The notes beneath the pieces were generated by a model that searched no databases, was not told where the DNA came from, and saw only the letters and a list, made by a program, of their open reading frames with translations. Below, piece after piece: positions 1 through 64,000 of a stretch of DNA of 64,000 nt. How positions within the stretch are numbered: the first letter of the stretch is position 1; the number at the start of each line of letters is the position of its first letter. The translations under genes were made by a program, and so were the position numbers. The DNA comes from Bacteroidales bacterium (GTDB lineage Bacteria > Bacteroidota > Bacteroidia > Bacteroidales > Muribaculaceae), in the NCBI GenBank assembly GCA_014800815.1, contig JAAVFI010000028.1, forward strand, positions 1 through 64,000, in the 5' to 3' direction.

Positions 1-188
1 CCATATCAATGTCTATTTTCTCCGGCATCTTCAACCTGGGGATAGGATGTGGCACATTGTTGGGCGGCTATGTATGCACCTATATTTCCATAGACAAAAT
101 TGGTTATGTAGGAGGAGGAGTAGCGGTAATGCCTTTCGTGCACTGGTATATGAGGGTAAAAAAGCTCCTACGAGCCAAAACAGATTAA
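1..188 (+). CDS. MFS transporter, C-terminal fragment (5' end outside window)
   Basis: An open frame enters at base 3 and stops with TAA at 186-188, giving about 61 residues. It reads as the last two membrane helices of a major facilitator superfamily carrier: a glycine-rich helix (FSGIFNLGIGCGTLLGG) followed by a second glycine-rich helix and a short basic tail (MRVKKLLRAK). The pattern resembles the C-terminus of AraJ/sugar-efflux-type MFS proteins. The substrate cannot be told from this piece. It is oriented towards the PUL operon, so the two transcription units converge on the terminator at 321-358. Confidence 0.6.
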   Translation, partial: ISMSIFSGIFNLGIGCGTLLGGYVCTYISIDKIGYVGGGVAVMPFVHWYMRVKKLLRAKTD

Positions 189-320
189 GTGTACCTAAGA
201 ATTGAAGAATGGAATCAGCCCTAATTTTTTTTGTCTCAAAAAATTTTAGCGGTATTATTAGTTTATACTAATTTACATCTTACTTAGCACCTGCCGGATA
301 ATTCTCCCACGATATTAAAA

Positions 321-358
321 CAAGCCCCCGGAAGCCTTTGCGGACTTTCGGGGGCTTG
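321..358 (-). terminator. Rho-independent terminator of the PUL operon
   Basis: A perfect 10-bp stem (CAAGCCCCCG at 321-330 pairing with CGGGGGCTTG at 349-358) encloses an 18-base loop. On the minus strand it is followed by TTTTAATATC. It begins 28 bases after the stop of the GH2 gene, so it most likely ends the 12-gene PUL transcript. It could also stop transcription from the convergent MFS gene, although the plus side lacks a T-tract. Confidence 0.85.
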
Positions 359-386
359 CTATATGGGAGCCTGCATCCAGGCTAAG

Positions 387-2861
387 CTATTTTACAGGGA
401 TTGATATCGAGGCTGATTTCAAACCGGGAGCTGATGCAGTAAGCGTGAGAATACCGGGAGTTTCAGAGCTTTGGACTATTGCGGTGAGGCGACCGTTGAA
501 CATGTGCATCTGAGGCAAATGGAAGAGGTCGAGAGACGTTGCATCGCCGTTTGCCGCAGCACGATATTTGCCTTGTCCTCCGACCCGGAATTTAACGAGC
601 CGATCGTCTGACGGACAAAGATTTCCGTCGCGGTCTACTACAGAAACCGTTACGTAGGCCAGATCTTCGCCATTGGACTCCAAGGCATCGGTCGAGGTTT
701 CGAGTTTCAGAGAGTACGGTTTGCCGGCTGTCCTTACAGTACGTTCGGCGGCCGGTTGGCCATTTTCGTCGTATGCCACCACACGGATTTCGCCGGGCTG
801 ATATACGGCATCCATCCACATAAGTCTGTAGCGGCGCAAGAGAGCCATGTCATCGGAAGAAACTGCGGCTTCGGCGGCAGTCATAAGGCGCTGTCGGCCC
901 TGACTTACACCGTTGATCCACAACTCGGCTTCGGGGAAAGAGGAATAGACTACGACGGGAGTAGTGTGTCCTTCTCTGCCGGGCCAAGTCCAGTGAGGTA
1001 CTATATGGAGAGTGGTATCGGCACGGTTCCAGTGGCTGCGGTAGAGGTAGTAGCGGTCTTTCGGAATCGAAGCAAGGTCGATAATTCCGAAGAGCGAGCT
1101 ATGGCTCGGCCATGCGTCGGTATTGTATGGAGAGGGTTCGCCAAGATAGTCAAATCCGGTCCAGACGAACTGCCCCATTGTCCAGGGATAATCTTCGGCC
1201 AGAGCGAAATCGACATCGGGAATGTTTGCCCATGCGCAGTGCTCGGTATCATAGCCCGACGACTGATGATCGGGATACATGGCGGTGCCGGAGACTTCAA
1301 CAGGGAATTTATATACACCGCGCGAACTGACTGTCGAAGCAGTTTCCGATCCGAGAATGATACCCTGCGGCAACTTTTCGTATGACTCCACATAGCGGTG
1401 AGTGCGGTAGTTCAGTCCGGGCACGTCTATCATTGCACCGAAGCCGTTGTCGAGTACGCACGACACCTGGTCCATACCACAGGTTACGGGACGAGTGGGG
1501 TCTTCGCGGTGGCATATGTCCTGCAGGAATTTCGCCACTTTATACCCTTCGGGGCTGCACTGCGTGGGGACTTCGTTGCCAATCGACCACATTACCACTG
1601 CGGGGTGATTGCGGTACTGATGCAACATATTCACCATGTCGCGCTCAGCCCACTGATCGAAGAATCGGTGATAGCCGTTCTGACATTTCGCGATATCCCA
1701 TTCGTCGAACGGCTCAATCATCATCATAAGGCCCATTTCATCGCAGAGGCTCACAAGCTCGGGGGCAGGCATGTTGTGCGAGGTGCGCACGGCATCGCAA
1801 CCCATATCTTTGAGCAGCTCAAGCTGATGCCTCAGCGCCGAGGTATTGACGGCAGCACCAAGCGGACCGAGGTCGTGGTGATTGCAGACTCCTTGAAATT
1901 TACGCGGTTTACCGTTCAAGAAGAAGCCGCGCTCGGGGATAATCTCTATCGAACGGACGCCGAAACGGGTGTCGTAATTGTCGAGAACCTTGCCGGCAGC
2001 ATCCTTAACCACCGTACGGGCAACATAAAGCGAGGGGGATTCGGGCGACCAAAGCGCCGGTGCATCAATCTCGAAATTCTGTTCGACGGGAAGGCCGTGG
2101 TTTACTCGTCCGGCTGTAGTCCGCGATGCCACAACCTTGCCTTCGGGAGAAAGGATATCCGTCTCTACAGACACTTCTCTGTCGCCGACATTCTCAATTT
2201 TCACCCGCAGATTGACTGTAGCGAAGTCGTCGGCAACATGTGGAGTGGTGATATGAGTGCCCCATACCGGAATATGAATTGAGTCAGTCTCCACGACCCT
2301 GACGTTGCGGTACAAACCGGCTCCGGGGTACCAGCGTGAAGAAAACGGTTTGTTTTCGAGTCTGACGGCGAGGGTATTTGCCGATCCGTCGGTGTTGAGA
2401 TATGGAGTAACGTCGAAGTGAAATGAATTATAGCCGAAGGGCCACTCTCCCACTTCTTTGCCGTTGACCCACACCCGAGCCTCGCTCATGGCTCCGTCGA
2501 AGACAAGTGATACCATACGGCCGGGAGCGGCATCGAAAGTTGTACGATACCAGCCTGTACCCATATAGGGCAGGCCTCCCGAGCGACCTGTTTTCAACGT
2601 TGCCTTAGTCTCGCCATCCTGTGTGACGGCAACAGTCTGCAAATCGTATTTTCGGTCGAAGGGGCCGTAGATAGCCCAATCGTGCGGCACATTCACTTCT
2701 TGCCAGCGCGAGTCGTCGAAGTCTGTGAGGGCAGCCTGCGGAGTATCTTCCTGACTGAACCGCCAACCTTTTTTCAACAGTGTCTCGCTTCGACCGGCAT
2801 AAGCACAAGGTGCCACCGCAAGAGATGCAAGAATCGGAATAATGAATTTTTTTAACGTCAT
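387..2861 (-). CDS. GH2 beta-galactosidase-like glycoside hydrolase with DUF4982 and C-terminal Ig-like domain
   Basis: This is an exported family 2 glycoside hydrolase, probably a periplasmic exo-beta-galactosidase or related exo-enzyme. The start chosen is the ATG at 2861 (824 residues); an upstream in-frame TTG would add only four residues. A Sec signal peptide ends near CAYAG. The order is: sugar-binding jelly roll (~25-195, with GTGWYRTTF), Ig-like sandwich (~200-300), TIM barrel (~305-590) with the acid/base Glu in SIGNEVP (~430) and the nucleophile Glu in GSETAS (~506), then a DUF4982-like region and a final invasin-like Ig domain (~715-820). It is the last gene of the PUL operon, 29 bases after the GH3 stop. 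The exact linkage cut cannot be read from sequence, because GH2 also includes beta-glucuronidases and mannosidases. Confidence 0.9.
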   Translation of the reverse strand: MTLKKFIIPILASLAVAPCAYAGRSETLLKKGWRFSQEDTPQAALTDFDDSRWQEVNVPHDWAIYGPFDRKYDLQTVAVTQDGETKATLKTGRSGGLPYMGTGWYRTTFDAAPGRMVSLVFDGAMSEARVWVNGKEVGEWPFGYNSFHFDVTPYLNTDGSANTLAVRLENKPFSSRWYPGAGLYRNVRVVETDSIHIPVWGTHITTPHVADDFATVNLRVKIENVGDREVSVETDILSPEGKVVASRTTAGRVNHGLPVEQNFEIDAPALWSPESPSLYVARTVVKDAAGKVLDNYDTRFGVRSIEIIPERGFFLNGKPRKFQGVCNHHDLGPLGAAVNTSALRHQLELLKDMGCDAVRTSHNMPAPELVSLCDEMGLMMMIEPFDEWDIAKCQNGYHRFFDQWAERDMVNMLHQYRNHPAVVMWSIGNEVPTQCSPEGYKVAKFLQDICHREDPTRPVTCGMDQVSCVLDNGFGAMIDVPGLNYRTHRYVESYEKLPQGIILGSETASTVSSRGVYKFPVEVSGTAMYPDHQSSGYDTEHCAWANIPDVDFALAEDYPWTMGQFVWTGFDYLGEPSPYNTDAWPSHSSLFGIIDLASIPKDRYYLYRSHWNRADTTLHIVPHWTWPGREGHTTPVVVYSSFPEAELWINGVSQGRQRLMTAAEAAVSSDDMALLRRYRLMWMDAVYQPGEIRVVAYDENGQPAAERTVRTAGKPYSLKLETSTDALESNGEDLAYVTVSVVDRDGNLCPSDDRLVKFRVGGQGKYRAAANGDATSLDLFHLPQMHMFNGRLTAIVQSSETPGILTLTASAPGLKSASISIPVK

Positions 2862-2890
2862 AGCTACAAACAAATGGAATGAACCGCGAA

Positions 2891-5362
2891 TTACAATATT
2901 ATCTTTTCTGCCAAGGGAAGATCGGCGGAAGAATTTCCTACCGAAATTATAAATTCGCCGGGCTCGACAATAAATTTATGGCGATCCATATCATAGAAAG
3001 AAAAGGCCTCGCTATCGAGTACAATCTTCAATTGACGGCTTTCACCCGGCTTCAGGAGTACTTTCTCAAATCCTTTAAGCTCTTTCAGCGGCCTCGGTAC
3101 GCTGCACTCTGTGTCGCTCACATATACCTGGGCTACTTCTGCAGCCTCGCGCTTGCCGGTATTGGTCAGGGTAAAGCTCACTTCGACCTCGTTTTCGCCG
3201 AGTTTTTTGAGGTTCAGATCCGAGAACTCAAATGTAGAGTACGAGAGGCCATAGCCGAATGGATAAAGCGGAGCGACGCCTGCGCGGTCGTAACCGCGAT
3301 AACCGAGGAAGACTCCTTCGTTATATTGCACATGACGGCATTCGCGCGTGTCGGAAGAACGCACTTTGCGGCGATTGGCATAGTAATTCTGCGACACAGG
3401 GCTTTCGTCCAACGAACGGTCGTATGTAACAGGCAGTTTTCCCGAGGGAGAGATTTTGCCGGTGAGAATTTCGGCAAGCGCCGTACCACCTTCCTGTCCG
3501 GGATACCAGGCCATAAGTATCGCTTTTGCACTGTCGAACCAAGCAGAGAGGTCGACAGCACCACCGCTATTGAGAACAACGGTAAGATTGGGATTGATGC
3601 GGGCAATTCCGCGGATAAACTCTTCTTCATAGTCCGGCAAGCCGAAACTGCGGTCGAAGCCTTCGCCCTCGGTGTCGCCGTTGAAACCCGTGCACAGCAC
3701 AACATTATCGGCGCCCTTCAGAGCCTTTTCAAGTTTCTTGCTATCAAGACTTTTAAGCGAGAGATTCACCTTGGCACCGCCGCTGCTGTCGAAGTAATCC
3801 AGACGGAATCGGTATGTTTCGCCGGCATGTACGGGATAAGATACCACTCGCTCACTGAACGAATGGTTGCCCCAATGGCCGGCCACAATAGAATCGTTGA
3901 CGTAGAATCGGTAACCGTCGTCGCCGCCGACTCCAATCTTGAGAAGTTCATCGCTCTCGGGACGATAGAAGGCATCCCAACTTATAGAAAAGCCGTCGGT
4001 CGGGAAGCCGTCAGCCGGACCTGAATATCCATAGTCGAAATTCACGCCGCTGTCTGTTCTTACAATATCGGGGTTGCCACTGAAGTCGATATTTTTAAAG
4101 TATTTCCCGTTGAGGCCTCGAACCGACATGGCAGTGTCGGCATATAAAAGCTGCGTAATATCGCGGTAGATATCATCTTCTGACAGGAATGTTGCTTTTC
4201 GCGACATCTCCGTAAGCGCTTTGGACAGCGGGGTAACGGAAAAAGCAGACACTGCTCCGCTACCTCCACCCGATACTATGGTGTCGGCATTTGCTCCAAG
4301 CACTACGGTACGGCCTTTGAGAGGTAAAATACCGCCTTCATTTTTCAGCAATACAATGCCTTCGCGGGCAGTCTGTAATGCCGTCTCCCGCGACGACTTG
4401 CAGTCAAGAGGTATGTCGGTGTCCTTTACGTCACGGTCGAGAAGGCCGAAGGCGCTCAGAGTCTGCAGCTGGTGTGCTACCTTGGTGTCTATAGCGCCCA
4501 TTGTGATTTTTCCTGATGTCAAAGCCTCGCGCAAAAGCGAGTCTGTGTACTGCACGGCCTTGGGCATCTCCAGGTCAAGACCCGAATTGACTGCATTTAC
4601 GGTTGAATAGACAGAAGTCCAATCGCTCATGAGTATGCCATCGAAGCCCCAGCTGTCGCGCAGTATCATAGTGTTCAGCCACTGATTCTCGGTAGCATGC
4701 ACACCGTTCAGGAGGTTGTAGCTGTTCATCACAGCGCCAACGCCGGCTTTCTGAACAGCTTTTCGGAAGGCGGGGAAATATATTTCCTGAAGCGTACGCT
4801 CGTCGACATCGCTACTGACGTGGTGACGGCTCCACTCCTGATTATTGGCAGCGAAGTGCTTTATCGTAGCCATTACTCCGCGCGACTGCAGACCTTTTAT
4901 ATACTCACATGCTATCTCGGAGGTGAGATAGGGGTCTTCACCCATATATTCGAAGTTGCGTCCGCAAAGAGGCGAGCGATATATGTTTACACCCGGACCG
5001 AGCAGAATACCGACTCCACGTGCCCGTGCATCATCGCCGAGGCTCTGTCCGTAGCGGTTGATGAGCCCGCGGTTCCATGTTGCAGCGGCAAGGACTCCGC
5101 AGGGGTAGAGCGTGCTGTGTTTGCAATGATTACGGATACCCTGCGGGCCGTCGGCCAGCAATACACGAGGTATGCCGAGCCGCTCTATAGGACGCAGCGA
5201 AAAAGAAGTTTCGCCTGACAGATAAGATATCTTTTCATCGAGAGTCATCCGACTCACCAGGTCGCGGGCGCGCTCTCTATCTTTATCGCTGACAGTAACC
5301 ACGCTGAAGGCGGCCTCTGTAGCCAATATGAGCGAGAGCGCGAATATGAGCTTGCGTAACAT
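2891..5362 (-). CDS. GH3 beta-glucosidase-like enzyme with PA14 insertion
   Basis: A secreted family 3 glycoside hydrolase (823 residues) that should release terminal beta-linked glucose, xylose or a related sugar. It has a signal peptide, the (beta/alpha)8 domain with RSPLCGRNFEYMGEDP, KHF and the nucleophile Asp in LMSDW (~247), and the alpha/beta sandwich. A PA14 domain of about 125 residues is inserted at ~415-540 (GGDDGYRFYVND), and a fibronectin-III-like domain ends the protein (~700-815). PA14 inserts in GH3 enzymes usually cap the active site and tune it towards short oligosaccharides. The stop of the upstream DUF4886-GH3 gene lies one base from this ATG, so the two are probably translationally coupled. 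The aglycone or linkage preference is unknown. Confidence 0.9.
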   Translation of the reverse strand: MLRKLIFALSLILATEAAFSVVTVSDKDRERARDLVSRMTLDEKISYLSGETSFSLRPIERLGIPRVLLADGPQGIRNHCKHSTLYPCGVLAAATWNRGLINRYGQSLGDDARARGVGILLGPGVNIYRSPLCGRNFEYMGEDPYLTSEIACEYIKGLQSRGVMATIKHFAANNQEWSRHHVSSDVDERTLQEIYFPAFRKAVQKAGVGAVMNSYNLLNGVHATENQWLNTMILRDSWGFDGILMSDWTSVYSTVNAVNSGLDLEMPKAVQYTDSLLREALTSGKITMGAIDTKVAHQLQTLSAFGLLDRDVKDTDIPLDCKSSRETALQTAREGIVLLKNEGGILPLKGRTVVLGANADTIVSGGGSGAVSAFSVTPLSKALTEMSRKATFLSEDDIYRDITQLLYADTAMSVRGLNGKYFKNIDFSGNPDIVRTDSGVNFDYGYSGPADGFPTDGFSISWDAFYRPESDELLKIGVGGDDGYRFYVNDSIVAGHWGNHSFSERVVSYPVHAGETYRFRLDYFDSSGGAKVNLSLKSLDSKKLEKALKGADNVVLCTGFNGDTEGEGFDRSFGLPDYEEEFIRGIARINPNLTVVLNSGGAVDLSAWFDSAKAILMAWYPGQEGGTALAEILTGKISPSGKLPVTYDRSLDESPVSQNYYANRRKVRSSDTRECRHVQYNEGVFLGYRGYDRAGVAPLYPFGYGLSYSTFEFSDLNLKKLGENEVEVSFTLTNTGKREAAEVAQVYVSDTECSVPRPLKELKGFEKVLLKPGESRQLKIVLDSEAFSFYDMDRHKFIVEPGEFIISVGNSSADLPLAEKIIL

Positions 5363-5363
5363 C

Positions 5364-8333
5364 TTATTCTACAAGGTTTAGCTTTATCGACTTGCCGTTG
5401 ACAATTACATTATATTCACCCGCTTCGAGGAATCGCCGACCGTCGGAGTTGACGAAACTCAAGTCGCGCATGGGGTCTATAGTAAATGTAAATGTTTCGG
5501 TCTTGCCCGGTTCGATATGTTTTTTCTCGAAGTATTTCAGCTCTTTTTCGGGACGTGTGATAGAGCTGTAGGGGTCGGAGATAAACCACATGACGGTTTC
5601 GTCGCCGGCAACAGAACCGGTATTCTCCACGTCGACAGTTACCGTTATCTTATCGCCGCGCTTGAAATCGGTGGCCGATGCTTTCAGGTCGCCATAGCGG
5701 TAGGTAGTATAGCTCAGACCATGACCGAAGGGATAGAGGGGCTGACTCGTTATGTCCTGATAGAATCCCTGGTGGTGACGACCGCTTTTGCGGCGGTTGT
5801 AATAAATGGGAATCTGACCGGTGGAGTACGGGAATGTGATAGCGAGTCGACCTGAGGGATTGATACGTCCCGAGAGTATTCCGGCGAGAGCCTCGCCGCC
5901 TTTCAGACCCGGCTGCCATGCTTCGAGAATGGCGTTCGACATCGGCTCAAGGCGATTGAGCTCGAGCGGACGACCGTTTGTAAGCACCAGTACCACAGGT
6001 TTGTCGGTCTTGGCAATCTCCGCTGCCAGTTCTTCCTGTATCGCGGGCAGAGCGAGGGTTGAGCGCGAGGCGTTCTCTCCGCTCCACCTCATATTTTCGC
6101 CAAGGCAGAGGACTACCACATCGGCCCACTTCGCAGCTTTTACGGCATCCTTGAAGCCCGAGCGATCGTTGCCGTCGCGTCGGCAGCCCTCGGCATAGCG
6201 AATCTCGGCGTCAGAGCCAAACTCATTGCGGATACCGTCGAGATAAGTGGTGACCGTCTTCGGGTCGCCGTGGCCGCACCATGAGCCGAACAAATCCCAC
6301 TGATTGTCTGCAAGCGGTCCTATCACTGCAATTTTCTTTTTGCCGGAGAGAGGGAGGAGGAGCGTGCTGTCGTTTTTCAGAAGTACCATCGACTCAGCGG
6401 CGAGCTGCTCCGCAGTATTGAGCGAAGCGGGACGCAGGAAGCGGTCGGGTACTTGCGGAGTGTAGGGATTTTCGAACAGGCCGAGGCGGAATTTCACACG
6501 CAGTACACGCCTTACAGCCTCATCGACAGTTTCCTGAGATACTTTTCCTTCGGCCACGAGGTCGGCGAGGTGGCGGTCGTAGGCATGGCTCATCATATCC
6601 ATTTCAAGGCCGGCGTTGATAGCGCGCATGGCGGCTTCCGATTTATTGGCGGCAAGACCCTGATTTTTGAGCTGCTCGATAGCGCCCCAGTCGCTCACGA
6701 TGAATCCGTCGTGGTGCCAGCGGTCTTTCAGAATCTCAGTCATTGTGTAGTGATTTGCCGAGCCGGGTACACCGCTGATGTCGTTAAACGAACTCATAAG
6801 CGTTGCGGCTCCTGCTTTTACACCGGCTTCATACGGCGGGAGATATGTATCCCAAAGAGTCTGAGGCGACACTTCGGTGTAAACATAGTCGCGGCCGGCT
6901 TCGGAAGCTCCATAGCCTACATAGTGCTTGAGGCAGGCTGCCACAGAGGTGGAATCGGAAAGGTGCTTGCCCTGATAGCCGCGCACCGAGGCAACGCAGA
7001 AAACGGCGTTGGTGTAAGGGTCTTCGCCGTAGCCCTCGGCCACACGTCCCCAACGGGGGTCGCGTGCCACGTCTATCATAGGAGAGAAAGTCCAGTCGAC
7101 ACCCGACATACGTGCCTCCTGAGCGGAGACGGCGCAAGCATCGCTGACGAGTTGAGGATTCCACGAGCAGGCCTGTGCAAGAGAGATAGGATAGATGGTG
7201 CGGAAGCCGTGGATAGCGTCATAGCCGAAAATTACGGGAATGCCGAGGCGCGATTCTTCCATAGCGCGGCGCTGCATGGCGTTACGCAGTTCGGGCGCAG
7301 TATCGAAATAAATCAGCGAGCCTATCTCGGCGGGGATTACCTTCACTTCCTCGCCGATGTTGTTTTCATTATTGTTGCGGCCGAGTGTGTACTGGTTGAG
7401 CTGCATGATTTTCTCGTCGAGAGTCATTCTCGAGAGCAGGTCTTCGATACGGATTTCCAGAGGTACGCGGCTGTCTTTATACAGAGCGGCGAGGGGTTTC
7501 AGTTCCGACAGATCAGTTATATCCGAGGGGTTGGCGACAGCGGCGTGAGCAGCCCGACGAGCTACGGCGGCAAGATCGGCACTCATATTCTCGGGTAAAT
7601 ACGAATTCTTGCTCACGTCGTTGCCGAAGAGTTTCTCATACCAGGCACATGCGGCGGTAAAACGTCCGACGCCGAGGTCGAGGTGGTAACCGTCGCGGTT
7701 CATGTTGTCGCCGATAAACGAGGTGCGTGCATTCTGCACTGCAGTGCCGGCGGGGACTATTATCTTAATCTTGCCAAGGTCTGCCGCACGGTTGTTGGCA
7801 TCGACTATTGCACGGTACATGGTCATCTGATCGTTGCCATAATTTCTGAAGCCCGAGTGAGGGGCGCCCTGCTGATAGGCCCATGTCTGATGAAGAATAA
7901 TCTGCGATTTCGCGGGATCGTTTGTCCTTACATAGTCCAGAAGTCCGGGGAGGGAGGCTTCATAAGTATCATACTTACCTGAGAATGGACTTGCCTGCTG
8001 CACAGAAATATAGTCCCAATTGTCGTCGTCGAGAGCTTCCTTAACCGATGCTTTGGTTTTCTCCGTCATTTTACCGTCGGCACCAATCTTGCGGTACACG
8101 TAGTCGTGGCGGTCGTCGCGAACATTGTTGAGATGACGCTCGAGCGAACATCCGCCGATAAAAAGATTGCCGATGACAGCTGTATCGCCGTCGGCAGCGG
8201 CAAGTTCATGGAGATTCTGCTCAATGGCATCGTGCGAAAAGCTATTGCCAATGGCAAGAATCTTCAACGTCCGGGCCTCGCAGCCGAAAGCGGATGCTAC
8301 CACGAGAGCCCATACTAAAAATCTGAGTTTCAT
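5364..8333 (-). CDS. DUF4886 (SGNH-like)-GH3 fusion enzyme
   Basis: A 989-residue two-domain exported enzyme. Residues ~22-270 form a DUF4886/SGNH-hydrolase-like domain: the nucleophile-type Ser is in ILAIGNSFSHD (~31), and DGYHLD (~214-219) supplies the expected Asp-His pair. This suggests a carbohydrate esterase. Residues ~285-985 form a complete GH3: MTLDEKIMQLNQ, the GYGEDPY loop, KHYVGYG, nucleophile Asp in IVSDWGA (~548), then the sandwich and FnIII domains. The signal sequence ends with a possible lipobox (SAFGC), so it may be a lipoprotein. A single chain that deacylates and then removes a beta-sugar would suit an acylated glycoside. It lies 17 bases after the GH2 stop and next to a second GH3. 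The esterase role is inferred from the fold. Confidence 0.88.
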   Translation of the reverse strand: MKLRFLVWALVVASAFGCEARTLKILAIGNSFSHDAIEQNLHELAAADGDTAVIGNLFIGGCSLERHLNNVRDDRHDYVYRKIGADGKMTEKTKASVKEALDDDNWDYISVQQASPFSGKYDTYEASLPGLLDYVRTNDPAKSQIILHQTWAYQQGAPHSGFRNYGNDQMTMYRAIVDANNRAADLGKIKIIVPAGTAVQNARTSFIGDNMNRDGYHLDLGVGRFTAACAWYEKLFGNDVSKNSYLPENMSADLAAVARRAAHAAVANPSDITDLSELKPLAALYKDSRVPLEIRIEDLLSRMTLDEKIMQLNQYTLGRNNNENNIGEEVKVIPAEIGSLIYFDTAPELRNAMQRRAMEESRLGIPVIFGYDAIHGFRTIYPISLAQACSWNPQLVSDACAVSAQEARMSGVDWTFSPMIDVARDPRWGRVAEGYGEDPYTNAVFCVASVRGYQGKHLSDSTSVAACLKHYVGYGASEAGRDYVYTEVSPQTLWDTYLPPYEAGVKAGAATLMSSFNDISGVPGSANHYTMTEILKDRWHHDGFIVSDWGAIEQLKNQGLAANKSEAAMRAINAGLEMDMMSHAYDRHLADLVAEGKVSQETVDEAVRRVLRVKFRLGLFENPYTPQVPDRFLRPASLNTAEQLAAESMVLLKNDSTLLLPLSGKKKIAVIGPLADNQWDLFGSWCGHGDPKTVTTYLDGIRNEFGSDAEIRYAEGCRRDGNDRSGFKDAVKAAKWADVVVLCLGENMRWSGENASRSTLALPAIQEELAAEIAKTDKPVVLVLTNGRPLELNRLEPMSNAILEAWQPGLKGGEALAGILSGRINPSGRLAITFPYSTGQIPIYYNRRKSGRHHQGFYQDITSQPLYPFGHGLSYTTYRYGDLKASATDFKRGDKITVTVDVENTGSVAGDETVMWFISDPYSSITRPEKELKYFEKKHIEPGKTETFTFTIDPMRDLSFVNSDGRRFLEAGEYNVIVNGKSIKLNLVE

Positions 8334-8350
8334 ACGCTTAATGAATTTGC

Positions 8351-10135
8351 CTATTTATCGTTACGTTTTTTGTTGTAAAAATCGCGCATTATATACCACG
8401 CTTTCTTTCGCTGTCCGCGGTCTGAAATAAGACCTTTGCGGTTCCAACCCTCCTGATTTGTAGGGTGGAAACGGAAGGGCGAACGGAAATCGAACAATAT
8501 CCAGGGCGATACTCCGGCAAGATTGGGGATATTCTCCATCATGCGGAGATTGTCTTCATAGAGACGTGCCTGATAGTCTTCGCTCCACGAACTTGCCACA
8601 TCGCGGCTGCCGGCCTGTCCGTAGAGAGCCTCGCCGCCAAACTCTGAAATAATGAGCGGCTTGCCGGGGGTAACGTCCCACACCGCCTCTGCCGGAGGCA
8701 CGGGCCAGGGATGATACCAACCCATATACTTGTTGACGCCTACTACATCGAGGTTTTCGGTAAAGGGGTCGTCCATAGTGAAAATGCCTCTGTCTTTGTC
8801 AAACTCAACAAGGTCAAAAGCTGCCACGTAGAGTCGTGTGGTATCTATATCCTTACCAGTCTCGAGGAGCGACATGAGGAAGTCGTTGCGCTCGGGCGAG
8901 GGCTTGGTCTCGTTGGCAACACCCCAGAAGCCTACCGCGCAGCGATTTTTATCGCGGTTTATCATTTCGGTAAGCATCGACTGAGCTTTGGCTCTTGTGC
9001 CGTAGTCGGCAAAATCAATGCCTTGCCAAATAGGGATTTCCTGCCAGAGCATGATGCCCATCTTCTCGGCCATGCGCACGGTATATTCGTTCTGCGGATA
9101 GTGTGCGAGGCGAATCATATTTACACCGAGTTCTTTGGCCTCGTTGAGCAGCATGGTGGCGTCGGCCTGCGAGAAAGCGCGTCCCATTCTCTGAGGAATT
9201 TCCTCGTGAAACGATATGCAGCGCATAAACTGAGGCTGACCGTTGACGAGAATCTTTGTGCCGTCGACGGCTATATTGCGGAAGCCGATTTCTTCTGTCA
9301 CGCGGTCGGCGCCTGCCGTGAGGACTACGTCGTAAAGTACGGGCGCGTCGGGAGCCCAACGTTTAAGATTCTTGACTTTGAGAGAGCCTTTAACACAGCC
9401 TTCAGAGTCGGTAACGCCTTCAAAACGCTTTTTCAAGCCTGGGATATCCACAGTCACGGCAACTCCGGGCAGAGGCTGCGACATGCGCAGGTCGATGTCG
9501 ATAAGCTCGGGATGATCTTTGCGCAGACGGATGAAATAGTCTTCGATGTGATTCTCGGGAACTGTGACGAGCATTACATCGCGCGTTATACCTCCATAGT
9601 TCCACCAGTCAAAGGCAAGAGAGGGAATGGCATCGCGGGTGCGGCGGTTGTTAACCTCGACTACGAGGAAATTGTCGCCTTTCTTGAGTTCGCCCGTAAC
9701 GTCGATAGCAAAAGGAGTGAAACCGCCCTCGTGCTCACCGATTTTCTTTCCGTTGAGATATACATTGCAGCGGTAGCTTACGGCACCGAAATAGAGGTAT
9801 TCGCTGTTGCCGGGCTCGGGGTCGGCCTCGAAGTGACGGCCATACCACACTGTACCTTCATAGTATTTGAGCTCAGGCGACTGCGAATTCCAGTCGCCGG
9901 GGACTTCCAGACGCAGGCCTCCGTCGAAGGAGTATTCATAGAAATCGGTCGTACCTTGCGGCGAACGGTTCTCATACACCTTCATTCTGTCGCCCTGGTC
10001 GTAAAGGTCTACAATAGCATCCCAGCGGCCATTGAGCATACGATAGTCGCGACCATAGACATTTGTCAGCATCGATGCATACGCCGATGAAACGACGGCT
10101 ACTGCGGCCAGCAGAAAAAGTGAAATCCTTTTCAT
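8351..10135 (-). CDS. GH2 beta-glucuronidase/beta-galactosidase-like glycoside hydrolase
   Basis: A 594-residue exported GH2 that is shorter than the 824-residue GH2 in the same operon and lacks its C-terminal domains. A signal peptide ends near SSAYAS. The jelly roll (~25-195) carries YYEGTVWYGRHF, and the barrel (from ~285) has the acid/base Glu in WGVANETK (~409) and the nucleophile in IISEFGGEAL (~498). The layout is typical of beta-glucuronidase-type GH2 enzymes, with RLAHYPQ and WQEIP motifs. An arrangement such as the NxK motif used by true glucuronidases to bind the carboxylate was not clearly identified, so the sugar is uncertain. It lies 23 bases after the esterase gene. Confidence 0.88.
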   Translation of the reverse strand: MKRISLFLLAAVAVVSSAYASMLTNVYGRDYRMLNGRWDAIVDLYDQGDRMKVYENRSPQGTTDFYEYSFDGGLRLEVPGDWNSQSPELKYYEGTVWYGRHFEADPEPGNSEYLYFGAVSYRCNVYLNGKKIGEHEGGFTPFAIDVTGELKKGDNFLVVEVNNRRTRDAIPSLAFDWWNYGGITRDVMLVTVPENHIEDYFIRLRKDHPELIDIDLRMSQPLPGVAVTVDIPGLKKRFEGVTDSEGCVKGSLKVKNLKRWAPDAPVLYDVVLTAGADRVTEEIGFRNIAVDGTKILVNGQPQFMRCISFHEEIPQRMGRAFSQADATMLLNEAKELGVNMIRLAHYPQNEYTVRMAEKMGIMLWQEIPIWQGIDFADYGTRAKAQSMLTEMINRDKNRCAVGFWGVANETKPSPERNDFLMSLLETGKDIDTTRLYVAAFDLVEFDKDRGIFTMDDPFTENLDVVGVNKYMGWYHPWPVPPAEAVWDVTPGKPLIISEFGGEALYGQAGSRDVASSWSEDYQARLYEDNLRMMENIPNLAGVSPWILFDFRSPFRFHPTNQEGWNRKGLISDRGQRKKAWYIMRDFYNKKRNDK

Positions 10136-10158
10136 ATAGTGATGTTATTGGTCTTCAA

Positions 10159-11445
10159 TCAGTTGTTATTGCAGTTTTTGAGGAAATCTATCACCCATTT
10201 CCAAGCAGCACTACCCTGCTCCGTATAGGCGTAATGCGCCGTATTTTCGGCTATCATCAATTCTTTGGGTGCGTCGATGACGTTGTAAACCGACATAGTA
10301 GTAGTGGGCGGGCATACCATATCGTTGTATCCGAAAGTGTAGAATCCGGGGACGGCTACCTCACGGGCAAAGCTCGATACATCGTAGTACGACAAGGTGT
10401 TGATAATTTCGGGGGTGTGGAAACGCTTGTCTTTGAGAGTGTGAGGCCAACCTCCGGCGCGTCCTGCCGTATATCCTGCCATATCGCTCATAGCGGGATA
10501 CATGGACACGAGGGCCTTGACGCGTTTGTCGATGCCGGCAACAATTATAGACAGACCGCCGCCCTGACTGCCGCCGAAGGTTGCGAGGCAACCGTTGAAC
10601 TCGGGGAGTTGCTCGATAAAATCAATGGCACGCACACATCCGGTAATGACGCGTTTGTAGTAGAAGCGGTCGCGGTCGTCGAAGTTGAAGGAATGGTATC
10701 CTTTGAGAGCACCGTTGTAGAGGCCGGTGTAAACTTCCGCGGGCAGATTCACAGGCATGCCGTGGATACCTATCTCGAGTATAATCACACCCTTTTCGGC
10801 ATGGCTGATATCGCCGTTGTAGGCACGCACGCCGGCGCCGGGAAGTTTGAGTATCGCGGGATAGGTGCCTGGGGCCGCAGGCACGGTGAGCATGCCGTAC
10901 ATGCGCGATGCCCAACCGCTGTTGGCCCATGATACGTGATATACATTGACTTTAGGGGTGCACTTCTCGGGAATCAGTGTAATCATGGGTTCGAGGTCCC
11001 ACTTGCGTGCATCGGCTATGTTCTTTTCCCAAAATTCGTGGAAATCGGCAGGCTGCGCGGTGACGGGCTGCAATTCGTCGGGCGAAAAACCGACGGTGGC
11101 CATGCCTGTATAGTCGCGGCCGTCTTGCCTGAGGGTTACTGTGCAGCGCATGAAGCCTGACTTCTTCATTGTGGCGGGAGCAATGGTTGCACGGCCGTTC
11201 TTGAGTTTTACAGTGCCGGTGCTGAAGGGCTTCATCATATCCTCGCTTATCTCGTAGCGCACTTCCATGTCGCCTGTGGGCACGTCGCAACGGGTGAAAC
11301 AAACGTCGAAACCGACTTTCTTGCCGGGTTTATAGTTCCATTCGCCGCCTGCAGGAGTTACTGCCAGGTGGTAGAGACGCTCCGCCGGCTGAGCAATCGC
11401 GAGCAGCGAAACAAATAAGAATGTGATAAATGATATAGTTCTCAT
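10159..11445 (-). CDS. CE7-family acetyl esterase (acetyl-xylan esterase-like alpha/beta hydrolase)
   Basis: A 428-residue exported alpha/beta hydrolase. After a signal peptide there is an extra beta-sandwich (~25-125), then the hydrolase fold. The catalytic triad is visible: Ser in FGGSQGG (~293), Asp in GYNDMVCPP (~375) and His in ENTAHYAY (~404). This matches carbohydrate esterase family 7 (acetyl-xylan / cephalosporin-C deacetylases), which remove acetyl groups from small sugars. In this PUL it would deacetylate oligosaccharides before the GH2, GH3 and GH36 enzymes act. It is 14 bases downstream of the GH36-like gene. Confidence 0.85.
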   Translation of the reverse strand: MRTISFITFLFVSLLAIAQPAERLYHLAVTPAGGEWNYKPGKKVGFDVCFTRCDVPTGDMEVRYEISEDMMKPFSTGTVKLKNGRATIAPATMKKSGFMRCTVTLRQDGRDYTGMATVGFSPDELQPVTAQPADFHEFWEKNIADARKWDLEPMITLIPEKCTPKVNVYHVSWANSGWASRMYGMLTVPAAPGTYPAILKLPGAGVRAYNGDISHAEKGVIILEIGIHGMPVNLPAEVYTGLYNGALKGYHSFNFDDRDRFYYKRVITGCVRAIDFIEQLPEFNGCLATFGGSQGGGLSIIVAGIDKRVKALVSMYPAMSDMAGYTAGRAGGWPHTLKDKRFHTPEIINTLSYYDVSSFAREVAVPGFYTFGYNDMVCPPTTTMSVYNVIDAPKELMIAENTAHYAYTEQGSAAWKWVIDFLKNCNNN

Positions 11446-11459
11446 AGTAAATTAGTTTT

Positions 11460-13505
11460 TCATTTGATAGTGTACTTGTACATGACAAAGTCGTTGGGGC
11501 GGTCGATACGGCACTTGATGCGTCCGTCAGGGCCTGCTTTGACGCGACGGTCCTTGCCGTTGCCGAGGACGTGCGTGAGCTGTACGGTTTTACCCTCGGG
11601 CAACCATGTTTCAATGCAGCCCTCCGGCTCATCGTTGAGCTCGCGATAAATCAGGAGATAGCCTTCGTTATCGCCGGTTATCGACTGGAATCCTGTCCAA
11701 GAACTGCCGCTCGGCTCGGAACCCACCGGCAAAATCGTGCCGCTGTGGAAATCGTGCTGAACAGCCCTGTAGGCATCCACGAGCGGCTTTATGGAGAAGG
11801 CTTCGTCGGGCAGATTGGCGGCTTCCATCCATGCCAGAGGCTGTCCGGCCATAGTCGTGGCGAAGATATAGTCGAAATCGTAATTTGCGGGAGCATACTT
11901 ATCGCCGGCATATTGGTCGGTGTTGCGCCACTTGTTGAGGAACTCTATCTGCAGCTTTTCGGCGGGGACGTAGCGGGATAGGAGCCAGAGGTTGCGCAAG
12001 GTCCAGTAAGGGAAATAGTTGCCCCAATCAGTATAACGGTTTTCAAGGAAAATATTGCCATACTCATTGAAATAATGGTAGCCTCCGCGCCTGCTGGCCG
12101 TGGCATCGAGATTGAACATCACGGCATTTTCGGTATCGGCAAGTACGCGGTCGAACAAACGGCGCAGATTTTCCTCGCCTTTCTTGGAGGTAATGGTGAG
12201 GCCGTCGATTTTAAACATTCTTATGCCGTAGTCGCGCCAAAGGCCGACGATTGTCGCGGCATCTTTTTCCCAGTCGGCGAAATCATTCTGTACACTGGGG
12301 TTGAACCACAGTCCTATCTCGATACCTAATTCACGGCCACGCTCGACAATGGGCGCGAGACCGCGCGGATATTTGACAGGGTCGGGCGTCCAGTACGACG
12401 CATTGGCATATATATCTTTGAAAGAGCCTCCGGCGGTCGCGGAGTTAGGACTTTTGCCGGCCTGCCAGCCATCGTCGATCTGGAAAAGAGAAATTCCCAT
12501 TTTTGCGGCACGGTCGAGTTCGGCAAGGCAGAAAGCTTCGTTTACTTTAGCATCCTGCGAGCGGTCGCCCCATGTATTCATCATCACCATTTCGTCGCGG
12601 TCGGGGTCGAGCAGTCGGCATTGCTTCTGGTAGGCACGGAGAGCCTTGAGAGCCTCCAACTCGCCACCACCGTGAGTGCAAAGTACCGAACTGTAAGTCG
12701 ACGTCCACTTGTCGGGGGTGACATCATCTTCCGTAACACCGATGCCGGTAACCATAAAAGAGCCGAAGTCGCTGATGAAGTCGCCCTTATAGGCCAGCTG
12801 AACCCCGGAGCACGGAGCCTCTTTCAGAAAGACAAAGCCTCCGCCCTCTTCACCGTCGGTGACTGTCAGGATATTGCCTCGGTAAGTGGTCTTGCGGTAG
12901 GTGATGAAATCCCGCACATCCACGAGATTGTTGTTCCAGTCGGTAATGTCGCGGAACTCTACAGCACGGCCATGCCAGTGGTTGCCGGGCAAAGAAAGTC
13001 TGTCGAGTACGGCGGTGACGGGTTTCACCTTCATATCTTCCGCGTGCTCGATATTGCTACGGTCGGCAGCGTTGACTTCCCTCTCAGCAACTCCGCTCAT
13101 GGTGCCGCGAAGACGCGTATCGACGGCTATCGCCGGAACACCGTCGTAGAGCCGATAGATGCGCTCCACGTCGAGGTCGCCGAGGCGATAAGAAATTGTT
13201 ACGACGGTACGATCAGGACGGATGCCGTCGGAGGGCAAGTCGACAACGGTCATTTTGCCGTCGGAAGGCTCCGAACGGTTTATGACAAAGTCGGGCTGTC
13301 GTGCGGCAGTGCTTATAGACTTGCCCGACTGTTTATCGGTGATACGGCATGTGATGAGGTGTCCGTTATTCCACAGAAATACACGCTCTATAGCATCGTT
13401 ACCCATACGGAGGGTATCGCCGTCCTGTATCGAATAGCACTGCCCTGCCACGGCCGGGAGAGCCGAGGCAAGGCAGAAGGGAAGTATCAATTTCCTAATG
13501 TCCAT
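11460..13505 (-). CDS. GH36-like alpha-galactosidase/exo-glycosidase
   Basis: A 681-residue exported protein with an N-terminal beta-supersandwich (~25-290) and a TIM barrel (~300-580). The barrel contains the clan GH-D signatures FQIDDGWQ (~342), the nucleophile Asp in FKIDG (~434) and a likely acid/base Asp in YTDWGNYFP (~493). A short beta domain closes the C-terminus. The family mostly removes alpha-galactose (sometimes alpha-N-acetylgalactosamine) with retention. It is longer than GH27 enzymes and fits GH36 architecture, though divergence from characterised members is likely. It is co-transcribed with the FAD oxidoreductase 24 bases upstream. Confidence 0.82.
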   Translation of the reverse strand: MDIRKLILPFCLASALPAVAGQCYSIQDGDTLRMGNDAIERVFLWNNGHLITCRITDKQSGKSISTAARQPDFVINRSEPSDGKMTVVDLPSDGIRPDRTVVTISYRLGDLDVERIYRLYDGVPAIAVDTRLRGTMSGVAEREVNAADRSNIEHAEDMKVKPVTAVLDRLSLPGNHWHGRAVEFRDITDWNNNLVDVRDFITYRKTTYRGNILTVTDGEEGGGFVFLKEAPCSGVQLAYKGDFISDFGSFMVTGIGVTEDDVTPDKWTSTYSSVLCTHGGGELEALKALRAYQKQCRLLDPDRDEMVMMNTWGDRSQDAKVNEAFCLAELDRAAKMGISLFQIDDGWQAGKSPNSATAGGSFKDIYANASYWTPDPVKYPRGLAPIVERGRELGIEIGLWFNPSVQNDFADWEKDAATIVGLWRDYGIRMFKIDGLTITSKKGEENLRRLFDRVLADTENAVMFNLDATASRRGGYHYFNEYGNIFLENRYTDWGNYFPYWTLRNLWLLSRYVPAEKLQIEFLNKWRNTDQYAGDKYAPANYDFDYIFATTMAGQPLAWMEAANLPDEAFSIKPLVDAYRAVQHDFHSGTILPVGSEPSGSSWTGFQSITGDNEGYLLIYRELNDEPEGCIETWLPEGKTVQLTHVLGNGKDRRVKAGPDGRIKCRIDRPNDFVMYKYTIK

Positions 13506-13529
13506 AAAAGAGGAATTACGGGTCAGTAA

Positions 13530-15413
13530 TTATTTCAGCAATCTGGGTGTTGAAAGGAGTTCGTTAGGGAGATTGAAATTCTGATTATCGGGTAGTTCGC
13601 TTTCGGGCTTTCCTGCTCCTGTCTGCATCATTGCCACCAGTTCGGGCAAGTGGTTGCGGTACACTTCGCGCGGCGTGGCTCCGTGCTTCTTGCAGAGGGA
13701 GGCCGCCATGCCCACTACCTCGCCCATCATACCTGTGGTACGCATAACACGCACAGTGCCAAGGGCTACGTGAGTAACGCTTATATTGCGCCCGGCCATG
13801 AAGAGGTTGTCGATGTTGCGGGAATAGAGGCAGCGGTAAGGCACTGCATAGGGATGAATGAATACGTGGTTGGTAGCCGCCTTGAATTCATTACCAGGGA
13901 ATTTCTTGCTGTTCTCGGGGTCGGGGAAATGAAGGTCGAGGCTCCATGTGGTGGTAAACGACGCGTCTTCGTGGTAGACGTTCTTGTCGATATCGTCCTG
14001 CTTGAGGATATAGTCGCCAAGCAGACGACGCGACTCGCGCTTACCCGAGATATAACCTACCCACTCGAGCGAGCGGTTGCGGAATTTATGATTAGCATCG
14101 AGGTGATTCTTGAGGAAACTCCAGTTGGAGAAAATCACGAGAAGACCATAGTCGCGTATAGTCTCGGCTTCCGCAATCTGGTCGCGGTTCATACCTGTTT
14201 CCCACTTCCATTCGCCCATAGTTACAGGCTCGCAGTTGTCGCTGTTGAAGTCGACACCATAGCTGAATTCGGGGAAACGGGCAGGCTTTTTGCCGACCTT
14301 GGTGTACCACTGCAGGGAGGAACCCATGGTCATGTCGTCGGCCACTTCGGGGGCAAGCTCTTCGTTGAAACTGCTTCGGGCCTCGCGTCCGCTCACATAG
14401 TCGGCACCTGCAAGAGCGCCGATAGTGCCGTCGCCGGTGCAGTCGCTGAAAAGCGGTGCACGGAGTACTATTTCATTGTTATTCTCAATGCTGCGAATAG
14501 TCACGGCAGTGATATGCAGGCCGTCGGTGGCAACATCGGTTGCACGGTAGCAGGGAAAGAGCTCGACTCCGGGCTCGGCCAGGATGAAGGAGTCTTTTTT
14601 CGCATCCTCGTAGTAGTCGCCGGGCTTTGCATTGCCTGCACGGGAGTGTCCGAACTCGCGAATCATGCGTCCGAGACCCTTGTTGGGTCCGATTTCGGCA
14701 TATCCGCCAAGGTGCACTCGCACCTCCGAACTATTGTTGCCGCCGAGCACGGGGCGGTCGTTGACCAATGCGACATTGAGGCCTCCGCGGGCGGCACTTA
14801 CTGCCGCGCACATGCCGGCGATACCACCGCCTACGACCACCATGTCGTAATCCTTGACAACGACTTGAGCCGTATCAAGGCCAAGTGCCGACCGACGCAA
14901 AGCTACAAGTTCGTCGCCGCCGTCGGGCAGGACAATATTCTTGTCGGTAGATAGAACGATAGCGTCGCAGCGACCGTTGAAGCCAGACAAATCGTGGAGA
15001 GCAAGAGTATTGCGTCCGGCCTTGAGCGACACCTCACCGGCGCGTTGCCACTGCCAGGAGTCGCCCTTGGTGCCGAGAGGCTCTTTCAGAGTCTTGCCTC
15101 CGACTTTTACACAGAATTTACCGGGACCTTCGGCAGCGCTCCATGGCGATGTCCAATTGAAGGTGCGGACATATACAGTGTAATTGCCCTTTTCGGGAAT
15201 CTCTATCTCTGTGACGGCGTCGCTCACCGGGCAGCCCATGCCATGAGCCATAAGGTAGGGCGAGCCCATGATATCCATAAACTGCTGATCGAGCACCCAG
15301 CCGCCCTTGTCAGCAAAGGACTCGGCCTCGACCCAGACGTCGGCTGCCGACGCCCACGGCATTGCCGCAAGCGTCAGAGCCATCGCTGTGAAGTATTTTG
15401 TGAATACGCTCAT
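13530..15413 (-). CDS. Exported FAD-dependent oxidoreductase with N-terminal carbohydrate-binding-like domain
   Basis: A 627-residue PF12831-type flavoprotein. It has a Sec-type signal peptide without twin arginines (ending WASAAD). Residues ~25-160 form a galactose-binding-like beta sandwich (opening VWVEAESFADKGG), followed by the FAD Rossmann motif VVVGGGIAGMCAA (~192-204) and RPVLGGNNSSEVR. A C-terminal flavoprotein signature (FMAGRNISVTHVA) is also present. Its ATG overlaps the stop of the upstream DUF4832 gene by four bases, so the two are coupled. Such flavoproteins are sometimes mislabelled xanthan lyase; the reaction is not established. A role in oxidising a sugar or aglycone to labilise a glycosidic bond is possible but speculative. 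Confidence 0.85.
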   Translation of the reverse strand: MSVFTKYFTAMALTLAAMPWASAADVWVEAESFADKGGWVLDQQFMDIMGSPYLMAHGMGCPVSDAVTEIEIPEKGNYTVYVRTFNWTSPWSAAEGPGKFCVKVGGKTLKEPLGTKGDSWQWQRAGEVSLKAGRNTLALHDLSGFNGRCDAIVLSTDKNIVLPDGGDELVALRRSALGLDTAQVVVKDYDMVVVGGGIAGMCAAVSAARGGLNVALVNDRPVLGGNNSSEVRVHLGGYAEIGPNKGLGRMIREFGHSRAGNAKPGDYYEDAKKDSFILAEPGVELFPCYRATDVATDGLHITAVTIRSIENNNEIVLRAPLFSDCTGDGTIGALAGADYVSGREARSSFNEELAPEVADDMTMGSSLQWYTKVGKKPARFPEFSYGVDFNSDNCEPVTMGEWKWETGMNRDQIAEAETIRDYGLLVIFSNWSFLKNHLDANHKFRNRSLEWVGYISGKRESRRLLGDYILKQDDIDKNVYHEDASFTTTWSLDLHFPDPENSKKFPGNEFKAATNHVFIHPYAVPYRCLYSRNIDNLFMAGRNISVTHVALGTVRVMRTTGMMGEVVGMAASLCKKHGATPREVYRNHLPELVAMMQTGAGKPESELPDNQNFNLPNELLSTPRLLK

Positions 15414-17020
15414 TTTACGTTGACGGGAGTGAGTTCAAGCCAGCCTTCGGGAGTGATGTCACCCTTGGCTGAAATCTGCAGACCGATTTTGTTGTTGAGA
15501 GTAGTATCTACGAGGCCGACAGCCCAGATGTATTCGCCTGCCTTTACGCCACCCATGTTGAAGTGCATCTCGTAGGTAGACGGACGGCCCTTGATCCATG
15601 TATCGAGGCAAGGTTCTTCGTCGACATAGATTTTGACAGGCTGCTTGCTTGACTTATCAAGGAGTGCAAACGCCACCTTGTACTTCTGATTCCACTGGGG
15701 AATGTTGGTAGGACAATAGCCCCAGCCGAGATTGCTCCAGCGATGAGTAATGGTGACATTATCGGAGCCTCCAAGGAATACGGGGACTGAGATTTTATCG
15801 GGGTAGAGACGGTAGCCGCCTTCCGAGATGAATTCTTCCACGAGCTCGTAGGCCTCATTGAACCACGACCAGGTTTCGCCCAGCGCTGTTTCACCTCCGT
15901 AGCGGAAGTCCATCATATTGACGTTGGCACCTTTGCCTTCGTAGTACTCGCCGCGGCGTACGTCGGCATAGTCCTCGTATCCGTCGCCCTTAATCGAGCC
16001 TCCGTGCGAGGTGCGTACCCAGCCGCCTTCCATGAGGATAGGACGCTGATAGCGGTGTGCGGCAGCAAAATTGCGCTCCCAGTCTTTATAGTAATTCTTC
16101 ATACCGAAGGCATCGTTGCGGAGGCTGAAACCTTTCTCGACAGCTCTTTCGACAAGACGCTCGGTGAGTTCGCTTACATTTTCGGTGTATGAAGCTGTTG
16201 CGAGCAATGCTCGGTGATAGTTTATGAAGCAGGGCACCTTCTTGAAGGCATCCATATACAGGTCCATAATCCATTCGGCGGTAGCCTCGCGGGGGTCATT
16301 ATTCCCGGTAGAATATATTACGGTGTGGCTTTCGCCCCATTTGCCAAGGCCTGTACCACTTATAAACATTGTTTCCTCAGGGTTATCCCAGCGGGCAGCG
16401 AAGTCGTGGAGGAACTTCGAGAACTTCTCCTGAAATACAGGATCGTCGGGATAGGGCGACCATACCTGTACTGAGCCTGTAGTGGTTACGTAGCCTTTCG
16501 CACCGGCGGCCTTCACATAGTCGGGCGAGAAGTTGTCGTGCTTATCCTGGCTGTCGCATATGAAACTGAAAGCGAGCATCATGTTGCGTTCCTTGGCACC
16601 CTTTACGAGCATCTTGAAACGACGAGCTTCCTTGGTATTGCAGTTCTCATCCCATGCATAGACTCCTTCTTCGGGATTGAAATATGTCCATGCAGCGCGG
16701 ATAAAGAGCACGTTGGAGTAGTCGGATACCTTGATTATACCATTGGAAGACTGCATATTATCGTAGTCCTCCCAGAAAGAATCGCGAAGACCGTCGCCAA
16801 GACCGGTATAAGTCACCCAACCGGTGAGCGGGTTGCGCAGCATTTTATATCTTTCGGGCTTGATATTGACTATCTCATTGCCTGTGATATCCCAGTTATG
16901 GCCTTTGATGTCGGCGGCATCGTCTTTGTCGCTGCAAGCCGACACGAGAGTGGCCAATACAGTGCCCGCCAGCATTAAGCGGGCACTGCGTTTGATTGAT
17001 TTTATATTGATGTCAAACAT
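15410..17020 (-). CDS. DUF4874/DUF4832 lipoprotein, putative TIM-barrel glycoside hydrolase
   Basis: A 536-residue predicted lipoprotein (lipobox LVSAC, Cys ~29). The first half (~50-215) is DUF4874-like (RNPLTGWVTY); the rest is DUF4832. Two conserved acidic motifs stand out: GKWGESH (Glu ~230) and LMEGGW (Glu ~331). Their spacing and surroundings resemble the acid/base and nucleophile of clan A retaining glycosidases, but no activity is established. A beta-sandwich C-terminal domain (~400-535) follows. It is a paralogue of the product of 23812-25332, sharing the same motifs but with a lipid anchor instead of a cleaved signal. It sits 12 bases after the SusE/F-like gene, suggesting a surface-exposed binding or cleaving role. 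Confidence 0.82.
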   Translation of the reverse strand: MFDINIKSIKRSARLMLAGTVLATLVSACSDKDDAADIKGHNWDITGNEIVNIKPERYKMLRNPLTGWVTYTGLGDGLRDSFWEDYDNMQSSNGIIKVSDYSNVLFIRAAWTYFNPEEGVYAWDENCNTKEARRFKMLVKGAKERNMMLAFSFICDSQDKHDNFSPDYVKAAGAKGYVTTTGSVQVWSPYPDDPVFQEKFSKFLHDFAARWDNPEETMFISGTGLGKWGESHTVIYSTGNNDPREATAEWIMDLYMDAFKKVPCFINYHRALLATASYTENVSELTERLVERAVEKGFSLRNDAFGMKNYYKDWERNFAAAHRYQRPILMEGGWVRTSHGGSIKGDGYEDYADVRRGEYYEGKGANVNMMDFRYGGETALGETWSWFNEAYELVEEFISEGGYRLYPDKISVPVFLGGSDNVTITHRWSNLGWGYCPTNIPQWNQKYKVAFALLDKSSKQPVKIYVDEEPCLDTWIKGRPSTYEMHFNMGGVKAGEYIWAVGLVDTTLNNKIGLQISAKGDITPEGWLELTPVNVK

Positions 17021-17032
17021 TGATTGGCGGTA

Positions 17033-18664
17033 TTATTTGTTGTCAAATGTAACGGTGAGGTTCTTGATATCGACCACTACGAAGTTGCAGTTTTCGGGGA
17101 TGCTGAAGTAAGCGTAGCGGTTATCGCCCTGTCCGGCAACAAGCTGCAGTTCCTGTCCGAGACTAACGTCGACAGTGGCACGCTTGGAGTTACGCTTGGC
17201 ATCGGCGGTAGAACCGAAGGCGTACACGTTGTTTTCGATGTTCGATACGAGGAAGTTCATTGCTGCTACAAGGGTATTCTGCGTCCAGCTGTCGGTAGAA
17301 GAGCTGCGGGGCAGTTTGTCGCCCTTGTAAACGAATACATAGGGGTTTGCCAGCGACTGCTTGAGAGTGTACTTGGACTGGAAGCCTGCCTTGAGACCGT
17401 CGTCGTGAGCCGAAGCGTTGAATCCGCCCCACATCCAGAGCTCGGTAACTTCCTGGGTGTAAGGATTGATACCGTCAACGGTATTGTTGTACGATACTGT
17501 CATGTTGGGCATATCCGTAGCTGCCGAATAGAAGGTAACGGTGTGCTCGGTGGTGTTGACCACGATACGGTAGGTGCCGTCGGCGGGAATTTCCCAATAT
17601 GCAGTGGCGGTGCCTGTAGCGGTGGGGACAGACTGGAACTCGCGAGCTTCGCCGTCGTGGATATCGCGGTCGTTCTTATCTTTCGGGACGAAAGAAACTG
17701 CGGTATCTTCGTTGAAGAGCAGAGGCATATAGAGTTTGCCGGCCTTGAGTTCGCCGCGCCATGCGTAGACACCGTCGTCTTCGAGTGTGCGTTCGATTTC
17801 AATCTCGGTATCTCCTGTTGCCGAACCGGCCATGAGCAGGTGATCTACTTCGATGATATCGCCTGCCGATACAATCTTCACGGTCTGATTGTTGAAGTTA
17901 ATCGTGACACGATAGTTATCGGCTTCGGGAATCAGCCAGTAGTTGGCTTTATCGGCATCAGCCATGATAGCGGGCATCTCGTCGTTCTGTATCGGAGCAT
18001 TGGCCTCGGCGGGAGAAATTGCGTTGTGCTCGTCGCCGTAGAAAACGGGGAAGTTGATTTTGCCTGCGCTGAGAGCACCGGTCCACATATATATTCCTGA
18101 AGTTGCGGAAGTTGGAGTCAGCTCGATTTCCTCGCCGGCAGCTTCGCCGCCGATAAATACGCGGTCGGCCTTGAACTGCTTGGGTCCGTATGTCTTGACG
18201 CATACCGAAGCCGTTGCGATGTCGGGGATTACCACTCGCGGGCCTTCGAAAGATGCCGTCACGGTAATGCTGAGCGTTGTCTGAGAGCTCGTGAGGCAGC
18301 CGAAATGGCCGGTGAGGAGTTCCTGCAGCTCTGAGTTGGTGTACTCGCGGCGGTACACTCCGTCGTCCTCATACTCTTTGCGGGCCGAAGCCTTGCTGCC
18401 AATGGCATCAAGCTCATACTGATAGGTGGTGATGAACTCGTTGCCGTAAGGGTGAGCCTCGTTCCATGTTACTGTGAGGGCTACATCGTCGGGGTGTGCT
18501 TCATCGAGAATTACATATTCGCTCGAAGTTTCAATCTGTATCACGGAGTTGCTTCGCGAATAGGAGTTGTCGATATCCTCGTCGCCGCACGCCGTGGTCG
18601 CTCCGGCTACCAGCGCAATGGCCGCCAGACGGGCGATATTGCTATTTATAATATTGTACTTCAT
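17033..18664 (-). CDS. SusE/SusF-like outer-membrane starch-binding-type lipoprotein
   Basis: A 543-residue lipoprotein (lipobox ending ATTAC) in the position just after susD where SusE/SusF proteins occur. Residues ~35-160 look like the SusE N-terminal Ig-like domain. They are followed by repeated beta-sandwich modules: one starts at VFIGGEAAGEEIEL, a second at LLMAGSATGDTEIEI, and a third near ELWMWGGFNAS. The first two repeats share the pattern of a short strand, a GxxxYxWxGxLxAGK motif and a Phe-Pro or Met-Pro strand. Such proteins bind glycans at the cell surface and assist SusCD. The ligand cannot be told from sequence. Confidence 0.85.
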   Translation of the reverse strand: MKYNIINSNIARLAAIALVAGATTACGDEDIDNSYSRSNSVIQIETSSEYVILDEAHPDDVALTVTWNEAHPYGNEFITTYQYELDAIGSKASARKEYEDDGVYRREYTNSELQELLTGHFGCLTSSQTTLSITVTASFEGPRVVIPDIATASVCVKTYGPKQFKADRVFIGGEAAGEEIELTPTSATSGIYMWTGALSAGKINFPVFYGDEHNAISPAEANAPIQNDEMPAIMADADKANYWLIPEADNYRVTINFNNQTVKIVSAGDIIEVDHLLMAGSATGDTEIEIERTLEDDGVYAWRGELKAGKLYMPLLFNEDTAVSFVPKDKNDRDIHDGEAREFQSVPTATGTATAYWEIPADGTYRIVVNTTEHTVTFYSAATDMPNMTVSYNNTVDGINPYTQEVTELWMWGGFNASAHDDGLKAGFQSKYTLKQSLANPYVFVYKGDKLPRSSSTDSWTQNTLVAAMNFLVSNIENNVYAFGSTADAKRNSKRATVDVSLGQELQLVAGQGDNRYAYFSIPENCNFVVVDIKNLTVTFDNK

Positions 18665-18676
18665 AGTTTTATATGA

Positions 18677-20395
18677 TTAATAGCCGGGGTTGTTTTTAAG
18701 GTTGGGGCAAAGCTCGATATCGTGGGTAGGAATGGGCCAGAGATACTGGCGGTCGGGGAAGACACGCTTGGCGCCATAGTCTACGAGACCGGCATTGTAG
18801 AGAGCCGAGAAGTCGGCCAGACCGTCTTCGTCGATTTGGGGAGTCATGCCCCAGAACCACAGGTCTTTCTTCACAATATTGTTGAGGAGCTCGGTGGGCT
18901 GGAGGTTGATGTAGTTGTAACCGTTGAGAGCCTTCGAAGCGAGGCGCCAGCGGATGAGGTCCATATATCGGAGGCCTTCGTTGGCAAGCTCCATACGGCG
19001 CTCGATACGCACAGCCTTACGCATTTCTTCCTGAGTACCGAGCTTTACGGCGGGGTAAGAGTCGGTGGCGGATGCAGCAACACCATAAGCGCGGGAACGC
19101 ACCATATTGATTGCATTCACTACACTATCGTCGATCTTGTTGAGCTCGATCATAGCCTCGGCATACATGAGGAGGACGTCGGCATAGCGCATCATTATGT
19201 AGTCGCGCTCTACTTTCTTACCGTTCTCAGTCCAGGAGATGTCGATACCTTTCTTCCAGATGAGACCATTGTATGAGGCATACTGGTTGACGGCGCGGTT
19301 ATCGGCGTTGTCCTGCATCTGACCTGTGACGTAGTTCATTACCTTGGTCACGTCGGGACGGGGATTGTACTCGAAGCCGCAGTGCTCGGTGCCGAATTCA
19401 ACGATAGTGGCCGTACAGCGGGGATCGCGGTTGGCGAAGGGATTGCGAGGGTCGAAGAGGGGAGATTCGTCGATAGGCAGACCGTCGGTGCAGAGGTATG
19501 CGGCAAAGAGGTCCCACGATGGATTGTCGGAACCATAGCCGCCGGCACAACGGGGAAGACCGTTGTTGACGTACCACTGGTCGAGGATTACGTCGTTTGC
19601 GAGAGAGCGGGGAATGAAGAAAATCTTCTCGGGATTCTCCTTGGTGCTCTGCAGGAAGAGTCGGCCATATTCGGGCTCGAGCGAATAGACCTTGAGGTCC
19701 ATACATTTCTTGGCGGCGTCTGCGGCGATGTCGAAGTCGCCGTTGTAGAGTGCGAAACGCGCCTTCATGGCAAGAGCCGCACCGCGGGTTGCGTGCTGCG
19801 CCGACGAGCCGTAGCTTACGGGCAGATACTCGATAGCCTTGTCGAAGTCTTCGTAGGCAAGAGCCTTGACTTCGTCCTTGGCCATGCGGCCTTTGTTGCA
19901 GGCATCGAGGATAGTTTCGGTACCGTTCATATAAGGAACGTCGCCGTAGTAGCAGATAAGTTCGGCATACTTGCATGCTCGGCAGAAGTAGGCCTCACCG
20001 GCGAAGCGGTTGAGCTTTTCTTCTGTCATAGTGCCTTCGGCCTTGTGGTAGTTGGCAAGGAGGGTGTTGGCACGTGCAATGAGCTTGTAGTCCTGCTGCC
20101 AGAGGGAGTAAACTTCCCACTGCTGTCCGTTTACGGTTCCGTCGAGCACGGTACCGTTGCTGCCCGGGTTGCGGTTCTGCTGACGGTATGTAAAGTTGTC
20201 GGTCCACTGCTCGGAGCCTTCGAGAGGAGTATTCCAGTAACCGAGGATATAGAACTCGTTAGTAGCCATTTCGAGCTCAAGTTCATTGGAGTACCACGAT
20301 GAACTGTTGCCCTGCGACAGCGGCTCCATGTCCATACTCTCACAGGCGGTGAGCAGCATGGTAGCCGCAGCTAATGTATATAGTGTCTTGTTCAT
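18677..20395 (-). CDS. susD-like: SusD/RagB-family nutrient-binding outer-membrane lipoprotein
   Basis: A 572-residue SusD-family lipoprotein (lipobox LLTAC, Cys ~18) forming the lid of the SusC transporter. It has the helical TPR-like scaffold, a conserved RACKYAELICYYGDVP segment, and the C-terminal RIERRMELANEG...YMDLIRW motif typical of the family. It ends with a block (RVFPDRQYLWPIPTHDI) that is strongly conserved among SusD proteins. It lies 12 bases from both susC and the SusE/F-like gene. Specificity for a particular glycan is not deducible. Confidence 0.95.
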   Translation of the reverse strand: MNKTLYTLAAATMLLTACESMDMEPLSQGNSSSWYSNELELEMATNEFYILGYWNTPLEGSEQWTDNFTYRQQNRNPGSNGTVLDGTVNGQQWEVYSLWQQDYKLIARANTLLANYHKAEGTMTEEKLNRFAGEAYFCRACKYAELICYYGDVPYMNGTETILDACNKGRMAKDEVKALAYEDFDKAIEYLPVSYGSSAQHATRGAALAMKARFALYNGDFDIAADAAKKCMDLKVYSLEPEYGRLFLQSTKENPEKIFFIPRSLANDVILDQWYVNNGLPRCAGGYGSDNPSWDLFAAYLCTDGLPIDESPLFDPRNPFANRDPRCTATIVEFGTEHCGFEYNPRPDVTKVMNYVTGQMQDNADNRAVNQYASYNGLIWKKGIDISWTENGKKVERDYIMMRYADVLLMYAEAMIELNKIDDSVVNAINMVRSRAYGVAASATDSYPAVKLGTQEEMRKAVRIERRMELANEGLRYMDLIRWRLASKALNGYNYINLQPTELLNNIVKKDLWFWGMTPQIDEDGLADFSALYNAGLVDYGAKRVFPDRQYLWPIPTHDIELCPNLKNNPGY

Positions 20396-20407
20396 GACGA
20401 TTAAAGG

Positions 20408-23400
20408 TTAGAATTTGAGGTTAACACCGACAACAAGTGATGTGGTGATAGGATAAGCGCTCACGCCCATTTCGGGGTCCCAGCCTTTGGGATAATGGTC
20501 GATACAGAAGAGGTCGCTTGCACTGAAATAGAAGCGTGCCTTCTGAATGTATGCCTTCTTTGTCCACTTGTCGGGGAGAGTATATCCGACGGTCACATTC
20601 TTGAGGCGGAAGTAGCTGCCGTTGAACATCCAGAAGTCGGAGATTGCGTAGTTGTTGTTCTTCGACGTATTTGTAAGTCGCGGATAACGAGCCGCGAGGT
20701 TTTCGGCCTCGGTGTTGAATACGCTCCAGTAGTTGCCTTCTATGATAGCGGGGATATTGCCGTAGTTGTCACGCAGGGGCTCTACCATGGCGCGGTCGAG
20801 ATAGCCTGTCTGCTTGCCGATGCCCTGGAAGGCGAGCGAGAGATCGAGGCCTCTCCAACCGAAGTTGAAAGTGCCGCCGTACTGATAGCGGGGCAGCGAG
20901 TTACCGAGGGGTACACGGTCGTACTCCGATGAAATCACGCCGTCGGGCACGCCGTCGGGGCCGCTGATATCGCGATACTTGAGGTCGCCGACAGTCACGG
21001 TATTGTTGAGGCGGGCCGAGTTGTTTACTTCGTCCTGTGTCTGATAGATACCGTCGCAGATATATCCGTACCAGGCATTGAAGTACTCGCCGGCGCGCTT
21101 AACCTTGCCGCTGCTGATGATGTCGCTGTTGTTGAGATAGTCGATTTTCGATATGAAGTCGGAGAGATTGACGGTGACACCGTATGAGAAGTCGCCGTGG
21201 CGGTCGTTCCAAGAGAGTTCAAGGTCATAGCCCCGGGTCGACATCTTGCCGGCATTTGTATTGGGGTCGCTGTAGCCCATAGACCAGGGTATCTGGATAG
21301 CGAGGAGCATATCGGTGGTCTTCTTCCAGTAGTAGTCGGCGGTGAAACGCAGGCGGCTGTTGAAGAAGTATGCGTCGAGACCGATGTCGGTAGATGTGGT
21401 GGTTTCCCACGAAATATCTTCTACGGCAAGCAGACGGAGGGCGGCTGTCTTATCGGAAACCACCTGGCCGTTTTCATAGAAATATGCGTTGCCGAAGGTC
21501 ATGAGCGACATATAGGGGAAGTAGCTGTCGCCGATGCGTTCGTTGCCGAGCTTACCCCACGAACCGCGGAGCTTGAGGAACGAGAGAGCCTTGGTGCTTA
21601 CACCTTCCATAAATTTCTCCTGGCTGAGTACCCAACCGGCAGAGAACGAAGGGAAGGTACCCCAACGGTATTTCTTGGCGAAACGCGAAGAACCGTCGCG
21701 GCGGACGTTGGCCTGAAGGAGATAGCGACCGTCGAAGTTGTAGAGCAAGCGACCGAAGAATGAGTTCGAGGTGTAACGCGAGCCTGTGCCGGAGTTGTCC
21801 TTAAAGTCTTCAGGACCTACGTTGAGATAGGGATACTTGGTGAGCTCGTACTGGTCGCGTGAAGCGGTGAGGTTTTCGCTGCTCATTATGTAGTTTTCGT
21901 AGCCGGCCATAAGGGTGAGGTCGTGCTTACCGAAAGTCTTCATATAGTTGGCGATTACCTGCGAGGTGATGTGCCAGTTGTCGTTGCGGGTTTCGCTGAG
22001 CTTGTTGGTAGCCCATGAAGAGCCGTTGCCTTCCATATAACCGCCAAAGATATTGGGGTCGCTCATAAGGACGTAGTTTACGGCCTTGCGGAAAGCTTTC
22101 TGCTTGGTATAGTTGATGAAGGGCGATACTATACCGCTGAGGCTCAGGCCGTCTATGGGCTTGATAGTGATTGAGGCCTTACCGCCTACCTGAGTACTCG
22201 CCGATTTGCTTGAACCGCCCTCGCGGAGGAGTGCGTAAGGGTTAGCACCCGACTTGCCGTCGGCGTAGCCGCCGTTGGTCCATTCGGCAGGATATACGGC
22301 AGGCATCTTGCGCATGTCGCTGAAGGGGCTGTAGATTGGAGAGTTGTTGCGGGCATTGCGGATGTTCACGTCAATACTGGCCGAGAGGTATTTGCTGATG
22401 TTGAAGTCATTGTTGTTGCGGAACATTATACGGTGGAAGTTGCGTCCTTCATAGAGGCCGTCGACTTCATCGTACGAAACCGAAGCCTGCGAACGTACTG
22501 TCTTGTTGCCACCCGAGAGCGATACGGTATGCGTCATACGGGGTGCTGAGTTTTTCATCATCATGCCCTGCCAGTCGGTAATAGGATAACGGTCGGGGTC
22601 GGTAGCATTGTAGCGCACCCAGTTTTTAACCTGGTCGGCGGTGTACAGCTGGAAATAACCGGCAGCGGGGTTGTCGTTATACAGGAGTTCGTTGTTCATC
22701 TCCAGATAGCGGGTAACGCCTACCATTGTGGGCTGCGATGTGGGGAGTTCCCAACCGAATTCGCCTGTGTAGCTGAGGCTCAGCGATGTTTCGTCGCCAC
22801 GCTTGGTGGTGATGAGGATTACGCCTGCAGCGGCCTTCGAACCATAGATAGAGGCTGCGGCAGCGTCTTTGAGCACCGAGATGCTCTCCACATCGTTTGC
22901 GTTTACGTAGTCGATGTTGTCGCACTGTACGCCGTCGACGATAATCAGAGGGCTTGAGTCGCCCATGGTTGTCACACCGCGCACGTGCATAGAGCCGGCC
23001 GATGCACCGGGGGCATTATTGTCGCGGCGCACCATGAGGCCCGACACCGAACCCTGAAGCGCATTGGATAGCGCTGTAGTCTTCTTTGTGGCAAGGTCTT
23101 CGCCTTTAACCGAAGCAACGGCACCGGTGAGGTCTTTCTTCTTTACAGCACCGTAGCCGATTACGACCACCTCGCTGAGCTGGTTGTCCGACGGCACCAT
23201 GTCCACCTTCAGTTCGGCACCTGTAAACTTTACTTCTACAGGATTATAGCCGATGTATGAAATCAATAAATTATCGCCTTGGCGGGCGTCAATGGTAAAC
23301 TGACCGTCGAGGTCTGTCACGACTGCGGCACTACCGTCCTTTACCTTGACCGTAGCGCCGATCATAGGGTCGCCGAATTCGTCGAGAATGACGCCTCGCG

Positions 23401-23794
23401 CTTTAGCCACGTCTTTAGCAGCCTTTGAATTGGCTTTGACGCTTACAGTCACCTGACGACCATTAATTTTATAGTTCATGTCGGCGGCGGTGCACAGCTC
23501 GGCCAGAATGTCTTCCATTTTCTTGTCCTTGAGCTGCACGTTGACTTTCTGTGAAAGTTGTTTCACAACACCTTCGCCATACATGAACACATAGTCGCTG
23601 TGCTCTTCGATGTATTTAAATACGTCCTCTACAGTAGTATCAGTAGCTTTGACGGTGTAGAGGCCCGTTGTCTCGTCCTGCGTCATAAGAGCCGCCGCGT
23701 TGAGCGTCGGGGCTGCAGTGGCAACGGCACCTAACACGCACAGCATTCCTACTCGGGAGCGCCATTGCTTGAAATGCGATGTCGGTTTAATCAT
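20408..23794 (-). CDS. susC-like: SusC-family TonB-dependent transporter with N-terminal STN domain
   Basis: A 1128-residue outer-membrane transporter. After a signal peptide, residues ~45-115 form an STN (secretin/TonB N-terminal) domain, which in such receptors contacts a periplasmic FecR anti-sigma factor. Then come a carboxypeptidase-regulatory-like domain (~130-210, RGVILDEFGDPMIGATVKV), a plug domain (~215-335 with SISVLKDAAAASIYGSKAA), and a 22-strand type beta-barrel ending in aromatic VVGVNLKF. The STN domain, with a FecR/ECF sigma pair just upstream at 25487-27071, suggests substrate-triggered trans-envelope induction. Its ATG is 17 bases after the first DUF4832 gene. Confidence 0.96.
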   Translation of the reverse strand: MIKPTSHFKQWRSRVGMLCVLGAVATAAPTLNAAALMTQDETTGLYTVKATDTTVEDVFKYIEEHSDYVFMYGEGVVKQLSQKVNVQLKDKKMEDILAELCTAADMNYKINGRQVTVSVKANSKAAKDVAKARGVILDEFGDPMIGATVKVKDGSAAVVTDLDGQFTIDARQGDNLLISYIGYNPVEVKFTGAELKVDMVPSDNQLSEVVVIGYGAVKKKDLTGAVASVKGEDLATKKTTALSNALQGSVSGLMVRRDNNAPGASAGSMHVRGVTTMGDSSPLIIVDGVQCDNIDYVNANDVESISVLKDAAAASIYGSKAAAGVILITTKRGDETSLSLSYTGEFGWELPTSQPTMVGVTRYLEMNNELLYNDNPAAGYFQLYTADQVKNWVRYNATDPDRYPITDWQGMMMKNSAPRMTHTVSLSGGNKTVRSQASVSYDEVDGLYEGRNFHRIMFRNNNDFNISKYLSASIDVNIRNARNNSPIYSPFSDMRKMPAVYPAEWTNGGYADGKSGANPYALLREGGSSKSASTQVGGKASITIKPIDGLSLSGIVSPFINYTKQKAFRKAVNYVLMSDPNIFGGYMEGNGSSWATNKLSETRNDNWHITSQVIANYMKTFGKHDLTLMAGYENYIMSSENLTASRDQYELTKYPYLNVGPEDFKDNSGTGSRYTSNSFFGRLLYNFDGRYLLQANVRRDGSSRFAKKYRWGTFPSFSAGWVLSQEKFMEGVSTKALSFLKLRGSWGKLGNERIGDSYFPYMSLMTFGNAYFYENGQVVSDKTAALRLLAVEDISWETTTSTDIGLDAYFFNSRLRFTADYYWKKTTDMLLAIQIPWSMGYSDPNTNAGKMSTRGYDLELSWNDRHGDFSYGVTVNLSDFISKIDYLNNSDIISSGKVKRAGEYFNAWYGYICDGIYQTQDEVNNSARLNNTVTVGDLKYRDISGPDGVPDGVISSEYDRVPLGNSLPRYQYGGTFNFGWRGLDLSLAFQGIGKQTGYLDRAMVEPLRDNYGNIPAIIEGNYWSVFNTEAENLAARYPRLTNTSKNNNYAISDFWMFNGSYFRLKNVTVGYTLPDKWTKKAYIQKARFYFSASDLFCIDHYPKGWDPEMGVSAYPITTSLVVGVNLKF

Positions 23795-23811
23795 AAGGTA
23801 TTATTTTTGGT

Positions 23812-25332
23812 TTATTTTATTTTCAATTCTGTAAGGGGCAACCAGCCGTCGACCAGAGCCGAGGCATCGACTGCCATTTCGAGACCGGGCTTATTGCCGT
23901 CGGTAATGTCTACCAGGCCTACGGCCCAACGGTAGGTGCCTTTGCCGAGGCCGCTGAGGTCGATTTCCGTTTCATAATCGGCAGGAGCCTCACGGAGCCA
24001 TTTGGAAAGGTCGCTGCTTTGGTCCACAACCTGCTTGACCACATTGTTGTCGCTGTCGAGCAGAGCTATGCCTACCTTATATTTTCCGTTCCACTGAGGA
24101 ATATTTGTGGGGCAATAACCCCAGCCGAGATTGCACCAGCGGCTCTGAACTTTGACGGTGCTGTTTCCTGCAGCCTTGACGGGGGCGGTGACGGAGGCGG
24201 GGTAGAGACGGTAGCCGCCCTCGGCTACAAAGCGCTTGACAAGGTCGAAGCTGTCTTCGAACCATGAGCGTGTCTCGTCGTTGATACGGAAGTCCATCAT
24301 GTTGACACGCGCTTCGGCCGAAGCGTCGAACTCACCCTTGCGTACATCTTCGGGATGTCCCTCGCGGTAGAGTCCCGAGGGGTCGCGCCAGTAGCGGTGA
24401 TGAGCTCCTGTTATCCAGCCGCCTTCCATGATGATGGGGCGCTTGAAATTCCACTTCGAGGCCATTTCTTTCTCCCAGTCCTGGTAGTAGCCATGCATGC
24501 CGAAGGCATCGTGGCGCAGAGAGAAACCTTTGGCAACGGCTTGTTCGATCATTGCCTCGGCATCGGCGGGTACACTACCCCACCCGTCGTCGTCGGGGTC
24601 GCCGAGCATGCGGTGGTAGTGGATAATCATGGGCACTTTCTTGAACGATGATGTGGCAAGGTCGATAACCCAGTCGTAGACAGCCTTCTTGTTATTGTTG
24701 TCCTTATAAATCATAGAGTGCGATTCGCCCCACTTGCCGAGTGAATAGGCATCGATGAACTCCACTTTCGAGGGGTCGTCGAAGTACTCGGCGAACGCCT
24801 TGAAGAATTTGGCGTATTTCTGCTGAAAAACAGAGTCGTCGGGGTACGGCGAAAGATTATTGCCGGGAGATTTGGGGTCGTAATATCCCTCGGCTCCGGC
24901 ATCGAACACGTATTGAGGGGTGTTCTGACCCTGGTCGCGGCCGTCGATTACGATGCGGAATGCCACACGAAGTCCACGGTCGTTGACACTCTTTATGAGT
25001 TTCATCAGGCGAGAGTCGGGGTCGTTCCATATATACTCGCCCTCGCGGGGCTCGAACGATGCCCAGCTTGTGCGCATATATGCACACGATGCGTAGTCCG
25101 ACACACGTACGGTGCTGTCGCTGCCGGAAATCTTCATGGCGTCGTAGCCGCGTTCCGACCAGAAATTATCATCCCATGTGCGGCCCATATACATCACCCA
25201 GCCCTGCAGCGGATTGCGGAGCACACGGGTGGTATCGGGCGAGATAAGCGTTGTTGCAGGGCGTACGGCAAAGGCCGGGAGCGCTGTGGCGAGCACCAAT
25301 ATCAGAGTCGATATGTATTTTATCTTTTTCAT
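23812..25332 (-). CDS. DUF4874/DUF4832 secreted protein, putative TIM-barrel glycoside hydrolase (first gene of PUL operon)
   Basis: The start is taken as the ATG at 25332 (506 residues), which opens a clean signal peptide (MKKIKYISTLILVLATALPAFA); a longer frame begins 60 bases upstream without signal-like character. The protein has a DUF4874-like N-terminal half (RNPLQGWVMY) and a DUF4832 C-terminal half. It shares with its paralogue at 15410 the motifs GKWGESH (Glu ~203) and IMEGGW (Glu ~303), candidate catalytic acids. It precedes susC by 17 bases, an unusual place because susC is often the first PUL gene. No activity is known for the family from this sequence alone. Confidence 0.82.
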   Translation of the reverse strand: MKKIKYISTLILVLATALPAFAVRPATTLISPDTTRVLRNPLQGWVMYMGRTWDDNFWSERGYDAMKISGSDSTVRVSDYASCAYMRTSWASFEPREGEYIWNDPDSRLMKLIKSVNDRGLRVAFRIVIDGRDQGQNTPQYVFDAGAEGYYDPKSPGNNLSPYPDDSVFQQKYAKFFKAFAEYFDDPSKVEFIDAYSLGKWGESHSMIYKDNNNKKAVYDWVIDLATSSFKKVPMIIHYHRMLGDPDDDGWGSVPADAEAMIEQAVAKGFSLRHDAFGMHGYYQDWEKEMASKWNFKRPIIMEGGWITGAHHRYWRDPSGLYREGHPEDVRKGEFDASAEARVNMMDFRINDETRSWFEDSFDLVKRFVAEGGYRLYPASVTAPVKAAGNSTVKVQSRWCNLGWGYCPTNIPQWNGKYKVGIALLDSDNNVVKQVVDQSSDLSKWLREAPADYETEIDLSGLGKGTYRWAVGLVDITDGNKPGLEMAVDASALVDGWLPLTELKIK

Positions 25333-25486
25333 TGTGGCATTAGGTATGCAATAAATATACTGGTTTAAACAGGTATCAGATGAATTGTGCAAAAGGGTAT
25401 GAAGGTGGCCGTCGGGATATAAATATCCTTAGCAATCCGTTTTGCCGCAAATTTTATCAGGAGCCCTATAAAGGGCTGTTACCGTG
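25333..25486 (-). promoter_or_regulatory. PUL operon upstream region with a palindrome and a short hairpin
   Basis: This 154-base gap separates fecR from the PUL operon and must contain the operon promoter unless the two are co-transcribed. I found no perfect -33/-7 pair of the housekeeping type, which would fit control by the neighbouring ECF sigma factor. Two structures are visible: a 6-bp stem AGCCCT/AGGGCT with loop ATAA (25462-25477), possibly a weak terminator after fecR, and a near-palindrome GGATAT-AA-ATATCC (25415-25428). Function is inferred from position only. Confidence 0.4.
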
Positions 25487-26410
25487 TCAGTTTTTCATGA
25501 TAAAAGTGTCTCCATTCCTTTCTATTTCCATCGGTACTATTTGAGTTATCGAGTAGAGAACGGTATCAATATTATCGTTGAGGTCAATCTTTCCATACAC
25601 CTTTATGTCGCGGAGCGAGGGAGCACAGTCGAAATCGACGTGATAGTGGTCGGCCAGGCTGTTGAGCAGCGAGGCCAGCGGGATTCCATGCAATGACATG
25701 AGACCCTGAGTCCACAAGGTGTAGGATTTCGGATCGACGCGCGAGAGTGCCGCAACCTCGCCATTTACGAGGTCGACCATATCGCACGGCTTGAGCCTCA
25801 CGCGCTCGTTGCGGTCTGTCGTCACTTCTACAGAGCCCTCTACGAGTACCACATTGGCAGTGCTGTCGCTGCTGTTGGAAATATTGAAGATAGTTCCCAG
25901 CACCTTGACATCGAATCCGTTCGACTCAACGACAAAGGGATGATCGGCATCTTTGGCAACTTCGAGATACACCTCTCCGTCGGCATAGATGCGGCGCTCG
26001 GCACCCTCGAAATGTTCGGGATAGAGCACCCTTGTGCGCGAGTTTGCAATCAGGCGGGTTCCGTCGCTGAGAGTCAGTTCGGCTCGGCGGCCGGGCTCGA
26101 CAATGAGTTCCTTGTAGCCCGCATCCTCAGCTTGCGCGAGAGTAGCGGTAGACAGATCGATTTCGGAAGTGCCAAGCAGCTTGACAGCGATTCCCACAAC
26201 TACACACAGACAAGCAGCCACACCGATAAGGGCTGTCAGGAAGTGACGGCGACGACGCTGACGCATTGCCTCCTGCATAAGCTTTGCATGCACGAGACTC
26301 TTGATACGGGTATTATCAAAAGGTTCGGGCTGACAAGCATCCAACAACGCCTGCAGGCGCAATTCCTCGCGCTGTGATTCCGGTTGGTTTATTTGTGTTT
26401 CGTTGTCCAT
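25487..26410 (-). CDS. FecR-family anti-sigma factor
   Basis: A 307-residue inner-membrane anti-sigma factor. A short cytoplasmic N-terminal region (~1-75) should hold the sigma factor, one transmembrane helix follows (~79-102, ALIGVAACLCVVVGIAV), then the periplasmic FecR domain (~115-215, with ELTLSDGTRLIANSRTRVLYP) and a DUF4974-like C-terminal domain (~240-305). The latter has an STN-like fold and may contact the STN domain of SusC at 20408-23794. It follows the sigma gene after 73 bases. Regulation of the adjacent PUL is inferred from context. Confidence 0.92.
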   Translation of the reverse strand: MDNETQINQPESQREELRLQALLDACQPEPFDNTRIKSLVHAKLMQEAMRQRRRRHFLTALIGVAACLCVVVGIAVKLLGTSEIDLSTATLAQAEDAGYKELIVEPGRRAELTLSDGTRLIANSRTRVLYPEHFEGAERRIYADGEVYLEVAKDADHPFVVESNGFDVKVLGTIFNISNSSDSTANVVLVEGSVEVTTDRNERVRLKPCDMVDLVNGEVAALSRVDPKSYTLWTQGLMSLHGIPLASLLNSLADHYHVDFDCAPSLRDIKVYGKIDLNDNIDTVLYSITQIVPMEIERNGDTFIMKN

Positions 26411-26483
26411 TGTTGGTTTACCGTTTCTATTATTATAGACGTATGCTTTTCGGAAATATTTAGGTGCTTTGAAAGTTTTTTTG

Positions 26484-27071
26484 TTAAAAAATCATTGAGC
26501 CGAGTATAAGCATCAGTACCGTAAGCATATTCCGACCTCCCGGCCCCAGTAGTTTACGGAGGTGATTCATGGCGTAACCCACATGGTAATTGACCGTAGC
26601 GAGGGTGATATTGAGCATCGAGGCTATTTCGTTGTAGGGGATTCGCTCTATCTTGGCGAGGAAAAATACCTTGCGGCATTTTTCGGGAAGCGACTCTATG
26701 GCACGGTTGAGAGCGTCAAGTTCTTCCTTAGATATAAGGCTCTGGTCGGGCGACACAAGTGTTGATACTGTAAAATTTTCCACGCCTTCCAGCGACACTA
26801 CATCGGTGCGCAACGACGTATGCCTCAGCATCGACACTGCCTTGCGGTATGTTATGGTATAAAGATAGGCCTTCATGGACTCTATCTCCAGCAGGCCTTT
26901 ACGTACTTTCCACACCTCCACAAACACATCACTCACCACTTCTTCTGCATCTTCACGGTTGCCCAATATACCGTAAGCGTAGCGATACAGCATGCCGGAA
27001 TAATAATCCATAAATGCATCGAATGCTCTCTCGTCGCCATTGACGATACGATAAATTACATTTGCCTCCAT
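26484..27071 (-). CDS. RNA polymerase ECF-type sigma factor
   Basis: A 195-residue ECF sigma-70 protein. Region 2 (~10-75) contains YAYGILGNREDAEEVVSDVF with a following VWK motif. Region 4 (~110-165) contains LPEKCRKVFFLAKIERIPYNEIA and the DNA-contact helix IASMLNITLATVNYHVGYAM. The last ~20 residues (MLTVLMLILGSMIF) are strongly hydrophobic and may be a membrane-seeking tail; this is less common in the family. It pairs with fecR downstream and should direct transcription of the PUL. It is preceded by a perfect promoter at 27136-27166. Confidence 0.94.
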   Translation of the reverse strand: MEANVIYRIVNGDERAFDAFMDYYSGMLYRYAYGILGNREDAEEVVSDVFVEVWKVRKGLLEIESMKAYLYTITYRKAVSMLRHTSLRTDVVSLEGVENFTVSTLVSPDQSLISKEELDALNRAIESLPEKCRKVFFLAKIERIPYNEIASMLNITLATVNYHVGYAMNHLRKLLGPGGRNMLTVLMLILGSMIF

Positions 27072-27135
27072 AAAGTGCAGGTAGATGTTGTATTCTTTCT
27101 GAGTGTTTCGTGGTATAGGTAATTAATGTCTATTA

Positions 27136-27166
27136 CAAAGGTAGATACAATATCAATAATGACAAA
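27136..27166 (-). promoter_or_regulatory. Consensus Bacteroidetes sigma-ABfr promoter of the ECF sigma gene
   Basis: On the minus strand TTTG (27163-27166) is followed by exactly 19 bases and then TACCTTTG (27136-27143). This is a full match to the Bacteroidetes -33/-7 consensus TTTG-N19-TAnnTTTG. Transcription would start near 27130, giving a leader of about 58 bases before the sigma ATG at 27071. Confidence 0.85.
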
Positions 27167-27183
27167 ATATTTTAACATAAAAA

Positions 27184-27218
27184 TGCCCGACCGGAGCATG
27201 TGCACACCGTGTCAGGCA
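27184..27218 (-). terminator. Probable terminator of the beta-helix gene
   Basis: An imperfect hairpin pairs TGCC-GAC-CGG (27184-27194) with CCG-GTC-GGCA (27207-27218), with one mismatch and a bulge. On the minus strand it is followed by a T-rich run (TTTTTATGTTAAAA). It is about 88 bases beyond the beta-helix stop codon and just upstream of the sigma promoter, which fits a terminator separating the two units. Confidence 0.5.
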
Positions 27219-27305
27219 TAATTCTGTCCTATTGGATTACTACAAACTGATCAATCCTTTTGTATCAAAAAACCTACAATCTTTTTTACCTGATATTTTA
27301 TTCTA

Positions 27306-28844
27306 TTATTTAGCAATCTTGAAAGTCTTGTTGCCGCAGTTGAGGATGTAGAGACCGGCACCAAGACGGCCAAGGTCGATGTTGCTCGAAGATGCGCCGA
27401 GCACCACACCGCCGCTGATGTTGTACACAGTCACGGGACCCTGATAACCGTTGATAGCATAAATATCGCCTGCTATGTGTACGAGTTCTGCTTCATCGGA
27501 TGTGATTGCAGAATTGATGTTGGTGGTCATGGGAGCGGTGATTGCATAAGCGCCGGGGGTTACTTCGCCGGTACGGGCATTGCCGAGCTGATCGACGGTA
27601 AGGTCAAGGTCTGAAGGCATGCCCCAACCTGCAACGGCTTCTGTTACTTCGGCACCGGTAGCCCCGAGCTCGAATATTGCAGGTTCGAGAACGTTGTTGC
27701 TATTGAGAATGTTTTCGGCGAACATATACTTGTATGTATAGTCGCTGCCATGATGGTCGGTGTCTTTCCAATCGAGTTCGGTATCTTCGGGAGCGATGAT
27801 ATTGCCTGCTACGTTGTAGCCGCCCGATACGAACCGGAAAGATTCGGCAAGAGCATCGCCGGTGAACTTGACAGCGGCCACTTCGTCGGTGCTTGTGATG
27901 ATTGAATTAGCCACGTTGAGGTGTGCCGATGTGGTAGTTACGATCTGAGCGTCGTCTTCAACACCGCAAGTATTGCCTGCGATAGTAGAGTTTACGATGC
28001 TCACTACACGCTTCTGGTTGGCATCGTAGCCGTTGAAGTAAATTGCTGCGCCGCGGCCTGTCTCCGCCGAGTTGCCGGTAATGGTTGTGTTGACGATATT
28101 CAGCGAGTTGCCGTGGCCCATGAAGATTGCGCCACCCAGGTCGTGGTAGTTCTTATTGTTCTTTACGATGCAGTTTTCGAGTGTAACGTCACCCTTGCCG
28201 GCATCTTTGCTATAGATACGGATAGCACCGCCACGGTAGTTGGCAGTATTGTTATAGAACATGCAGTTCTCGAACTTAACCATACTGCGGAAGATAGTGG
28301 CTGCAGCACCGCCTCGCGAGCCCTGAGCCCAGTTGCTATAGAAGCGGCAACCCTTTACAAGGGTGTATCCGCAGTTGTCTACAACAAACGCGCCGGTATT
28401 GGTATCATCACTATCTGTCCAGGTATAGACACCTGTAAAGTCGATGTCTTCAACGATTACAGCATTGGTCATATCTCCGGCCTTGGTGTTGGCCTGGAAA
28501 CGGATGAGTCGGTTTGCATCGCCGTTGTCAGGATTATTATTACCGTCCTTATCGCCACTGAATACGGTACGCTCTCCGTCGGCATTACCCTTGAGTGTAG
28601 CACCTGTTGCAGTTTTGAATACTACCGTTCCGTCGGAAAGATTGTAGAGGCCGCCGGCAAAATTATATACATCGCCGTTTGCATTAGCTTCTGCCTGAGC
28701 GCGGAATTCGGCTACACCGAAAGCATTGTCCCAGTTTGAGCCGTTTTTAGAGCCTGCACCCTCGGGGGTTACGTAATAGGTAGCGGCAAAAGCGGGAGCC
28801 GACGCCAATACAGTCATCGAAAGGAGTAAAGTTTTAAGATTCAT
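27306..28844 (-). CDS. Secreted right-handed parallel beta-helix protein with C-terminal sorting-like domain
   Basis: A 512-residue exported protein. A signal peptide ends at APAFAA and leads into YYVTPEGAGSKNGSNWDNAF, the usual opening of pectate-lyase-like beta-helix proteins. Residues ~60-330 contain repeated turns such as FENCMFYNNTANYRGGAIRI, VTLENCIVKNN, LNIVNTTITGNSA and VSIVNSTIAGNT. The last ~45 residues (VTVYNISGGVVLG...GLYILNCGNKTFKIAK) resemble a type-A type IX secretion sorting domain; no secretion genes are in view. No catalytic lyase residues can be assigned, so it may bind or cut a glycan, or be a surface adhesin. It stands alone between the sigma gene and the AlkD-like gene. 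Confidence 0.75.
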   Translation of the reverse strand: MNLKTLLLSMTVLASAPAFAATYYVTPEGAGSKNGSNWDNAFGVAEFRAQAEANANGDVYNFAGGLYNLSDGTVVFKTATGATLKGNADGERTVFSGDKDGNNNPDNGDANRLIRFQANTKAGDMTNAVIVEDIDFTGVYTWTDSDDTNTGAFVVDNCGYTLVKGCRFYSNWAQGSRGGAAATIFRSMVKFENCMFYNNTANYRGGAIRIYSKDAGKGDVTLENCIVKNNKNYHDLGGAIFMGHGNSLNIVNTTITGNSAETGRGAAIYFNGYDANQKRVVSIVNSTIAGNTCGVEDDAQIVTTTSAHLNVANSIITSTDEVAAVKFTGDALAESFRFVSGGYNVAGNIIAPEDTELDWKDTDHHGSDYTYKYMFAENILNSNNVLEPAIFELGATGAEVTEAVAGWGMPSDLDLTVDQLGNARTGEVTPGAYAITAPMTTNINSAITSDEAELVHIAGDIYAINGYQGPVTVYNISGGVVLGASSSNIDLGRLGAGLYILNCGNKTFKIAK

Positions 28845-28973
28845 AGTTGAAGTATAAGAAGTTTGGTGATTGAAAATTTAAGGTTTATAGTCCGCTGATG
28901 CGGTACTCTTTTGCTTCACTACAATCTTTGACGCAGACCGTAAAAATATCTTTAGGTCGGGAATGAAATTTTT

Positions 28974-29774
28974 TCAATATTTTTTTGCAATTCCTCCCAC
29001 AGACTGCTTCTCGCGGGGAATGCTCATATATAATTCTCGGAGGCCGGGCGGGAGTTTCTCTATGGCATAGCGTAGCATTGTGCGGGGCATGCGGGAGGCG
29101 TGGATATCGAGGAAATCGGTGAGGAAGTCTACGCTGACTCTCTTTCCCATTTCGCGAAGCATCCAGCCGGTGGCTTTTTGGATAAGGTCGTGCGGGTGGG
29201 TAAGATAATCGGTGGAAATTTTGATTGTGGGGGCGTAGATGCCGCGCTTCAACAGGGTAAAGGTGGATATTATGGCGATGCGTTGTTCCCAGAGGTTGGT
29301 CGAACGGCTGAGGTCGTACAATATTTCTACTTGCCCGGTTTCGGCTACGTATTCGCCGAGCAGGCCGGGGGCGCTTACGTCTACGAGGTCCCAGTTGTTG
29401 CACCGCGTGGCGTGGGCAAGATAGAAGTCGATGATGCGTCGGCAGGTGTGCCGCTCGTCGGTGATGTCGGCGCCCTTGCGCAGCTTACTCTTCATGGATT
29501 TGGCGGCTCGCTTATACTGCTCTACCAGCACGAGCAGAGCCGAAAGACGGTGTTCGTGGATATCGGAAGCGAGCATGGCCTCGACGGCCTCGGCGGGGGC
29601 GTCGGCCATAAGGCGCGACACCTTGCGGTTGCATGGCACGGTCACGCCGAGGAATACGTCGCCTTCGCCATATTCGCCGGGTGCCGTCTTGAAGAAGCGC
29701 TGAAGGATTTCGCGTTTGCCCTCCACTACTTCATCGGCAAGCATGCTCTGCCATGTATACAAAAGTTCGTCCAT
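28974..29774 (-). CDS. AlkD-like DNA alkylation repair protein
   Basis: A 266-residue all-helical HEAT-repeat protein of the AlkD family (PF08713), DNA glycosylases that remove N3- and N7-alkylated purines without base flipping. Diagnostic segments are YGEGDVFLGVTVPCNRKVSR near residue 35-55, NNWDLVDVSAPGLLGEY (~125-142), LWEQRIAIISTF and KATGWMLREMGKR (~205-218). The central Trp/Asp of NNWDLVD is in the place used by AlkD for substrate binding. The start ATG at 29772-29774 is supported by a good -7 element 25 bases upstream. It is a monocistronic gene divergent from the recombinase. Confidence 0.88.
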   Translation of the reverse strand: MDELLYTWQSMLADEVVEGKREILQRFFKTAPGEYGEGDVFLGVTVPCNRKVSRLMADAPAEAVEAMLASDIHEHRLSALLVLVEQYKRAAKSMKSKLRKGADITDERHTCRRIIDFYLAHATRCNNWDLVDVSAPGLLGEYVAETGQVEILYDLSRSTNLWEQRIAIISTFTLLKRGIYAPTIKISTDYLTHPHDLIQKATGWMLREMGKRVSVDFLTDFLDIHASRMPRTMLRYAIEKLPPGLRELYMSIPREKQSVGGIAKKY

Positions 29775-29799
29775 AGTTTTATAGGTGTATTTCTTCGCA

Positions 29800-29807
29800 C
29801 AAAGTTA
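29800..29807 (-). promoter_or_regulatory. -7 promoter element of the AlkD-like gene
   Basis: TAACTTTG on the minus strand matches the Bacteroidetes -7 consensus TAnnTTTG. It lies 25 bases before the ATG at 29774, giving a short leader. No convincing -33 TTTG was found at the standard spacing. Confidence 0.6.
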
Positions 29808-29879
29808 GCTAAATTTTTGCCTGAGGAGGTCTTAATCCCGTTTTTTTGTATTATTCAGATAATTATAACCAAATTAGTA

Positions 29880-31100
29880 ATGCAAATGGCCTCGATAAAA
29901 GTAAAGTTTAGCCCCTCGGATATCGCTGACCGAGAGGGCACAATCTACTACGGGATAAGACAGGAAAGCAAGCAGCGCCGATTAGCTACACACTATCATA
30001 TTTATGCGTCGGAGTGGAATGATTCAAGAGGTGTAGTTGTGCTTAATCCGGCGAGTGAACGGCAGTCACACCTCCTTGCTATACGCGAAAGAATAGGCAA
30101 GGATATGGAACGTCTCAACAGGATTATCCAAAAGTTTGAGATGCAAGGACTGCCCTACTCTGCCGATGATATAGTGGATGAGTTCAAGCGTCATGCTACA
30201 GAATACGGGTTGCTTAACTTCATGGATGGACTTATCAAGAAGTTGAAACGGAATGGCAAGCTGCGCACGTCGGAAACCTATACGGCTGCTCGGAACAGTT
30301 TCAGGAGATTTCTCTGCGAGGGACACAAGCCGAACGACATCCTGCTCGATTGTCTTAACTCGGAAATCATGGAGGAATACGAGGCCTGGCTGCGACAGCG
30401 CGGTGTATCGCCTAATACAATTTCGTTCTACACACGGATTCTGCGAGCGGTGTATAATCGTGCGGTGGAGAACGAAATAATTGAGAACAGATACCCCTTC
30501 AAGCATGTGTATACGGGTATCGAAAAGACGGTGAAACGCGCATTGCCGCTGTCGGTCATCAAGGCTATCAAGGAGCTGGACCTGTCGATGAACCCTTCGC
30601 ACGATTTTGCAAGGGACATGTTTATCATGAGCTTTATGCTCAGAGGTATGAGTTTTATTGACATGGCTTTTCTCAGAAAATCAGATCTTTCGAACGGCTA
30701 TATCACTTACCGCCGCCGAAAGACGGGGCAACAACTCATCATCAGGTGGACGCAGGATATGCAGATGATTCTTGATAAATACCCTATGAACCGCACGGAA
30801 TACCTCCTGCCTATAATCCGCGACAATGTAGCTGACGAAAGGAACTCCTACCGCAATGCGGGCTACAATATCAACTACAATCTGAAACGTATATCTCAAA
30901 AATTAGGAGTAAGCATACCCCTAACGCTCTATGTCGCGCGCCACAGTTGGGCGTCGGCGGCAAAATCAAAGGGTGTGCCGCTGAGTATCATTAGCGAAGG
31001 ACTCGGGCATGATAGTGAAATGACTACACGAATCTACCTGACGAGCCTTGATACTTCGGTGGTAGATGAAGTAAATTCGCTCATTCTCGGGAGTATTTGA
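29880..31100 (+). CDS. Tyrosine recombinase (Bacteroidetes Tsr/integrase type)
   Basis: A 406-residue site-specific recombinase. The frame is open far upstream across the antisense of the AlkD gene, but protein similarity starts at the ATG 29880 (or 29886). The arm- and core-binding SAM-like region (~5-210) precedes the catalytic domain (~220-400). Visible residues are Arg I in FMLRGMS (~255), Lys in RRKTG (~281), the box II motif YVARHSW with Arg ~354, His in GLGHDSE (~377) and the nucleophile Tyr in RIYL (~386). The first His of the usual HxxR is Tyr here, as I recall for Bacteroides Tsr invertases. It converges with the capsule operon and could be an invertase or the relic of an integrated element. 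No flanking att-like repeats were found by eye. Confidence 0.88.
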   Translation: MQMASIKVKFSPSDIADREGTIYYGIRQESKQRRLATHYHIYASEWNDSRGVVVLNPASERQSHLLAIRERIGKDMERLNRIIQKFEMQGLPYSADDIVDEFKRHATEYGLLNFMDGLIKKLKRNGKLRTSETYTAARNSFRRFLCEGHKPNDILLDCLNSEIMEEYEAWLRQRGVSPNTISFYTRILRAVYNRAVENEIIENRYPFKHVYTGIEKTVKRALPLSVIKAIKELDLSMNPSHDFARDMFIMSFMLRGMSFIDMAFLRKSDLSNGYITYRRRKTGQQLIIRWTQDMQMILDKYPMNRTEYLLPIIRDNVADERNSYRNAGYNINYNLKRISQKLGVSIPLTLYVARHSWASAAKSKGVPLSIISEGLGHDSEMTTRIYLTSLDTSVVDEVNSLILGSI

Positions 31101-31106
31101 ACGACG

Positions 31107-31132
31107 GGAGCCCGGCGCTGAAGCCGGGCTCC
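31107..31132. terminator. Bidirectional hairpin between recombinase and capsule operon
   Basis: A perfect 10-bp G+C-rich stem (GGAGCCCGGC at 31107-31116 with GCCGGGCTCC at 31123-31132) and a 6-base loop lies between two convergent stop codons (recombinase 31100, UDP-glucose dehydrogenase 31157). There is no strong T-tract on either side, but its position and stability fit a shared terminator. Confidence 0.65.
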
Positions 31133-31156
31133 TGAAGTTAGGTATCTTTGTAATGC

Positions 31157-32479
31157 TTAGTCGCGGTGGAAGATATCGCGGGTGTAGACTTTATCGGCAA
31201 CGTCGTCGAGTACGGCGTCGTATCTGTTGGCGACGATAGCCTGCGAGAGTTTTTTGAACTCGTCGAGGTCGTTTACTACGAGGCTGCCGAAGAATGTTGT
31301 GCCGTCTTCGAGCGTGGGTTCGTAGATGATGACGCGTGCTCCTTTGGCCTTGATTCTCTTCATCACGCCCTGAATGGACGACTGACGGAAGTTGTCGGAG
31401 TTCGACTTCATCGTCAGGCGGTACACGCCTATAGTGCACGGCTCGTGCTCGTAGCCCTGGTATCCGTTGCGGTCGGTATAGTCATACCAGCCTGCGAGGC
31501 GGAGCACCTGGTCGGCGATGAAATCTTTGCGGGTGCGGTTAGACTCCACGATTGCCGACATCATGTTCTGAGGCACCTCGGCGTAGTTGGCAAGCAACTG
31601 CTTGGTGTCTTTCGGCAAGCAATAGCCTCCGTAGCCGAACGAAGGGTTATTGTAGTGCGAACCGATGCGAGGGTCAAGACCTACGCCCTCGATAATGGCA
31701 TGTGAGTCAAGACCTTTTACCTCTGCATAAGTATCAAGCTCATTGAAATAGCTCACACGCAGCGCGAGGTAGGTATTTGCAAAGAGCTTGACAGCCTCAG
31801 CCTCCTTCATGCCCATATACAGCGTGGGGATATCTTCTTTTACAGCACCTTGACAGAGTAAATTGACAAAGGTGTGAGCAGCCTCGTTCAGTCGCTCGAT
31901 ATCGGTAACTGCCTGAATAGCCTTGTTTTCCGCCTCACAGCCGGCACCCTCGATAATCTTGGGAACGCCTGCGATGATGCGCGAGGGGAAGAGATTGTCG
32001 TAGAGCGCATGACTCTCGCGGAGGAATTCCGGGAAGAATATGAGGTTGAATTTGGGGACGCCCGCAGAGGCGTATTTCATATACAGGCTCCGGCAATATC
32101 CCACGGGGATTGTTGACTTTATGACCATAACGGCGTCGGGATTGACGCTGAGAACGAGGTCAATAACATCTTCGATGCAGTGAGTGTCGAAGAAGTTTTT
32201 GACGGGGTCGTAATTGGTCGGCGCGGCAATGACCACAAAATCGGCATCACGGTAAGCCGCTTCGCCATCGAGAGTAGCGGTTAGGTCCAGTTCCTTTTCA
32301 GCGAGATATTTTTCGATGTACTCGTCCTGAATTGGAGAAACGCGCCTGTTTATTTTCTCTACCTTCTCCGGGATGACATCAACTGCCGTGACATGATTGT
32401 GCTGAGCCAGTAGAGTGGCAATGCTCAAGCCGACGTAGCCTGTGCCGGCAACTGCGATGTTATATTGTTTCAGGCTCAT
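31157..32479 (-). CDS. ugd: UDP-glucose 6-dehydrogenase (nucleotide-sugar dehydrogenase)
   Basis: A 440-residue NAD-dependent dehydrogenase that oxidises UDP-glucose twice to UDP-glucuronate, a capsule precursor. The N-terminal Rossmann motif is [13 protein letters not shown] (~9-21). The central domain has FFPEFLRES, and the catalytic Cys is in [15 protein letters not shown] (~275-289). The C-terminal UDP-binding domain (~320-430) follows. The length suits the UDP-glucose dehydrogenase branch, although UDP-ManNAc dehydrogenases share the fold. It is the last gene of the capsule operon, 82 bases after the GT2 gene. Confidence 0.92.
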
Positions 32480-32561
32480 AAACTATATTATTTCGTTGTC
32501 ATACTTCATATTACGTCGCACTACAATAGATATACCCATTTTAATGTCTTGATCAAATGAA

Positions 32562-33338
32562 TTATAGTTTCTTAACGTAAATCATCTTTTTAGTTACTCC
32601 CCACACCAAGTTATTTAAAGTCAGGATACAAGCCAGCAGATGGTTTGCAGATTCGGCAACTCTAAACAAACGATAGTGCCATTTTATGAGAGATAAGTAA
32701 CTTGAATTACTTGTCGAGCCTTCTCTTTTTCGATATTTTGCCAGATTCTCGGGAAGAAGATAGCAATCAGATTTTCTAATTACTTTCAACCACATAGCGT
32801 AGTCATTATTTTTCTGCAGCGCCGGGATAGATATAGTGCCGACGGTATCCCTCTCGTACATGACCGTCAGACAACCGGGCCAACAATAAGAAAACATACC
32901 GACTTTAGAAATTTTTGAAGGACCGGTGACCAAGCGGCCTCTCGGATTATCATGTTCATCTATTTCCTCATATTGCGTATATGAGAATTTGATCCCATGC
33001 TCCTTCATGAATCGGATTTGCTTTTCTAACTTATTTTCCACCCATAGATCGTCGCTGTCAAGGAAGGCTATATAGTGCCCCGAGGCTAAACTCAGAGCAT
33101 GATTTCGAGCAATTGCGGTTCCTGATTTAGAATCCAGTTTAAAATACTTTATTCTGGAATCCCGCTGTACGAAATCCTTTACAATTTCTTTAGTTTCATC
33201 TGAAGAACAATCATCTACAATTAAAAGCTCCCAATTTGTATAAGTTTGTCTTAGTACACATTCAATGGTTCTCCCTATGAACGAAGCACAATTATACGTA
33301 GGTGTAATTATGCTCACTAAATCTGTGGAGGAGTTCAT
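32562..33338 (-). CDS. GT2-family glycosyltransferase
   Basis: A 258-residue GT-A fold inverting glycosyltransferase. It opens with VSIITPTYNCASFIGRTIE and LLIVDDCSSDET for nucleotide binding, has the metal-binding LDSDDLW (~92-98), and a likely catalytic region around KNNDYAMWLKV (~175). The C-terminal ~30 residues are hydrophobic and basic, possibly a membrane association site. It should add one sugar to the lipid-linked capsule repeat. It is separated by 44 bases from the upstream acetyltransferase. Donor and acceptor are unknown. Confidence 0.9.
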   Translation of the reverse strand: MNSSTDLVSIITPTYNCASFIGRTIECVLRQTYTNWELLIVDDCSSDETKEIVKDFVQRDSRIKYFKLDSKSGTAIARNHALSLASGHYIAFLDSDDLWVENKLEKQIRFMKEHGIKFSYTQYEEIDEHDNPRGRLVTGPSKISKVGMFSYCWPGCLTVMYERDTVGTISIPALQKNNDYAMWLKVIRKSDCYLLPENLAKYRKREGSTSNSSYLSLIKWHYRLFRVAESANHLLACILTLNNLVWGVTKKMIYVKKL

Positions 33339-33382
33339 GGTGGATTTATATTTGATTCCTATTATTGTGACAGAATGAATTT

Positions 33383-33907
33383 TTAATTAAACTTTCCTTC
33401 TGCCAACAAATGATTAAAATGGTCTATATCCCTATATTTAATAACTTTTGCGGGGTTTCCGCCAACAATGGCAAAATCAGGAACATCTTTTACCACAACA
33501 GAACCCATTGCGACTATCGCTCCTGTGCCGATGTGTATATTCCCTGAGATCGTAACGTCGGTGCCTAACCATACAAAGTCTCCTATTGAAACCGATTTAC
33601 AGGTATCTTTCTTTCCATAAGGTATTGCATCGCCGCCGTCATAGTCATGAGAGCCAAGCATTATCTTACAGTTTTGCCCGGAGTGGAAATACCTGCCAAT
33701 CTCCACTTTGCCACGGCCAAGTACTCTAAGCCCATTGCTGTGGAAGTGATCCCCGACAGAAACTTCAGCCGCGCTGCTGATAGGGCAGAAACACGATACA
33801 CCGATCTTTTCGCCGGAAGATTTGCACTGATATCTAAATATTCTTGACCAGAATCTGCCACGAATCTTACGATACAAGGACAGGCATGAATAGATTAACT
33901 TTCTCAT
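33383..33907 (-). CDS. Hexapeptide-repeat O-acetyltransferase (WbbJ/maltose acetyltransferase type)
   Basis: A 174-residue left-handed beta-helix acyltransferase. Hexapeptide turns run from ~50 to ~155 (VEIGRYFHSGQNCKIMLGSH; VSIGDFVWLGTDVTISGN; IHIGTGAIVAMGSVV), ending in the NPAKVIK signature. The acetyl-CoA-dependent modification of a capsule sugar hydroxyl is the likely role. It overlaps the upstream putative glycosyltransferase by four bases. The acceptor sugar is not known. Confidence 0.85.
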   Translation of the reverse strand: MRKLIYSCLSLYRKIRGRFWSRIFRYQCKSSGEKIGVSCFCPISSAAEVSVGDHFHSNGLRVLGRGKVEIGRYFHSGQNCKIMLGSHDYDGGDAIPYGKKDTCKSVSIGDFVWLGTDVTISGNIHIGTGAIVAMGSVVVKDVPDFAIVGGNPAKVIKYRDIDHFNHLLAEGKFN

Positions 33908-35043
33908 TGTAACTGCGAGAGATACACCACGTCTTTGCTAAGAAGGACATACCCCAACTCTGATAGGCGTGTAAAATTTTCAGGAAAATTCATATCGTCA
34001 ATTACGACGTTTACACCTGCATGATAGCACTGATTCAATACCGTAGTATATACTCCAACGGCGTATTTCAGATTTGATATTGAAGTTTCAATATCTACCT
34101 CTCGCTGATACTCTATCATACTTTCATCGACATACTTTTTCAGCAATTGAATATCGCTGTATCTCGGGTGAGGACGATATTTCAGAGAGGCTCCCTGACG
34201 GGAGATGAATTCAAGACTCTTTACAATAGACTGTAATTCTTCCTCGGTATACTTTGCCAAATAATATTTATAATCGGCATAAGCGTCAGAGTTCCGGTGC
34301 TCGGAGGGATTAACCGACATAAATGGGGGGAGTTCAGCCACAAACTGTTCTCTCGGAGCCCTTAAGTCAGACAGAAGTTTTATATAGTAGTCTTCCCATA
34401 CGTAGGTCTTTGAAAACCTGAAGAATGAGTCTCTTACATAATACAACTTCTCGCCATGCATTACATTGATGTGCTCTACTCCATTCGACTCACAAAAATA
34501 TGTCAAGGCTGAACTTGTATATGAATATTCATTATAGACTATGATTGCATCAGGCCTATAAAGTTTTATCAACTGGGAATATAAGCCAACCTTGTATAAT
34601 ATCTTGAAGACAAAATAAGGTGAACGAATCAGATAAGGAGAAAGTCTGAGCACGAATCCCAAGTCTCTGAAGGACAGTGAAAATCCGGAGGACCACTCTT
34701 CTGTACTTATTTTATACTTCTTTGCAACAGAGTCTGGAACCACACCCTGATGTCCGCTCTTCTCAAGAATTGCCTCAACTTTATAGCGATATCGCGAACG
34801 AATACGCTTAATAAATGCCACTAAAATATACAATGGCAATACAAATAAGGCTATAAAGTTGAATACGAGACGCTTCCACCGGCTGACAAAGAGCATCTGC
34901 GCTTTATATTGGTAAAACGAGCGCGAGATATCATGCTTTGGCTCAGGAAGTCTCCTGATAAACTCCAACTGTTCGGCAACAGGGATATCAAACTGCCACT
35001 TATCTCCCTTTGCCAAAAGATTCATTATTTTATTATAATTCAT
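33904..35043 (-). CDS. Putative GT-B glycosyltransferase, candidate nonulosonate (sialyl-type) transferase
   Basis: A 379-residue protein without a confident family. A hydrophobic segment lies at ~60-78. The second half looks like a GT-B enzyme: INVMHGEKLYY (~193-203), the basic RPHPRYS (~297) and YTTVLNQCYHAG (~335). The HP and Ser/Thr motifs recall the pattern shared by bacterial sialyltransferase families. As the same operon encodes a full CMP-nonulosonate activation step, this is my best candidate for the enzyme that adds that sugar. It overlaps the N-terminal half of the split GT4 by 11 bases. The assignment is inference; another capsule transferase activity is possible. Confidence 0.55.
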   Translation of the reverse strand: MNYNKIMNLLAKGDKWQFDIPVAEQLEFIRRLPEPKHDISRSFYQYKAQMLFVSRWKRLVFNFIALFVLPLYILVAFIKRIRSRYRYKVEAILEKSGHQGVVPDSVAKKYKISTEEWSSGFSLSFRDLGFVLRLSPYLIRSPYFVFKILYKVGLYSQLIKLYRPDAIIVYNEYSYTSSALTYFCESNGVEHINVMHGEKLYYVRDSFFRFSKTYVWEDYYIKLLSDLRAPREQFVAELPPFMSVNPSEHRNSDAYADYKYYLAKYTEEELQSIVKSLEFISRQGASLKYRPHPRYSDIQLLKKYVDESMIEYQREVDIETSISNLKYAVGVYTTVLNQCYHAGVNVVIDDMNFPENFTRLSELGYVLLSKDVVYLSQLQ

Positions 35044-35641
35044 TCTTCGATAGTCGGTTTATGAATTGTTCGGCGGTTTCCTTATTTCCTGTGCTTATAA
35101 AGTTGACATGGTAATCGTTGTCCGCCGCATCTTTAAGAAAATCTCGTTCGTATTGCTTCAGTGAGTCATGCAAGCGAACTTCATCGGTAAAGCTCACAAG
35201 CCCATGCAGTGTAACAAGAAATGGTACTGCCATATCTCTACATACGTCAATTGTAGCCGCTGTTATAGGTGTACATCCATGTATATGGACTAAATCGTAG
35301 CCGGTGACAGTCTTACGAAATCTACTGAGAGCACAGAACTGGTATATCGTCCTAAGTTTTGTCGAAAGCGGCACAGGATATTTTTTGATGAATTCCAATG
35401 CAGCTCTGAATTGCTTCATTGAAAACGATGAGAAGAACTGTGCCCAATTGTTTTTCAATACGTTGAAAGTTCCAAGTCGCATGGCCGGAGCCATTGAGTT
35501 TACGGCAAAAACATCCACTTGAGCATCCTCTCCGATATGGGAGGCCATATCGTGTACCATGTAGCCAAATCCCGTCTTATTCCTCATAAAGGCGGGATGC
35601 GCCGGACATGTTATGTAGGGTGTGACAAGCAAAACCTTCAT
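35033..35641 (-). CDS. GT4 glycosyltransferase, N-terminal (acceptor) domain encoded as a separate gene
   Basis: A 202-residue protein that matches only the first Rossmann-like half of a GT-B glycosyltransferase: MKVLLVTPYIT at the start, YDLVHIHGCTPITA (~114-127) and VPFLVTLHGLVSF (~137-149). It ends at ISTGNKETAEQFINRLSKNEL, where an intact GT4 would cross into its second domain. The second domain is encoded by the gene just upstream in the operon (35638-36258), in reversed order. The ATG overlaps that gene's stop by four bases (ATGA), so equal synthesis is likely. Alone it should be inactive because it lacks the nucleotide-sugar site. Confidence 0.8.
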   Translation of the reverse strand: MKVLLVTPYITCPAHPAFMRNKTGFGYMVHDMASHIGEDAQVDVFAVNSMAPAMRLGTFNVLKNNWAQFFSSFSMKQFRAALEFIKKYPVPLSTKLRTIYQFCALSRFRKTVTGYDLVHIHGCTPITAATIDVCRDMAVPFLVTLHGLVSFTDEVRLHDSLKQYERDFLKDAADNDYHVNFISTGNKETAEQFINRLSKNEL

Positions 35642-36258
35642 TTTCCTAAAATCTCTTTATATAGATTGAGATAGCCCCTCTTCATGCTGTCGTATCCAAA
35701 GTTGGTTGCGAAGGCTTCAATCTTTTCAGAATCCCATGTCTTGCGCATACACTCTGTCATCCCCTGCATCAGAGCTTCATCGCTTCGCTCCCCGACTCCA
35801 ACAGCACTATCTGAATTGCATATATCCCTGAATGCAGGGAGGTCGCAGAACGTCACTGCAGGCTTGCCATATACATATCCCTCTACTATAGATAGTCCGA
35901 AACCTTCTGACAGGCTGGTGAGTATCGTCGCATCAGCATCAATATAGCAGTTGTGAACCTCTTTCTTGTCTACCGGGCCGGCAACGATCATATTTTCGCT
36001 TAATCCTCGCAAGGATATATATTCTTGTAACGAGTCGAAGTCTCCGCCACCAACAAAGAGGACCTTGACATTCTTACGGATTTCCGAAGGCATCAATGCA
36101 AGGGCTTCAACAACTTGTCGCTGATTCTTATTCGGATTTACATTGCCGACAAAAACGAACAAAAAGTCATTCTTATCGATGCCGTATCGTTCTCTGACAG
36201 AGTAGTCTCTATCCTTTCGCTGAATATCACTGCCGTTAAGGACTACGGAGAAGGGCAT
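35638..36258 (-). CDS. GT4 glycosyltransferase, C-terminal (donor-binding) domain encoded as a separate gene
   Basis: A 206-residue protein equal to the second half of a GT4 enzyme. It begins MPFSVVLNGSDI, the interdomain point of intact homologues, then has FLFVFVGNVNPNKNQ (~33-47), VKVLFVGGG and the nucleotide-sugar signature LSEGFGLSIVEGYVYGKP (~116-133) with the E-x7-E-like arrangement. A stop codon lies two codons upstream of its ATG, so it is not the tail of a longer frame here. It precedes the N-terminal-domain gene, the opposite of the natural domain order. The two proteins probably form one heterodimeric transferase. Confidence 0.82.
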   Translation of the reverse strand: MPFSVVLNGSDIQRKDRDYSVRERYGIDKNDFLFVFVGNVNPNKNQRQVVEALALMPSEIRKNVKVLFVGGGDFDSLQEYISLRGLSENMIVAGPVDKKEVHNCYIDADATILTSLSEGFGLSIVEGYVYGKPAVTFCDLPAFRDICNSDSAVGVGERSDEALMQGMTECMRKTWDSEKIEAFATNFGYDSMKRGYLNLYKEILGK

Positions 36259-36261
36259 AAT

Positions 36262-37077
36262 TTATCTATACGTATTTAGAATCTTAGAGACAGTGGCAGG
36301 CTCTGCACCTTTTGGAAGCGCATAGTCCATAACAAAACTTCTCAAGGTCTCGAGCTCATCGGGATTGTCACGAAGATGCCAATAGTGGACATTTATGACC
36401 AACGGGAGGTTGTGCTTGATGCAATAATCAAACATCCTTCTGAGATATGCTCCGGATTGCAAAAGACAAGCGTTAACCTCAAGATGATCAGAATACTTCA
36501 GGACTCCGGGCCATGGAATGTTATTTATAAATCTATGCCACCACCGGAATGCGTAGTTATAGAGATTCTTTACCGAAAGTCTTCGGGAAAATTCCAACGG
36601 AACAATTCCTGAAAAGTCCATACCATTAGCAACAACAGCATCAAGACATCTTTTCGAGATCTTATTACTTGGAGCAACAAAGCACTTGATCGAATAATCA
36701 AGATTATCTTCAAGTTGCTTCTTATACCGTGCAATCTCCTGAGCTAAAGTTGGTTGAGCATCTCTCCACTGCATTTCCGCCAAACGTCGGTCGCCGGCAA
36801 ATCTGTAATCATGGTTTATACCATGATGCAGTACATCAGCTTTGTTTTGCTCCAATCTATCTCTCAGCCAGTTTGTCAATTCTGAGTTCTCTATAAACAA
36901 TCTGGGTTCAGTATTTCCCGCAGTATCAGGGCAAGCTCTTTTCGTAGAAACATCCTTCACTGCAGGGATCACCGCAAAAGAAATCGGGAAATCGTTGAAA
37001 TCCTTGTAGACCGCCTGAATATCTTCTACTTTTGTGAAGAAATTCATATCATCGTCCCTTATTGCCAATTGTATCAC
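36262..37077 (-). CDS. Polysaccharide deacetylase-like protein (CE4 superfamily, DUF2334-like)
   Basis: A 271-residue NodB-fold protein. The start codon is GTG at 37077; it is favoured because the metal motif RDDD begins only seven residues in, and the GTG overlaps the flippase stop by four bases. Motif 1 is IRDDDMN, motif 2 is HHGINHDYR (~89-97) and motif 3 is CFVAPSNKIS (~141-150), matching the metal-binding Asp and two His of CE4/DUF2334 enzymes. It may deacetylate an N-acetylated sugar of the capsule. No signal peptide is present, so a cytosolic or lipid-linked substrate is expected. Confidence 0.72.
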   Translation of the reverse strand: MIQLAIRDDDMNFFTKVEDIQAVYKDFNDFPISFAVIPAVKDVSTKRACPDTAGNTEPRLFIENSELTNWLRDRLEQNKADVLHHGINHDYRFAGDRRLAEMQWRDAQPTLAQEIARYKKQLEDNLDYSIKCFVAPSNKISKRCLDAVVANGMDFSGIVPLEFSRRLSVKNLYNYAFRWWHRFINNIPWPGVLKYSDHLEVNACLLQSGAYLRRMFDYCIKHNLPLVINVHYWHLRDNPDELETLRSFVMDYALPKGAEPATVSKILNTYR

Positions 37078-38585
37078 TTCCGTAATCCTTTAATAAGTTC
37101 TACCCATATCCCCGGACGTATACACAGCAAGGATAGTATATAAACTACTCCAAATGCTATACAGCAAATAAAGGTATATATCCAAGTATTAAGGTCTGAT
37201 GAAAAATGCTTTACGACGATTGTAAACAAGGCTGCGATAAGTGTGCACGGAAGAATCTTCCATGTATTACTCTTGAGCAAATTCACTTTAATCTCTGAAT
37301 ATCGACGTAGCAGTCGAAACAAAAGTCCCATAGAAATAACTATCGCCGTGACAGATGTCGAAATTGCCAAGCCTTGAACACCAAGTACAAATGGAAGAGA
37401 AACATTCAGAACTATATTTAAAATGAATCCGATGCTTGCATTAATCGCCGGTGTTTTGGTATCCTTTAATGAGTAAAATACTTTGGTTAGAGATTCTCTG
37501 AATCCCATAAAAATCAAGCCAATACTATACCAGCCTAATAAAATCTGGGTACGCTCTACAGCTTCGGCATCGAACGCACCTCTGGCAAAAGCAATCTCTA
37601 TAATTTCTTTCTTCAGACACAGAATCAGAGCTGTAAGAGGCATAAGGAACAGCACATACGCCGCTAAGGTTTTGTTAATTCTGATATTTAGACCCGTCAT
37701 ATCATTTTTTGCAGTTGAGTCTGCATACAACGGATATATAATTGTAGCGATTGCAGAGGTAAACAGTGAGATAAACATACTGTTGATTTTTGAAGCATAA
37801 CTCAGCACCGCTATAGAGCCGACAAAAAGAAATGAGGCAACAATCTTATTGATCATAGCCGTAACTTCGGCAAGACTCGTGCTCCATATCACAGGAACAG
37901 ACATCTTAAGAGACTTCCGTACATGGGCATTCCTCAAGTCAAACATAAAGCGGAATTGCACATGCTTATTGAATAAAACAAGCAGATATGCGAGTTCAAT
38001 ACAGCATCCGATAAGTTGACCGACGGCAGCAGCGAAGATTCCGTAATGTGAATGCAGAAACAGTATTGATAATATGACTGTAGTATTCAAGAACAAAACT
38101 GCAATGGAAGGCCATATAAACTTACCATGAACATTAAGTACTGAGATACAAATATTGGAAACTATTGTACACAATATTGTAGGACACATTATCCTGAGCA
38201 ACTGCGCCGCCAAGAAATTTGTTTCCGGAGAGAATCCTGGTGCAAAAACCAATATTACATACTTGGCAAAGATAAATATCAAGCCAATAAGAGCCAACGC
38301 AAATATTGACAATGTACTTATTAATGCATTGATATATACCTTGCTTTCCTCTACTCCGACATTATGCTTTATGTCGGTATATACAGGGATTACTATCGAC
38401 CTCAAAGCCACCGCAACAAAGGCAAATAGTATCACGGGGATCTGGAGGGCTATAGTATATGCGTCTATCGCAGCCCCGGCTCCGAAGAAGTTGGCCAAAA
38501 CGGATTCTTTGATGAAGGATACGGCGTATCCGACACAAAGAATAAATGTCACTCCAAACGACGTCTTTATTAAATTTGATTTCAT
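37074..38585 (-). CDS. MurJ/Wzx-type lipid-linked oligosaccharide flippase
   Basis: A 503-residue polytopic membrane protein of the MOP superfamily, with about 12-14 hydrophobic helices. It opens with SFIKESVLANFFGAGAAIDAY, the hallmark of MurJ/MviN-like flippases, and contains VFYSLKDTKTPAINA (~370-384). In a capsule operon it should flip the finished undecaprenyl-linked repeat unit to the periplasm. MurJ itself normally sits elsewhere in the genome, so this is a dedicated Wzx-like relative. It overlaps its neighbours by four bases on each side. Confidence 0.88.
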   Translation of the reverse strand: MKSNLIKTSFGVTFILCVGYAVSFIKESVLANFFGAGAAIDAYTIALQIPVILFAFVAVALRSIVIPVYTDIKHNVGVEESKVYINALISTLSIFALALIGLIFIFAKYVILVFAPGFSPETNFLAAQLLRIMCPTILCTIVSNICISVLNVHGKFIWPSIAVLFLNTTVILSILFLHSHYGIFAAAVGQLIGCCIELAYLLVLFNKHVQFRFMFDLRNAHVRKSLKMSVPVIWSTSLAEVTAMINKIVASFLFVGSIAVLSYASKINSMFISLFTSAIATIIYPLYADSTAKNDMTGLNIRINKTLAAYVLFLMPLTALILCLKKEIIEIAFARGAFDAEAVERTQILLGWYSIGLIFMGFRESLTKVFYSLKDTKTPAINASIGFILNIVLNVSLPFVLGVQGLAISTSVTAIVISMGLLFRLLRRYSEIKVNLLKSNTWKILPCTLIAALFTIVVKHFSSDLNTWIYTFICCIAFGVVYILSLLCIRPGIWVELIKGLRK

Positions 38586-39778
38586 CGGATATGGAGCAGG
38601 CTTTTAATACGATCAATAAAAAATGACATCTGTGTAGGTGGTGCGTATGCAGCCCTCACCTCTTCAAAGTCGTGGGATAAATAGAAACCTGAAAAATTAT
38701 GCATATTTTCGGCTTCTTTCATTCGCAAATCGTACGGGCGTTTTTCAACAAGACCTTTCAGATATTTCACAGCCTTATCAATATCAACTTTGATTGATGT
38801 AGCGTCCAAAGATTCCAGAATGTTTTTCCCTGCTGATGTATTAATAATTACGGCCGACACCCCCTTTGTTGTATCAGTTCCTGACAGCACATTCTGCACC
38901 CCCCAGAAATCTCCGATAGTTATATCTGAAAATCTGTGTAAGGTCCGATATCTGCAATCAAGGCAGGTTTCATTAAGAATATAATGCTTACCAAACCAAT
39001 AATGGAAGAGGTTGAATACGCTCCTTTGATTTATCTTCTTACCATTATCAAATTGCATGGCTACACGAAGGTTGGGCGTACCGTTTTTCCGCTCCCACCC
39101 GTGACTTTTATCTCTGAAATTATAGGCAACGAGTTTTGAGTTATTCGTCTTTTGGAGATAGTTTAAATAGTCCTTCCATACCATAGGAGAATTCACTCCA
39201 TGACAAATAATATCGACAGTCAAGAGATTTTGCCGATTATGGGCAGGACACATTTTAACAAGACCGGCGACTTGGCAAGGAGTTCCGATGAAAAGAATCT
39301 TTTCGCCATTCTTCAGACGTCCGATAATTTCTCTAAGAACGCCATTGGTGCTGCTCTGCAAATATTTGGATTGACTAAATTTTCTTATATCAGACAGCTC
39401 TTTTGACACTTGATGCTTCAGATTCCAATTCGAGTCAAATAATGCTCCGCAAACAGCAAATCCCTCAGAGATAGCCCATTGTGCTATTGCAGTACCGATA
39501 CCTCCTGACGTTGATGTCGCTCTGGTGGTATCGTCATTGCACCAGGCGGCATAGCATTCACGGGAATACTCATCTTCTGACTGAGTAATAGGATTCAGCT
39601 CGGGACAAGTCCTTACACATAGCCCGCACTTAATGCAAACATCCTCGTCTATTTTGGGAAACTTCTGAAGAGTCCCAAAACTATCAAAGGAGATACATTG
39701 TTTCGGGCAAATATCAGCACACGCGGAACATGATGTACACTTATTCCTCCCGGCAAGCTCAATCTTTCCTGTCTGCAT
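38582..39778 (-). CDS. FrhB-like (coenzyme F420 hydrogenase beta-type) Fe-S protein, copy 2
   Basis: A 398-residue cytosolic protein with two [4Fe-4S] ferredoxin motifs at the N-terminus (CTSCSACADICP ~15-26 and CIKCGLCVRTCP ~48-59), then FrhB N- and C-terminal domains (~80-380) with FIGTPCQVAGLV. In methanogens such domains bind F420 and flavin; in bacteria the F420 link is unlikely and the reaction is unknown. It overlaps by 20 bases the pyruvyltransferase-like gene 39759-40886, and the same pairing occurs at 42046-44461. The pairing suggests that the two proteins act together on a capsule sugar. Confidence 0.85.
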   Translation of the reverse strand: MQTGKIELAGRNKCTSCSACADICPKQCISFDSFGTLQKFPKIDEDVCIKCGLCVRTCPELNPITQSEDEYSRECYAAWCNDDTTRATSTSGGIGTAIAQWAISEGFAVCGALFDSNWNLKHQVSKELSDIRKFSQSKYLQSSTNGVLREIIGRLKNGEKILFIGTPCQVAGLVKMCPAHNRQNLLTVDIICHGVNSPMVWKDYLNYLQKTNNSKLVAYNFRDKSHGWERKNGTPNLRVAMQFDNGKKINQRSVFNLFHYWFGKHYILNETCLDCRYRTLHRFSDITIGDFWGVQNVLSGTDTTKGVSAVIINTSAGKNILESLDATSIKVDIDKAVKYLKGLVEKRPYDLRMKEAENMHNFSGFYLSHDFEEVRAAYAPPTQMSFFIDRIKSLLHIR

Positions 39779-40886
39779 AAATGGAATTCAATAAAAAGTC
39801 CTTTGAGTAGTCAATGAATGCATCGCCTTGAGCAACTTTACTGTAATCAGTCTTCAGTTGCTCCACCGAAAGCGTATTCAACTTCTCCTGATTTAAGATG
39901 ACATCTATACCGAAGATGTCTTCCAACTGAACAAGACGTTCATTGGCTATATGTTTAGGCACAAACTTAAAGTTACGTCTGTAGATTATTGAGAATGCCG
40001 AACAATGAAATGAATTCGTACATACATACGATGCATTTGAAATCAATCCGACGAACTCCGCAGGGTCTGCATCCTTAATCACGATGTCGCTATTGAACTT
40101 ATCTAAAGCGTTTAGATTCAGATGCACAACCTTAAAGCCGGTGAGTTGCCTCAATTTTTTCACTGCTTCTACAGCCATTTGGCTAACACTCAGGAAGTAA
40201 CAGAATATGTATGGTTCCTCGATGTGTGGGTTGACTTTAATATCATCCCAATCCTCTTTGCGAAGAAGAAATACGGGGTCGCAAACGACCGTCGCCTTTT
40301 CGTCCACTAATACGGAATTTACACAATGTAAGTTGCCCTTTTCGCGGATTGACACACAATCGAAGTCTCTGATATACGGAGCAATAGTTTCAGACTGAGC
40401 TTCAGTCCAGTCATCGGCTATACTTGCTGCATACGAAATCTTACGCGGGTTATTCTTAGTAAAATCCAAAAAATACGTGAGATCGCATCTGTAGTTGAAA
40501 TTCCAGATCTGATCACTACCCACAATGAAGGCATCTGCTTCAGGAGGATTTGATATAATATCTTTCCTGGAATATTTGCGTTTTGTGAGAGGGATATATT
40601 TCTCTATAAACTTCCTGACCTTTGCCTGCTTCTTTCTAATTCTCAATAAATCTTTAACACAGACTATCTGGTAAGCCAATTTTGCGACATCCCTGAGAGT
40701 TCTGGGTTTGTGGAAAATAGTCCAACTACGATTATGGCCTACCGGAAGATATTGCAATACCTCACATTCAACGTTTTTTTGTCCGTTTAGAAATTTACTC
40801 AATGCATAACATTGGAGAAGGGCTCCCATGTTATTGGCATACTGAGTAGTGAGAGTCAGAATTTTTATCTTATTACTTTTTGCCAT
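39759..40886 (-). CDS. Polysaccharide pyruvyl transferase family protein, copy 2
   Basis: A 375-residue GT-B-like protein of the CsaB/WcaK pyruvyltransferase family. It starts KILTLTTQYANNMGALLQCY and has FIVGSDQIWN (~135-144) and CTNSFHCSAFS (~285-295), the family signatures. Members transfer pyruvate from phosphoenolpyruvate to make ketals on polysaccharides, but Bacteroides paralogues paired with FrhB-like proteins have not been clearly assigned. It overlaps the polymerase gene by 22 bases. It is distant in sequence from copy 1 but shares the motif order. Confidence 0.83.
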   Translation of the reverse strand: MAKSNKIKILTLTTQYANNMGALLQCYALSKFLNGQKNVECEVLQYLPVGHNRSWTIFHKPRTLRDVAKLAYQIVCVKDLLRIRKKQAKVRKFIEKYIPLTKRKYSRKDIISNPPEADAFIVGSDQIWNFNYRCDLTYFLDFTKNNPRKISYAASIADDWTEAQSETIAPYIRDFDCVSIREKGNLHCVNSVLVDEKATVVCDPVFLLRKEDWDDIKVNPHIEEPYIFCYFLSVSQMAVEAVKKLRQLTGFKVVHLNLNALDKFNSDIVIKDADPAEFVGLISNASYVCTNSFHCSAFSIIYRRNFKFVPKHIANERLVQLEDIFGIDVILNQEKLNTLSVEQLKTDYSKVAQGDAFIDYSKDFLLNSIYADRKD

Positions 40887-42049
40887 CGAGTAAGCCGTTG
40901 TGTTATATAGTTTCTGTTTATATATGAGTAGAGAAAGATTAATTGGTAGGCAAAAGTACTGCTACCAAAACTTATACTTTGGAATGACATAGCTATAATC
41001 AATACTACTACATAGGGAAGAGTGGTTCGGTCAGCCCGGATAAACGACAAGTACATCGTCAGCAATATTGCAAGACCGAAAATACCATATTTTGCCCAAG
41101 TGAGCCAAAATGTAGGTACGAAGGCTCCTCTACCAAGCAGTGGTACATGACGCATATATGCAAAGTCTTCTACATTTGGAGCTTTAAAGCCGAGTATCAA
41201 TTCTCCCGCATCCATAGACTCAAACAAGTAAATACCGTTCATCAATCGGATATTTGACTCAATGTCGGTATTTTCAATCTTGTTTATTCCGGCTTCAAAA
41301 TATGAAGATTTCACCAATGCGAATGCAAGACCTATGCCCAAGACCACCACCATAATCCTTGTTCTCATCTTAACCTTCTGTGACATCAGGTAGAGTGCCA
41401 GGATTATGAATGACATGAGAATACCTGTTGATGATGTTGACAGGAACATTGATAGTATAATGATTCCGCTCCAAACATAAGTCTTCCGTAACAGCGATAT
41501 AAAAAGCGGCACCATAAGGAATGTCACAAAAGATGCCGGCTCCCAGAAGAATGACGTAGGTCGGACCACTTCTTCGTAAAGTCGCGTAGTGGCGTCCATA
41601 GCAGGCATAAACGGCAATTTAAGAGGGGTTACAATTCCGCCTGCAAATACTATCATGGCTTGATAGACGAGACCTCCGATTGTCATTATTGCCACCCAAT
41701 TGAGCGAGCCCGCAAACTTCTCAAAATTTATAGCCCGGCATATAGGCAATATGCTTATCGAAATCAAAGCAATACTTATGGTATTATTTAAGAAATAACC
41801 GGGAACGGGAATAAGGAGCATTAAGAAAAACTCATGTACAAGTACAAATGCAATCAGGACATTGAGCCATAAAGTCTTAAAATGCTTTCTTTTCTTGAAT
41901 AATGCCCAAACAGCCAATATGAGAATAAAGATGATATTACCATGAAGGGGCCCATACGAATATCCGGACAATATAGGATAGAGAGCTGCAAAAAGCTCAA
42001 ACGCCCCTACCTTTTGAAGTTGTAAATATCTGAATATCCTTTTTATCAT
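40865..42049 (-). CDS. O-antigen/capsule polymerase-like membrane protein (Wzy-type)
   Basis: A 394-residue polytopic protein with about 10-11 hydrophobic segments and a larger periplasmic loop (~255-300). The loop contains EDFAYMRHVPLLGRGAF, and a helix with FFWEPASFVTFLMVPL (~168-183) precedes it. This is the pattern of Wzy polymerases, which have little sequence conservation. It lies between the two pyruvyltransferase/FrhB pairs and is the only polymerase candidate in the operon. Assignment rests on topology and location. Confidence 0.75.
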   Translation of the reverse strand: MIKRIFRYLQLQKVGAFELFAALYPILSGYSYGPLHGNIIFILILAVWALFKKRKHFKTLWLNVLIAFVLVHEFFLMLLIPVPGYFLNNTISIALISISILPICRAINFEKFAGSLNWVAIMTIGGLVYQAMIVFAGGIVTPLKLPFMPAMDATTRLYEEVVRPTSFFWEPASFVTFLMVPLFISLLRKTYVWSGIIILSMFLSTSSTGILMSFIILALYLMSQKVKMRTRIMVVVLGIGLAFALVKSSYFEAGINKIENTDIESNIRLMNGIYLFESMDAGELILGFKAPNVEDFAYMRHVPLLGRGAFVPTFWLTWAKYGIFGLAILLTMYLSFIRADRTTLPYVVVLIIAMSFQSISFGSSTFAYQLIFLYSYINRNYITQRLTRWQKVIR

Positions 42050-43299
42050 CTCTTTAAATGCATGATTATATTCCTCAACATCGAATTAGAATATAGCAAG
42101 TCGCGCATTCTGTTTATAAATAGATGATAGCGTATGCGCAACTTATCTTTTGCCAAAATCTTAGAAGCTGCGGCCATCCCATGTAATCGGAATTCCGCTA
42201 AAAATTTATCCCTCAACGGGTGTGGGCGCATCGGACGCATCAACTGAGAGTTGCCTTTCAGGAGGCTTTCGTATTTTATAGCTGTCGAATTGATATCCGG
42301 TTTAACATCCTCTATCAATTTTGCTCCTCTCTCTGTATTGATTATAACCTTGGATATAATTCGATTTTCGCCCTCAATATGTTGAGAATCCGTTTTATCG
42401 AAATGATAATCCCCAAGGGTAATATCAGAGACTCTCTCTGCTCTCGCATACCGACACCGATAGCACGAATCACGATAGAGAAGCCCCGTAAGGAATCCTA
42501 CAATATAATTATTTTCAGGAAATGATTCTTTCAGGACTTCCTTGCCGCGTTTAAAAGCATAGAGACCATACTCCGTCTTATAGCGACTGTTCACGGGGCA
42601 CTTATCCAGATTCTCTTCAGTCACAATGTGACATTTGCCAAGGTTACCCGATTTCCATTTTTTTACTCTGAAATTGAGCTCTATGCCGCGAGAATCTACA
42701 CATAAAAGCGATTCTGTAAGCATCTGCTGTGAGGGGACTCCATGGCACACAAAATCAAGTGTCCATAGTTCTTCTCTCAGTTTATTCGGAATCGAAGAAA
42801 CCAAACCGGCGACCTGACAAGGCGTACCTACAAAAAGTACCTTTTTACCCTCTCTCAGATCTCGTCGGATATCCCTGAATACTAATCCTATATAACTCTG
42901 AACATATTTCGATCCCTTGAGAAGATGTATATCAGCCTCTCTGTCAATCCTAATATGTCGGACGTCTGCGCAATCAGTGCCCGAACACCCGTAAACAACG
43001 CCTCCCGCACTCAGTATCTGTCGGGAAATAACTGATGCTATTCCACCCGAGGTTGAAGATAATTGCTCCTTAGGGTCTGCTGAACAGGCTGCTAATGCTT
43101 GCTGTGGATAGTGAAAGTCCGGTGTTGTATTGTTGGGACAAGTTTTATAGCAAACTCCGCAATCAACACATAATGACTGAGAAATCTCCGGATGCATAAA
43201 TCCTAAGTCATCCGCAGTCATTTTAATTGCAGAGTGTGCACACACATTGGCGCATGCAGCACAACCGGTACAATCTTCAAACTTACAAATTTCAGTCAT
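42046..43299 (-). CDS. FrhB-like (coenzyme F420 hydrogenase beta-type) Fe-S protein, copy 1
   Basis: The ATG at 43299 is chosen (417 residues); a TTG 15 bases upstream is less likely. The N-terminus has two ferredoxin motifs (CTGCAACANVC ~10-20 and CVDCGVCYKTCP), then FrhB-type domains with FVGTPCQVAGLV (~155-166), RYARAERVSDITLGDYHF (~280-297), and a C-terminal ~80-residue helical extension. The ATG overlaps the pyruvyltransferase-like gene by eight bases and the stop overlaps the Wzy start by four. Its partner is 43292-44461. The redox reaction is unknown. Confidence 0.85.
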   Translation of the reverse strand: MTEICKFEDCTGCAACANVCAHSAIKMTADDLGFMHPEISQSLCVDCGVCYKTCPNNTTPDFHYPQQALAACSADPKEQLSSTSGGIASVISRQILSAGGVVYGCSGTDCADVRHIRIDREADIHLLKGSKYVQSYIGLVFRDIRRDLREGKKVLFVGTPCQVAGLVSSIPNKLREELWTLDFVCHGVPSQQMLTESLLCVDSRGIELNFRVKKWKSGNLGKCHIVTEENLDKCPVNSRYKTEYGLYAFKRGKEVLKESFPENNYIVGFLTGLLYRDSCYRCRYARAERVSDITLGDYHFDKTDSQHIEGENRIISKVIINTERGAKLIEDVKPDINSTAIKYESLLKGNSQLMRPMRPHPLRDKFLAEFRLHGMAAASKILAKDKLRIRYHLFINRMRDLLYSNSMLRNIIMHLKR

Positions 43300-44461
43300 T
43301 CCACGTTCGGGCAAGATTTACTATTTCTCGCATTACATCTTCGGATGCAGACCTCTGTTCTGCTAATGATTCATTAACCGTATCGAAATCTATTTCAGCA
43401 TAGTTGATTTCGCCACCTTTATAGTCATCCTCCAACCGATTTTCCAGACCGACAGAGGATAGATAATCAAAAAGGCGTGAATTATCGGCACTCTCAGAGC
43501 CTCCGGAGTGCTTGACAAATGAATAGAACGGAGTATTCAGATTCGTGCTGAAAGCAGTCCCATGAAACGAATCTGTAAGCACGACAGCTGCATTATCAAT
43601 CAGTCCTACAAATTCACGAGGGCCCACATCAAATAGTAATTTTTTTGATTTCGAGCAGTCTTTCCAGGAAACAGGTATATAATATACCGGCAGATTGAGT
43701 TGCTTCCCGAGCTGCTCGGCATATTTCCTATAGTAATCTCTATGGCCTATAAAATAGCACAGGATATATTTGCCCCGTTCCATCGACGGATTTATGGCTA
43801 TTGTGCGCCATTCATCTGCTGAAATAAGTAATGTGGGGTCTAATACCTTCTTAACATCTCTTCCTGTGACAGTTCTCAGCAATTCCGTACCTGAATTTTC
43901 TCTGCATGAGAGTACACTGAATTTCCTCAGTTTACCTTCAAGTACACTCTTATCTTCATCAGATAGTGAAGTTGTGCCGAGACTTGGGGCATAAGCCGCT
44001 TTCAAGCTATTCTCAGGTGCAAAATCCAAAAACATAGGTGTCAGAGTGTAGCCTCCGGAGACTTTGGGACTCCATGTTTGGTCAGACCCAGTGACATATA
44101 CATCAAATAAAGGAGGATTCTGCTCAAGCTGAGCCTTATCTCTATAGAATTCAGGAGTTATACAGGTAAAATTCTCTCTGAATGCATCAAAGTATTTGGC
44201 CTTCTGATTGAGCTTGGACGAATAGCGATATTTAGTATATATCTCCTTCAAGGAAGTCAAATAATGCAACCCCCGTCTTAACCTTAAACGCAACATCGCT
44301 CCTCTCGATTTATCGAATGGAGCCTGATACCGATAGTTAATCAGGAGACAATCATCATCCGGACTAAGAAATTTAGTAAAAGCCTTCAGGGTTGCATATC
44401 CCTGAAGCATCGACCCGTAATTGATATAATTGAAGTATGTCAGGATTCCGATTCTTATCAT
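43292..44461 (-). CDS. Polysaccharide pyruvyl transferase family protein, copy 1
   Basis: A 389-residue CsaB/WcaK-like protein. It begins IGILTYFNYINYGSMLQGYA and contains VTGSDQTWSP (~125-134) and LTDSFHGTAFS (~303-313), the canonical motifs (copy 2 has FHC instead of FHG). It may add a pyruvate ketal or a related group to a capsule sugar. It is the first gene after the nonulosonate cassette, 16 bases from the nucleotidyltransferase, and is paired with the FrhB-like protein downstream. Confidence 0.85.
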   Translation of the reverse strand: MIRIGILTYFNYINYGSMLQGYATLKAFTKFLSPDDDCLLINYRYQAPFDKSRGAMLRLRLRRGLHYLTSLKEIYTKYRYSSKLNQKAKYFDAFRENFTCITPEFYRDKAQLEQNPPLFDVYVTGSDQTWSPKVSGGYTLTPMFLDFAPENSLKAAYAPSLGTTSLSDEDKSVLEGKLRKFSVLSCRENSGTELLRTVTGRDVKKVLDPTLLISADEWRTIAINPSMERGKYILCYFIGHRDYYRKYAEQLGKQLNLPVYYIPVSWKDCSKSKKLLFDVGPREFVGLIDNAAVVLTDSFHGTAFSTNLNTPFYSFVKHSGGSESADNSRLFDYLSSVGLENRLEDDYKGGEINYAEIDFDTVNESLAEQRSASEDVMREIVNLARTWND

Positions 44462-44477
44462 CGACTTTTATTTAGAA

Positions 44478-45518
44478 TCACTTCATGTGTTTTATGAGTT
44501 CCTGTGCTTTCCTATATTCTTCGGGAGTGCCAATATCGATCCAAAGGCTCGACAGCGGGTATCTGATTACTGTCTGATTTTCATTCACTAAAGCCTCTAT
44601 TAAATCTGTTGCGTTGAATACCTCTCCCTCCGGTATATATGCCAGCGCCTCCTTGCGTATAAGGTAAATGCCGGCATTGGCATATAAATTGTACACCGGT
44701 TTTTCGGAAACGCCTTTGATATTTCGTCCGTCCAAATCAAATATACCATAAGGTATTGATATAGTATACGGTATGGCGGCTGCCGACATCATCGCTCCAT
44801 TTTCCATGAAGTGCAGGTAGAAGTCCTCATAATCAATATTGGTCAACAAATCTGAATTCATTACCAATATTGTATCGTTATGGAATTCTTTAACCAGTCT
44901 AAGGGAGCCTATAGTTCCTAAGAAGCATTCTTCTTCTACACATTGCACCTTAATCCCTCCGGTGGCTGGTTCACAGAAATGCTCTATCAATTGTTCTTTA
45001 AGATAGTTGACAGTCACAGAAATATTACTTACGCCATAGGCTATCAGAGAATCAATATTCTGATCAATAATAGCTTTACCACCCATCTTAAGAAGTGGTT
45101 TGGGCGTTTTGAGAGTGAGAGGCCGAAGTCTTTCGCCCTTACCTCCGGCCATTAGAACGGCATCGACGGGCAAACAAGACTTCCTCTTGGTCAAATCTAT
45201 GACGTCTATTATTTCGTTAGCATCATTAAGATGAGGGACGAGTGTGATGCCTTTCGACCTTATATCTTTTAGAATCGCAATATCAAAGACACCCTTGATA
45301 AATGAGAAGTTTTTGTGCATTACATCCGACACCGGGGTAGATAGTTCAGCGCCTGAGATGAGAGCCCTTCGTATGTCTCCGTCTGTTATGGTGCCCACCA
45401 TACGCCTATTGTCATTCACGACAAAAAGCGTCATAGGTTGAGAATGTAACTTATTTAAAGTTATTAAAGCCTCTATAATAGCTTGATTCTCATTTATGAT
45501 ATAGCGATCGTAACTCAT
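44478..45518 (-). CDS. CBS-domain nucleotidyltransferase (PtmE-like, GlcN/GlcNAc-1-P guanylyltransferase candidate)
   Basis: A 346-residue protein with a CBS pair (~5-115; VGTITDGDIRRALI) joined to a sugar nucleotidyltransferase domain (~118-345; VLMAGGKGERLRPLTLKTPKPLL, FLGTIGSLRLV, NSDLLTNIDYEDF). In Campylobacter the same architecture (PtmE) makes the GDP-glucosamine-type precursor of legionaminic acid, and this gene overlaps the CMP-nonulosonate synthetase by four bases. That supports a legionaminic-type rather than a Neu5Ac product, although the nucleotide cannot be read from sequence. The CBS pair may sense an adenine nucleotide. Confidence 0.82.
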   Translation of the reverse strand: MSYDRYIINENQAIIEALITLNKLHSQPMTLFVVNDNRRMVGTITDGDIRRALISGAELSTPVSDVMHKNFSFIKGVFDIAILKDIRSKGITLVPHLNDANEIIDVIDLTKRKSCLPVDAVLMAGGKGERLRPLTLKTPKPLLKMGGKAIIDQNIDSLIAYGVSNISVTVNYLKEQLIEHFCEPATGGIKVQCVEEECFLGTIGSLRLVKEFHNDTILVMNSDLLTNIDYEDFYLHFMENGAMMSAAAIPYTISIPYGIFDLDGRNIKGVSEKPVYNLYANAGIYLIRKEALAYIPEGEVFNATDLIEALVNENQTVIRYPLSSLWIDIGTPEEYRKAQELIKHMK

Positions 45519-46204
45519 ACCATTTCCTCAGACAATAATAGTTCTGCTATCTTCCAATCAAAGAGGGTATCCAAATCTAATGAATGCAATTCATCCATTT
45601 CATATTTACGGATTCTTTTAAATTCTGATAACTTACTACGTTTAAGAGAGTCCGGATTTATAACGTACACGGCCCCATTGTATTCCCACGCTTTCGGTGC
45701 ATCTTGTCGACGACAATATTCTCCGGAGCCCTTTGAAATTTTAAGAAAGCCTTCACTGTTTTCCTCGAAACAATTGTAGTAAGGATTGGAAGATGCCGGC
45801 TTAACGCTTACAACCATGTCGATATCCGATGAATACAGCGATAATGCTCTCTTCAAATCTTCATTTTGTCTGAAAGGTGATGTAGGTTGAAGCAGAATTA
45901 TCGCATCATATTTAATACCCTTACTTTCATAGAAACTCAGGGCATGAAGAAGTACTTCGTAAGTACCTGCTGTATCTGAAGCGAGTTCGGGCGGTCGTAC
46001 GAAAGGAACTTTCAGACCATATTTCTCGACAACTTCTATTATTTCAGCAGAATCCGTCGTTACGCATATATCCGCATCATCAACAATGGCTCTGGCATTA
46101 TCTATCGCATAGCATATCAACGGTTTGTCACCTAAACGCTTGATATTCTTATGCGGAATACCTTTGCTACCTCCTCGAGCCGGTATTATGCACAATATCT
46201 TCAT
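45515..46204 (-). CDS. neuA/legF-like: Acylneuraminate/legionaminate cytidylyltransferase (CMP-nonulosonate synthetase)
   Basis: A 229-residue NeuA-family enzyme that activates a nonulosonic acid with CTP. The CTP loop IIPARGGSKGIPHKNIK is at residues ~6-22, with LLQPTSPFR (~103-111) and the metal-binding FDWKIAELLL near the end (~216). It overlaps genes by four bases on both sides. Family members that act on sialic, legionaminic and pseudaminic acids share these motifs, so the sugar is inferred from neighbours. Confidence 0.9.
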   Translation of the reverse strand: MKILCIIPARGGSKGIPHKNIKRLGDKPLICYAIDNARAIVDDADICVTTDSAEIIEVVEKYGLKVPFVRPPELASDTAGTYEVLLHALSFYESKGIKYDAIILLQPTSPFRQNEDLKRALSLYSSDIDMVVSVKPASSNPYYNCFEENSEGFLKISKGSGEYCRRQDAPKAWEYNGAVYVINPDSLKRSKLSEFKRIRKYEMDELHSLDLDTLFDWKIAELLLSEEMV

Positions 46205-47382
46205 ATTTCAAAACGAATATCGAAAAAACTCTTAGAGGAATATTTTTCTATTTTATATGTTGTGAGAATGTTCACTATATCCCTCAATGTATCGGGACGA
46301 TAATATGGATTATTTCCTTGCTTGCCGACAAAATCAATAAAATCTTTCGACAGCACAGTGCCAAGCCCTTCCAAGATACTATTTCTGTCGGGAGTACAAT
46401 TGATTATGGTATTTCCTTGCGCTCTTCCTTTTTGCCGGTTTCCGACATTAAGAGTAGGAATCCCAAAAGTAGGGGCCTCTATAATACCACTTGAAGAGTT
46501 TCCAATAATTGCTGTAGAATATTTCATGGCAGTATAGAATCTCTTCCGCCCTAACGATTGAACAACAATTACTTTATCTTCTTTATCGGTAGCCCATTCT
46601 TTAATAGCCGCAGCTATCAGGCGACCGTCAGCATCAGAGTTCGGAAGTGTTATCAACAACTTATAATTGTTCAGCACAGTATCAAGCGCTGACAACATCG
46701 CTGCGATTTGCTCCGAAGCATTGCCGGCTTCCATTGTCACAGGATGATAGGTGACGATCAGGAATTTATCACCAAGACTTCGGCCCAGGCTTTCTTCAAG
46801 TTCCGAAAGAGACAATAATGTCTCCTTTTTTATATTATCGACCCCTAAAGCTCCAACATAGAACACTCTTTCCGGACTCTCGCCCATCTGAATCACACGT
46901 TTGCGATATTCTTCTGTCGAAGTAAAATGGAGGTAAGCCATTTTTGAGATTGCATGGCGAATAAAATCGTCATACGCACCTTCTGTAATTTCACCTCCAT
47001 GTAAATGTGCTATAGGAATTCCTAATATGGAGGCAGCCGAGGCTGCCGCTAACATTTCATAGCGGTCGCCCAATATCACCACAATATCAGGAGAAAGTTC
47101 AGAAAGAGCATCAGAAAGACCAATCAAGGCTAAGCCCATCGATTTGACTGTACCAACTGCTGTGTCACTTGACAGCAACATCTCAACTTTTTTGTCGATT
47201 ACAAACCCATCGGCTTCTATCTCCTTATATGTCAACCCATATTCCGGAGAAAGATGCATATTCATGGCAATGATCTGCAGCGTCACATCAGGATGATTCT
47301 TCAGTTCCTTCATCAAAGAACTAAGAATTCCATATTCAGCTCTCGTACCTGTCAGTATGCAAATTTTGCGTCCTGATATCAT
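46201..47382 (-). CDS. neuC/legG-like: Hydrolysing UDP/NDP-HexNAc 2-epimerase (NeuC/LegG-like)
   Basis: A 393-residue GT-B-fold epimerase that releases ManNAc or 2,4-diacetamido-mannose from its nucleotide. Seen are CILTGTRAEYGILSSL (~8-23), VILGDRYEMLAAA (~97-109), IAHLHGGEITEGAYDDFIRH (~120-139) and the GNSSSGIIEAP loop (~292-302). NeuC versus LegG cannot be separated with certainty; the presence of a 4,6-dehydratase and PtmE-like gene favours LegG. It overlaps the synthase by four bases. Confidence 0.9.
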   Translation of the reverse strand: MISGRKICILTGTRAEYGILSSLMKELKNHPDVTLQIIAMNMHLSPEYGLTYKEIEADGFVIDKKVEMLLSSDTAVGTVKSMGLALIGLSDALSELSPDIVVILGDRYEMLAAASAASILGIPIAHLHGGEITEGAYDDFIRHAISKMAYLHFTSTEEYRKRVIQMGESPERVFYVGALGVDNIKKETLLSLSELEESLGRSLGDKFLIVTYHPVTMEAGNASEQIAAMLSALDTVLNNYKLLITLPNSDADGRLIAAAIKEWATDKEDKVIVVQSLGRKRFYTAMKYSTAIIGNSSSGIIEAPTFGIPTLNVGNRQKGRAQGNTIINCTPDRNSILEGLGTVLSKDFIDFVGKQGNNPYYRPDTLRDIVNILTTYKIEKYSSKSFFDIRFEI

Positions 47383-48395
47383 AATTCAATCAGTTCATCG
47401 GCTCCATAAGTACGTTTGGCAACTTTGCCAAGTACTTCATCATACAGCATAGGAGATATACCTGTACCGGGACGTTTTACTGTTATATTATCTTCCGAAA
47501 AAATTTCACCTTCATTGATAGCCCTTGCCGCAACAATACTTTTACGAGCTACTGCAATATTTTTTCGTTCTGAATCTGTTACTCTTTTTTCTGTATGACC
47601 GATAGCTTCTTCTATATGCCTTATAGAATCAACCATGGCCTTGAGTTCTATAGGATCTAATGATGCCACATGATCAGGCCCGGGCAGCGTTTTATCCAGC
47701 GTGAAATGTTTCTCAATAACTGAAGCACCGAGACTAACTGCAGCCAAAGCTACTTCAATACCTTTAGTATGGTCGCTATAACCTATCTTGGTACCAAAGG
47801 CTTTCTTCAAAGTCTCCATTGCCAGCAGATTTACATCGGAATAGGGAGTGGGATACTCTGTATTGCAATGAAGCAAGGTTATATCTTGCGTAGATAAGCC
47901 TCCTTTATACAGCACATCAACGGCTTGCTCCACTTCTCCTAATGTTGACATTCCTGTCGACATTATAACCGGGACATGCAGATTGGCGATTTTCCGCAAA
48001 TATGGAAGATTTGTAATCTCACCAGAAGGTATTTTCATATAGTCCATTCCAATGGACGCAAGAAAATCAACACTGTCAAGATCGAATGGCGTTGACAAAA
48101 ACTTTATTCCTGATTTTTTGCAATAATCATTTAAAGAGACAAAATCCTGAAACGACAGTTCTAATGATTTAAGCATATTCAGCTGAGAATCATCACCGTC
48201 ATTATAAGACGCCAGATTTTTCTTTTGATACTCAGCCTGCGGAGCATATCGGTTAACTATATTTTGGGCCTTAAAAGTCTGGAATTTAATGTAGTCTACA
48301 CCACAGACATTCGCTGTATCAATCATCTTAATGGCTCTGTCATATGAACCATTATGATTTACTCCGGCCTCAGCTATAATTAAAACTCTATCCAT
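47379..48395 (-). CDS. neuB/legI-like: Nonulosonic acid synthase (NeuB/LegI-like)
   Basis: A 338-residue PEP-dependent synthase that condenses an N-acyl-mannosamine-type sugar with phosphoenolpyruvate to form the nine-carbon acid. The TIM barrel (~1-275) contains IAEAGVNHNGSYDRA, FQTFKAQNIV, LSTPFDLDSVDFL and GYSDHTKGI; the antifreeze-like SAF domain (~280-338) carries VKRPGTGISP. These are the standard NeuB signatures, including the region that binds the metal and PEP. The gene abuts the acetyltransferase with no gap. Product (Neu5Ac versus legionaminate) is inferred from neighbours. Confidence 0.93.
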   Translation of the reverse strand: MDRVLIIAEAGVNHNGSYDRAIKMIDTANVCGVDYIKFQTFKAQNIVNRYAPQAEYQKKNLASYNDGDDSQLNMLKSLELSFQDFVSLNDYCKKSGIKFLSTPFDLDSVDFLASIGMDYMKIPSGEITNLPYLRKIANLHVPVIMSTGMSTLGEVEQAVDVLYKGGLSTQDITLLHCNTEYPTPYSDVNLLAMETLKKAFGTKIGYSDHTKGIEVALAAVSLGASVIEKHFTLDKTLPGPDHVASLDPIELKAMVDSIRHIEEAIGHTEKRVTDSERKNIAVARKSIVAARAINEGEIFSEDNITVKRPGTGISPMLYDEVLGKVAKRTYGADELIEL

Positions 48396-49094
48396 TTATC
48401 TGATTCTTTTTGCAGGAATACCCACATAAGTACCCGCAGTTAGAATATTTTCAGTAAGTACACTGCCGGCACCCAGAATTGTTCTGCCTGAAACAGACAA
48501 GCCATTACTTACAATGGCTCCGCTACCGACAAAAACTCCGTTGCCAATACTGCAATCTCCATTTATTAAGGCTCCGGTAGAGATATGGCTGTAGTCACCG
48601 ATTACTGTATCATGCTCTATGCAAGACAATGTATTTACTATACACCCAACGCCTACGGAAGCGCCGGCATTGACACACGCGTTGTGGAGCACCACAGTTC
48701 CTTCTCCGATATGAGCATACCTGGAGACATTAGCGGTAGAGGCTATCACGGTTCCGAATTGTCCTCCACATTCCTTAATGAATTTATGAAGCTCAATCCT
48801 TCTTTCGGGGTTCTTAATAAAGCCAAGGGTAACGACAAAATCGAAGTCTTCAACGAATTTTGGAATGGAATCGTCACTACCGACAAATCTAATTCCGAGG
48901 CATTCATCTCCCAGAAATTCAGGCATATCAATAATACCTGCAATTTCTACTCCGGAGCTATGAGCCGCCTCGATCACCGATTTGCAGTGACCTCCGCCCC
49001 CTACAAGAATCAACGGCCGTTTCACGTTCTCTATCGAGTTTAAGACTTTATTACATCTTTTGATCGAGGTTCTTTCCCTTTTCCTCGTGCACAA
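48396..49094 (-). CDS. neuD-like: NeuD/PglD/LegH-like sugar O- or N-acetyltransferase
   Basis: A 232-residue hexapeptide acyltransferase with an N-terminal Rossmann-like sugar-binding domain (PLILVGGGGHCKSVIEAA ~27-44). A left-handed helix follows (~105-230; IGEGTVVLHNACVNAGASVG; HDTVIGDYSHISTGALINGD). A likely catalytic His is in CIEHDTVIG (~159). The ATG at 49094 overlaps the dehydratase by 44 bases; a GTG at 49025 would give a protein starting just before the Rossmann motif and no overlap, so the start is uncertain. In LegH-type roles it acetylates the C4 amino group made by an aminotransferase, which is not seen here. Confidence 0.85.
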   Translation of the reverse strand: MCTRKRERTSIKRCNKVLNSIENVKRPLILVGGGGHCKSVIEAAHSSGVEIAGIIDMPEFLGDECLGIRFVGSDDSIPKFVEDFDFVVTLGFIKNPERRIELHKFIKECGGQFGTVIASTANVSRYAHIGEGTVVLHNACVNAGASVGVGCIVNTLSCIEHDTVIGDYSHISTGALINGDCSIGNGVFVGSGAIVSNGLSVSGRTILGAGSVLTENILTAGTYVGIPAKRIR

Positions 49095-50253
49095 AATTAG
49101 GTAAGAAATCTTTCAGACACTCCACAACTTGAGCCTTAGTGAAAGTTCTGTCAGAAAATAGCGTCTCCAGAGATTTTATAAATGATTCAACCTCAGCTTT
49201 CTGGCGATGTTCAGATTTTGTAATGACTCCAAGAGCATTAAATCTTTCACAATCCGATTCTTCTCCGTCGACAACAAACTCTTCGAAATCTTTTTCGCCG
49301 GTTGTATCACTGTTGAAATAGAATACAGGGTAGTCTTTACCGGGCAAATTACCTACTGCAAAGGTCTTGGCGTCTGTATCCGATGAGCATTCATGCTTGC
49401 AATAGCCCATTTCACGGACGAAATCATCACATATCGCCGAGAAGGTTTTCATTGATTTTTCCTCCAGTTTAGGGAAAAATACCTCTCCATTATTGCCCAA
49501 TATGCAGGCGAGCATACATATCTGGCCACTCTCTTCCATAGATACAAAATATCTGCGGACGTCTTTAGGTGCTACAAGCGGTTGATTCTTCATCATTCGA
49601 TCAAAGAAACTTGCAGGAAGTGAGCCATTGGAGAATGCTACATTGGCAAATCTGGCTGTCGTAACTTTAAAATTCGAACGATAAGCCATTATAAGGTCCT
49701 CCATAACCCTCTTTGATGCACCCATTACATTTACAGGATTAGCAGCCTTATCTGTGGAGACACAGAAGAAGTGACGGGGAGGAATCTCACAAAGCAAATC
49801 CAAAAGATGCTTTGCCTTAATTATATTGTTTTTAAGTAACGCTTCTACCGAATACTTGTCTTTTTCGCTACGGACGTGCTTATGTGCAGAAAAATTAGCG
49901 ACAATATCGAATCCTCCGTGATCTCTGAATATATCTTCGAATATTGGATCGGCAAAGTCAAGTGTATACGTCAAATATGTTTCAGGCACCTCGATGTCCG
50001 AACTTGAACGAAGATCTCGAGTAAGTTCTGCCAATCCATTCTCATTGAGATCTATAACAACTAACTTGCCAGGACGAAATTTTAGTACGGCTTTAATAAA
50101 TGAGGAACCTATAGAACCGGCACCACCTATAACCAGTACGGATTTACCCTCTATTTCTTTGGTTAATCTGTCGTGATTACGACAGATATCTTCATTAAAC
50201 AGGCTCGTCTCTCGCTCTATTACAAACCGTTTTACAAACTTATCTAAATCCAT
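49051..50253 (-). CDS. legB-like: Nucleotide-HexNAc 4,6-dehydratase (LegB/CapD-like SDR)
   Basis: A 400-residue cytosolic SDR of the Polysacc_synt_2 type. The NAD motif is VLVIGGAGSIGSSFI (~39-53), followed by DLNENGLAEL, FSAHKHVRSEKD (~121-132) and STDKAANPVNVMGASKR (~167-183), the catalytic region of UDP-GlcNAc (or GDP-GlcNAc) 4,6-dehydratases. It lacks the membrane domain of FlaA1/CapD proteins. As first enzyme of the nonulosonate cassette it would give a 4-keto-6-deoxy sugar. It lies right after UpxY (12 bases). A matching aminotransferase is absent from the window. Confidence 0.87.
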   Translation of the reverse strand: MDLDKFVKRFVIERETSLFNEDICRNHDRLTKEIEGKSVLVIGGAGSIGSSFIKAVLKFRPGKLVVIDLNENGLAELTRDLRSSSDIEVPETYLTYTLDFADPIFEDIFRDHGGFDIVANFSAHKHVRSEKDKYSVEALLKNNIIKAKHLLDLLCEIPPRHFFCVSTDKAANPVNVMGASKRVMEDLIMAYRSNFKVTTARFANVAFSNGSLPASFFDRMMKNQPLVAPKDVRRYFVSMEESGQICMLACILGNNGEVFFPKLEEKSMKTFSAICDDFVREMGYCKHECSSDTDAKTFAVGNLPGKDYPVFYFNSDTTGEKDFEEFVVDGEESDCERFNALGVITKSEHRQKAEVESFIKSLETLFSDRTFTKAQVVECLKDFLPNFVHEEKGKNLDQKM

Positions 50254-50265
50254 AATTTTCTATAT

Positions 50266-50859
50266 TCACACCCTCTCCACATCATTCGGGTCGATGGAGA
50301 CCGTGGCGCCGCCTAGCATCGAGATGCTGACGGTGAGGCGGTGGGTGCCGTCGGAATTTTTCATTATTTCGCCTTCGAGGCCTTGGAAGTGGCCGCGGAT
50401 AACTCTCACATTGTCACGGATTTTATATCGGGTCGGCTCGAAATACACGGGGGTGTCTGACTGGCCTAACATAAATTTCAGTCTGCGGATATCGGTGTCG
50501 GGTACGGTGGCGGCGGGGGCGTTGAGGGTGCCGGTGTTGGCGCTCCTGTTGACCATAAACCTGCTGATATATGGCAGTGAGACTATTTCGCGACGCTGCT
50601 TCTCGGTGGTGCGGATGAATACTACCGACGTTATTACGATACGGTCGATCATTTTGCGCTTGCCGTTCTTCCATACATGCATCTCTTTTTGGGAGGCGAC
50701 AAAGCTTTCGTAGCCGAGTTTCTGCAGTTTTTCCGACACGGATTTCTCGTGCCGCGGACCGACTACAGCCACGTACCATTTGGCTTCCGGTAAGCCTACG
50801 GCGCCGTCAGTGCTCAAGGGCTCTGCCGTAACACGATTGGTTATCAATCCTTTAGACAT
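50266..50859 (-). CDS. upxY-like: UpxY-type NusG-like transcription antiterminator
   Basis: The ATG at 50859 is chosen (197 residues); a TTG at 50892 would leave almost no leader after the promoter. The NGN domain (~25-125) contains WYVAVVGPRHEKSVSEKLQKLGYESF, and the KOW domain (~140-195) contains DNVRVIRGHFQGLEGEIM. In Bacteroides, UpxY proteins sit first in capsule operons and prevent early termination in the leader. No UpxZ-like partner gene follows. It probably controls expression of all 19 downstream genes. Confidence 0.92.
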   Translation of the reverse strand: MSKGLITNRVTAEPLSTDGAVGLPEAKWYVAVVGPRHEKSVSEKLQKLGYESFVASQKEMHVWKNGKRKMIDRIVITSVVFIRTTEKQRREIVSLPYISRFMVNRSANTGTLNAPAATVPDTDIRRLKFMLGQSDTPVYFEPTRYKIRDNVRVIRGHFQGLEGEIMKNSDGTHRLTVSISMLGGATVSIDPNDVERV

Positions 50860-50913
50860 TTTTAATATAGTCTCAGTGACAATGGCTGTCAAACAAAATA
50901 TTTATAACTCTCA

Positions 50914-50943
50914 CAAAGTTACGAATTTATTCCTACACTCAAT
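50914..50943 (-). promoter_or_regulatory. Capsule operon promoter
   Basis: On the minus strand TAACTTTG (50914-50921) is a full -7 match; ATTG (50940-50943) 18 bases upstream resembles the -33 element. The start site would be near 50907, leaving a leader of about 48 bases before the UpxY ATG. I saw no inverted repeats around it that would mark an invertible promoter. Confidence 0.65.
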
Positions 50944-51046
50944 TACTCGGTGTTAATTTTTCTCAACAATTTTTTGATAAGAAAATGTTACAGCGCGCCG
51001 AGGGGCTTATTCTCAATTCATTGGCTTAATTCTGCTATATTATTAC

Positions 51047-51054
51047 TATTTTTG
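51047..51054 (+). promoter_or_regulatory. -7 promoter element of the GNAT gene
   Basis: TATTTTTG matches TAnnTTTG and lies 37 bases before the ATG at 51092. A TTG at 51021-51023 is 23 bases upstream, longer than the usual spacing, so only the -7 is secure. It is divergent from the capsule promoter. Confidence 0.55.
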
Positions 51055-51091
51055 CACTCTAATTCATCAAAACTCTTAATTTTAGCGGTTT

Positions 51092-51940
51092 ATGGAAATA
51101 CGGTCTCTCGGCAATATTGATTTTGATACTCTTTTCGAGGCTTTTGAGAGTGCTTTTGGCGACTATGCGGTTAAGTTTGAGAAGGAGGAGGTGCGGGCGA
51201 TGCTCGTAAGGCGCGGTTTCAATCCCAATCTTTCGTTCGGGGCTTTCGACGGCGACAGACTTGTGGCTTTTATCTTCAACGGCACGGGGATGTTTGAGGG
51301 TGTGCCGACGGCTTATGATACCGGTACGGGTACTGTGAGCGGGTATCGCGGACGCGGTCTGGCAAAGGAGATTTTCAGCTATGCCCTACCCTACTTGCGC
51401 GAGGCGGGCATCAGGCAGTATGTTCTTGAGGTGCTTCAGGACAATGAGCGGGCTATCTCGGTATATCGTGCGGCGGGGCTTGGCGTGCGCCGTGAACTCA
51501 AATGTTTCAGGCAGGAGAAAGCCAAGGTAGCGGTATCGCGATTTGCCGACGAATCGGTGACGGTGAAAGTCATCGGGACCGATGAGGTGCTGAGGCATAG
51601 GGATTTCTGCGACTTCAAGCCTTCGTGGCAGAACACCGGCGAGTCGATAGTGCGGGCCGGTAATTCGGTGATATGCATCGGCGCGTATTCAGCCGGCGAA
51701 CTCGCGGGCTACTGCGTATTCGACCCGGCGACGGGCGATATCACTCAGATAGCCGTCGGTGGGCAGCATCGCAATCGTGGCATCGGGAGTCGTCTCTTAG
51801 CCGAGACTGTTGCCCGCATAAGGTGCGAGGGTATAAAGGTGCTGAATGTCTGCGAGAGCGACACTTCGCTGGCCAAGTTCCTGATTTCGCACAATATACC
51901 CGAGAGTCTCTGCCAATATGAGATGAGCATGCAGATATAG
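51092..51940 (+). CDS. GNAT-family N-acetyltransferase, tandem GNAT domains
   Basis: A 282-residue protein with two GNAT folds. The acetyl-CoA loops are seen in both: VSGYRGRGLAKEIFSYALPY (~86-105) and VGGQHRNRGIGSRLLAETV (~225-243). The first half also has LQDNERAISVYRAAGLGVRR. The natural acceptor (protein, amine or antibiotic) cannot be deduced. It is monocistronic, divergent from the capsule operon and followed by a 116-base gap. Confidence 0.85.
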   Translation: MEIRSLGNIDFDTLFEAFESAFGDYAVKFEKEEVRAMLVRRGFNPNLSFGAFDGDRLVAFIFNGTGMFEGVPTAYDTGTGTVSGYRGRGLAKEIFSYALPYLREAGIRQYVLEVLQDNERAISVYRAAGLGVRRELKCFRQEKAKVAVSRFADESVTVKVIGTDEVLRHRDFCDFKPSWQNTGESIVRAGNSVICIGAYSAGELAGYCVFDPATGDITQIAVGGQHRNRGIGSRLLAETVARIRCEGIKVLNVCESDTSLAKFLISHNIPESLCQYEMSMQI

Positions 51941-52020
51941 TTCATCGGTGAGAATCAGTTGTTTATCGACATATTAAGGCTGTTTATCTATACTACCCGT
52001 TCAGGCGAGATTATTATACC

Positions 52021-52028
52021 TATCTTTG
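52021..52028 (+). promoter_or_regulatory. -7 promoter element of the Spy-like gene
   Basis: TATCTTTG matches TAnnTTTG, 28 bases before the ATG at 52057. A clear -33 TTTG is not present at the expected distance. Confidence 0.55.
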
Positions 52029-52056
52029 CGGCAACAACATCGAAAACATCACAGAT

Positions 52057-52572
52057 ATGAGAAAACTGATTTTTATTCTAACGGTACTTATCGCGGCTGC
52101 AGGGTTGAATCTATCGGCACAAGAGCCCCAACGCCGTCACGCACCGGTTGATATCAAGACTCTGACTTATCAGCAGACCGACGAAGTGCGTAATGCGCTC
52201 GGACTCGACCAAAAGCTCTTCGACAAAGTATATAAGGAATACAAGAAATACAACGAGGCTGTATATGGCAGCCTCACCCCGCAGCGTCAGGGTCCACCTC
52301 CCGGGGGCGGACACCGCGGTCCCGGAATGGGTGGAGGCCGTCCGCATGGCGGTCAGCCCGGCATGGGCCACAACCACGAGGGCCCTCGCATGCGCCCGGG
52401 AGTCAATCCCGAGGAGCAGGCAAAGACTATAGCCAAGCAGGAGGAAAAGCTCTCGAAGGCAATGAAAAAGATACTGAAGACTCCCGTAGCTTTCGATAAA
52501 TGGCAGAAGATACGCATGCGTCAGATCGAAGCGGCCAAACCGAAACCTGCGCCAAACAGACCGCATAGATAA
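52057..52572 (+). CDS. Small secreted Spy/LTXXQ-like protein with Gly-Pro-His-rich linker
   Basis: A 171-residue exported protein (signal peptide ending NLSA) that I cannot assign firmly. Residues ~33-70 and ~123-160 are amphipathic helices rich in Lys and Glu (LTYQQTDEVRNALGLDQKLF; QEEKLSKAMKKILK), with spacing like the Spy/DUF4890 periplasmic chaperone-type proteins. Between them, ~78-115 is a Gly-Pro-His-Arg-rich stretch (PPPGGGHRGPGMGGGRPHGG) that could bind metal. The charged tail ends in PKPAPNRPHR. It may be an envelope stress or metal-sensing protein. Confidence 0.6.
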   Translation: MRKLIFILTVLIAAAGLNLSAQEPQRRHAPVDIKTLTYQQTDEVRNALGLDQKLFDKVYKEYKKYNEAVYGSLTPQRQGPPPGGGHRGPGMGGGRPHGGQPGMGHNHEGPRMRPGVNPEEQAKTIAKQEEKLSKAMKKILKTPVAFDKWQKIRMRQIEAAKPKPAPNRPHR

Positions 52573-52583
52573 GATTTATTAGC

Positions 52584-52591
52584 TATCTTTG
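52584..52591 (+). promoter_or_regulatory. -7 promoter element of the FKBP gene
   Basis: TATCTTTG matches TAnnTTTG and lies 28 bases before the ATG at 52619, in the 46-base gap after the Spy-like gene. No -33 match at standard spacing. Confidence 0.5.
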
Positions 52592-52618
52592 TACTCCAAA
52601 ACGATTTAATCAGTACAA

Positions 52619-53017
52619 ATGGCTAAACAGGAATACATACTCAAAAACCGGGAGTGGCTCGAATCTACCGCAGCCACTCCCGGTGTCCGTCTTCTCGATA
52701 AGGGAATCTACTATAAAGTAATCAAATCGGGCAACGCATCCGCCCCGTCGCCCAACCGCGGTAGCGTGGTGACCGTGCACTATACCGGCAAGACTATCAA
52801 CGGTAAAACTTTCGACAGCAGCCGTGGCGGCGTAGCACCGGCCTTCCGTCTGCGCGAGCTCATTCCGGGGTGGATTATCGCCCTGCAGAAAATGCACGTG
52901 GGCGACCGCTGGGAAATCTACATCCCCGCCGAGCAGGGCTACGGTAAGTTCAGCCAACCGGGAATACCCGGCGGCTCAACGCTGATTTTCGACATCGAAC
53001 TTTTAGGTGTAAACTGA
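52619..53017 (+). CDS. FKBP-type peptidyl-prolyl cis-trans isomerase
   Basis: A 132-residue single-domain FKBP without a signal peptide, so probably cytosolic. The fold is clear: VVTVHYTGKTINGKTFDSSR (~49-68), LIPGWIIALQKMHVGDRWEI (~80-99), IPAEQGYGKF and GSTLIFDIELLGV. The residues that line the proline pocket (Tyr, Phe, Asp, Trp) are kept. It converges with coaE, whose stop is eight bases away. Confidence 0.92.
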   Translation: MAKQEYILKNREWLESTAATPGVRLLDKGIYYKVIKSGNASAPSPNRGSVVTVHYTGKTINGKTFDSSRGGVAPAFRLRELIPGWIIALQKMHVGDRWEIYIPAEQGYGKFSQPGIPGGSTLIFDIELLGVN

Positions 53018-53025
53018 TACGGGCG

Positions 53026-53607
53026 TCAACCGACCCCGAGAAGCGATACAATCCGAGGCAGAAGCGGAGTGATACCGTCGTTGACTACGACGGTCCGCCG
53101 AGGCCTCGGTTCGTTTTCGGGTATATCGTAAGCCTGCGAGGCTATGCGGGCCTCGACCTGAGCGCGCGTGCAGCTGTTGCGCTTCATCACGCGGGCAATG
53201 CGTATATCTGTCGGAGCCGTCACTTCCCACTCTTCATCTACAATGCGGTTGAGTCCGCTCTGGTAGAGAATGGCAGTCTCAACGAAGCACAATCGCTCGC
53301 CGAGACTCTCTGTCCACGCAAGCAAATCGGCCCTCACGGCCGCATGTACAATGGCATTGAGACGCTCAAGCATGAGAGCGTCGGCAAAAACTATACGCGA
53401 GAGTTCACGGCGGTGTATCACGCCGTCGGCATCAACAGTCGTTTCGGAAATTTCTTCTATGAGACGCCGCTTAATGGCCTCGTCGGCATCCATAAGGGCC
53501 TTTGCACGGCTGTCGCAGTCGTACACAGGGTAACCCATTGCCGCAAGTATGCGGCTGACAACCGACTTACCCGAACCGATACCGCCTGTAATAGCTATCA
53601 CCGGCAT
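53026..53607 (-). CDS. coaE: Dephospho-CoA kinase
   Basis: A 193-residue P-loop kinase making the last step of coenzyme A synthesis (dephospho-CoA + ATP). The Walker A motif is ITGGIGSGKSVVSRIL (~6-21), DCDSRAKALM follows (~34-43), and the lid region includes RVMKRNSCTRAQVEARIASQ (~138-157). The length is typical. It overlaps no gene and lies two bases after ybbR; it is the last gene of the nusB-yajC-ybbR-coaE set. Confidence 0.93.
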   Translation of the reverse strand: MPVIAITGGIGSGKSVVSRILAAMGYPVYDCDSRAKALMDADEAIKRRLIEEISETTVDADGVIHRRELSRIVFADALMLERLNAIVHAAVRADLLAWTESLGERLCFVETAILYQSGLNRIVDEEWEVTAPTDIRIARVMKRNSCTRAQVEARIASQAYDIPENEPRPRRTVVVNDGITPLLPRIVSLLGVG

Positions 53608-53609
53608 AA

Positions 53610-54584
53610 TCAGTGGCGTTCAATGATATACTCCGCGCTGTCGGCCGAAAGATACACATTCTGATACTTGGGCGGAACGTTGAGCAGCTGCAGCTTGACG
53701 TTGGTCGACTCATTGCGCTTAATAGTGCGATAGTCGGCCACAACTCTGAAGTGGCTCTCGCCGCTCTTATACTCGCTCAGCGGCACCATATAGAATACGT
53801 CGATCTGAGCGGGGAAGGTGATGAGCTTGATATCGTCGGGCACATTCACCGGCTCGATTACCACTTTGCGGCTCTTGAAGATAAGCGGCTCCACCTCGAA
53901 AGTAATGTCAATACTGTCGGGAATTACGCGCGAACCCTTCGGGCCGATAAGGCGAACGCGTCGCGTAACGGTCTCCTCGATATCGGTGAGGCGTACGGGT
54001 TCGGTGGTGACGGTGTGAACGTTGTCCGGAATAACGTTGTCGGCGGTAAACACAAGCGCCGAATCGGCCGAGAGGCGCGGGCGCCCTACAAGTGCGGCCT
54101 GCGGACCGGCCATGACCTTATAGTCAGGCTCGATAAGCATACGGAAGCCGGCGTGAGTCGTAAAAGGGATTACGAGCGAGTCGGGCGAAACCAGATTGAC
54201 CTGCGAACCGCCCGTAGCATTGCGCACAAGGCCTTTCAAGTCGGCCGAGGAGAGCCTCATTGCGTTTCCGCTCCGAAAAGCGCGGAAGTCGACATTTACC
54301 GTCGGCATATCGCCTATACTCATCTTTATCAGCTGAGTACCTTTGGCATTAAGGCTCACGGAGAGTGCCTCGGGGCCCTTCGAGATAAGAGTTATCGAGT
54401 CGGGTACATGGGTGATGCGCAGAGGCATGCGCACATCGTACTGCTCCTCCTCATTGAGCGAAAGCACACCCCACAAGATAGCCGAAATGACCACAAAGGC
54501 CATAAACATCATTGCGTCGCGCCCCTTCTGGGAGCGCAGCGCAACGATAAATTTTCGGTATATGCGGGAGAGTGAGGAGCTCAT
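53610..54584 (-). CDS. YbbR-like domain membrane protein
   Basis: A 324-residue protein with one N-terminal transmembrane helix (~24-43) and an extracytoplasmic part containing two or three YbbR-like beta domains. Repeated strands such as VPDSITLISKGPEALSVSLN and VPDNVHTVTTEPVRLTDIEE fit the family. YbbR proteins regulate diadenylate cyclase in Firmicutes; the role in Bacteroidetes is not established. It lies 16 bases after yajC and two before coaE. Confidence 0.85.
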   Translation of the reverse strand: MSSSLSRIYRKFIVALRSQKGRDAMMFMAFVVISAILWGVLSLNEEEQYDVRMPLRITHVPDSITLISKGPEALSVSLNAKGTQLIKMSIGDMPTVNVDFRAFRSGNAMRLSSADLKGLVRNATGGSQVNLVSPDSLVIPFTTHAGFRMLIEPDYKVMAGPQAALVGRPRLSADSALVFTADNVIPDNVHTVTTEPVRLTDIEETVTRRVRLIGPKGSRVIPDSIDITFEVEPLIFKSRKVVIEPVNVPDDIKLITFPAQIDVFYMVPLSEYKSGESHFRVVADYRTIKRNESTNVKLQLLNVPPKYQNVYLSADSAEYIIERH

Positions 54585-54600
54585 AGCTCGTCAGTCCGTA

Positions 54601-54927
54601 TTATTTCTGTTCGGAATTCTGAGTAGCCTGGTTTGCATCGTCGGCGGTAGGATATACCGAACCCTTGTCGATGCGGAGAGTCACGCCGTTGGCAACTTCG
54701 ATAAGGAAAGTAGTATCCTTCACTTCCTTGATAGTACCGTAGATACCACCGGCGGTCACCACCTTGCTGCCTTTGTCGAGGCTTTCGCGGAATTTACGGA
54801 TTTCCTTCTGACGCTTCTGCTGAGGGCGAATCATGAAGAAGTAGAAGATTACGAAGAGGGCTACAATCATCAGGATGCTGCTTAAGCCGCCACCCTGCTG
54901 GGCCTGGAGAAGGATGAAATTTGTCAT
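54601..54927 (-). CDS. yajC: Preprotein translocase subunit YajC
   Basis: A 108-residue protein with one hydrophobic helix (~15-37, SILMIVALFVIFYFFMI) followed by the family signature RPQQKRQKEIRKF and a small beta-rich tail (GSKVVTAGGIYGTIKEVKD). YajC associates with SecDF in the inner membrane. It is 20 bases downstream of nusB. Confidence 0.94.
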   Translation of the reverse strand: MTNFILLQAQQGGGLSSILMIVALFVIFYFFMIRPQQKRQKEIRKFRESLDKGSKVVTAGGIYGTIKEVKDTTFLIEVANGVTLRIDKGSVYPTADDANQATQNSEQK

Positions 54928-54947
54928 CGTATTAAACTGGTGTTAAA

Positions 54948-56429
54948 TTATTTCTTATTCATAAGACCTTCGTCGTTGAAGAGCTTGATTACCGACGAAA
55001 GTATGCCGTGGATAAACTGGCCGCTGCGGGCGGTGCTGTAGTCGTTGGCAATCTCGATATACTCGTTGAGAGTTACGGGCACGGGTATCGAGGGGAAGTT
55101 AAGGAGCTCGGCAATGGCTGTCATCATTATCACGATGTCCATGAATGCCAGACGCTCGGTATCCCACTGCTTGGTGTCGATGAAGCGGTCGATATACGAG
55201 CGGTATGTCTCACGGTTATTCACCACGTAGTCAAAGAGCTGCGAGCCGAAGATTTCGTCCTGACGGTTCATGAACTTGGGCAGGAGTTCAATCTTGCCTG
55301 CGGTCTGAGCTGCGTTTGCGCTGTCGTCGTCATCGTCGTCGGCGCTGCCCGAAGCGTAAGAGCGGCGGATAGTCTTGAGCACGAAAGTACTCATTATATC
55401 CAGGTCGTCGTTCCAGTACACCGACTTGGTCTCGAGAGCCTCGGCGAGTTCGTCGGAGGGCACGATTACATTTCGCATCATCTCGCGCCAGAAGTTGGCA
55501 TCGGTAGCGAAATCGCCCGCCGGAGTCTTCATATACTCGGCATAGGCATCGGTAGCCATGATTTTGTCGAGGAGACCCTGGAAGAGGAGGTCGCTGTCGC
55601 GCCATGAATCGGGATCGGCTTCGGGATTTTCTACGATATATTCCTCAAGGGGTTTGCAGTCGCGGAGAGCCTGCACGAAGAGGTTGTCCACAAATCGCAT
55701 ATTCGGATTGAGGTCTTCGGCAGAGGGCACATACTTATTGCGGTTAGCTTCGAGGCGCGTTGCCTGCAGGTGCGTTATGTGCACGGGGAGCATGAGCAGC
55801 GCGTGGTAGAGGCTGTATGCAAGCGAGAGCGAGTTGTCGAGGTCTTCGCGGGCACGTATATATGCGGCACGGGTATCGTCGAACGAGGCAAGTGTCTCGA
55901 GGAACATCTTCATACCCTGCTCGAATCCTACGTGAGTAAACGACTCGTCGTGGCGCAGTGCGCGCTCCACGCTCTTGCTCTTGCGGATAATGGTGTCGAA
56001 TACGGTATTCCAGAAGTTGATATCGTCGGTCATTTCGAGCTTGCGCTTACGCTTGTACTCGGCGTAGACAATCGACGATTTTACGGTGTTGGCAATCTCG
56101 ATGAGCGAGCTGTCGAAGATTTTCAGACGGTCGTGACGGCCGGCGAGAGCTTCGGCGATAGCCGGATTGGAGCGCATGGCCTTGGCCACACGGTTCTTGA
56201 TCAAAGCGGGGTCAGGCTCGAGGCTCGCACCTGCTCCGCGACCAAGCGGGAGAGACGACAATTTGAAGAGGAGAACAATCAGGTCGAGATAAACCGAATA
56301 AGCAAATTGTCTGTCACGGGAAGCCTCCTCCGGATTAGGAGCCTGTTCGAGTTTGAATTCGTTGCGGGTGAGGAGGTACGAGTATAGAATCTGTATCGTC
56401 TTGATTCTTATGAGACTGCGGTTTATCAT
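54948..56429 (-). CDS. nusB: Unusually long NusB-family transcription antitermination factor
   Basis: A 493-residue NusB relative. The N-terminus (INRSLIRIKTIQILYSYLL) and the C-terminal NusB domain (~400-485; LAFMDIVIMMTAIAELL and PVTLNEYIEIANDYS) are clear. Known Bacteroides NusB proteins are near 310 residues; the extra ~150-185 residues lie mainly between ~50 and ~190, before the segment that aligns with the usual middle region (SLSLAYSLYHALLMLP). A poly-Asp run (~374) sits in a linker. NusB binds rRNA leader boxA with S10. The extra segment may be an insertion or partial duplication. A -7 element lies at 56465. Confidence 0.87.
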   Translation of the reverse strand: MINRSLIRIKTIQILYSYLLTRNEFKLEQAPNPEEASRDRQFAYSVYLDLIVLLFKLSSLPLGRGAGASLEPDPALIKNRVAKAMRSNPAIAEALAGRHDRLKIFDSSLIEIANTVKSSIVYAEYKRKRKLEMTDDINFWNTVFDTIIRKSKSVERALRHDESFTHVGFEQGMKMFLETLASFDDTRAAYIRAREDLDNSLSLAYSLYHALLMLPVHITHLQATRLEANRNKYVPSAEDLNPNMRFVDNLFVQALRDCKPLEEYIVENPEADPDSWRDSDLLFQGLLDKIMATDAYAEYMKTPAGDFATDANFWREMMRNVIVPSDELAEALETKSVYWNDDLDIMSTFVLKTIRRSYASGSADDDDDDSANAAQTAGKIELLPKFMNRQDEIFGSQLFDYVVNNRETYRSYIDRFIDTKQWDTERLAFMDIVIMMTAIAELLNFPSIPVPVTLNEYIEIANDYSTARSGQFIHGILSSVIKLFNDEGLMNKK

Positions 56430-56464
56430 AACTTAAAAAGTGCGTTCTTTTTGAAATTGCGATG

Positions 56465-56472
56465 CAAAGTTA
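56465..56472 (-). promoter_or_regulatory. -7 promoter element of the nusB group
   Basis: TAACTTTG on the minus strand matches the -7 consensus in the 77-base gap after thiL and lies 36 bases before the nusB ATG. No -33 match was found. Confidence 0.55.
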
Positions 56473-56506
56473 CGCAAAATTCTTCAACATTGTCTTCCGT
56501 GAAGGG

Positions 56507-57568
56507 TTATTCCTTATCCTTTTTGTCGCTTTGAGGTGCTGCAAGCGGATTCCAACCCTGTGCTTTGAGGGGGAATTCACTGCCGTCGCGGGTAATCATC
56601 GCCTCGCCGAGCTCGGGTTTGGTGATGTAGCCTATCATTTTCACGCCCTCGAGTTTCTCCACCTTGTCGTGGTCGGTGAGGGGTACGGTGAAGAGGAGTT
56701 CATAGTCCTCGCCGCCGTTGAGAGCGGCTGTCACGAGGTTCATATTAAGTTCCTCGGCCATTACCGCTGTCTGGTAGTCGATAGGTATGCGGTCTTCGTA
56801 GATGCGGCAGCCGCAATTACTTTCCTTGCATATGTGCATGAGCTCCGACGAGAGACCGTCGCTGATGTCGATCATCGAAGTGGGGCGAATGCCGTTCTCA
56901 GCAAGAGCCTTGATGATGTCGCGACGGGCTTCGGGCTTGAGCTGACGCTCTACAAGATACTCCTTGCCGGCGAAGTCGGGCACGAAGTCGGGCTGTCCGG
57001 CCGAGGCCACCTTCTCGCGTTCGAGGAGCTGTAGGCCCATATAGGCTGCTCCGAGGTCGCCGCTAACGCATATAAGATCGGTGTCGTGAGCACCGCTGCG
57101 CTGCACGGCCTGCCCCTTGGGAGCTTCGCCGATACAGGTGATAGAGATGACAAGTCCCTGACGAGAAGCGCAGGTATCGCCTCCCACTATGTCGACACCG
57201 TATTCCTCGCACGCAATGCGTATGCCGGCGTATAGCTCCGTCATGTACTCTACGGTGAAGCGGCTCGAAACGCCGAGCGACACCGTAATCTGCTTGGGAG
57301 TCCCCCCCATGGCATATATGTCGCTGAAGTTCACAATGGCCGACTTATATCCCAGGTGCTTGAGGGGTACGTAAGTAAGGTCGAAGTGAACGTTTTCGAG
57401 CAACATGTCGGTGGTGACAAGTATATCTACATCGTTGTAGTGGAGTATGGCGCAGTCGTCGCCGACACCTTTGGCGGTGCCTTCGTGTACGGCTTTAAGC
57501 CCCTCGGTGAGCCGGTCGATAAGACCGAACTCGCCGAGTTGCGATATTTCAGTTTGCTTTTCGCTCAT
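56507..57568 (-). CDS. thiL: Thiamine-monophosphate kinase
   Basis: A 353-residue AIR-synthase-fold kinase that phosphorylates thiamine monophosphate to the diphosphate. The ATP/Mg site is visible in GVGDDCAILHYND (~35-47), VTTDMLLENVHFDL (~51-64) and GGDTCASRQGLVIS; the C-terminal half has MIDISDGLSSELMHIC (~237-252) and NGGEDYELLFTVPL (~285-298). It lies 23 bases after pnp and just upstream of nusB. Confidence 0.94.
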   Translation of the reverse strand: MSEKQTEISQLGEFGLIDRLTEGLKAVHEGTAKGVGDDCAILHYNDVDILVTTDMLLENVHFDLTYVPLKHLGYKSAIVNFSDIYAMGGTPKQITVSLGVSSRFTVEYMTELYAGIRIACEEYGVDIVGGDTCASRQGLVISITCIGEAPKGQAVQRSGAHDTDLICVSGDLGAAYMGLQLLEREKVASAGQPDFVPDFAGKEYLVERQLKPEARRDIIKALAENGIRPTSMIDISDGLSSELMHICKESNCGCRIYEDRIPIDYQTAVMAEELNMNLVTAALNGGEDYELLFTVPLTDHDKVEKLEGVKMIGYITKPELGEAMITRDGSEFPLKAQGWNPLAAPQSDKKDKE

Positions 57569-57591
57569 GGATTTGTCGTAAGTTCAATATA

Positions 57592-58404
57592 TCAGATGCG
57601 TTCTACCATAGCCTTGACGAGGGCTTCTACGGTAGGCTGAGCCTTGAGGGCTGCTTTCTGCACTTCTTCGTGCGAGGGTACTTCGGTGATATCCTTGCCG
57701 CCGAGGTCGGTGATCACGGAGATACCGAATACACGCATGTCGGCATGACGGGCCACGATAACTTCGGGCACGGTGCTCATACCCACAGCGTCGCCGCCGA
57801 TTACGCGGAAGTACTCATACTCTGCGGGGGTCTCGAATGTAGGACCGGTAGTACCTACATACACGCCGTGCATAAGGCGGATGCCTTTCTCTGCAGCGAT
57901 AGCGTCTGCGAGAGCGATGTACTTGTGGTCGTAGGGTTCGGTCATTGCGGGGAAGCGCGGACCGAGTTCCTCGTAGTTCTTGCCGCGGAGGGGATTTTCG
58001 GGGAAGAGGTTGATGTGGTCGGTGATAACCATCACGTCGCCCACTTTGAATTCCTTGTTCATACCGCCGGCAGCGTTCGAAACGAAGAGAGTCTCAACAC
58101 CGAGAGCCTTGAAAACGCGTACGGGGAAGGTAACGGTCTTCATATCATAGCCCTCATAGTAGTGGAAACGACCCTGCATGGCAATGACGCGCTTTCCGGC
58201 GAGAGTACCGAAGATGAGGTTGCCGCTGTGGCCCTGCACTGTCGACTGGGGGAAGTTGGGGATTTCTGCGTAGGGGATAACGAGTTTATTTTCAATATGG
58301 TCTACGAGCGAACCAAGGCCTGTGCCAAGAATAATGGCTGTCTTGGGCATCTCACCACCGCGTTCGCGGAGATAGTCGGCGGTCTGTTTGATTTTTTCGA
58401 GCAT
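57592..58404 (-). CDS. punA-like: Purine-nucleoside phosphorylase
   Basis: A 270-residue trimeric-type (PNP/MTAP family) phosphorylase. Seen are [15 protein letters not shown] (~23-37), [17 protein letters not shown] (~57-73), the phosphate-site FHYYEGYDM (~82-90), [18 protein letters not shown], and [30 protein letters not shown] (split: [26 protein letters not shown]). It cleaves inosine/guanosine with phosphate. It lies 60 bases after lpxK; a small hairpin is in that gap. Confidence 0.94.
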
Positions 58405-58464
58405 AAGAGTTTCGTGTGTTTATGTTTGGTATGTATAACGCGACACGCAGGGTGTCGGTTCGGT

Positions 58465-59574
58465 TCAGACGATAGATTTCCGGGCCTGCTCCCAGTCGTG
58501 AATGAGTTTCTCTATCACTTCTTCGAGCGTGGGGTCGGAATCGGGATTGAGGAAAGCCACCTTTATAGGAAGATAGCAGGTAGATGCCTTGATATCGTGC
58601 GGGAAATACGGATTCGCCGCCATACGCACCGCATCTTTCTCGGTAGTCACCAGCAGGCGCTGCGAACCCTTGAGACTGCGGTAGCGCTCGAGCAGGTAGT
58701 CGAGGTCTTTGCGCGTGTACTGGTGGTGGTCGGCAAATATATCAACCTTCACCTTGGCCCCGAAGCTCTTGAGATAGCGGATAAACGGGCGCGGATTGCC
58801 TATGCCCGCCACGGCGAGAATCGAGTCGGAAGGCGTGAGCCAGTCGAGGTAGGGAACTCCCGTGGCAATGTCGGGAAATACCGGGCTCAGCGGCTGATAC
58901 GCCAGTTTGGTAAAGAAAAGATACTGCGAGGGGAAAAGGTCGTAGTCCTTCTTCACCACACGGTAGTCGATAGGCGACAGATTTTCGGGGCACTTGGCCA
59001 CGCACACAATATCAGCACGGTTTATGCCGCGGGCAGGTTCGCGCAAGCGTCCGTAGGGAAGCATGTGGTCCTTGCTCAGCGGATGGTTGTACTCCGTGAT
59101 GACTATCGACACCGCCGGTTTCACATAGCGGTGCTGGAAGGCATCGTCGAGCACTATAAGGTCAATCTTGGGGTCGAGTCGCAGGAGCTCGCGTATGCCG
59201 GCCACACGGTCTTCGCACACGGCCACCACCACCTCACCGCCGAACTTGCGGTATATCTGGTACGATTCGTCGCCGATATCGCGGGGCATGGAAGTGTGGC
59301 AAGCCATGATGAAGCCCTTGGTATCGCGACGATAGCCGCGGCTGAGGACTGCCACATGACGCTTGCGGCGGAACGACTCCACTATATATTCTACATGCGG
59401 AGTCTTGCCGGTACCGCCAACGGCGAGATTGCCGACACACACCACAGGTACATCGAATTCCACTTCCTTGAGCAAGTTCCAGTCGAAGAACTTGTTGCGC
59501 ATATAGGTGATACCGCCGTAGAGCTTTGAGCTCGGCAGCAGCACGAGTTTGCCAAGAAGCGAATTCTGTTTCAT
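58465..59574 (-). CDS. lpxK: Tetraacyldisaccharide 4'-kinase (lipid A synthesis)
   Basis: A 369-residue inner-membrane kinase that adds the 4'-phosphate of lipid A. The N-terminal region (~1-30) is membrane-associated and contains YGGITYMRNKFFD. The P-loop is GNLAVGGTGKTPHVEYIVE (~48-66), with SRGYRRDTKGF (~79-89), DDAFQHRYVKP (~142-152) and ITEYNHPLSKDHMLPYGRLREP. Presence shows a Gram-negative envelope. It is 23 bases after sppA. Confidence 0.95.
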   Translation of the reverse strand: MKQNSLLGKLVLLPSSKLYGGITYMRNKFFDWNLLKEVEFDVPVVCVGNLAVGGTGKTPHVEYIVESFRRKRHVAVLSRGYRRDTKGFIMACHTSMPRDIGDESYQIYRKFGGEVVVAVCEDRVAGIRELLRLDPKIDLIVLDDAFQHRYVKPAVSIVITEYNHPLSKDHMLPYGRLREPARGINRADIVCVAKCPENLSPIDYRVVKKDYDLFPSQYLFFTKLAYQPLSPVFPDIATGVPYLDWLTPSDSILAVAGIGNPRPFIRYLKSFGAKVKVDIFADHHQYTRKDLDYLLERYRSLKGSQRLLVTTEKDAVRMAANPYFPHDIKASTCYLPIKVAFLNPDSDPTLEEVIEKLIHDWEQARKSIV

Positions 59575-59597
59575 CGGTTAAATGATGTGTCGAGGGG

Positions 59598-61367
59598 TTA
59601 TTCTACGGTTACGGTCTCCATGCGGGCCTGAACGGGATTCATCTCACGCAGCGATTTCACTATCGAAAGCATGCGGAGTGTCTCCTCGTCAAGACCGGCA
59701 TAAGCCTTCACGGCATCCATGCCGCCGGCTTCGCGGATGATGCGTTCCCAAATCTTTTCGTCGACACGGGGATAACGCACAGCATGGTCGGGGTCCATAT
59801 CGAGGTCGTAAGCCATAGCGTAGATTGCCTCCTGAAGCGAACCGAGGTGGTCGACGAGTCCGAGTTCAACGGCCTTCGAGCCAACCCACACGCGGCCTTC
59901 GGCAATAGCCTTCACTTCATCCTGAGTCATGCCGCGGCCTTCGGCTACACGGCGGGTAAAGAGGTCGTAGGTATTCTCGACACTGCGCTGCATTGCAGCG
60001 GCCATCGAGGGAGTCATAGGAGCGACGGCGCTGAGACCGACGGCGTTGGGATTGCTCTGAACAGTGCTGAAAGTCACACCGAGTTTATCGGTAACGAGAC
60101 CCGAGAAGTCGGGAATCATACCGAATACGCCTATCGAACCGGTAAGAGTGGTAGCGTCGGCAAAGATAGTATCGGCACCACAACTTATATAATAGCCGCC
60201 CGAAGCTGCATAGTCGCCCATTGACACATAGAAAGGCTTGCCCTTGCTCTTGAAGTACTGAAGGGCCTCCCATATCTGTTCGGAAGCGAAAGCGCTGCCA
60301 CCGCCCGAGTTGACGCGGAGCACAAGGCCCTGCACCTTCTTGTTGTCGGCGAGCTTCACGATATCGCCGGGGACAACGGCACCCGAAATTCCTTCTTCGC
60401 CGGCATCAACGATATCGCCCACACAATAGTACACGGCGATATGATTTCTTTCGGGAGATGATTCGGAGCGCGGACGAGCCGAGAGATAGTCGCGGGGAGT
60501 GATGAAGCGCAGCTCCTCGTCGCTGTCGATATCGGTAATATCTTTCAGATAATTCTCCACCTGACGTTCGTAGAGGAGATTATCGGCGAGACCATCGTTT
60601 ACAAACTCGGGAGCCTGCCATGTAGCCATTACATCGGAGGCCCAGATGCGTATACTATCGGCCTGGATATGACGGTTGGCGGCGATTGCGCCGTAAGTAA
60701 AGCCCCATATCGAGTCGACATACTGCTGCATCTGCAGGCGAGCGGGTTCGCTCATAGAGTTGAGGATGTAAGGCTCTACGGCGCTCTTGAAAGTACCCAC
60801 CTTCACAATCTGCATCTTCACGCCCGCCTTGTCGAGCAGACCCTTATAGAACGGCACCATAGCGCCTACACCGTGGATATCCACTGCACCCATAGGATTC
60901 AGGAATATGCTGTCGGCAGCCGAAGCGAGGAGATAGTCGCCCTGAGTATAGCTGTCGGCGTATGCAATCACCGGCTTGCCCGATGCCTGACGGAACTCTA
61001 CGATAGACTGCAGGAGCTCCTCGCGGGAAGCGGTACCCATGCCCGAACCTCCGCAATAGAGATAGAGAGCCTCGATATCCTTATCGTCGGCAGCGAGGTC
61101 GAGCGCGCGAATCATATCATCGAGCGTCGGCGTATCATTGTCGATATTCTGAATGAGAGCGAAGAAATTTTGCTTCTGAGCCCTCTCGGCAATGTTGCCC
61201 GAGAGGTCGAAGTAGAGAATCGACCCGCGCTCCACCTTTACGGCAGAGTCGCCCGCGCTACCAATGGCCACACCGGCCACCATTATTCCGCCGACTACAG
61301 CAAGAGTTATTGCAACCCAGATACCGGCAACAGTGCCGAGCATGGATATGAAGAAACGTTTCAGCAT
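59598..61367 (-). CDS. sppA: Signal peptide peptidase SppA (67K type)
   Basis: A 589-residue inner-membrane serine protease that degrades cleaved signal peptides. One transmembrane helix is near the N-terminus (~10-35). Two repeats of the ClpP-like fold follow. The general-base Lys is in FYKGLLDKAG (~174) followed by VGTFKSAVEPYI; the nucleophile Ser is in YAASGGYYIS (~390) followed by TTLTGSIGVFGM. The length matches the long form. It heads the sppA-lpxK-pnp-thiL group and has a structured leader. Confidence 0.93.
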   Translation of the reverse strand: MLKRFFISMLGTVAGIWVAITLAVVGGIMVAGVAIGSAGDSAVKVERGSILYFDLSGNIAERAQKQNFFALIQNIDNDTPTLDDMIRALDLAADDKDIEALYLYCGGSGMGTASREELLQSIVEFRQASGKPVIAYADSYTQGDYLLASAADSIFLNPMGAVDIHGVGAMVPFYKGLLDKAGVKMQIVKVGTFKSAVEPYILNSMSEPARLQMQQYVDSIWGFTYGAIAANRHIQADSIRIWASDVMATWQAPEFVNDGLADNLLYERQVENYLKDITDIDSDEELRFITPRDYLSARPRSESSPERNHIAVYYCVGDIVDAGEEGISGAVVPGDIVKLADNKKVQGLVLRVNSGGGSAFASEQIWEALQYFKSKGKPFYVSMGDYAASGGYYISCGADTIFADATTLTGSIGVFGMIPDFSGLVTDKLGVTFSTVQSNPNAVGLSAVAPMTPSMAAAMQRSVENTYDLFTRRVAEGRGMTQDEVKAIAEGRVWVGSKAVELGLVDHLGSLQEAIYAMAYDLDMDPDHAVRYPRVDEKIWERIIREAGGMDAVKAYAGLDEETLRMLSIVKSLREMNPVQARMETVTVE

Positions 61368-61422
61368 TGCAAAAGTGTTGGATGTTAACGATTTAAAACA
61401 ACATACTCTAAAATGAGCAACC

Positions 61423-61447
61423 CGCGGTCTCTGCTCAAGAGACCGCG
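61423..61447 (-). promoter_or_regulatory. Strong stem-loop in the sppA leader
   Basis: A perfect 9-bp stem (CGCGGTCTC at 61423-61431 with GAGACCGCG at 61439-61447) with a 7-base loop lies between the sppA promoter and its ATG (61367). On the minus strand a CATTTTAG stretch follows a few bases later. It may be an attenuator or an mRNA-stabilising or protein-binding structure. Confidence 0.55.
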
Positions 61448-61466
61448 ATACCGCTCATATTCCGTA

Positions 61467-61498
61467 CAAAGTTATATAATAATTGTCAACGCCACAAA
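61467..61498 (-). promoter_or_regulatory. Promoter of the sppA-lpxK-pnp-thiL operon
   Basis: On the minus strand TTTG (61495-61498), 20 bases, then TAACTTTG (61467-61474), close to the Bacteroidetes consensus. Transcription would start near 61460, giving a leader of about 93 bases that includes the stem-loop at 61423-61447. Confidence 0.75.
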
Positions 61499-61539
61499 TT
61501 TTTATAAATGATTTTAGAACCCGTTCTGCAGATTTTCAC

Positions 61540-61547
61540 TAACTTTG
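61540..61547 (+). promoter_or_regulatory. -7 promoter element of pgi
   Basis: TAACTTTG matches the -7 consensus and lies 24 bases before the pgi ATG at 61572. It is divergent from the sppA promoter. No clear -33 TTTG. Confidence 0.6.
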
Positions 61548-61571
61548 CACCAATTAATTTTCAACTCTAAA

Positions 61572-62903
61572 ATGGAAAAGATTCAAGTGGTAACTAAGGG
61601 CGTGCTCAATTGCGTGAGCAACGCCGAAATCGAAGCCCTTCGTCCCGAAGGCGTATCTGCTCTCTCCAAACTCGTCGACGGTACTGGTGCCGGCAACGAC
61701 TTCCTCGGCTGGGTGAAACTTCCTACCGAAACTCCCGCCGCTCTCCTCAACGACATCAACGCAACCGCCGCTCAGCTCCGTGAGCTCTGCGATGTAGTGG
61801 TAGCTATCGGCATCGGCGGCTCATACCTCGGTGCAAAGGCCGTAATCGAAGCCCTCGGCAATTCTTTCGCCGCTTACAAGAACGACGGCATCAAGGTACT
61901 TTTCGCCGGCCAGAACATCGGTGAAGACTACACCGCTGAACTTCAGGAATATCTCGCCGACAAAAAATTCGGTATCATCGTTATCTCCAAGTCGGGCACA
62001 ACCACCGAACCCGCTATCGCATTCCGCATCCTCAAGGAGCAGCTCGAGAAGCAGGTAGGTCACGAAGAAGCAAAGCGTCGCATCGTGGCTATCACCGACG
62101 AAAAGCGTGGCGCTCTCCGCTCGCTCGCCAACACTGAGGGCTACAAGACTTTCGTTATCGCCGACAACGTAGGCGGTCGTTTCTCCGTGCTCTCGCCCGT
62201 AGGCCTCCTTCCTATCGCCGTTGCCGGATACGACATCAAGGAACTCATGAAAGGCGCTGCCGACATGCAGAAGGCAACCCTCGACGGACAGTGCGACGCA
62301 GCTCTCACATACGCTCTCACCCGCAACGCCCTCTACCGCGCAGGCAAGAAAATCGAAATCCTCGTAAACTACAATCCCAAACTTCACTTCTTCGCTGAAT
62401 GGTGGAAACAGCTCTACGGCGAAAGCGAAGGCAAGGAAAACAAAGGTATCTTCCCCGCAGCTGTCGACAATACTACCGACCTCCACTCCATGGGACAGTG
62501 GATTCAGGAAGGCGAACGCTCTATCTTCGAAACCGTTATCTCCGTTGCCAAGTCGGACCGCGAACTCCGCATCCCCTTCGATGAAGCTAACCTCGACGGC
62601 CTCAACTACATCGCAGGCAAGCGCATTGACGAAGTAAACAAAATGGCCGAACTCGGCACCCGCATCGCTCACATCGACGGCGGTGTTCCCAACCTCCTCA
62701 TCGAGCTTCCCGCCCTCTCAGAGTACTACCTCGGCAGCCTCATCTACTTCTTTGAAGCAGCTTGCGGTATCAGCGGCTACATCCTCGACGTAAACCCCTT
62801 CAACCAGCCCGGCGTTGAGGCTTACAAGCGCAATATGTTCGCGCTCCTCGAAAAGCCCGGCTACGAAAAGGAAACAGAAGCAATCCGTGCCAAACTCTCT
62901 TGA
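61572..62903 (+). CDS. pgi: Glucose-6-phosphate isomerase
   Basis: The ATG at 61572 (443 residues) is chosen; the frame opens 27 bases earlier within the promoter. It interconverts glucose-6-phosphate and fructose-6-phosphate in the cytosol. Signatures: [20 protein letters not shown] (~76-95), [15 protein letters not shown] (~139-153), [18 protein letters not shown], and [13 protein letters not shown] (~298-310). The length is that of the short bacterial form. Codon use is strongly biased to C-ending codons, as for a highly expressed gene. murI starts inside its end. Confidence 0.96.
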
Positions 62904-63750
62904 CACCGAAGCCATTAAAGCCTCAGCCGAACGCCCCGGACCTATCGGGGTGTTCGACTCCGGCTACGGTGGCCTCACTATACTGCGTTCGCTCCGCAAG
63001 GCTCTCCCCGACGCCGACTTCATATACCTCGGCGACAACGGCAGGGCGCCTTACGGTACGCGTTCGTTCGAACTCGTCTACAGCTTCACGCTCGAAGCCG
63101 TACGCTATCTCTTTGCGCGCGGATGTCACCTGGTGATACTCGCCTGCAACACTGCTTCGGCAAAAGCACTGCGCTCAATCCAGCAGCGCGATCTGCCGCA
63201 GATAGACCCCAACCGCCGCGTACTCGGCGTGATACGTCCCACTGCCGAAGCCGTGGGCAACATCACCCGCTCGGGAGCCGTAGCTCTCGTCGGTACACCC
63301 GGGACAGTCGCCTCGGGGTCGTACGATATGGAACTTGCCAAACTTTTCCCCGACGTAAAACTCTACTCCCACGCGTGCCCCATGTGGGTACCATTGGTAG
63401 AGAATATGGAATCGGAAGGCGACGGTGCCGACTACTTCGTGCGCCGCGACCTTGAGGCAGTCCTCTCGCAATCGCCCGACATCGACACGCTCATCCTCGG
63501 ATGCACACACTACCCTCTCCTGCTCAACAAGATACGAAAATACGCCCCGGAGGGTCTCACAATACTCCCGCAGGGCGACATTGTAGCCGCTTCACTCACC
63601 GACTACCTCAAGAGGCATCCGGAAATCGACAGAATGATAACTCGTGGCGGCTCGGTAGACTATATCACAACTGAATCTCCTGAGAAATTCTCAACTCTTG
63701 CCGCAGTATTCATGGGCGACACCGTAAATGCACGGCACGATACTCTCTGA
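62887..63750 (+). CDS. murI: Glutamate racemase
   Basis: A cytosolic racemase supplying D-glutamate for peptidoglycan. The two catalytic Cys are visible in [14 protein letters not shown] and [11 protein letters not shown], with [14 protein letters not shown] near the N-terminus and [14 protein letters not shown]. No ATG exists in the proper position; a GTG at 62887, overlapping pgi by 17 bases, gives 287 residues and is my choice. The alternative TTG at 62815 lies deep in pgi and is unlikely. It is probably coupled to pgi. Confidence 0.9.
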
Positions 63751-63775
63751 CAATTCTCAACACCCAACTTTTCAC

Positions 63776-64000
63776 ATGAAGCATCACTATACTACCGCAG
63801 GCACATGCTCTGCGGCTATCGACTTTGATATTGACGAAAACGGAATAATCCGCAACATCAAATTTCATGGCGGCTGCCCCGGCAATACTGTCGGAATATG
63901 CAAGCTTGCCGAAGGCATGCCCGCCAAAAATGTTGCGGATAATCTGCGCGGAACCGATTGCCGCAGCCGCGGCACATCGTGTCCCGATCAGCTGGCGAAG
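63776..64000 (+). CDS. TSCPD-domain protein (TIGR03905-like), cut by window end
   Basis: An ATG at 63776, 25 bases after murI, opens a frame with 75 residues before the window ends. It reads MKHHYTTAGTCSAAIDF, then FHGGCPGNTVGICKLAEGM, and ends SCPDQLAK. The Cys pattern and TSCPDQL ending are typical of small TSCPD proteins related to a domain of vitamin-B12-dependent ribonucleotide reductases; function is unknown. Usual length is 80-90 residues, so only a few are missing. Confidence 0.8.
   Translation, partial: MKHHYTTAGTCSAAIDFDIDENGIIRNIKFHGGCPGNTVGICKLAEGMPAKNVADNLRGTDCRSRGTSCPDQLAK

Follow-up and report, generated by a model that had tools for sequence, protein, structure and literature searches.

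How does a single glycosyltransferase come to be encoded by two adjacent genes, each holding one of its domains and the two standing in the wrong order? This question is raised by a gene pair in a Muribaculaceae genome (Bacteroidales bacterium, assembly GCA_014800815.1). The pair lies in the first 64,000 nucleotides of contig JAAVFI010000028.1, the whole stretch of DNA that was analysed and is called the window below. The first of the two genes to be transcribed encodes the C-terminal domain of a GT4 enzyme (C-half) and the second the N-terminal domain (N-half). Their positions, together with those of the other features discussed, are collected in Table 1.

Table 1. Coordinates of the split gene pair, its junctions and surroundings, and of the phage-type split pairs (window positions unless a locus is named)
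Feature	Position	Strand	Basis or remark
C-half gene, GT4 donor-binding (C-terminal) domain, 206 aa	35638..36258	minus	complete ORF, PF00534
N-half gene, GT4 acceptor-binding (N-terminal) domain, 202 aa	35033..35641	minus	complete ORF, PF13439
ATGA overlap, C-half stop / N-half start	35638..35641	minus	ORF ends
11-base overlap, N-half / ORF379	35033..35043	minus	N-half stop and last residues E-L read from first codons of ORF379
3-base gap, DUF2334 gene stop to C-half start	36259..36261	minus	ORF ends
Upstream gene, DUF2334 / polysaccharide-deacetylase-like	36262..37077	minus	PF10096, E 2e-7
ORF379, gene downstream of N-half	33904..35043	minus	no Pfam or NCBIfam match
Nonulosonic-acid gene set, same minus-strand run	44478..50892	minus	UpxY-family antiterminator, dehydratase, NeuD-type acetyltransferase, NeuB, NeuC, CMP-sugar-synthetase-like, CBS-nucleotidyltransferase
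UpxY-family antiterminator	50266-50892	minus	above cut-off
Phage-type split pair	L041:2355-2885 and 2893-3879		same places in L037, L039, L040, L047
Phage-type split pair	L046:2234-2815 and 2887-3873
Phage-type split pair	L056:1409-1981 and 1992-2900

The C-half protein starts with MPFSVVLNGSD, contains SEGFGLSIVEG and carries a C-terminal helix. It matched PF00534, the C-terminal domain of GT4 enzymes, with an E value of 9.9e-26 and 90.7 bits for a Pfam cut-off of 26.4. The N-half protein, which begins with MKVLLVTPYIT and ends with NRLSKNEL, matched the GT4 N-terminal domain PF13439 with an E value of 3.3e-7 and 30.9 bits, narrowly above the Pfam cut-off of 28.5, and no NCBIfam model matched it at E ≤ 0.001. 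The stretch EGFGLSIVE of the C-half, in which both glutamates are invariant in all five rows of the alignment, is the E-x7-E motif of retaining GT-B enzymes. Whereas a GT4 enzyme usually has both domains on one chain, N before C, they are here encoded by two ORFs, C before N. We classify the pair as a split variant of a GT4 glycosyltransferase (GT-B fold), as predicted from its genes. The sequence-only reading had described two genes of 206 and 202 codons at these positions, in the order C then N and with a four-base ATGA overlap, and examination of the ORFs agreed with it in every respect. It had also denied that the pair is one frameshifted gene; the order C then N indeed rules out a frameshift or a sequencing error in a single gene.

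Relatives of the N-half were detected at E ≤ 1e-5 in five of the 393 genomes of the order, its own included. In the four others they are intact proteins with the domains in the order N then C (L012, L013, L014 and L015, of 410, 410, 429 and 420 aa). In all four genomes the best match of the C-half was the gene of this same N-half relative, with E values of 3.6e-39 to 1.2e-26, and the next C-half match in each had an E value of 1.8e-7 or weaker. The N-half covers residues 1-200 of L012 and 1-195 of L013, and the C-half residues 208-409 and 206-410, respectively. Origin of the halves from different GT families or different parents is ruled out, the same intact gene matching both in each of the four genomes. 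Whether one intact homologue covers both halves had been proposed as a check, and L012 to L015 all do so.

Identity to L012, L013, L014 and L015 is 27, 28, 28 and 21% for the N-half and 35, 34, 32 and 34% for the C-half. The corresponding N/C ratios are 0.78, 0.82, 0.86 and 0.61, for a range of 0.72-1.11 within the intact four; three of them fall inside this range, and the ratio to L015 (0.61) below it. The four intact relatives share 26 invariant residues in the N-domain, of which the N-half retains 20, and 38 in the C-domain, of which the C-half retains 31. In a leave-one-out control, where each intact relative was scored against the invariants of the other three, the values ran from 26/27 to 26/42 (N) and from 38/40 to 38/53 (C), L014 and L015 both being favoured in it by their mutual identity of 61-68%. 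Sequence comparison supports the descent of both genes from one intact GT4 gene, which was split at the interdomain point and had its order reversed. The intact enzymes, which are the best match of both halves, differ from the window pair in being single chains of 410-429 aa with N then C, instead of two chains. A scan of genome contigs gave two further weak matches to the N-half, L010 (ORF of 404 aa) and L011 (380 aa); the C-half matched L011 only.

The junctions were then compared with the intact form. At the ATGA junction the natural C-end of the enzyme is joined to its natural N-start, and the new ends are located inside the old linker. The overlap likely couples translation of the C-half and the N-half. 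Linker length was measured from the last invariant glycine of the N-domain to the first invariant asparagine of the C-domain, which gave 21, 20, 21 and 21 residues in L012, L013, L014 and L015. In the window halves it is 17 + 7 = 24 residues, or 21 when the start methionine and the E and L read from ORF379 are subtracted. ORF379 starts near the starts of its four relatives, closest to that of L033, and its start was therefore taken as natural. With 21 residues as compared to 20-21, the linker was cut without loss, so that the breakpoints abut. The features of a circular permutation (natural ends joined, new ends internal, both pieces complete) are found at the gene level only, the chains being unfused. 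No direct or inverted repeats of at least 12 bases were found at the breakpoints; one 13-nt repeat pair lies inside the N-half. The C-half is in the same frame as the preceding DUF2334 gene, with only a stop and one codon between them (36258-36262, minus), a coincidence of frame that is probably due to chance (1 in 3).

Could the arrangement be an artefact, the true gene being an intact N-C gene and the contig misjoined? The genome (2.77 Mb, 99.89% complete) is assembled in 79 contigs and the arrangement was seen once, as a misjoin would have it. However, a misjoin is unlikely to leave an ATG three bases past the upstream stop, an ATGA junction and a stop inside the start of the next gene. In addition, PF13439 has 15 matches in the genome: 14 fall in long open frames (360-558 aa), and the N-half is the only one in a short frame (207 aa). 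We consider such an error very improbable. No close intact paralogue or relic was found: elsewhere in the genome the C-half has at best a match of just 26% identity (E 2.9e-8), and among window ORFs of at least 100 aa only the two halves match the half profiles.

Beyond this genome, the enzyme is patchy and rare. At E ≤ 1e-5 the N-half family was present in one of 49 genomes of the genus, its own, and in none of the other 48. At E ≤ 1e-10, a threshold at which remote relatives could be missed, it was again found only in its own genome among 397 of the taxonomic family and 345 of the phylum. Searches of the families of G587, G517, G560 (with G720) and G718 at E ≤ 1e-8 gave 1/45, 1/8, 2/5 and 0/18 genomes, all of them already known. 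These genome sets overlap, and the order, family and phylum samples were drawn from larger groups. No second swapped-order case appeared among the searched genomes of the genus, family, order and phylum and of the relatives' families, nor was a colinear (N then C) split of the same enzyme found among the genomes searched. The N-half profile had no match in viral contigs; against plasmids the N-half gave one weak match (23.8% identity) and the window stretch 33000-38600 none. Among the outcomes named beforehand as counting against the sequence-only reading, one was that the halves match different GT families, which is not the case. Another was that the arrangement is unique to one assembly and absent from reads; the first part of this holds so far, no second genome having been found among those searched.

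This restriction to a single genome, with no N-half homologue elsewhere in the genus (48 further genomes searched, E ≤ 1e-5), would also be expected if the rearrangement had destroyed the activity and the pieces were young pseudogenes caught before decay. Against this, both frames are whole, start and stop signals are fitted to the neighbouring genes at all three junctions, and the majority of conserved residues has been retained. We judge a broken enzyme unlikely.

AlphaFold models were obtained for the separate halves. That of the C-half, from an alignment of seven rows, is of fair confidence (mean pLDDT 78.9, pTM 0.80) and ends in a helix at residues 189-204. That of the N-half, from three rows only, is of low confidence (pLDDT 58.6, pTM 0.61); strands and helices alternate in it and its last 20 residues fall below 50. 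The C-half profile aligned with residues 172-375 of the 379 of the GT4 enzyme BshA (PDB 5d00), and the intact relative L013 with residues 79-374. The N-half sequence matched no PDB sequence at E ≤ 1, and its profile gave one unconvincing match (E 0.63) and did not reach 5d00 at E ≤ 1. BshA resembles the C-half in its GT4 domain, but it is a single chain acting on another substrate and a remote relative.

The pair belongs to a long minus-strand run which also holds a nonulosonic-acid gene set (Table 1). NeuB, NeuC, the NeuD-type acetyltransferase and UpxY all scored above their cut-offs, the CMP-sugar-synthetase-like protein and the PseB-like dehydratase both under those of NCBIfam. We take the gene set to belong to a legionaminic-type pathway, and the locus looks like a capsule-type polysaccharide locus for a nonulosonic acid of this type. 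Nonulosonic-acid genes also stand near the intact relatives, five in L029, five in L030 and four in L032, L031 having only a CMP-sugar-synthetase-like gene. ORF379 has relatives in four other genomes (of 393), all four beside nonulosonic-acid genes. In G587 this relative directly precedes the intact GT4 gene; in G718 it retains the acetyltransferase neighbour of the window, with no relative of the split GT4 there. ORF379 is a putative sugar transferase, perhaps of an unrecognised nonulosonic-acid transferase family. A stretch HGEKLxxxRD(S/T)FF is present in four of five sequences and altered in L030. Elsewhere in the window there is a two-gene module, present twice (38582-40886 and 42046-44461, minus), in which the gene of an FrhB/FdhB-like iron-sulphur protein comes after that of a polysaccharide pyruvyl transferase. 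The twin modules, one typed by Pfam and the other by its matches to the same relatives, flank a gene without family match (40865-42049).

Split GT4 genes were also encountered in phages. Six of the 15 IMG/VR loci that have a C-half relative (L037, L039, L040, L041, L046 and L047) carry another GT4 as a colinear pair, the N gene ahead of the C gene, and so does Microcystis phage Mel-JY01 (WWT39373 and WWT39374). This other GT4 is whole in L050 (513 aa) and in Flavobacterium phage immuto (480 aa). The cut is again at the interdomain linker, the L041 halves covering residues 19-183 and 192-509 of L050. Of two phage N-pieces scanned against PF13439, one matched weakly (E 0.0017, below cut-off) and the other not at all, and the identity of the N-domain therefore rests on the intact forms. 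By simple Nei-Gojobori counts, made on four of the six loci and saturated in both halves for the three pairs with L046, dN/dS between L041 and L039 was 0.083 (N-half) and 0.143 (C-half). Purifying selection thus seems to act on both halves in the phages, and a two-chain GT4 that works is plausible on this account. The phage genes resemble the window pair in being cut at the interdomain linker into adjacent genes, with intact forms in relatives. They differ from it in that the N gene comes first, the C-half is longer, the C-domain is only remotely similar and the genomes are those of phages.

By what route could the order have been reversed? One possibility is that fission came first, giving colinear N then C genes that were later reshuffled, or that the gene was excised as a circle and opened at the linker. 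The absence of net loss at the linker fits this route, as do the colinear split GT4 pairs of phages and the variable gene order between the loci compared, although no colinear split of the same enzyme was met in the genomes searched. We give it somewhat less than an even chance. The sequence-only reading had suggested instead that tandem copies lost their outer halves. A tandem duplication with an ATGA junction, in which the first copy then lost its N-domain and the second its C-domain, would indeed leave a natural C-end joined to a natural N-start. Moreover, the intact gene of G587 has four-base overlaps on both sides (L029, 8063-8066 and 9292-9295), from which slippage could yield a tandem. 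On the other hand, there is no further match to either half's profile among the window ORFs of at least 100 aa, no repeat of 12 bases or more at the breakpoints and no duplicated intermediate among the four relatives found. This route also needs two independent deletions to meet at the same residue, though selection could impose this if it favoured a functional pair. The ATGA part of that proposal stands, while the exact fit of the breakpoints is explained at least as well otherwise, and we keep duplication only as a tentative option. Taken by itself, the breakpoint fit leans slightly towards fission and shuffling, or an opened circle, over tandem duplication.

Whatever the route, we consider it reasonably probable that an intact GT4 gene, cut at its linker and reversed in order, now gives a two-chain GT-B transferase through coupled translation. 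The ancestor would have been an intact GT4 gene of the GT-B fold from nonulosonic-acid polysaccharide loci, cut between its domains and with its pieces reversed. Translation of the C-domain would end at the TGA and restart at the overlapping ATG, which would yield the two chains next to each other. The C-terminal helix of GT-B enzymes lies against the N-domain; the ends joined in the pair would therefore be close together, and the swapped order sterically natural. The two chains may then pair over the old interdomain face, aided by this helix, and rebuild the cleft with the donor sugar nucleotide on the C-chain and the acceptor on the N-chain. So paired, they would add one sugar to the polysaccharide repeat unit. 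A more far-reaching interpretation, to which we incline by a little, is that this natural two-chain GT4 of swapped order represents a circular permutation at its fission stage, within a living polysaccharide locus. Translation would be coupled through the joined ends, and a single re-fusion would separate the pair from a permuted C-N GT4.

GT4 is a very large family in bacterial surface-sugar loci. Literature searches, which covered a minority of the subscription journals, listed nothing that names a split, swapped or permuted GT4. Circular permutants of PimA have reportedly been made in the laboratory; the literature search found none, and no argument is drawn from them here. Split GT-B enzymes as such are already known, to which the split with swapped order would add a case in the GT4 family. 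For annotation, such pairs look like two truncated glycosyltransferases and are easily taken for pseudogenes. The fission-and-fusion model of circular permutation (PMC3320104) predicts a split intermediate; if the window pair works, it would be a direct example of one.

The closest known systems are Alg13/Alg14 and the bacterial EpsE/EpsF, the latter functioning in exopolysaccharide synthesis. According to two sources (PMC8993221, PMC4973528), these are MurG-related split transferases made of a donor-side and an acceptor-side chain and cut between the domains. Entamoeba and Dictyostelium have reverse-order fusions of Alg13-14 (PMC8993221), which suggests that, in a related fold, little depends on the order of the domains. 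Neither half of the window pair matched a GT28 or Alg14 Pfam model up to E 0.1, and the comparison with Alg13/Alg14 drawn from the sequence earlier is sound as an analogy. If the pair works, it shows that a GT4 enzyme, of a family other than that of Alg13/Alg14, needs neither a covalent link between its domains nor their usual order. The window pair is like Alg13/Alg14 and EpsE/EpsF in the interdomain division of a GT-B enzyme. These belong, however, to another family, of the GT28 type, whereas the window halves are GT4 domains and a single split standing beside intact relatives.
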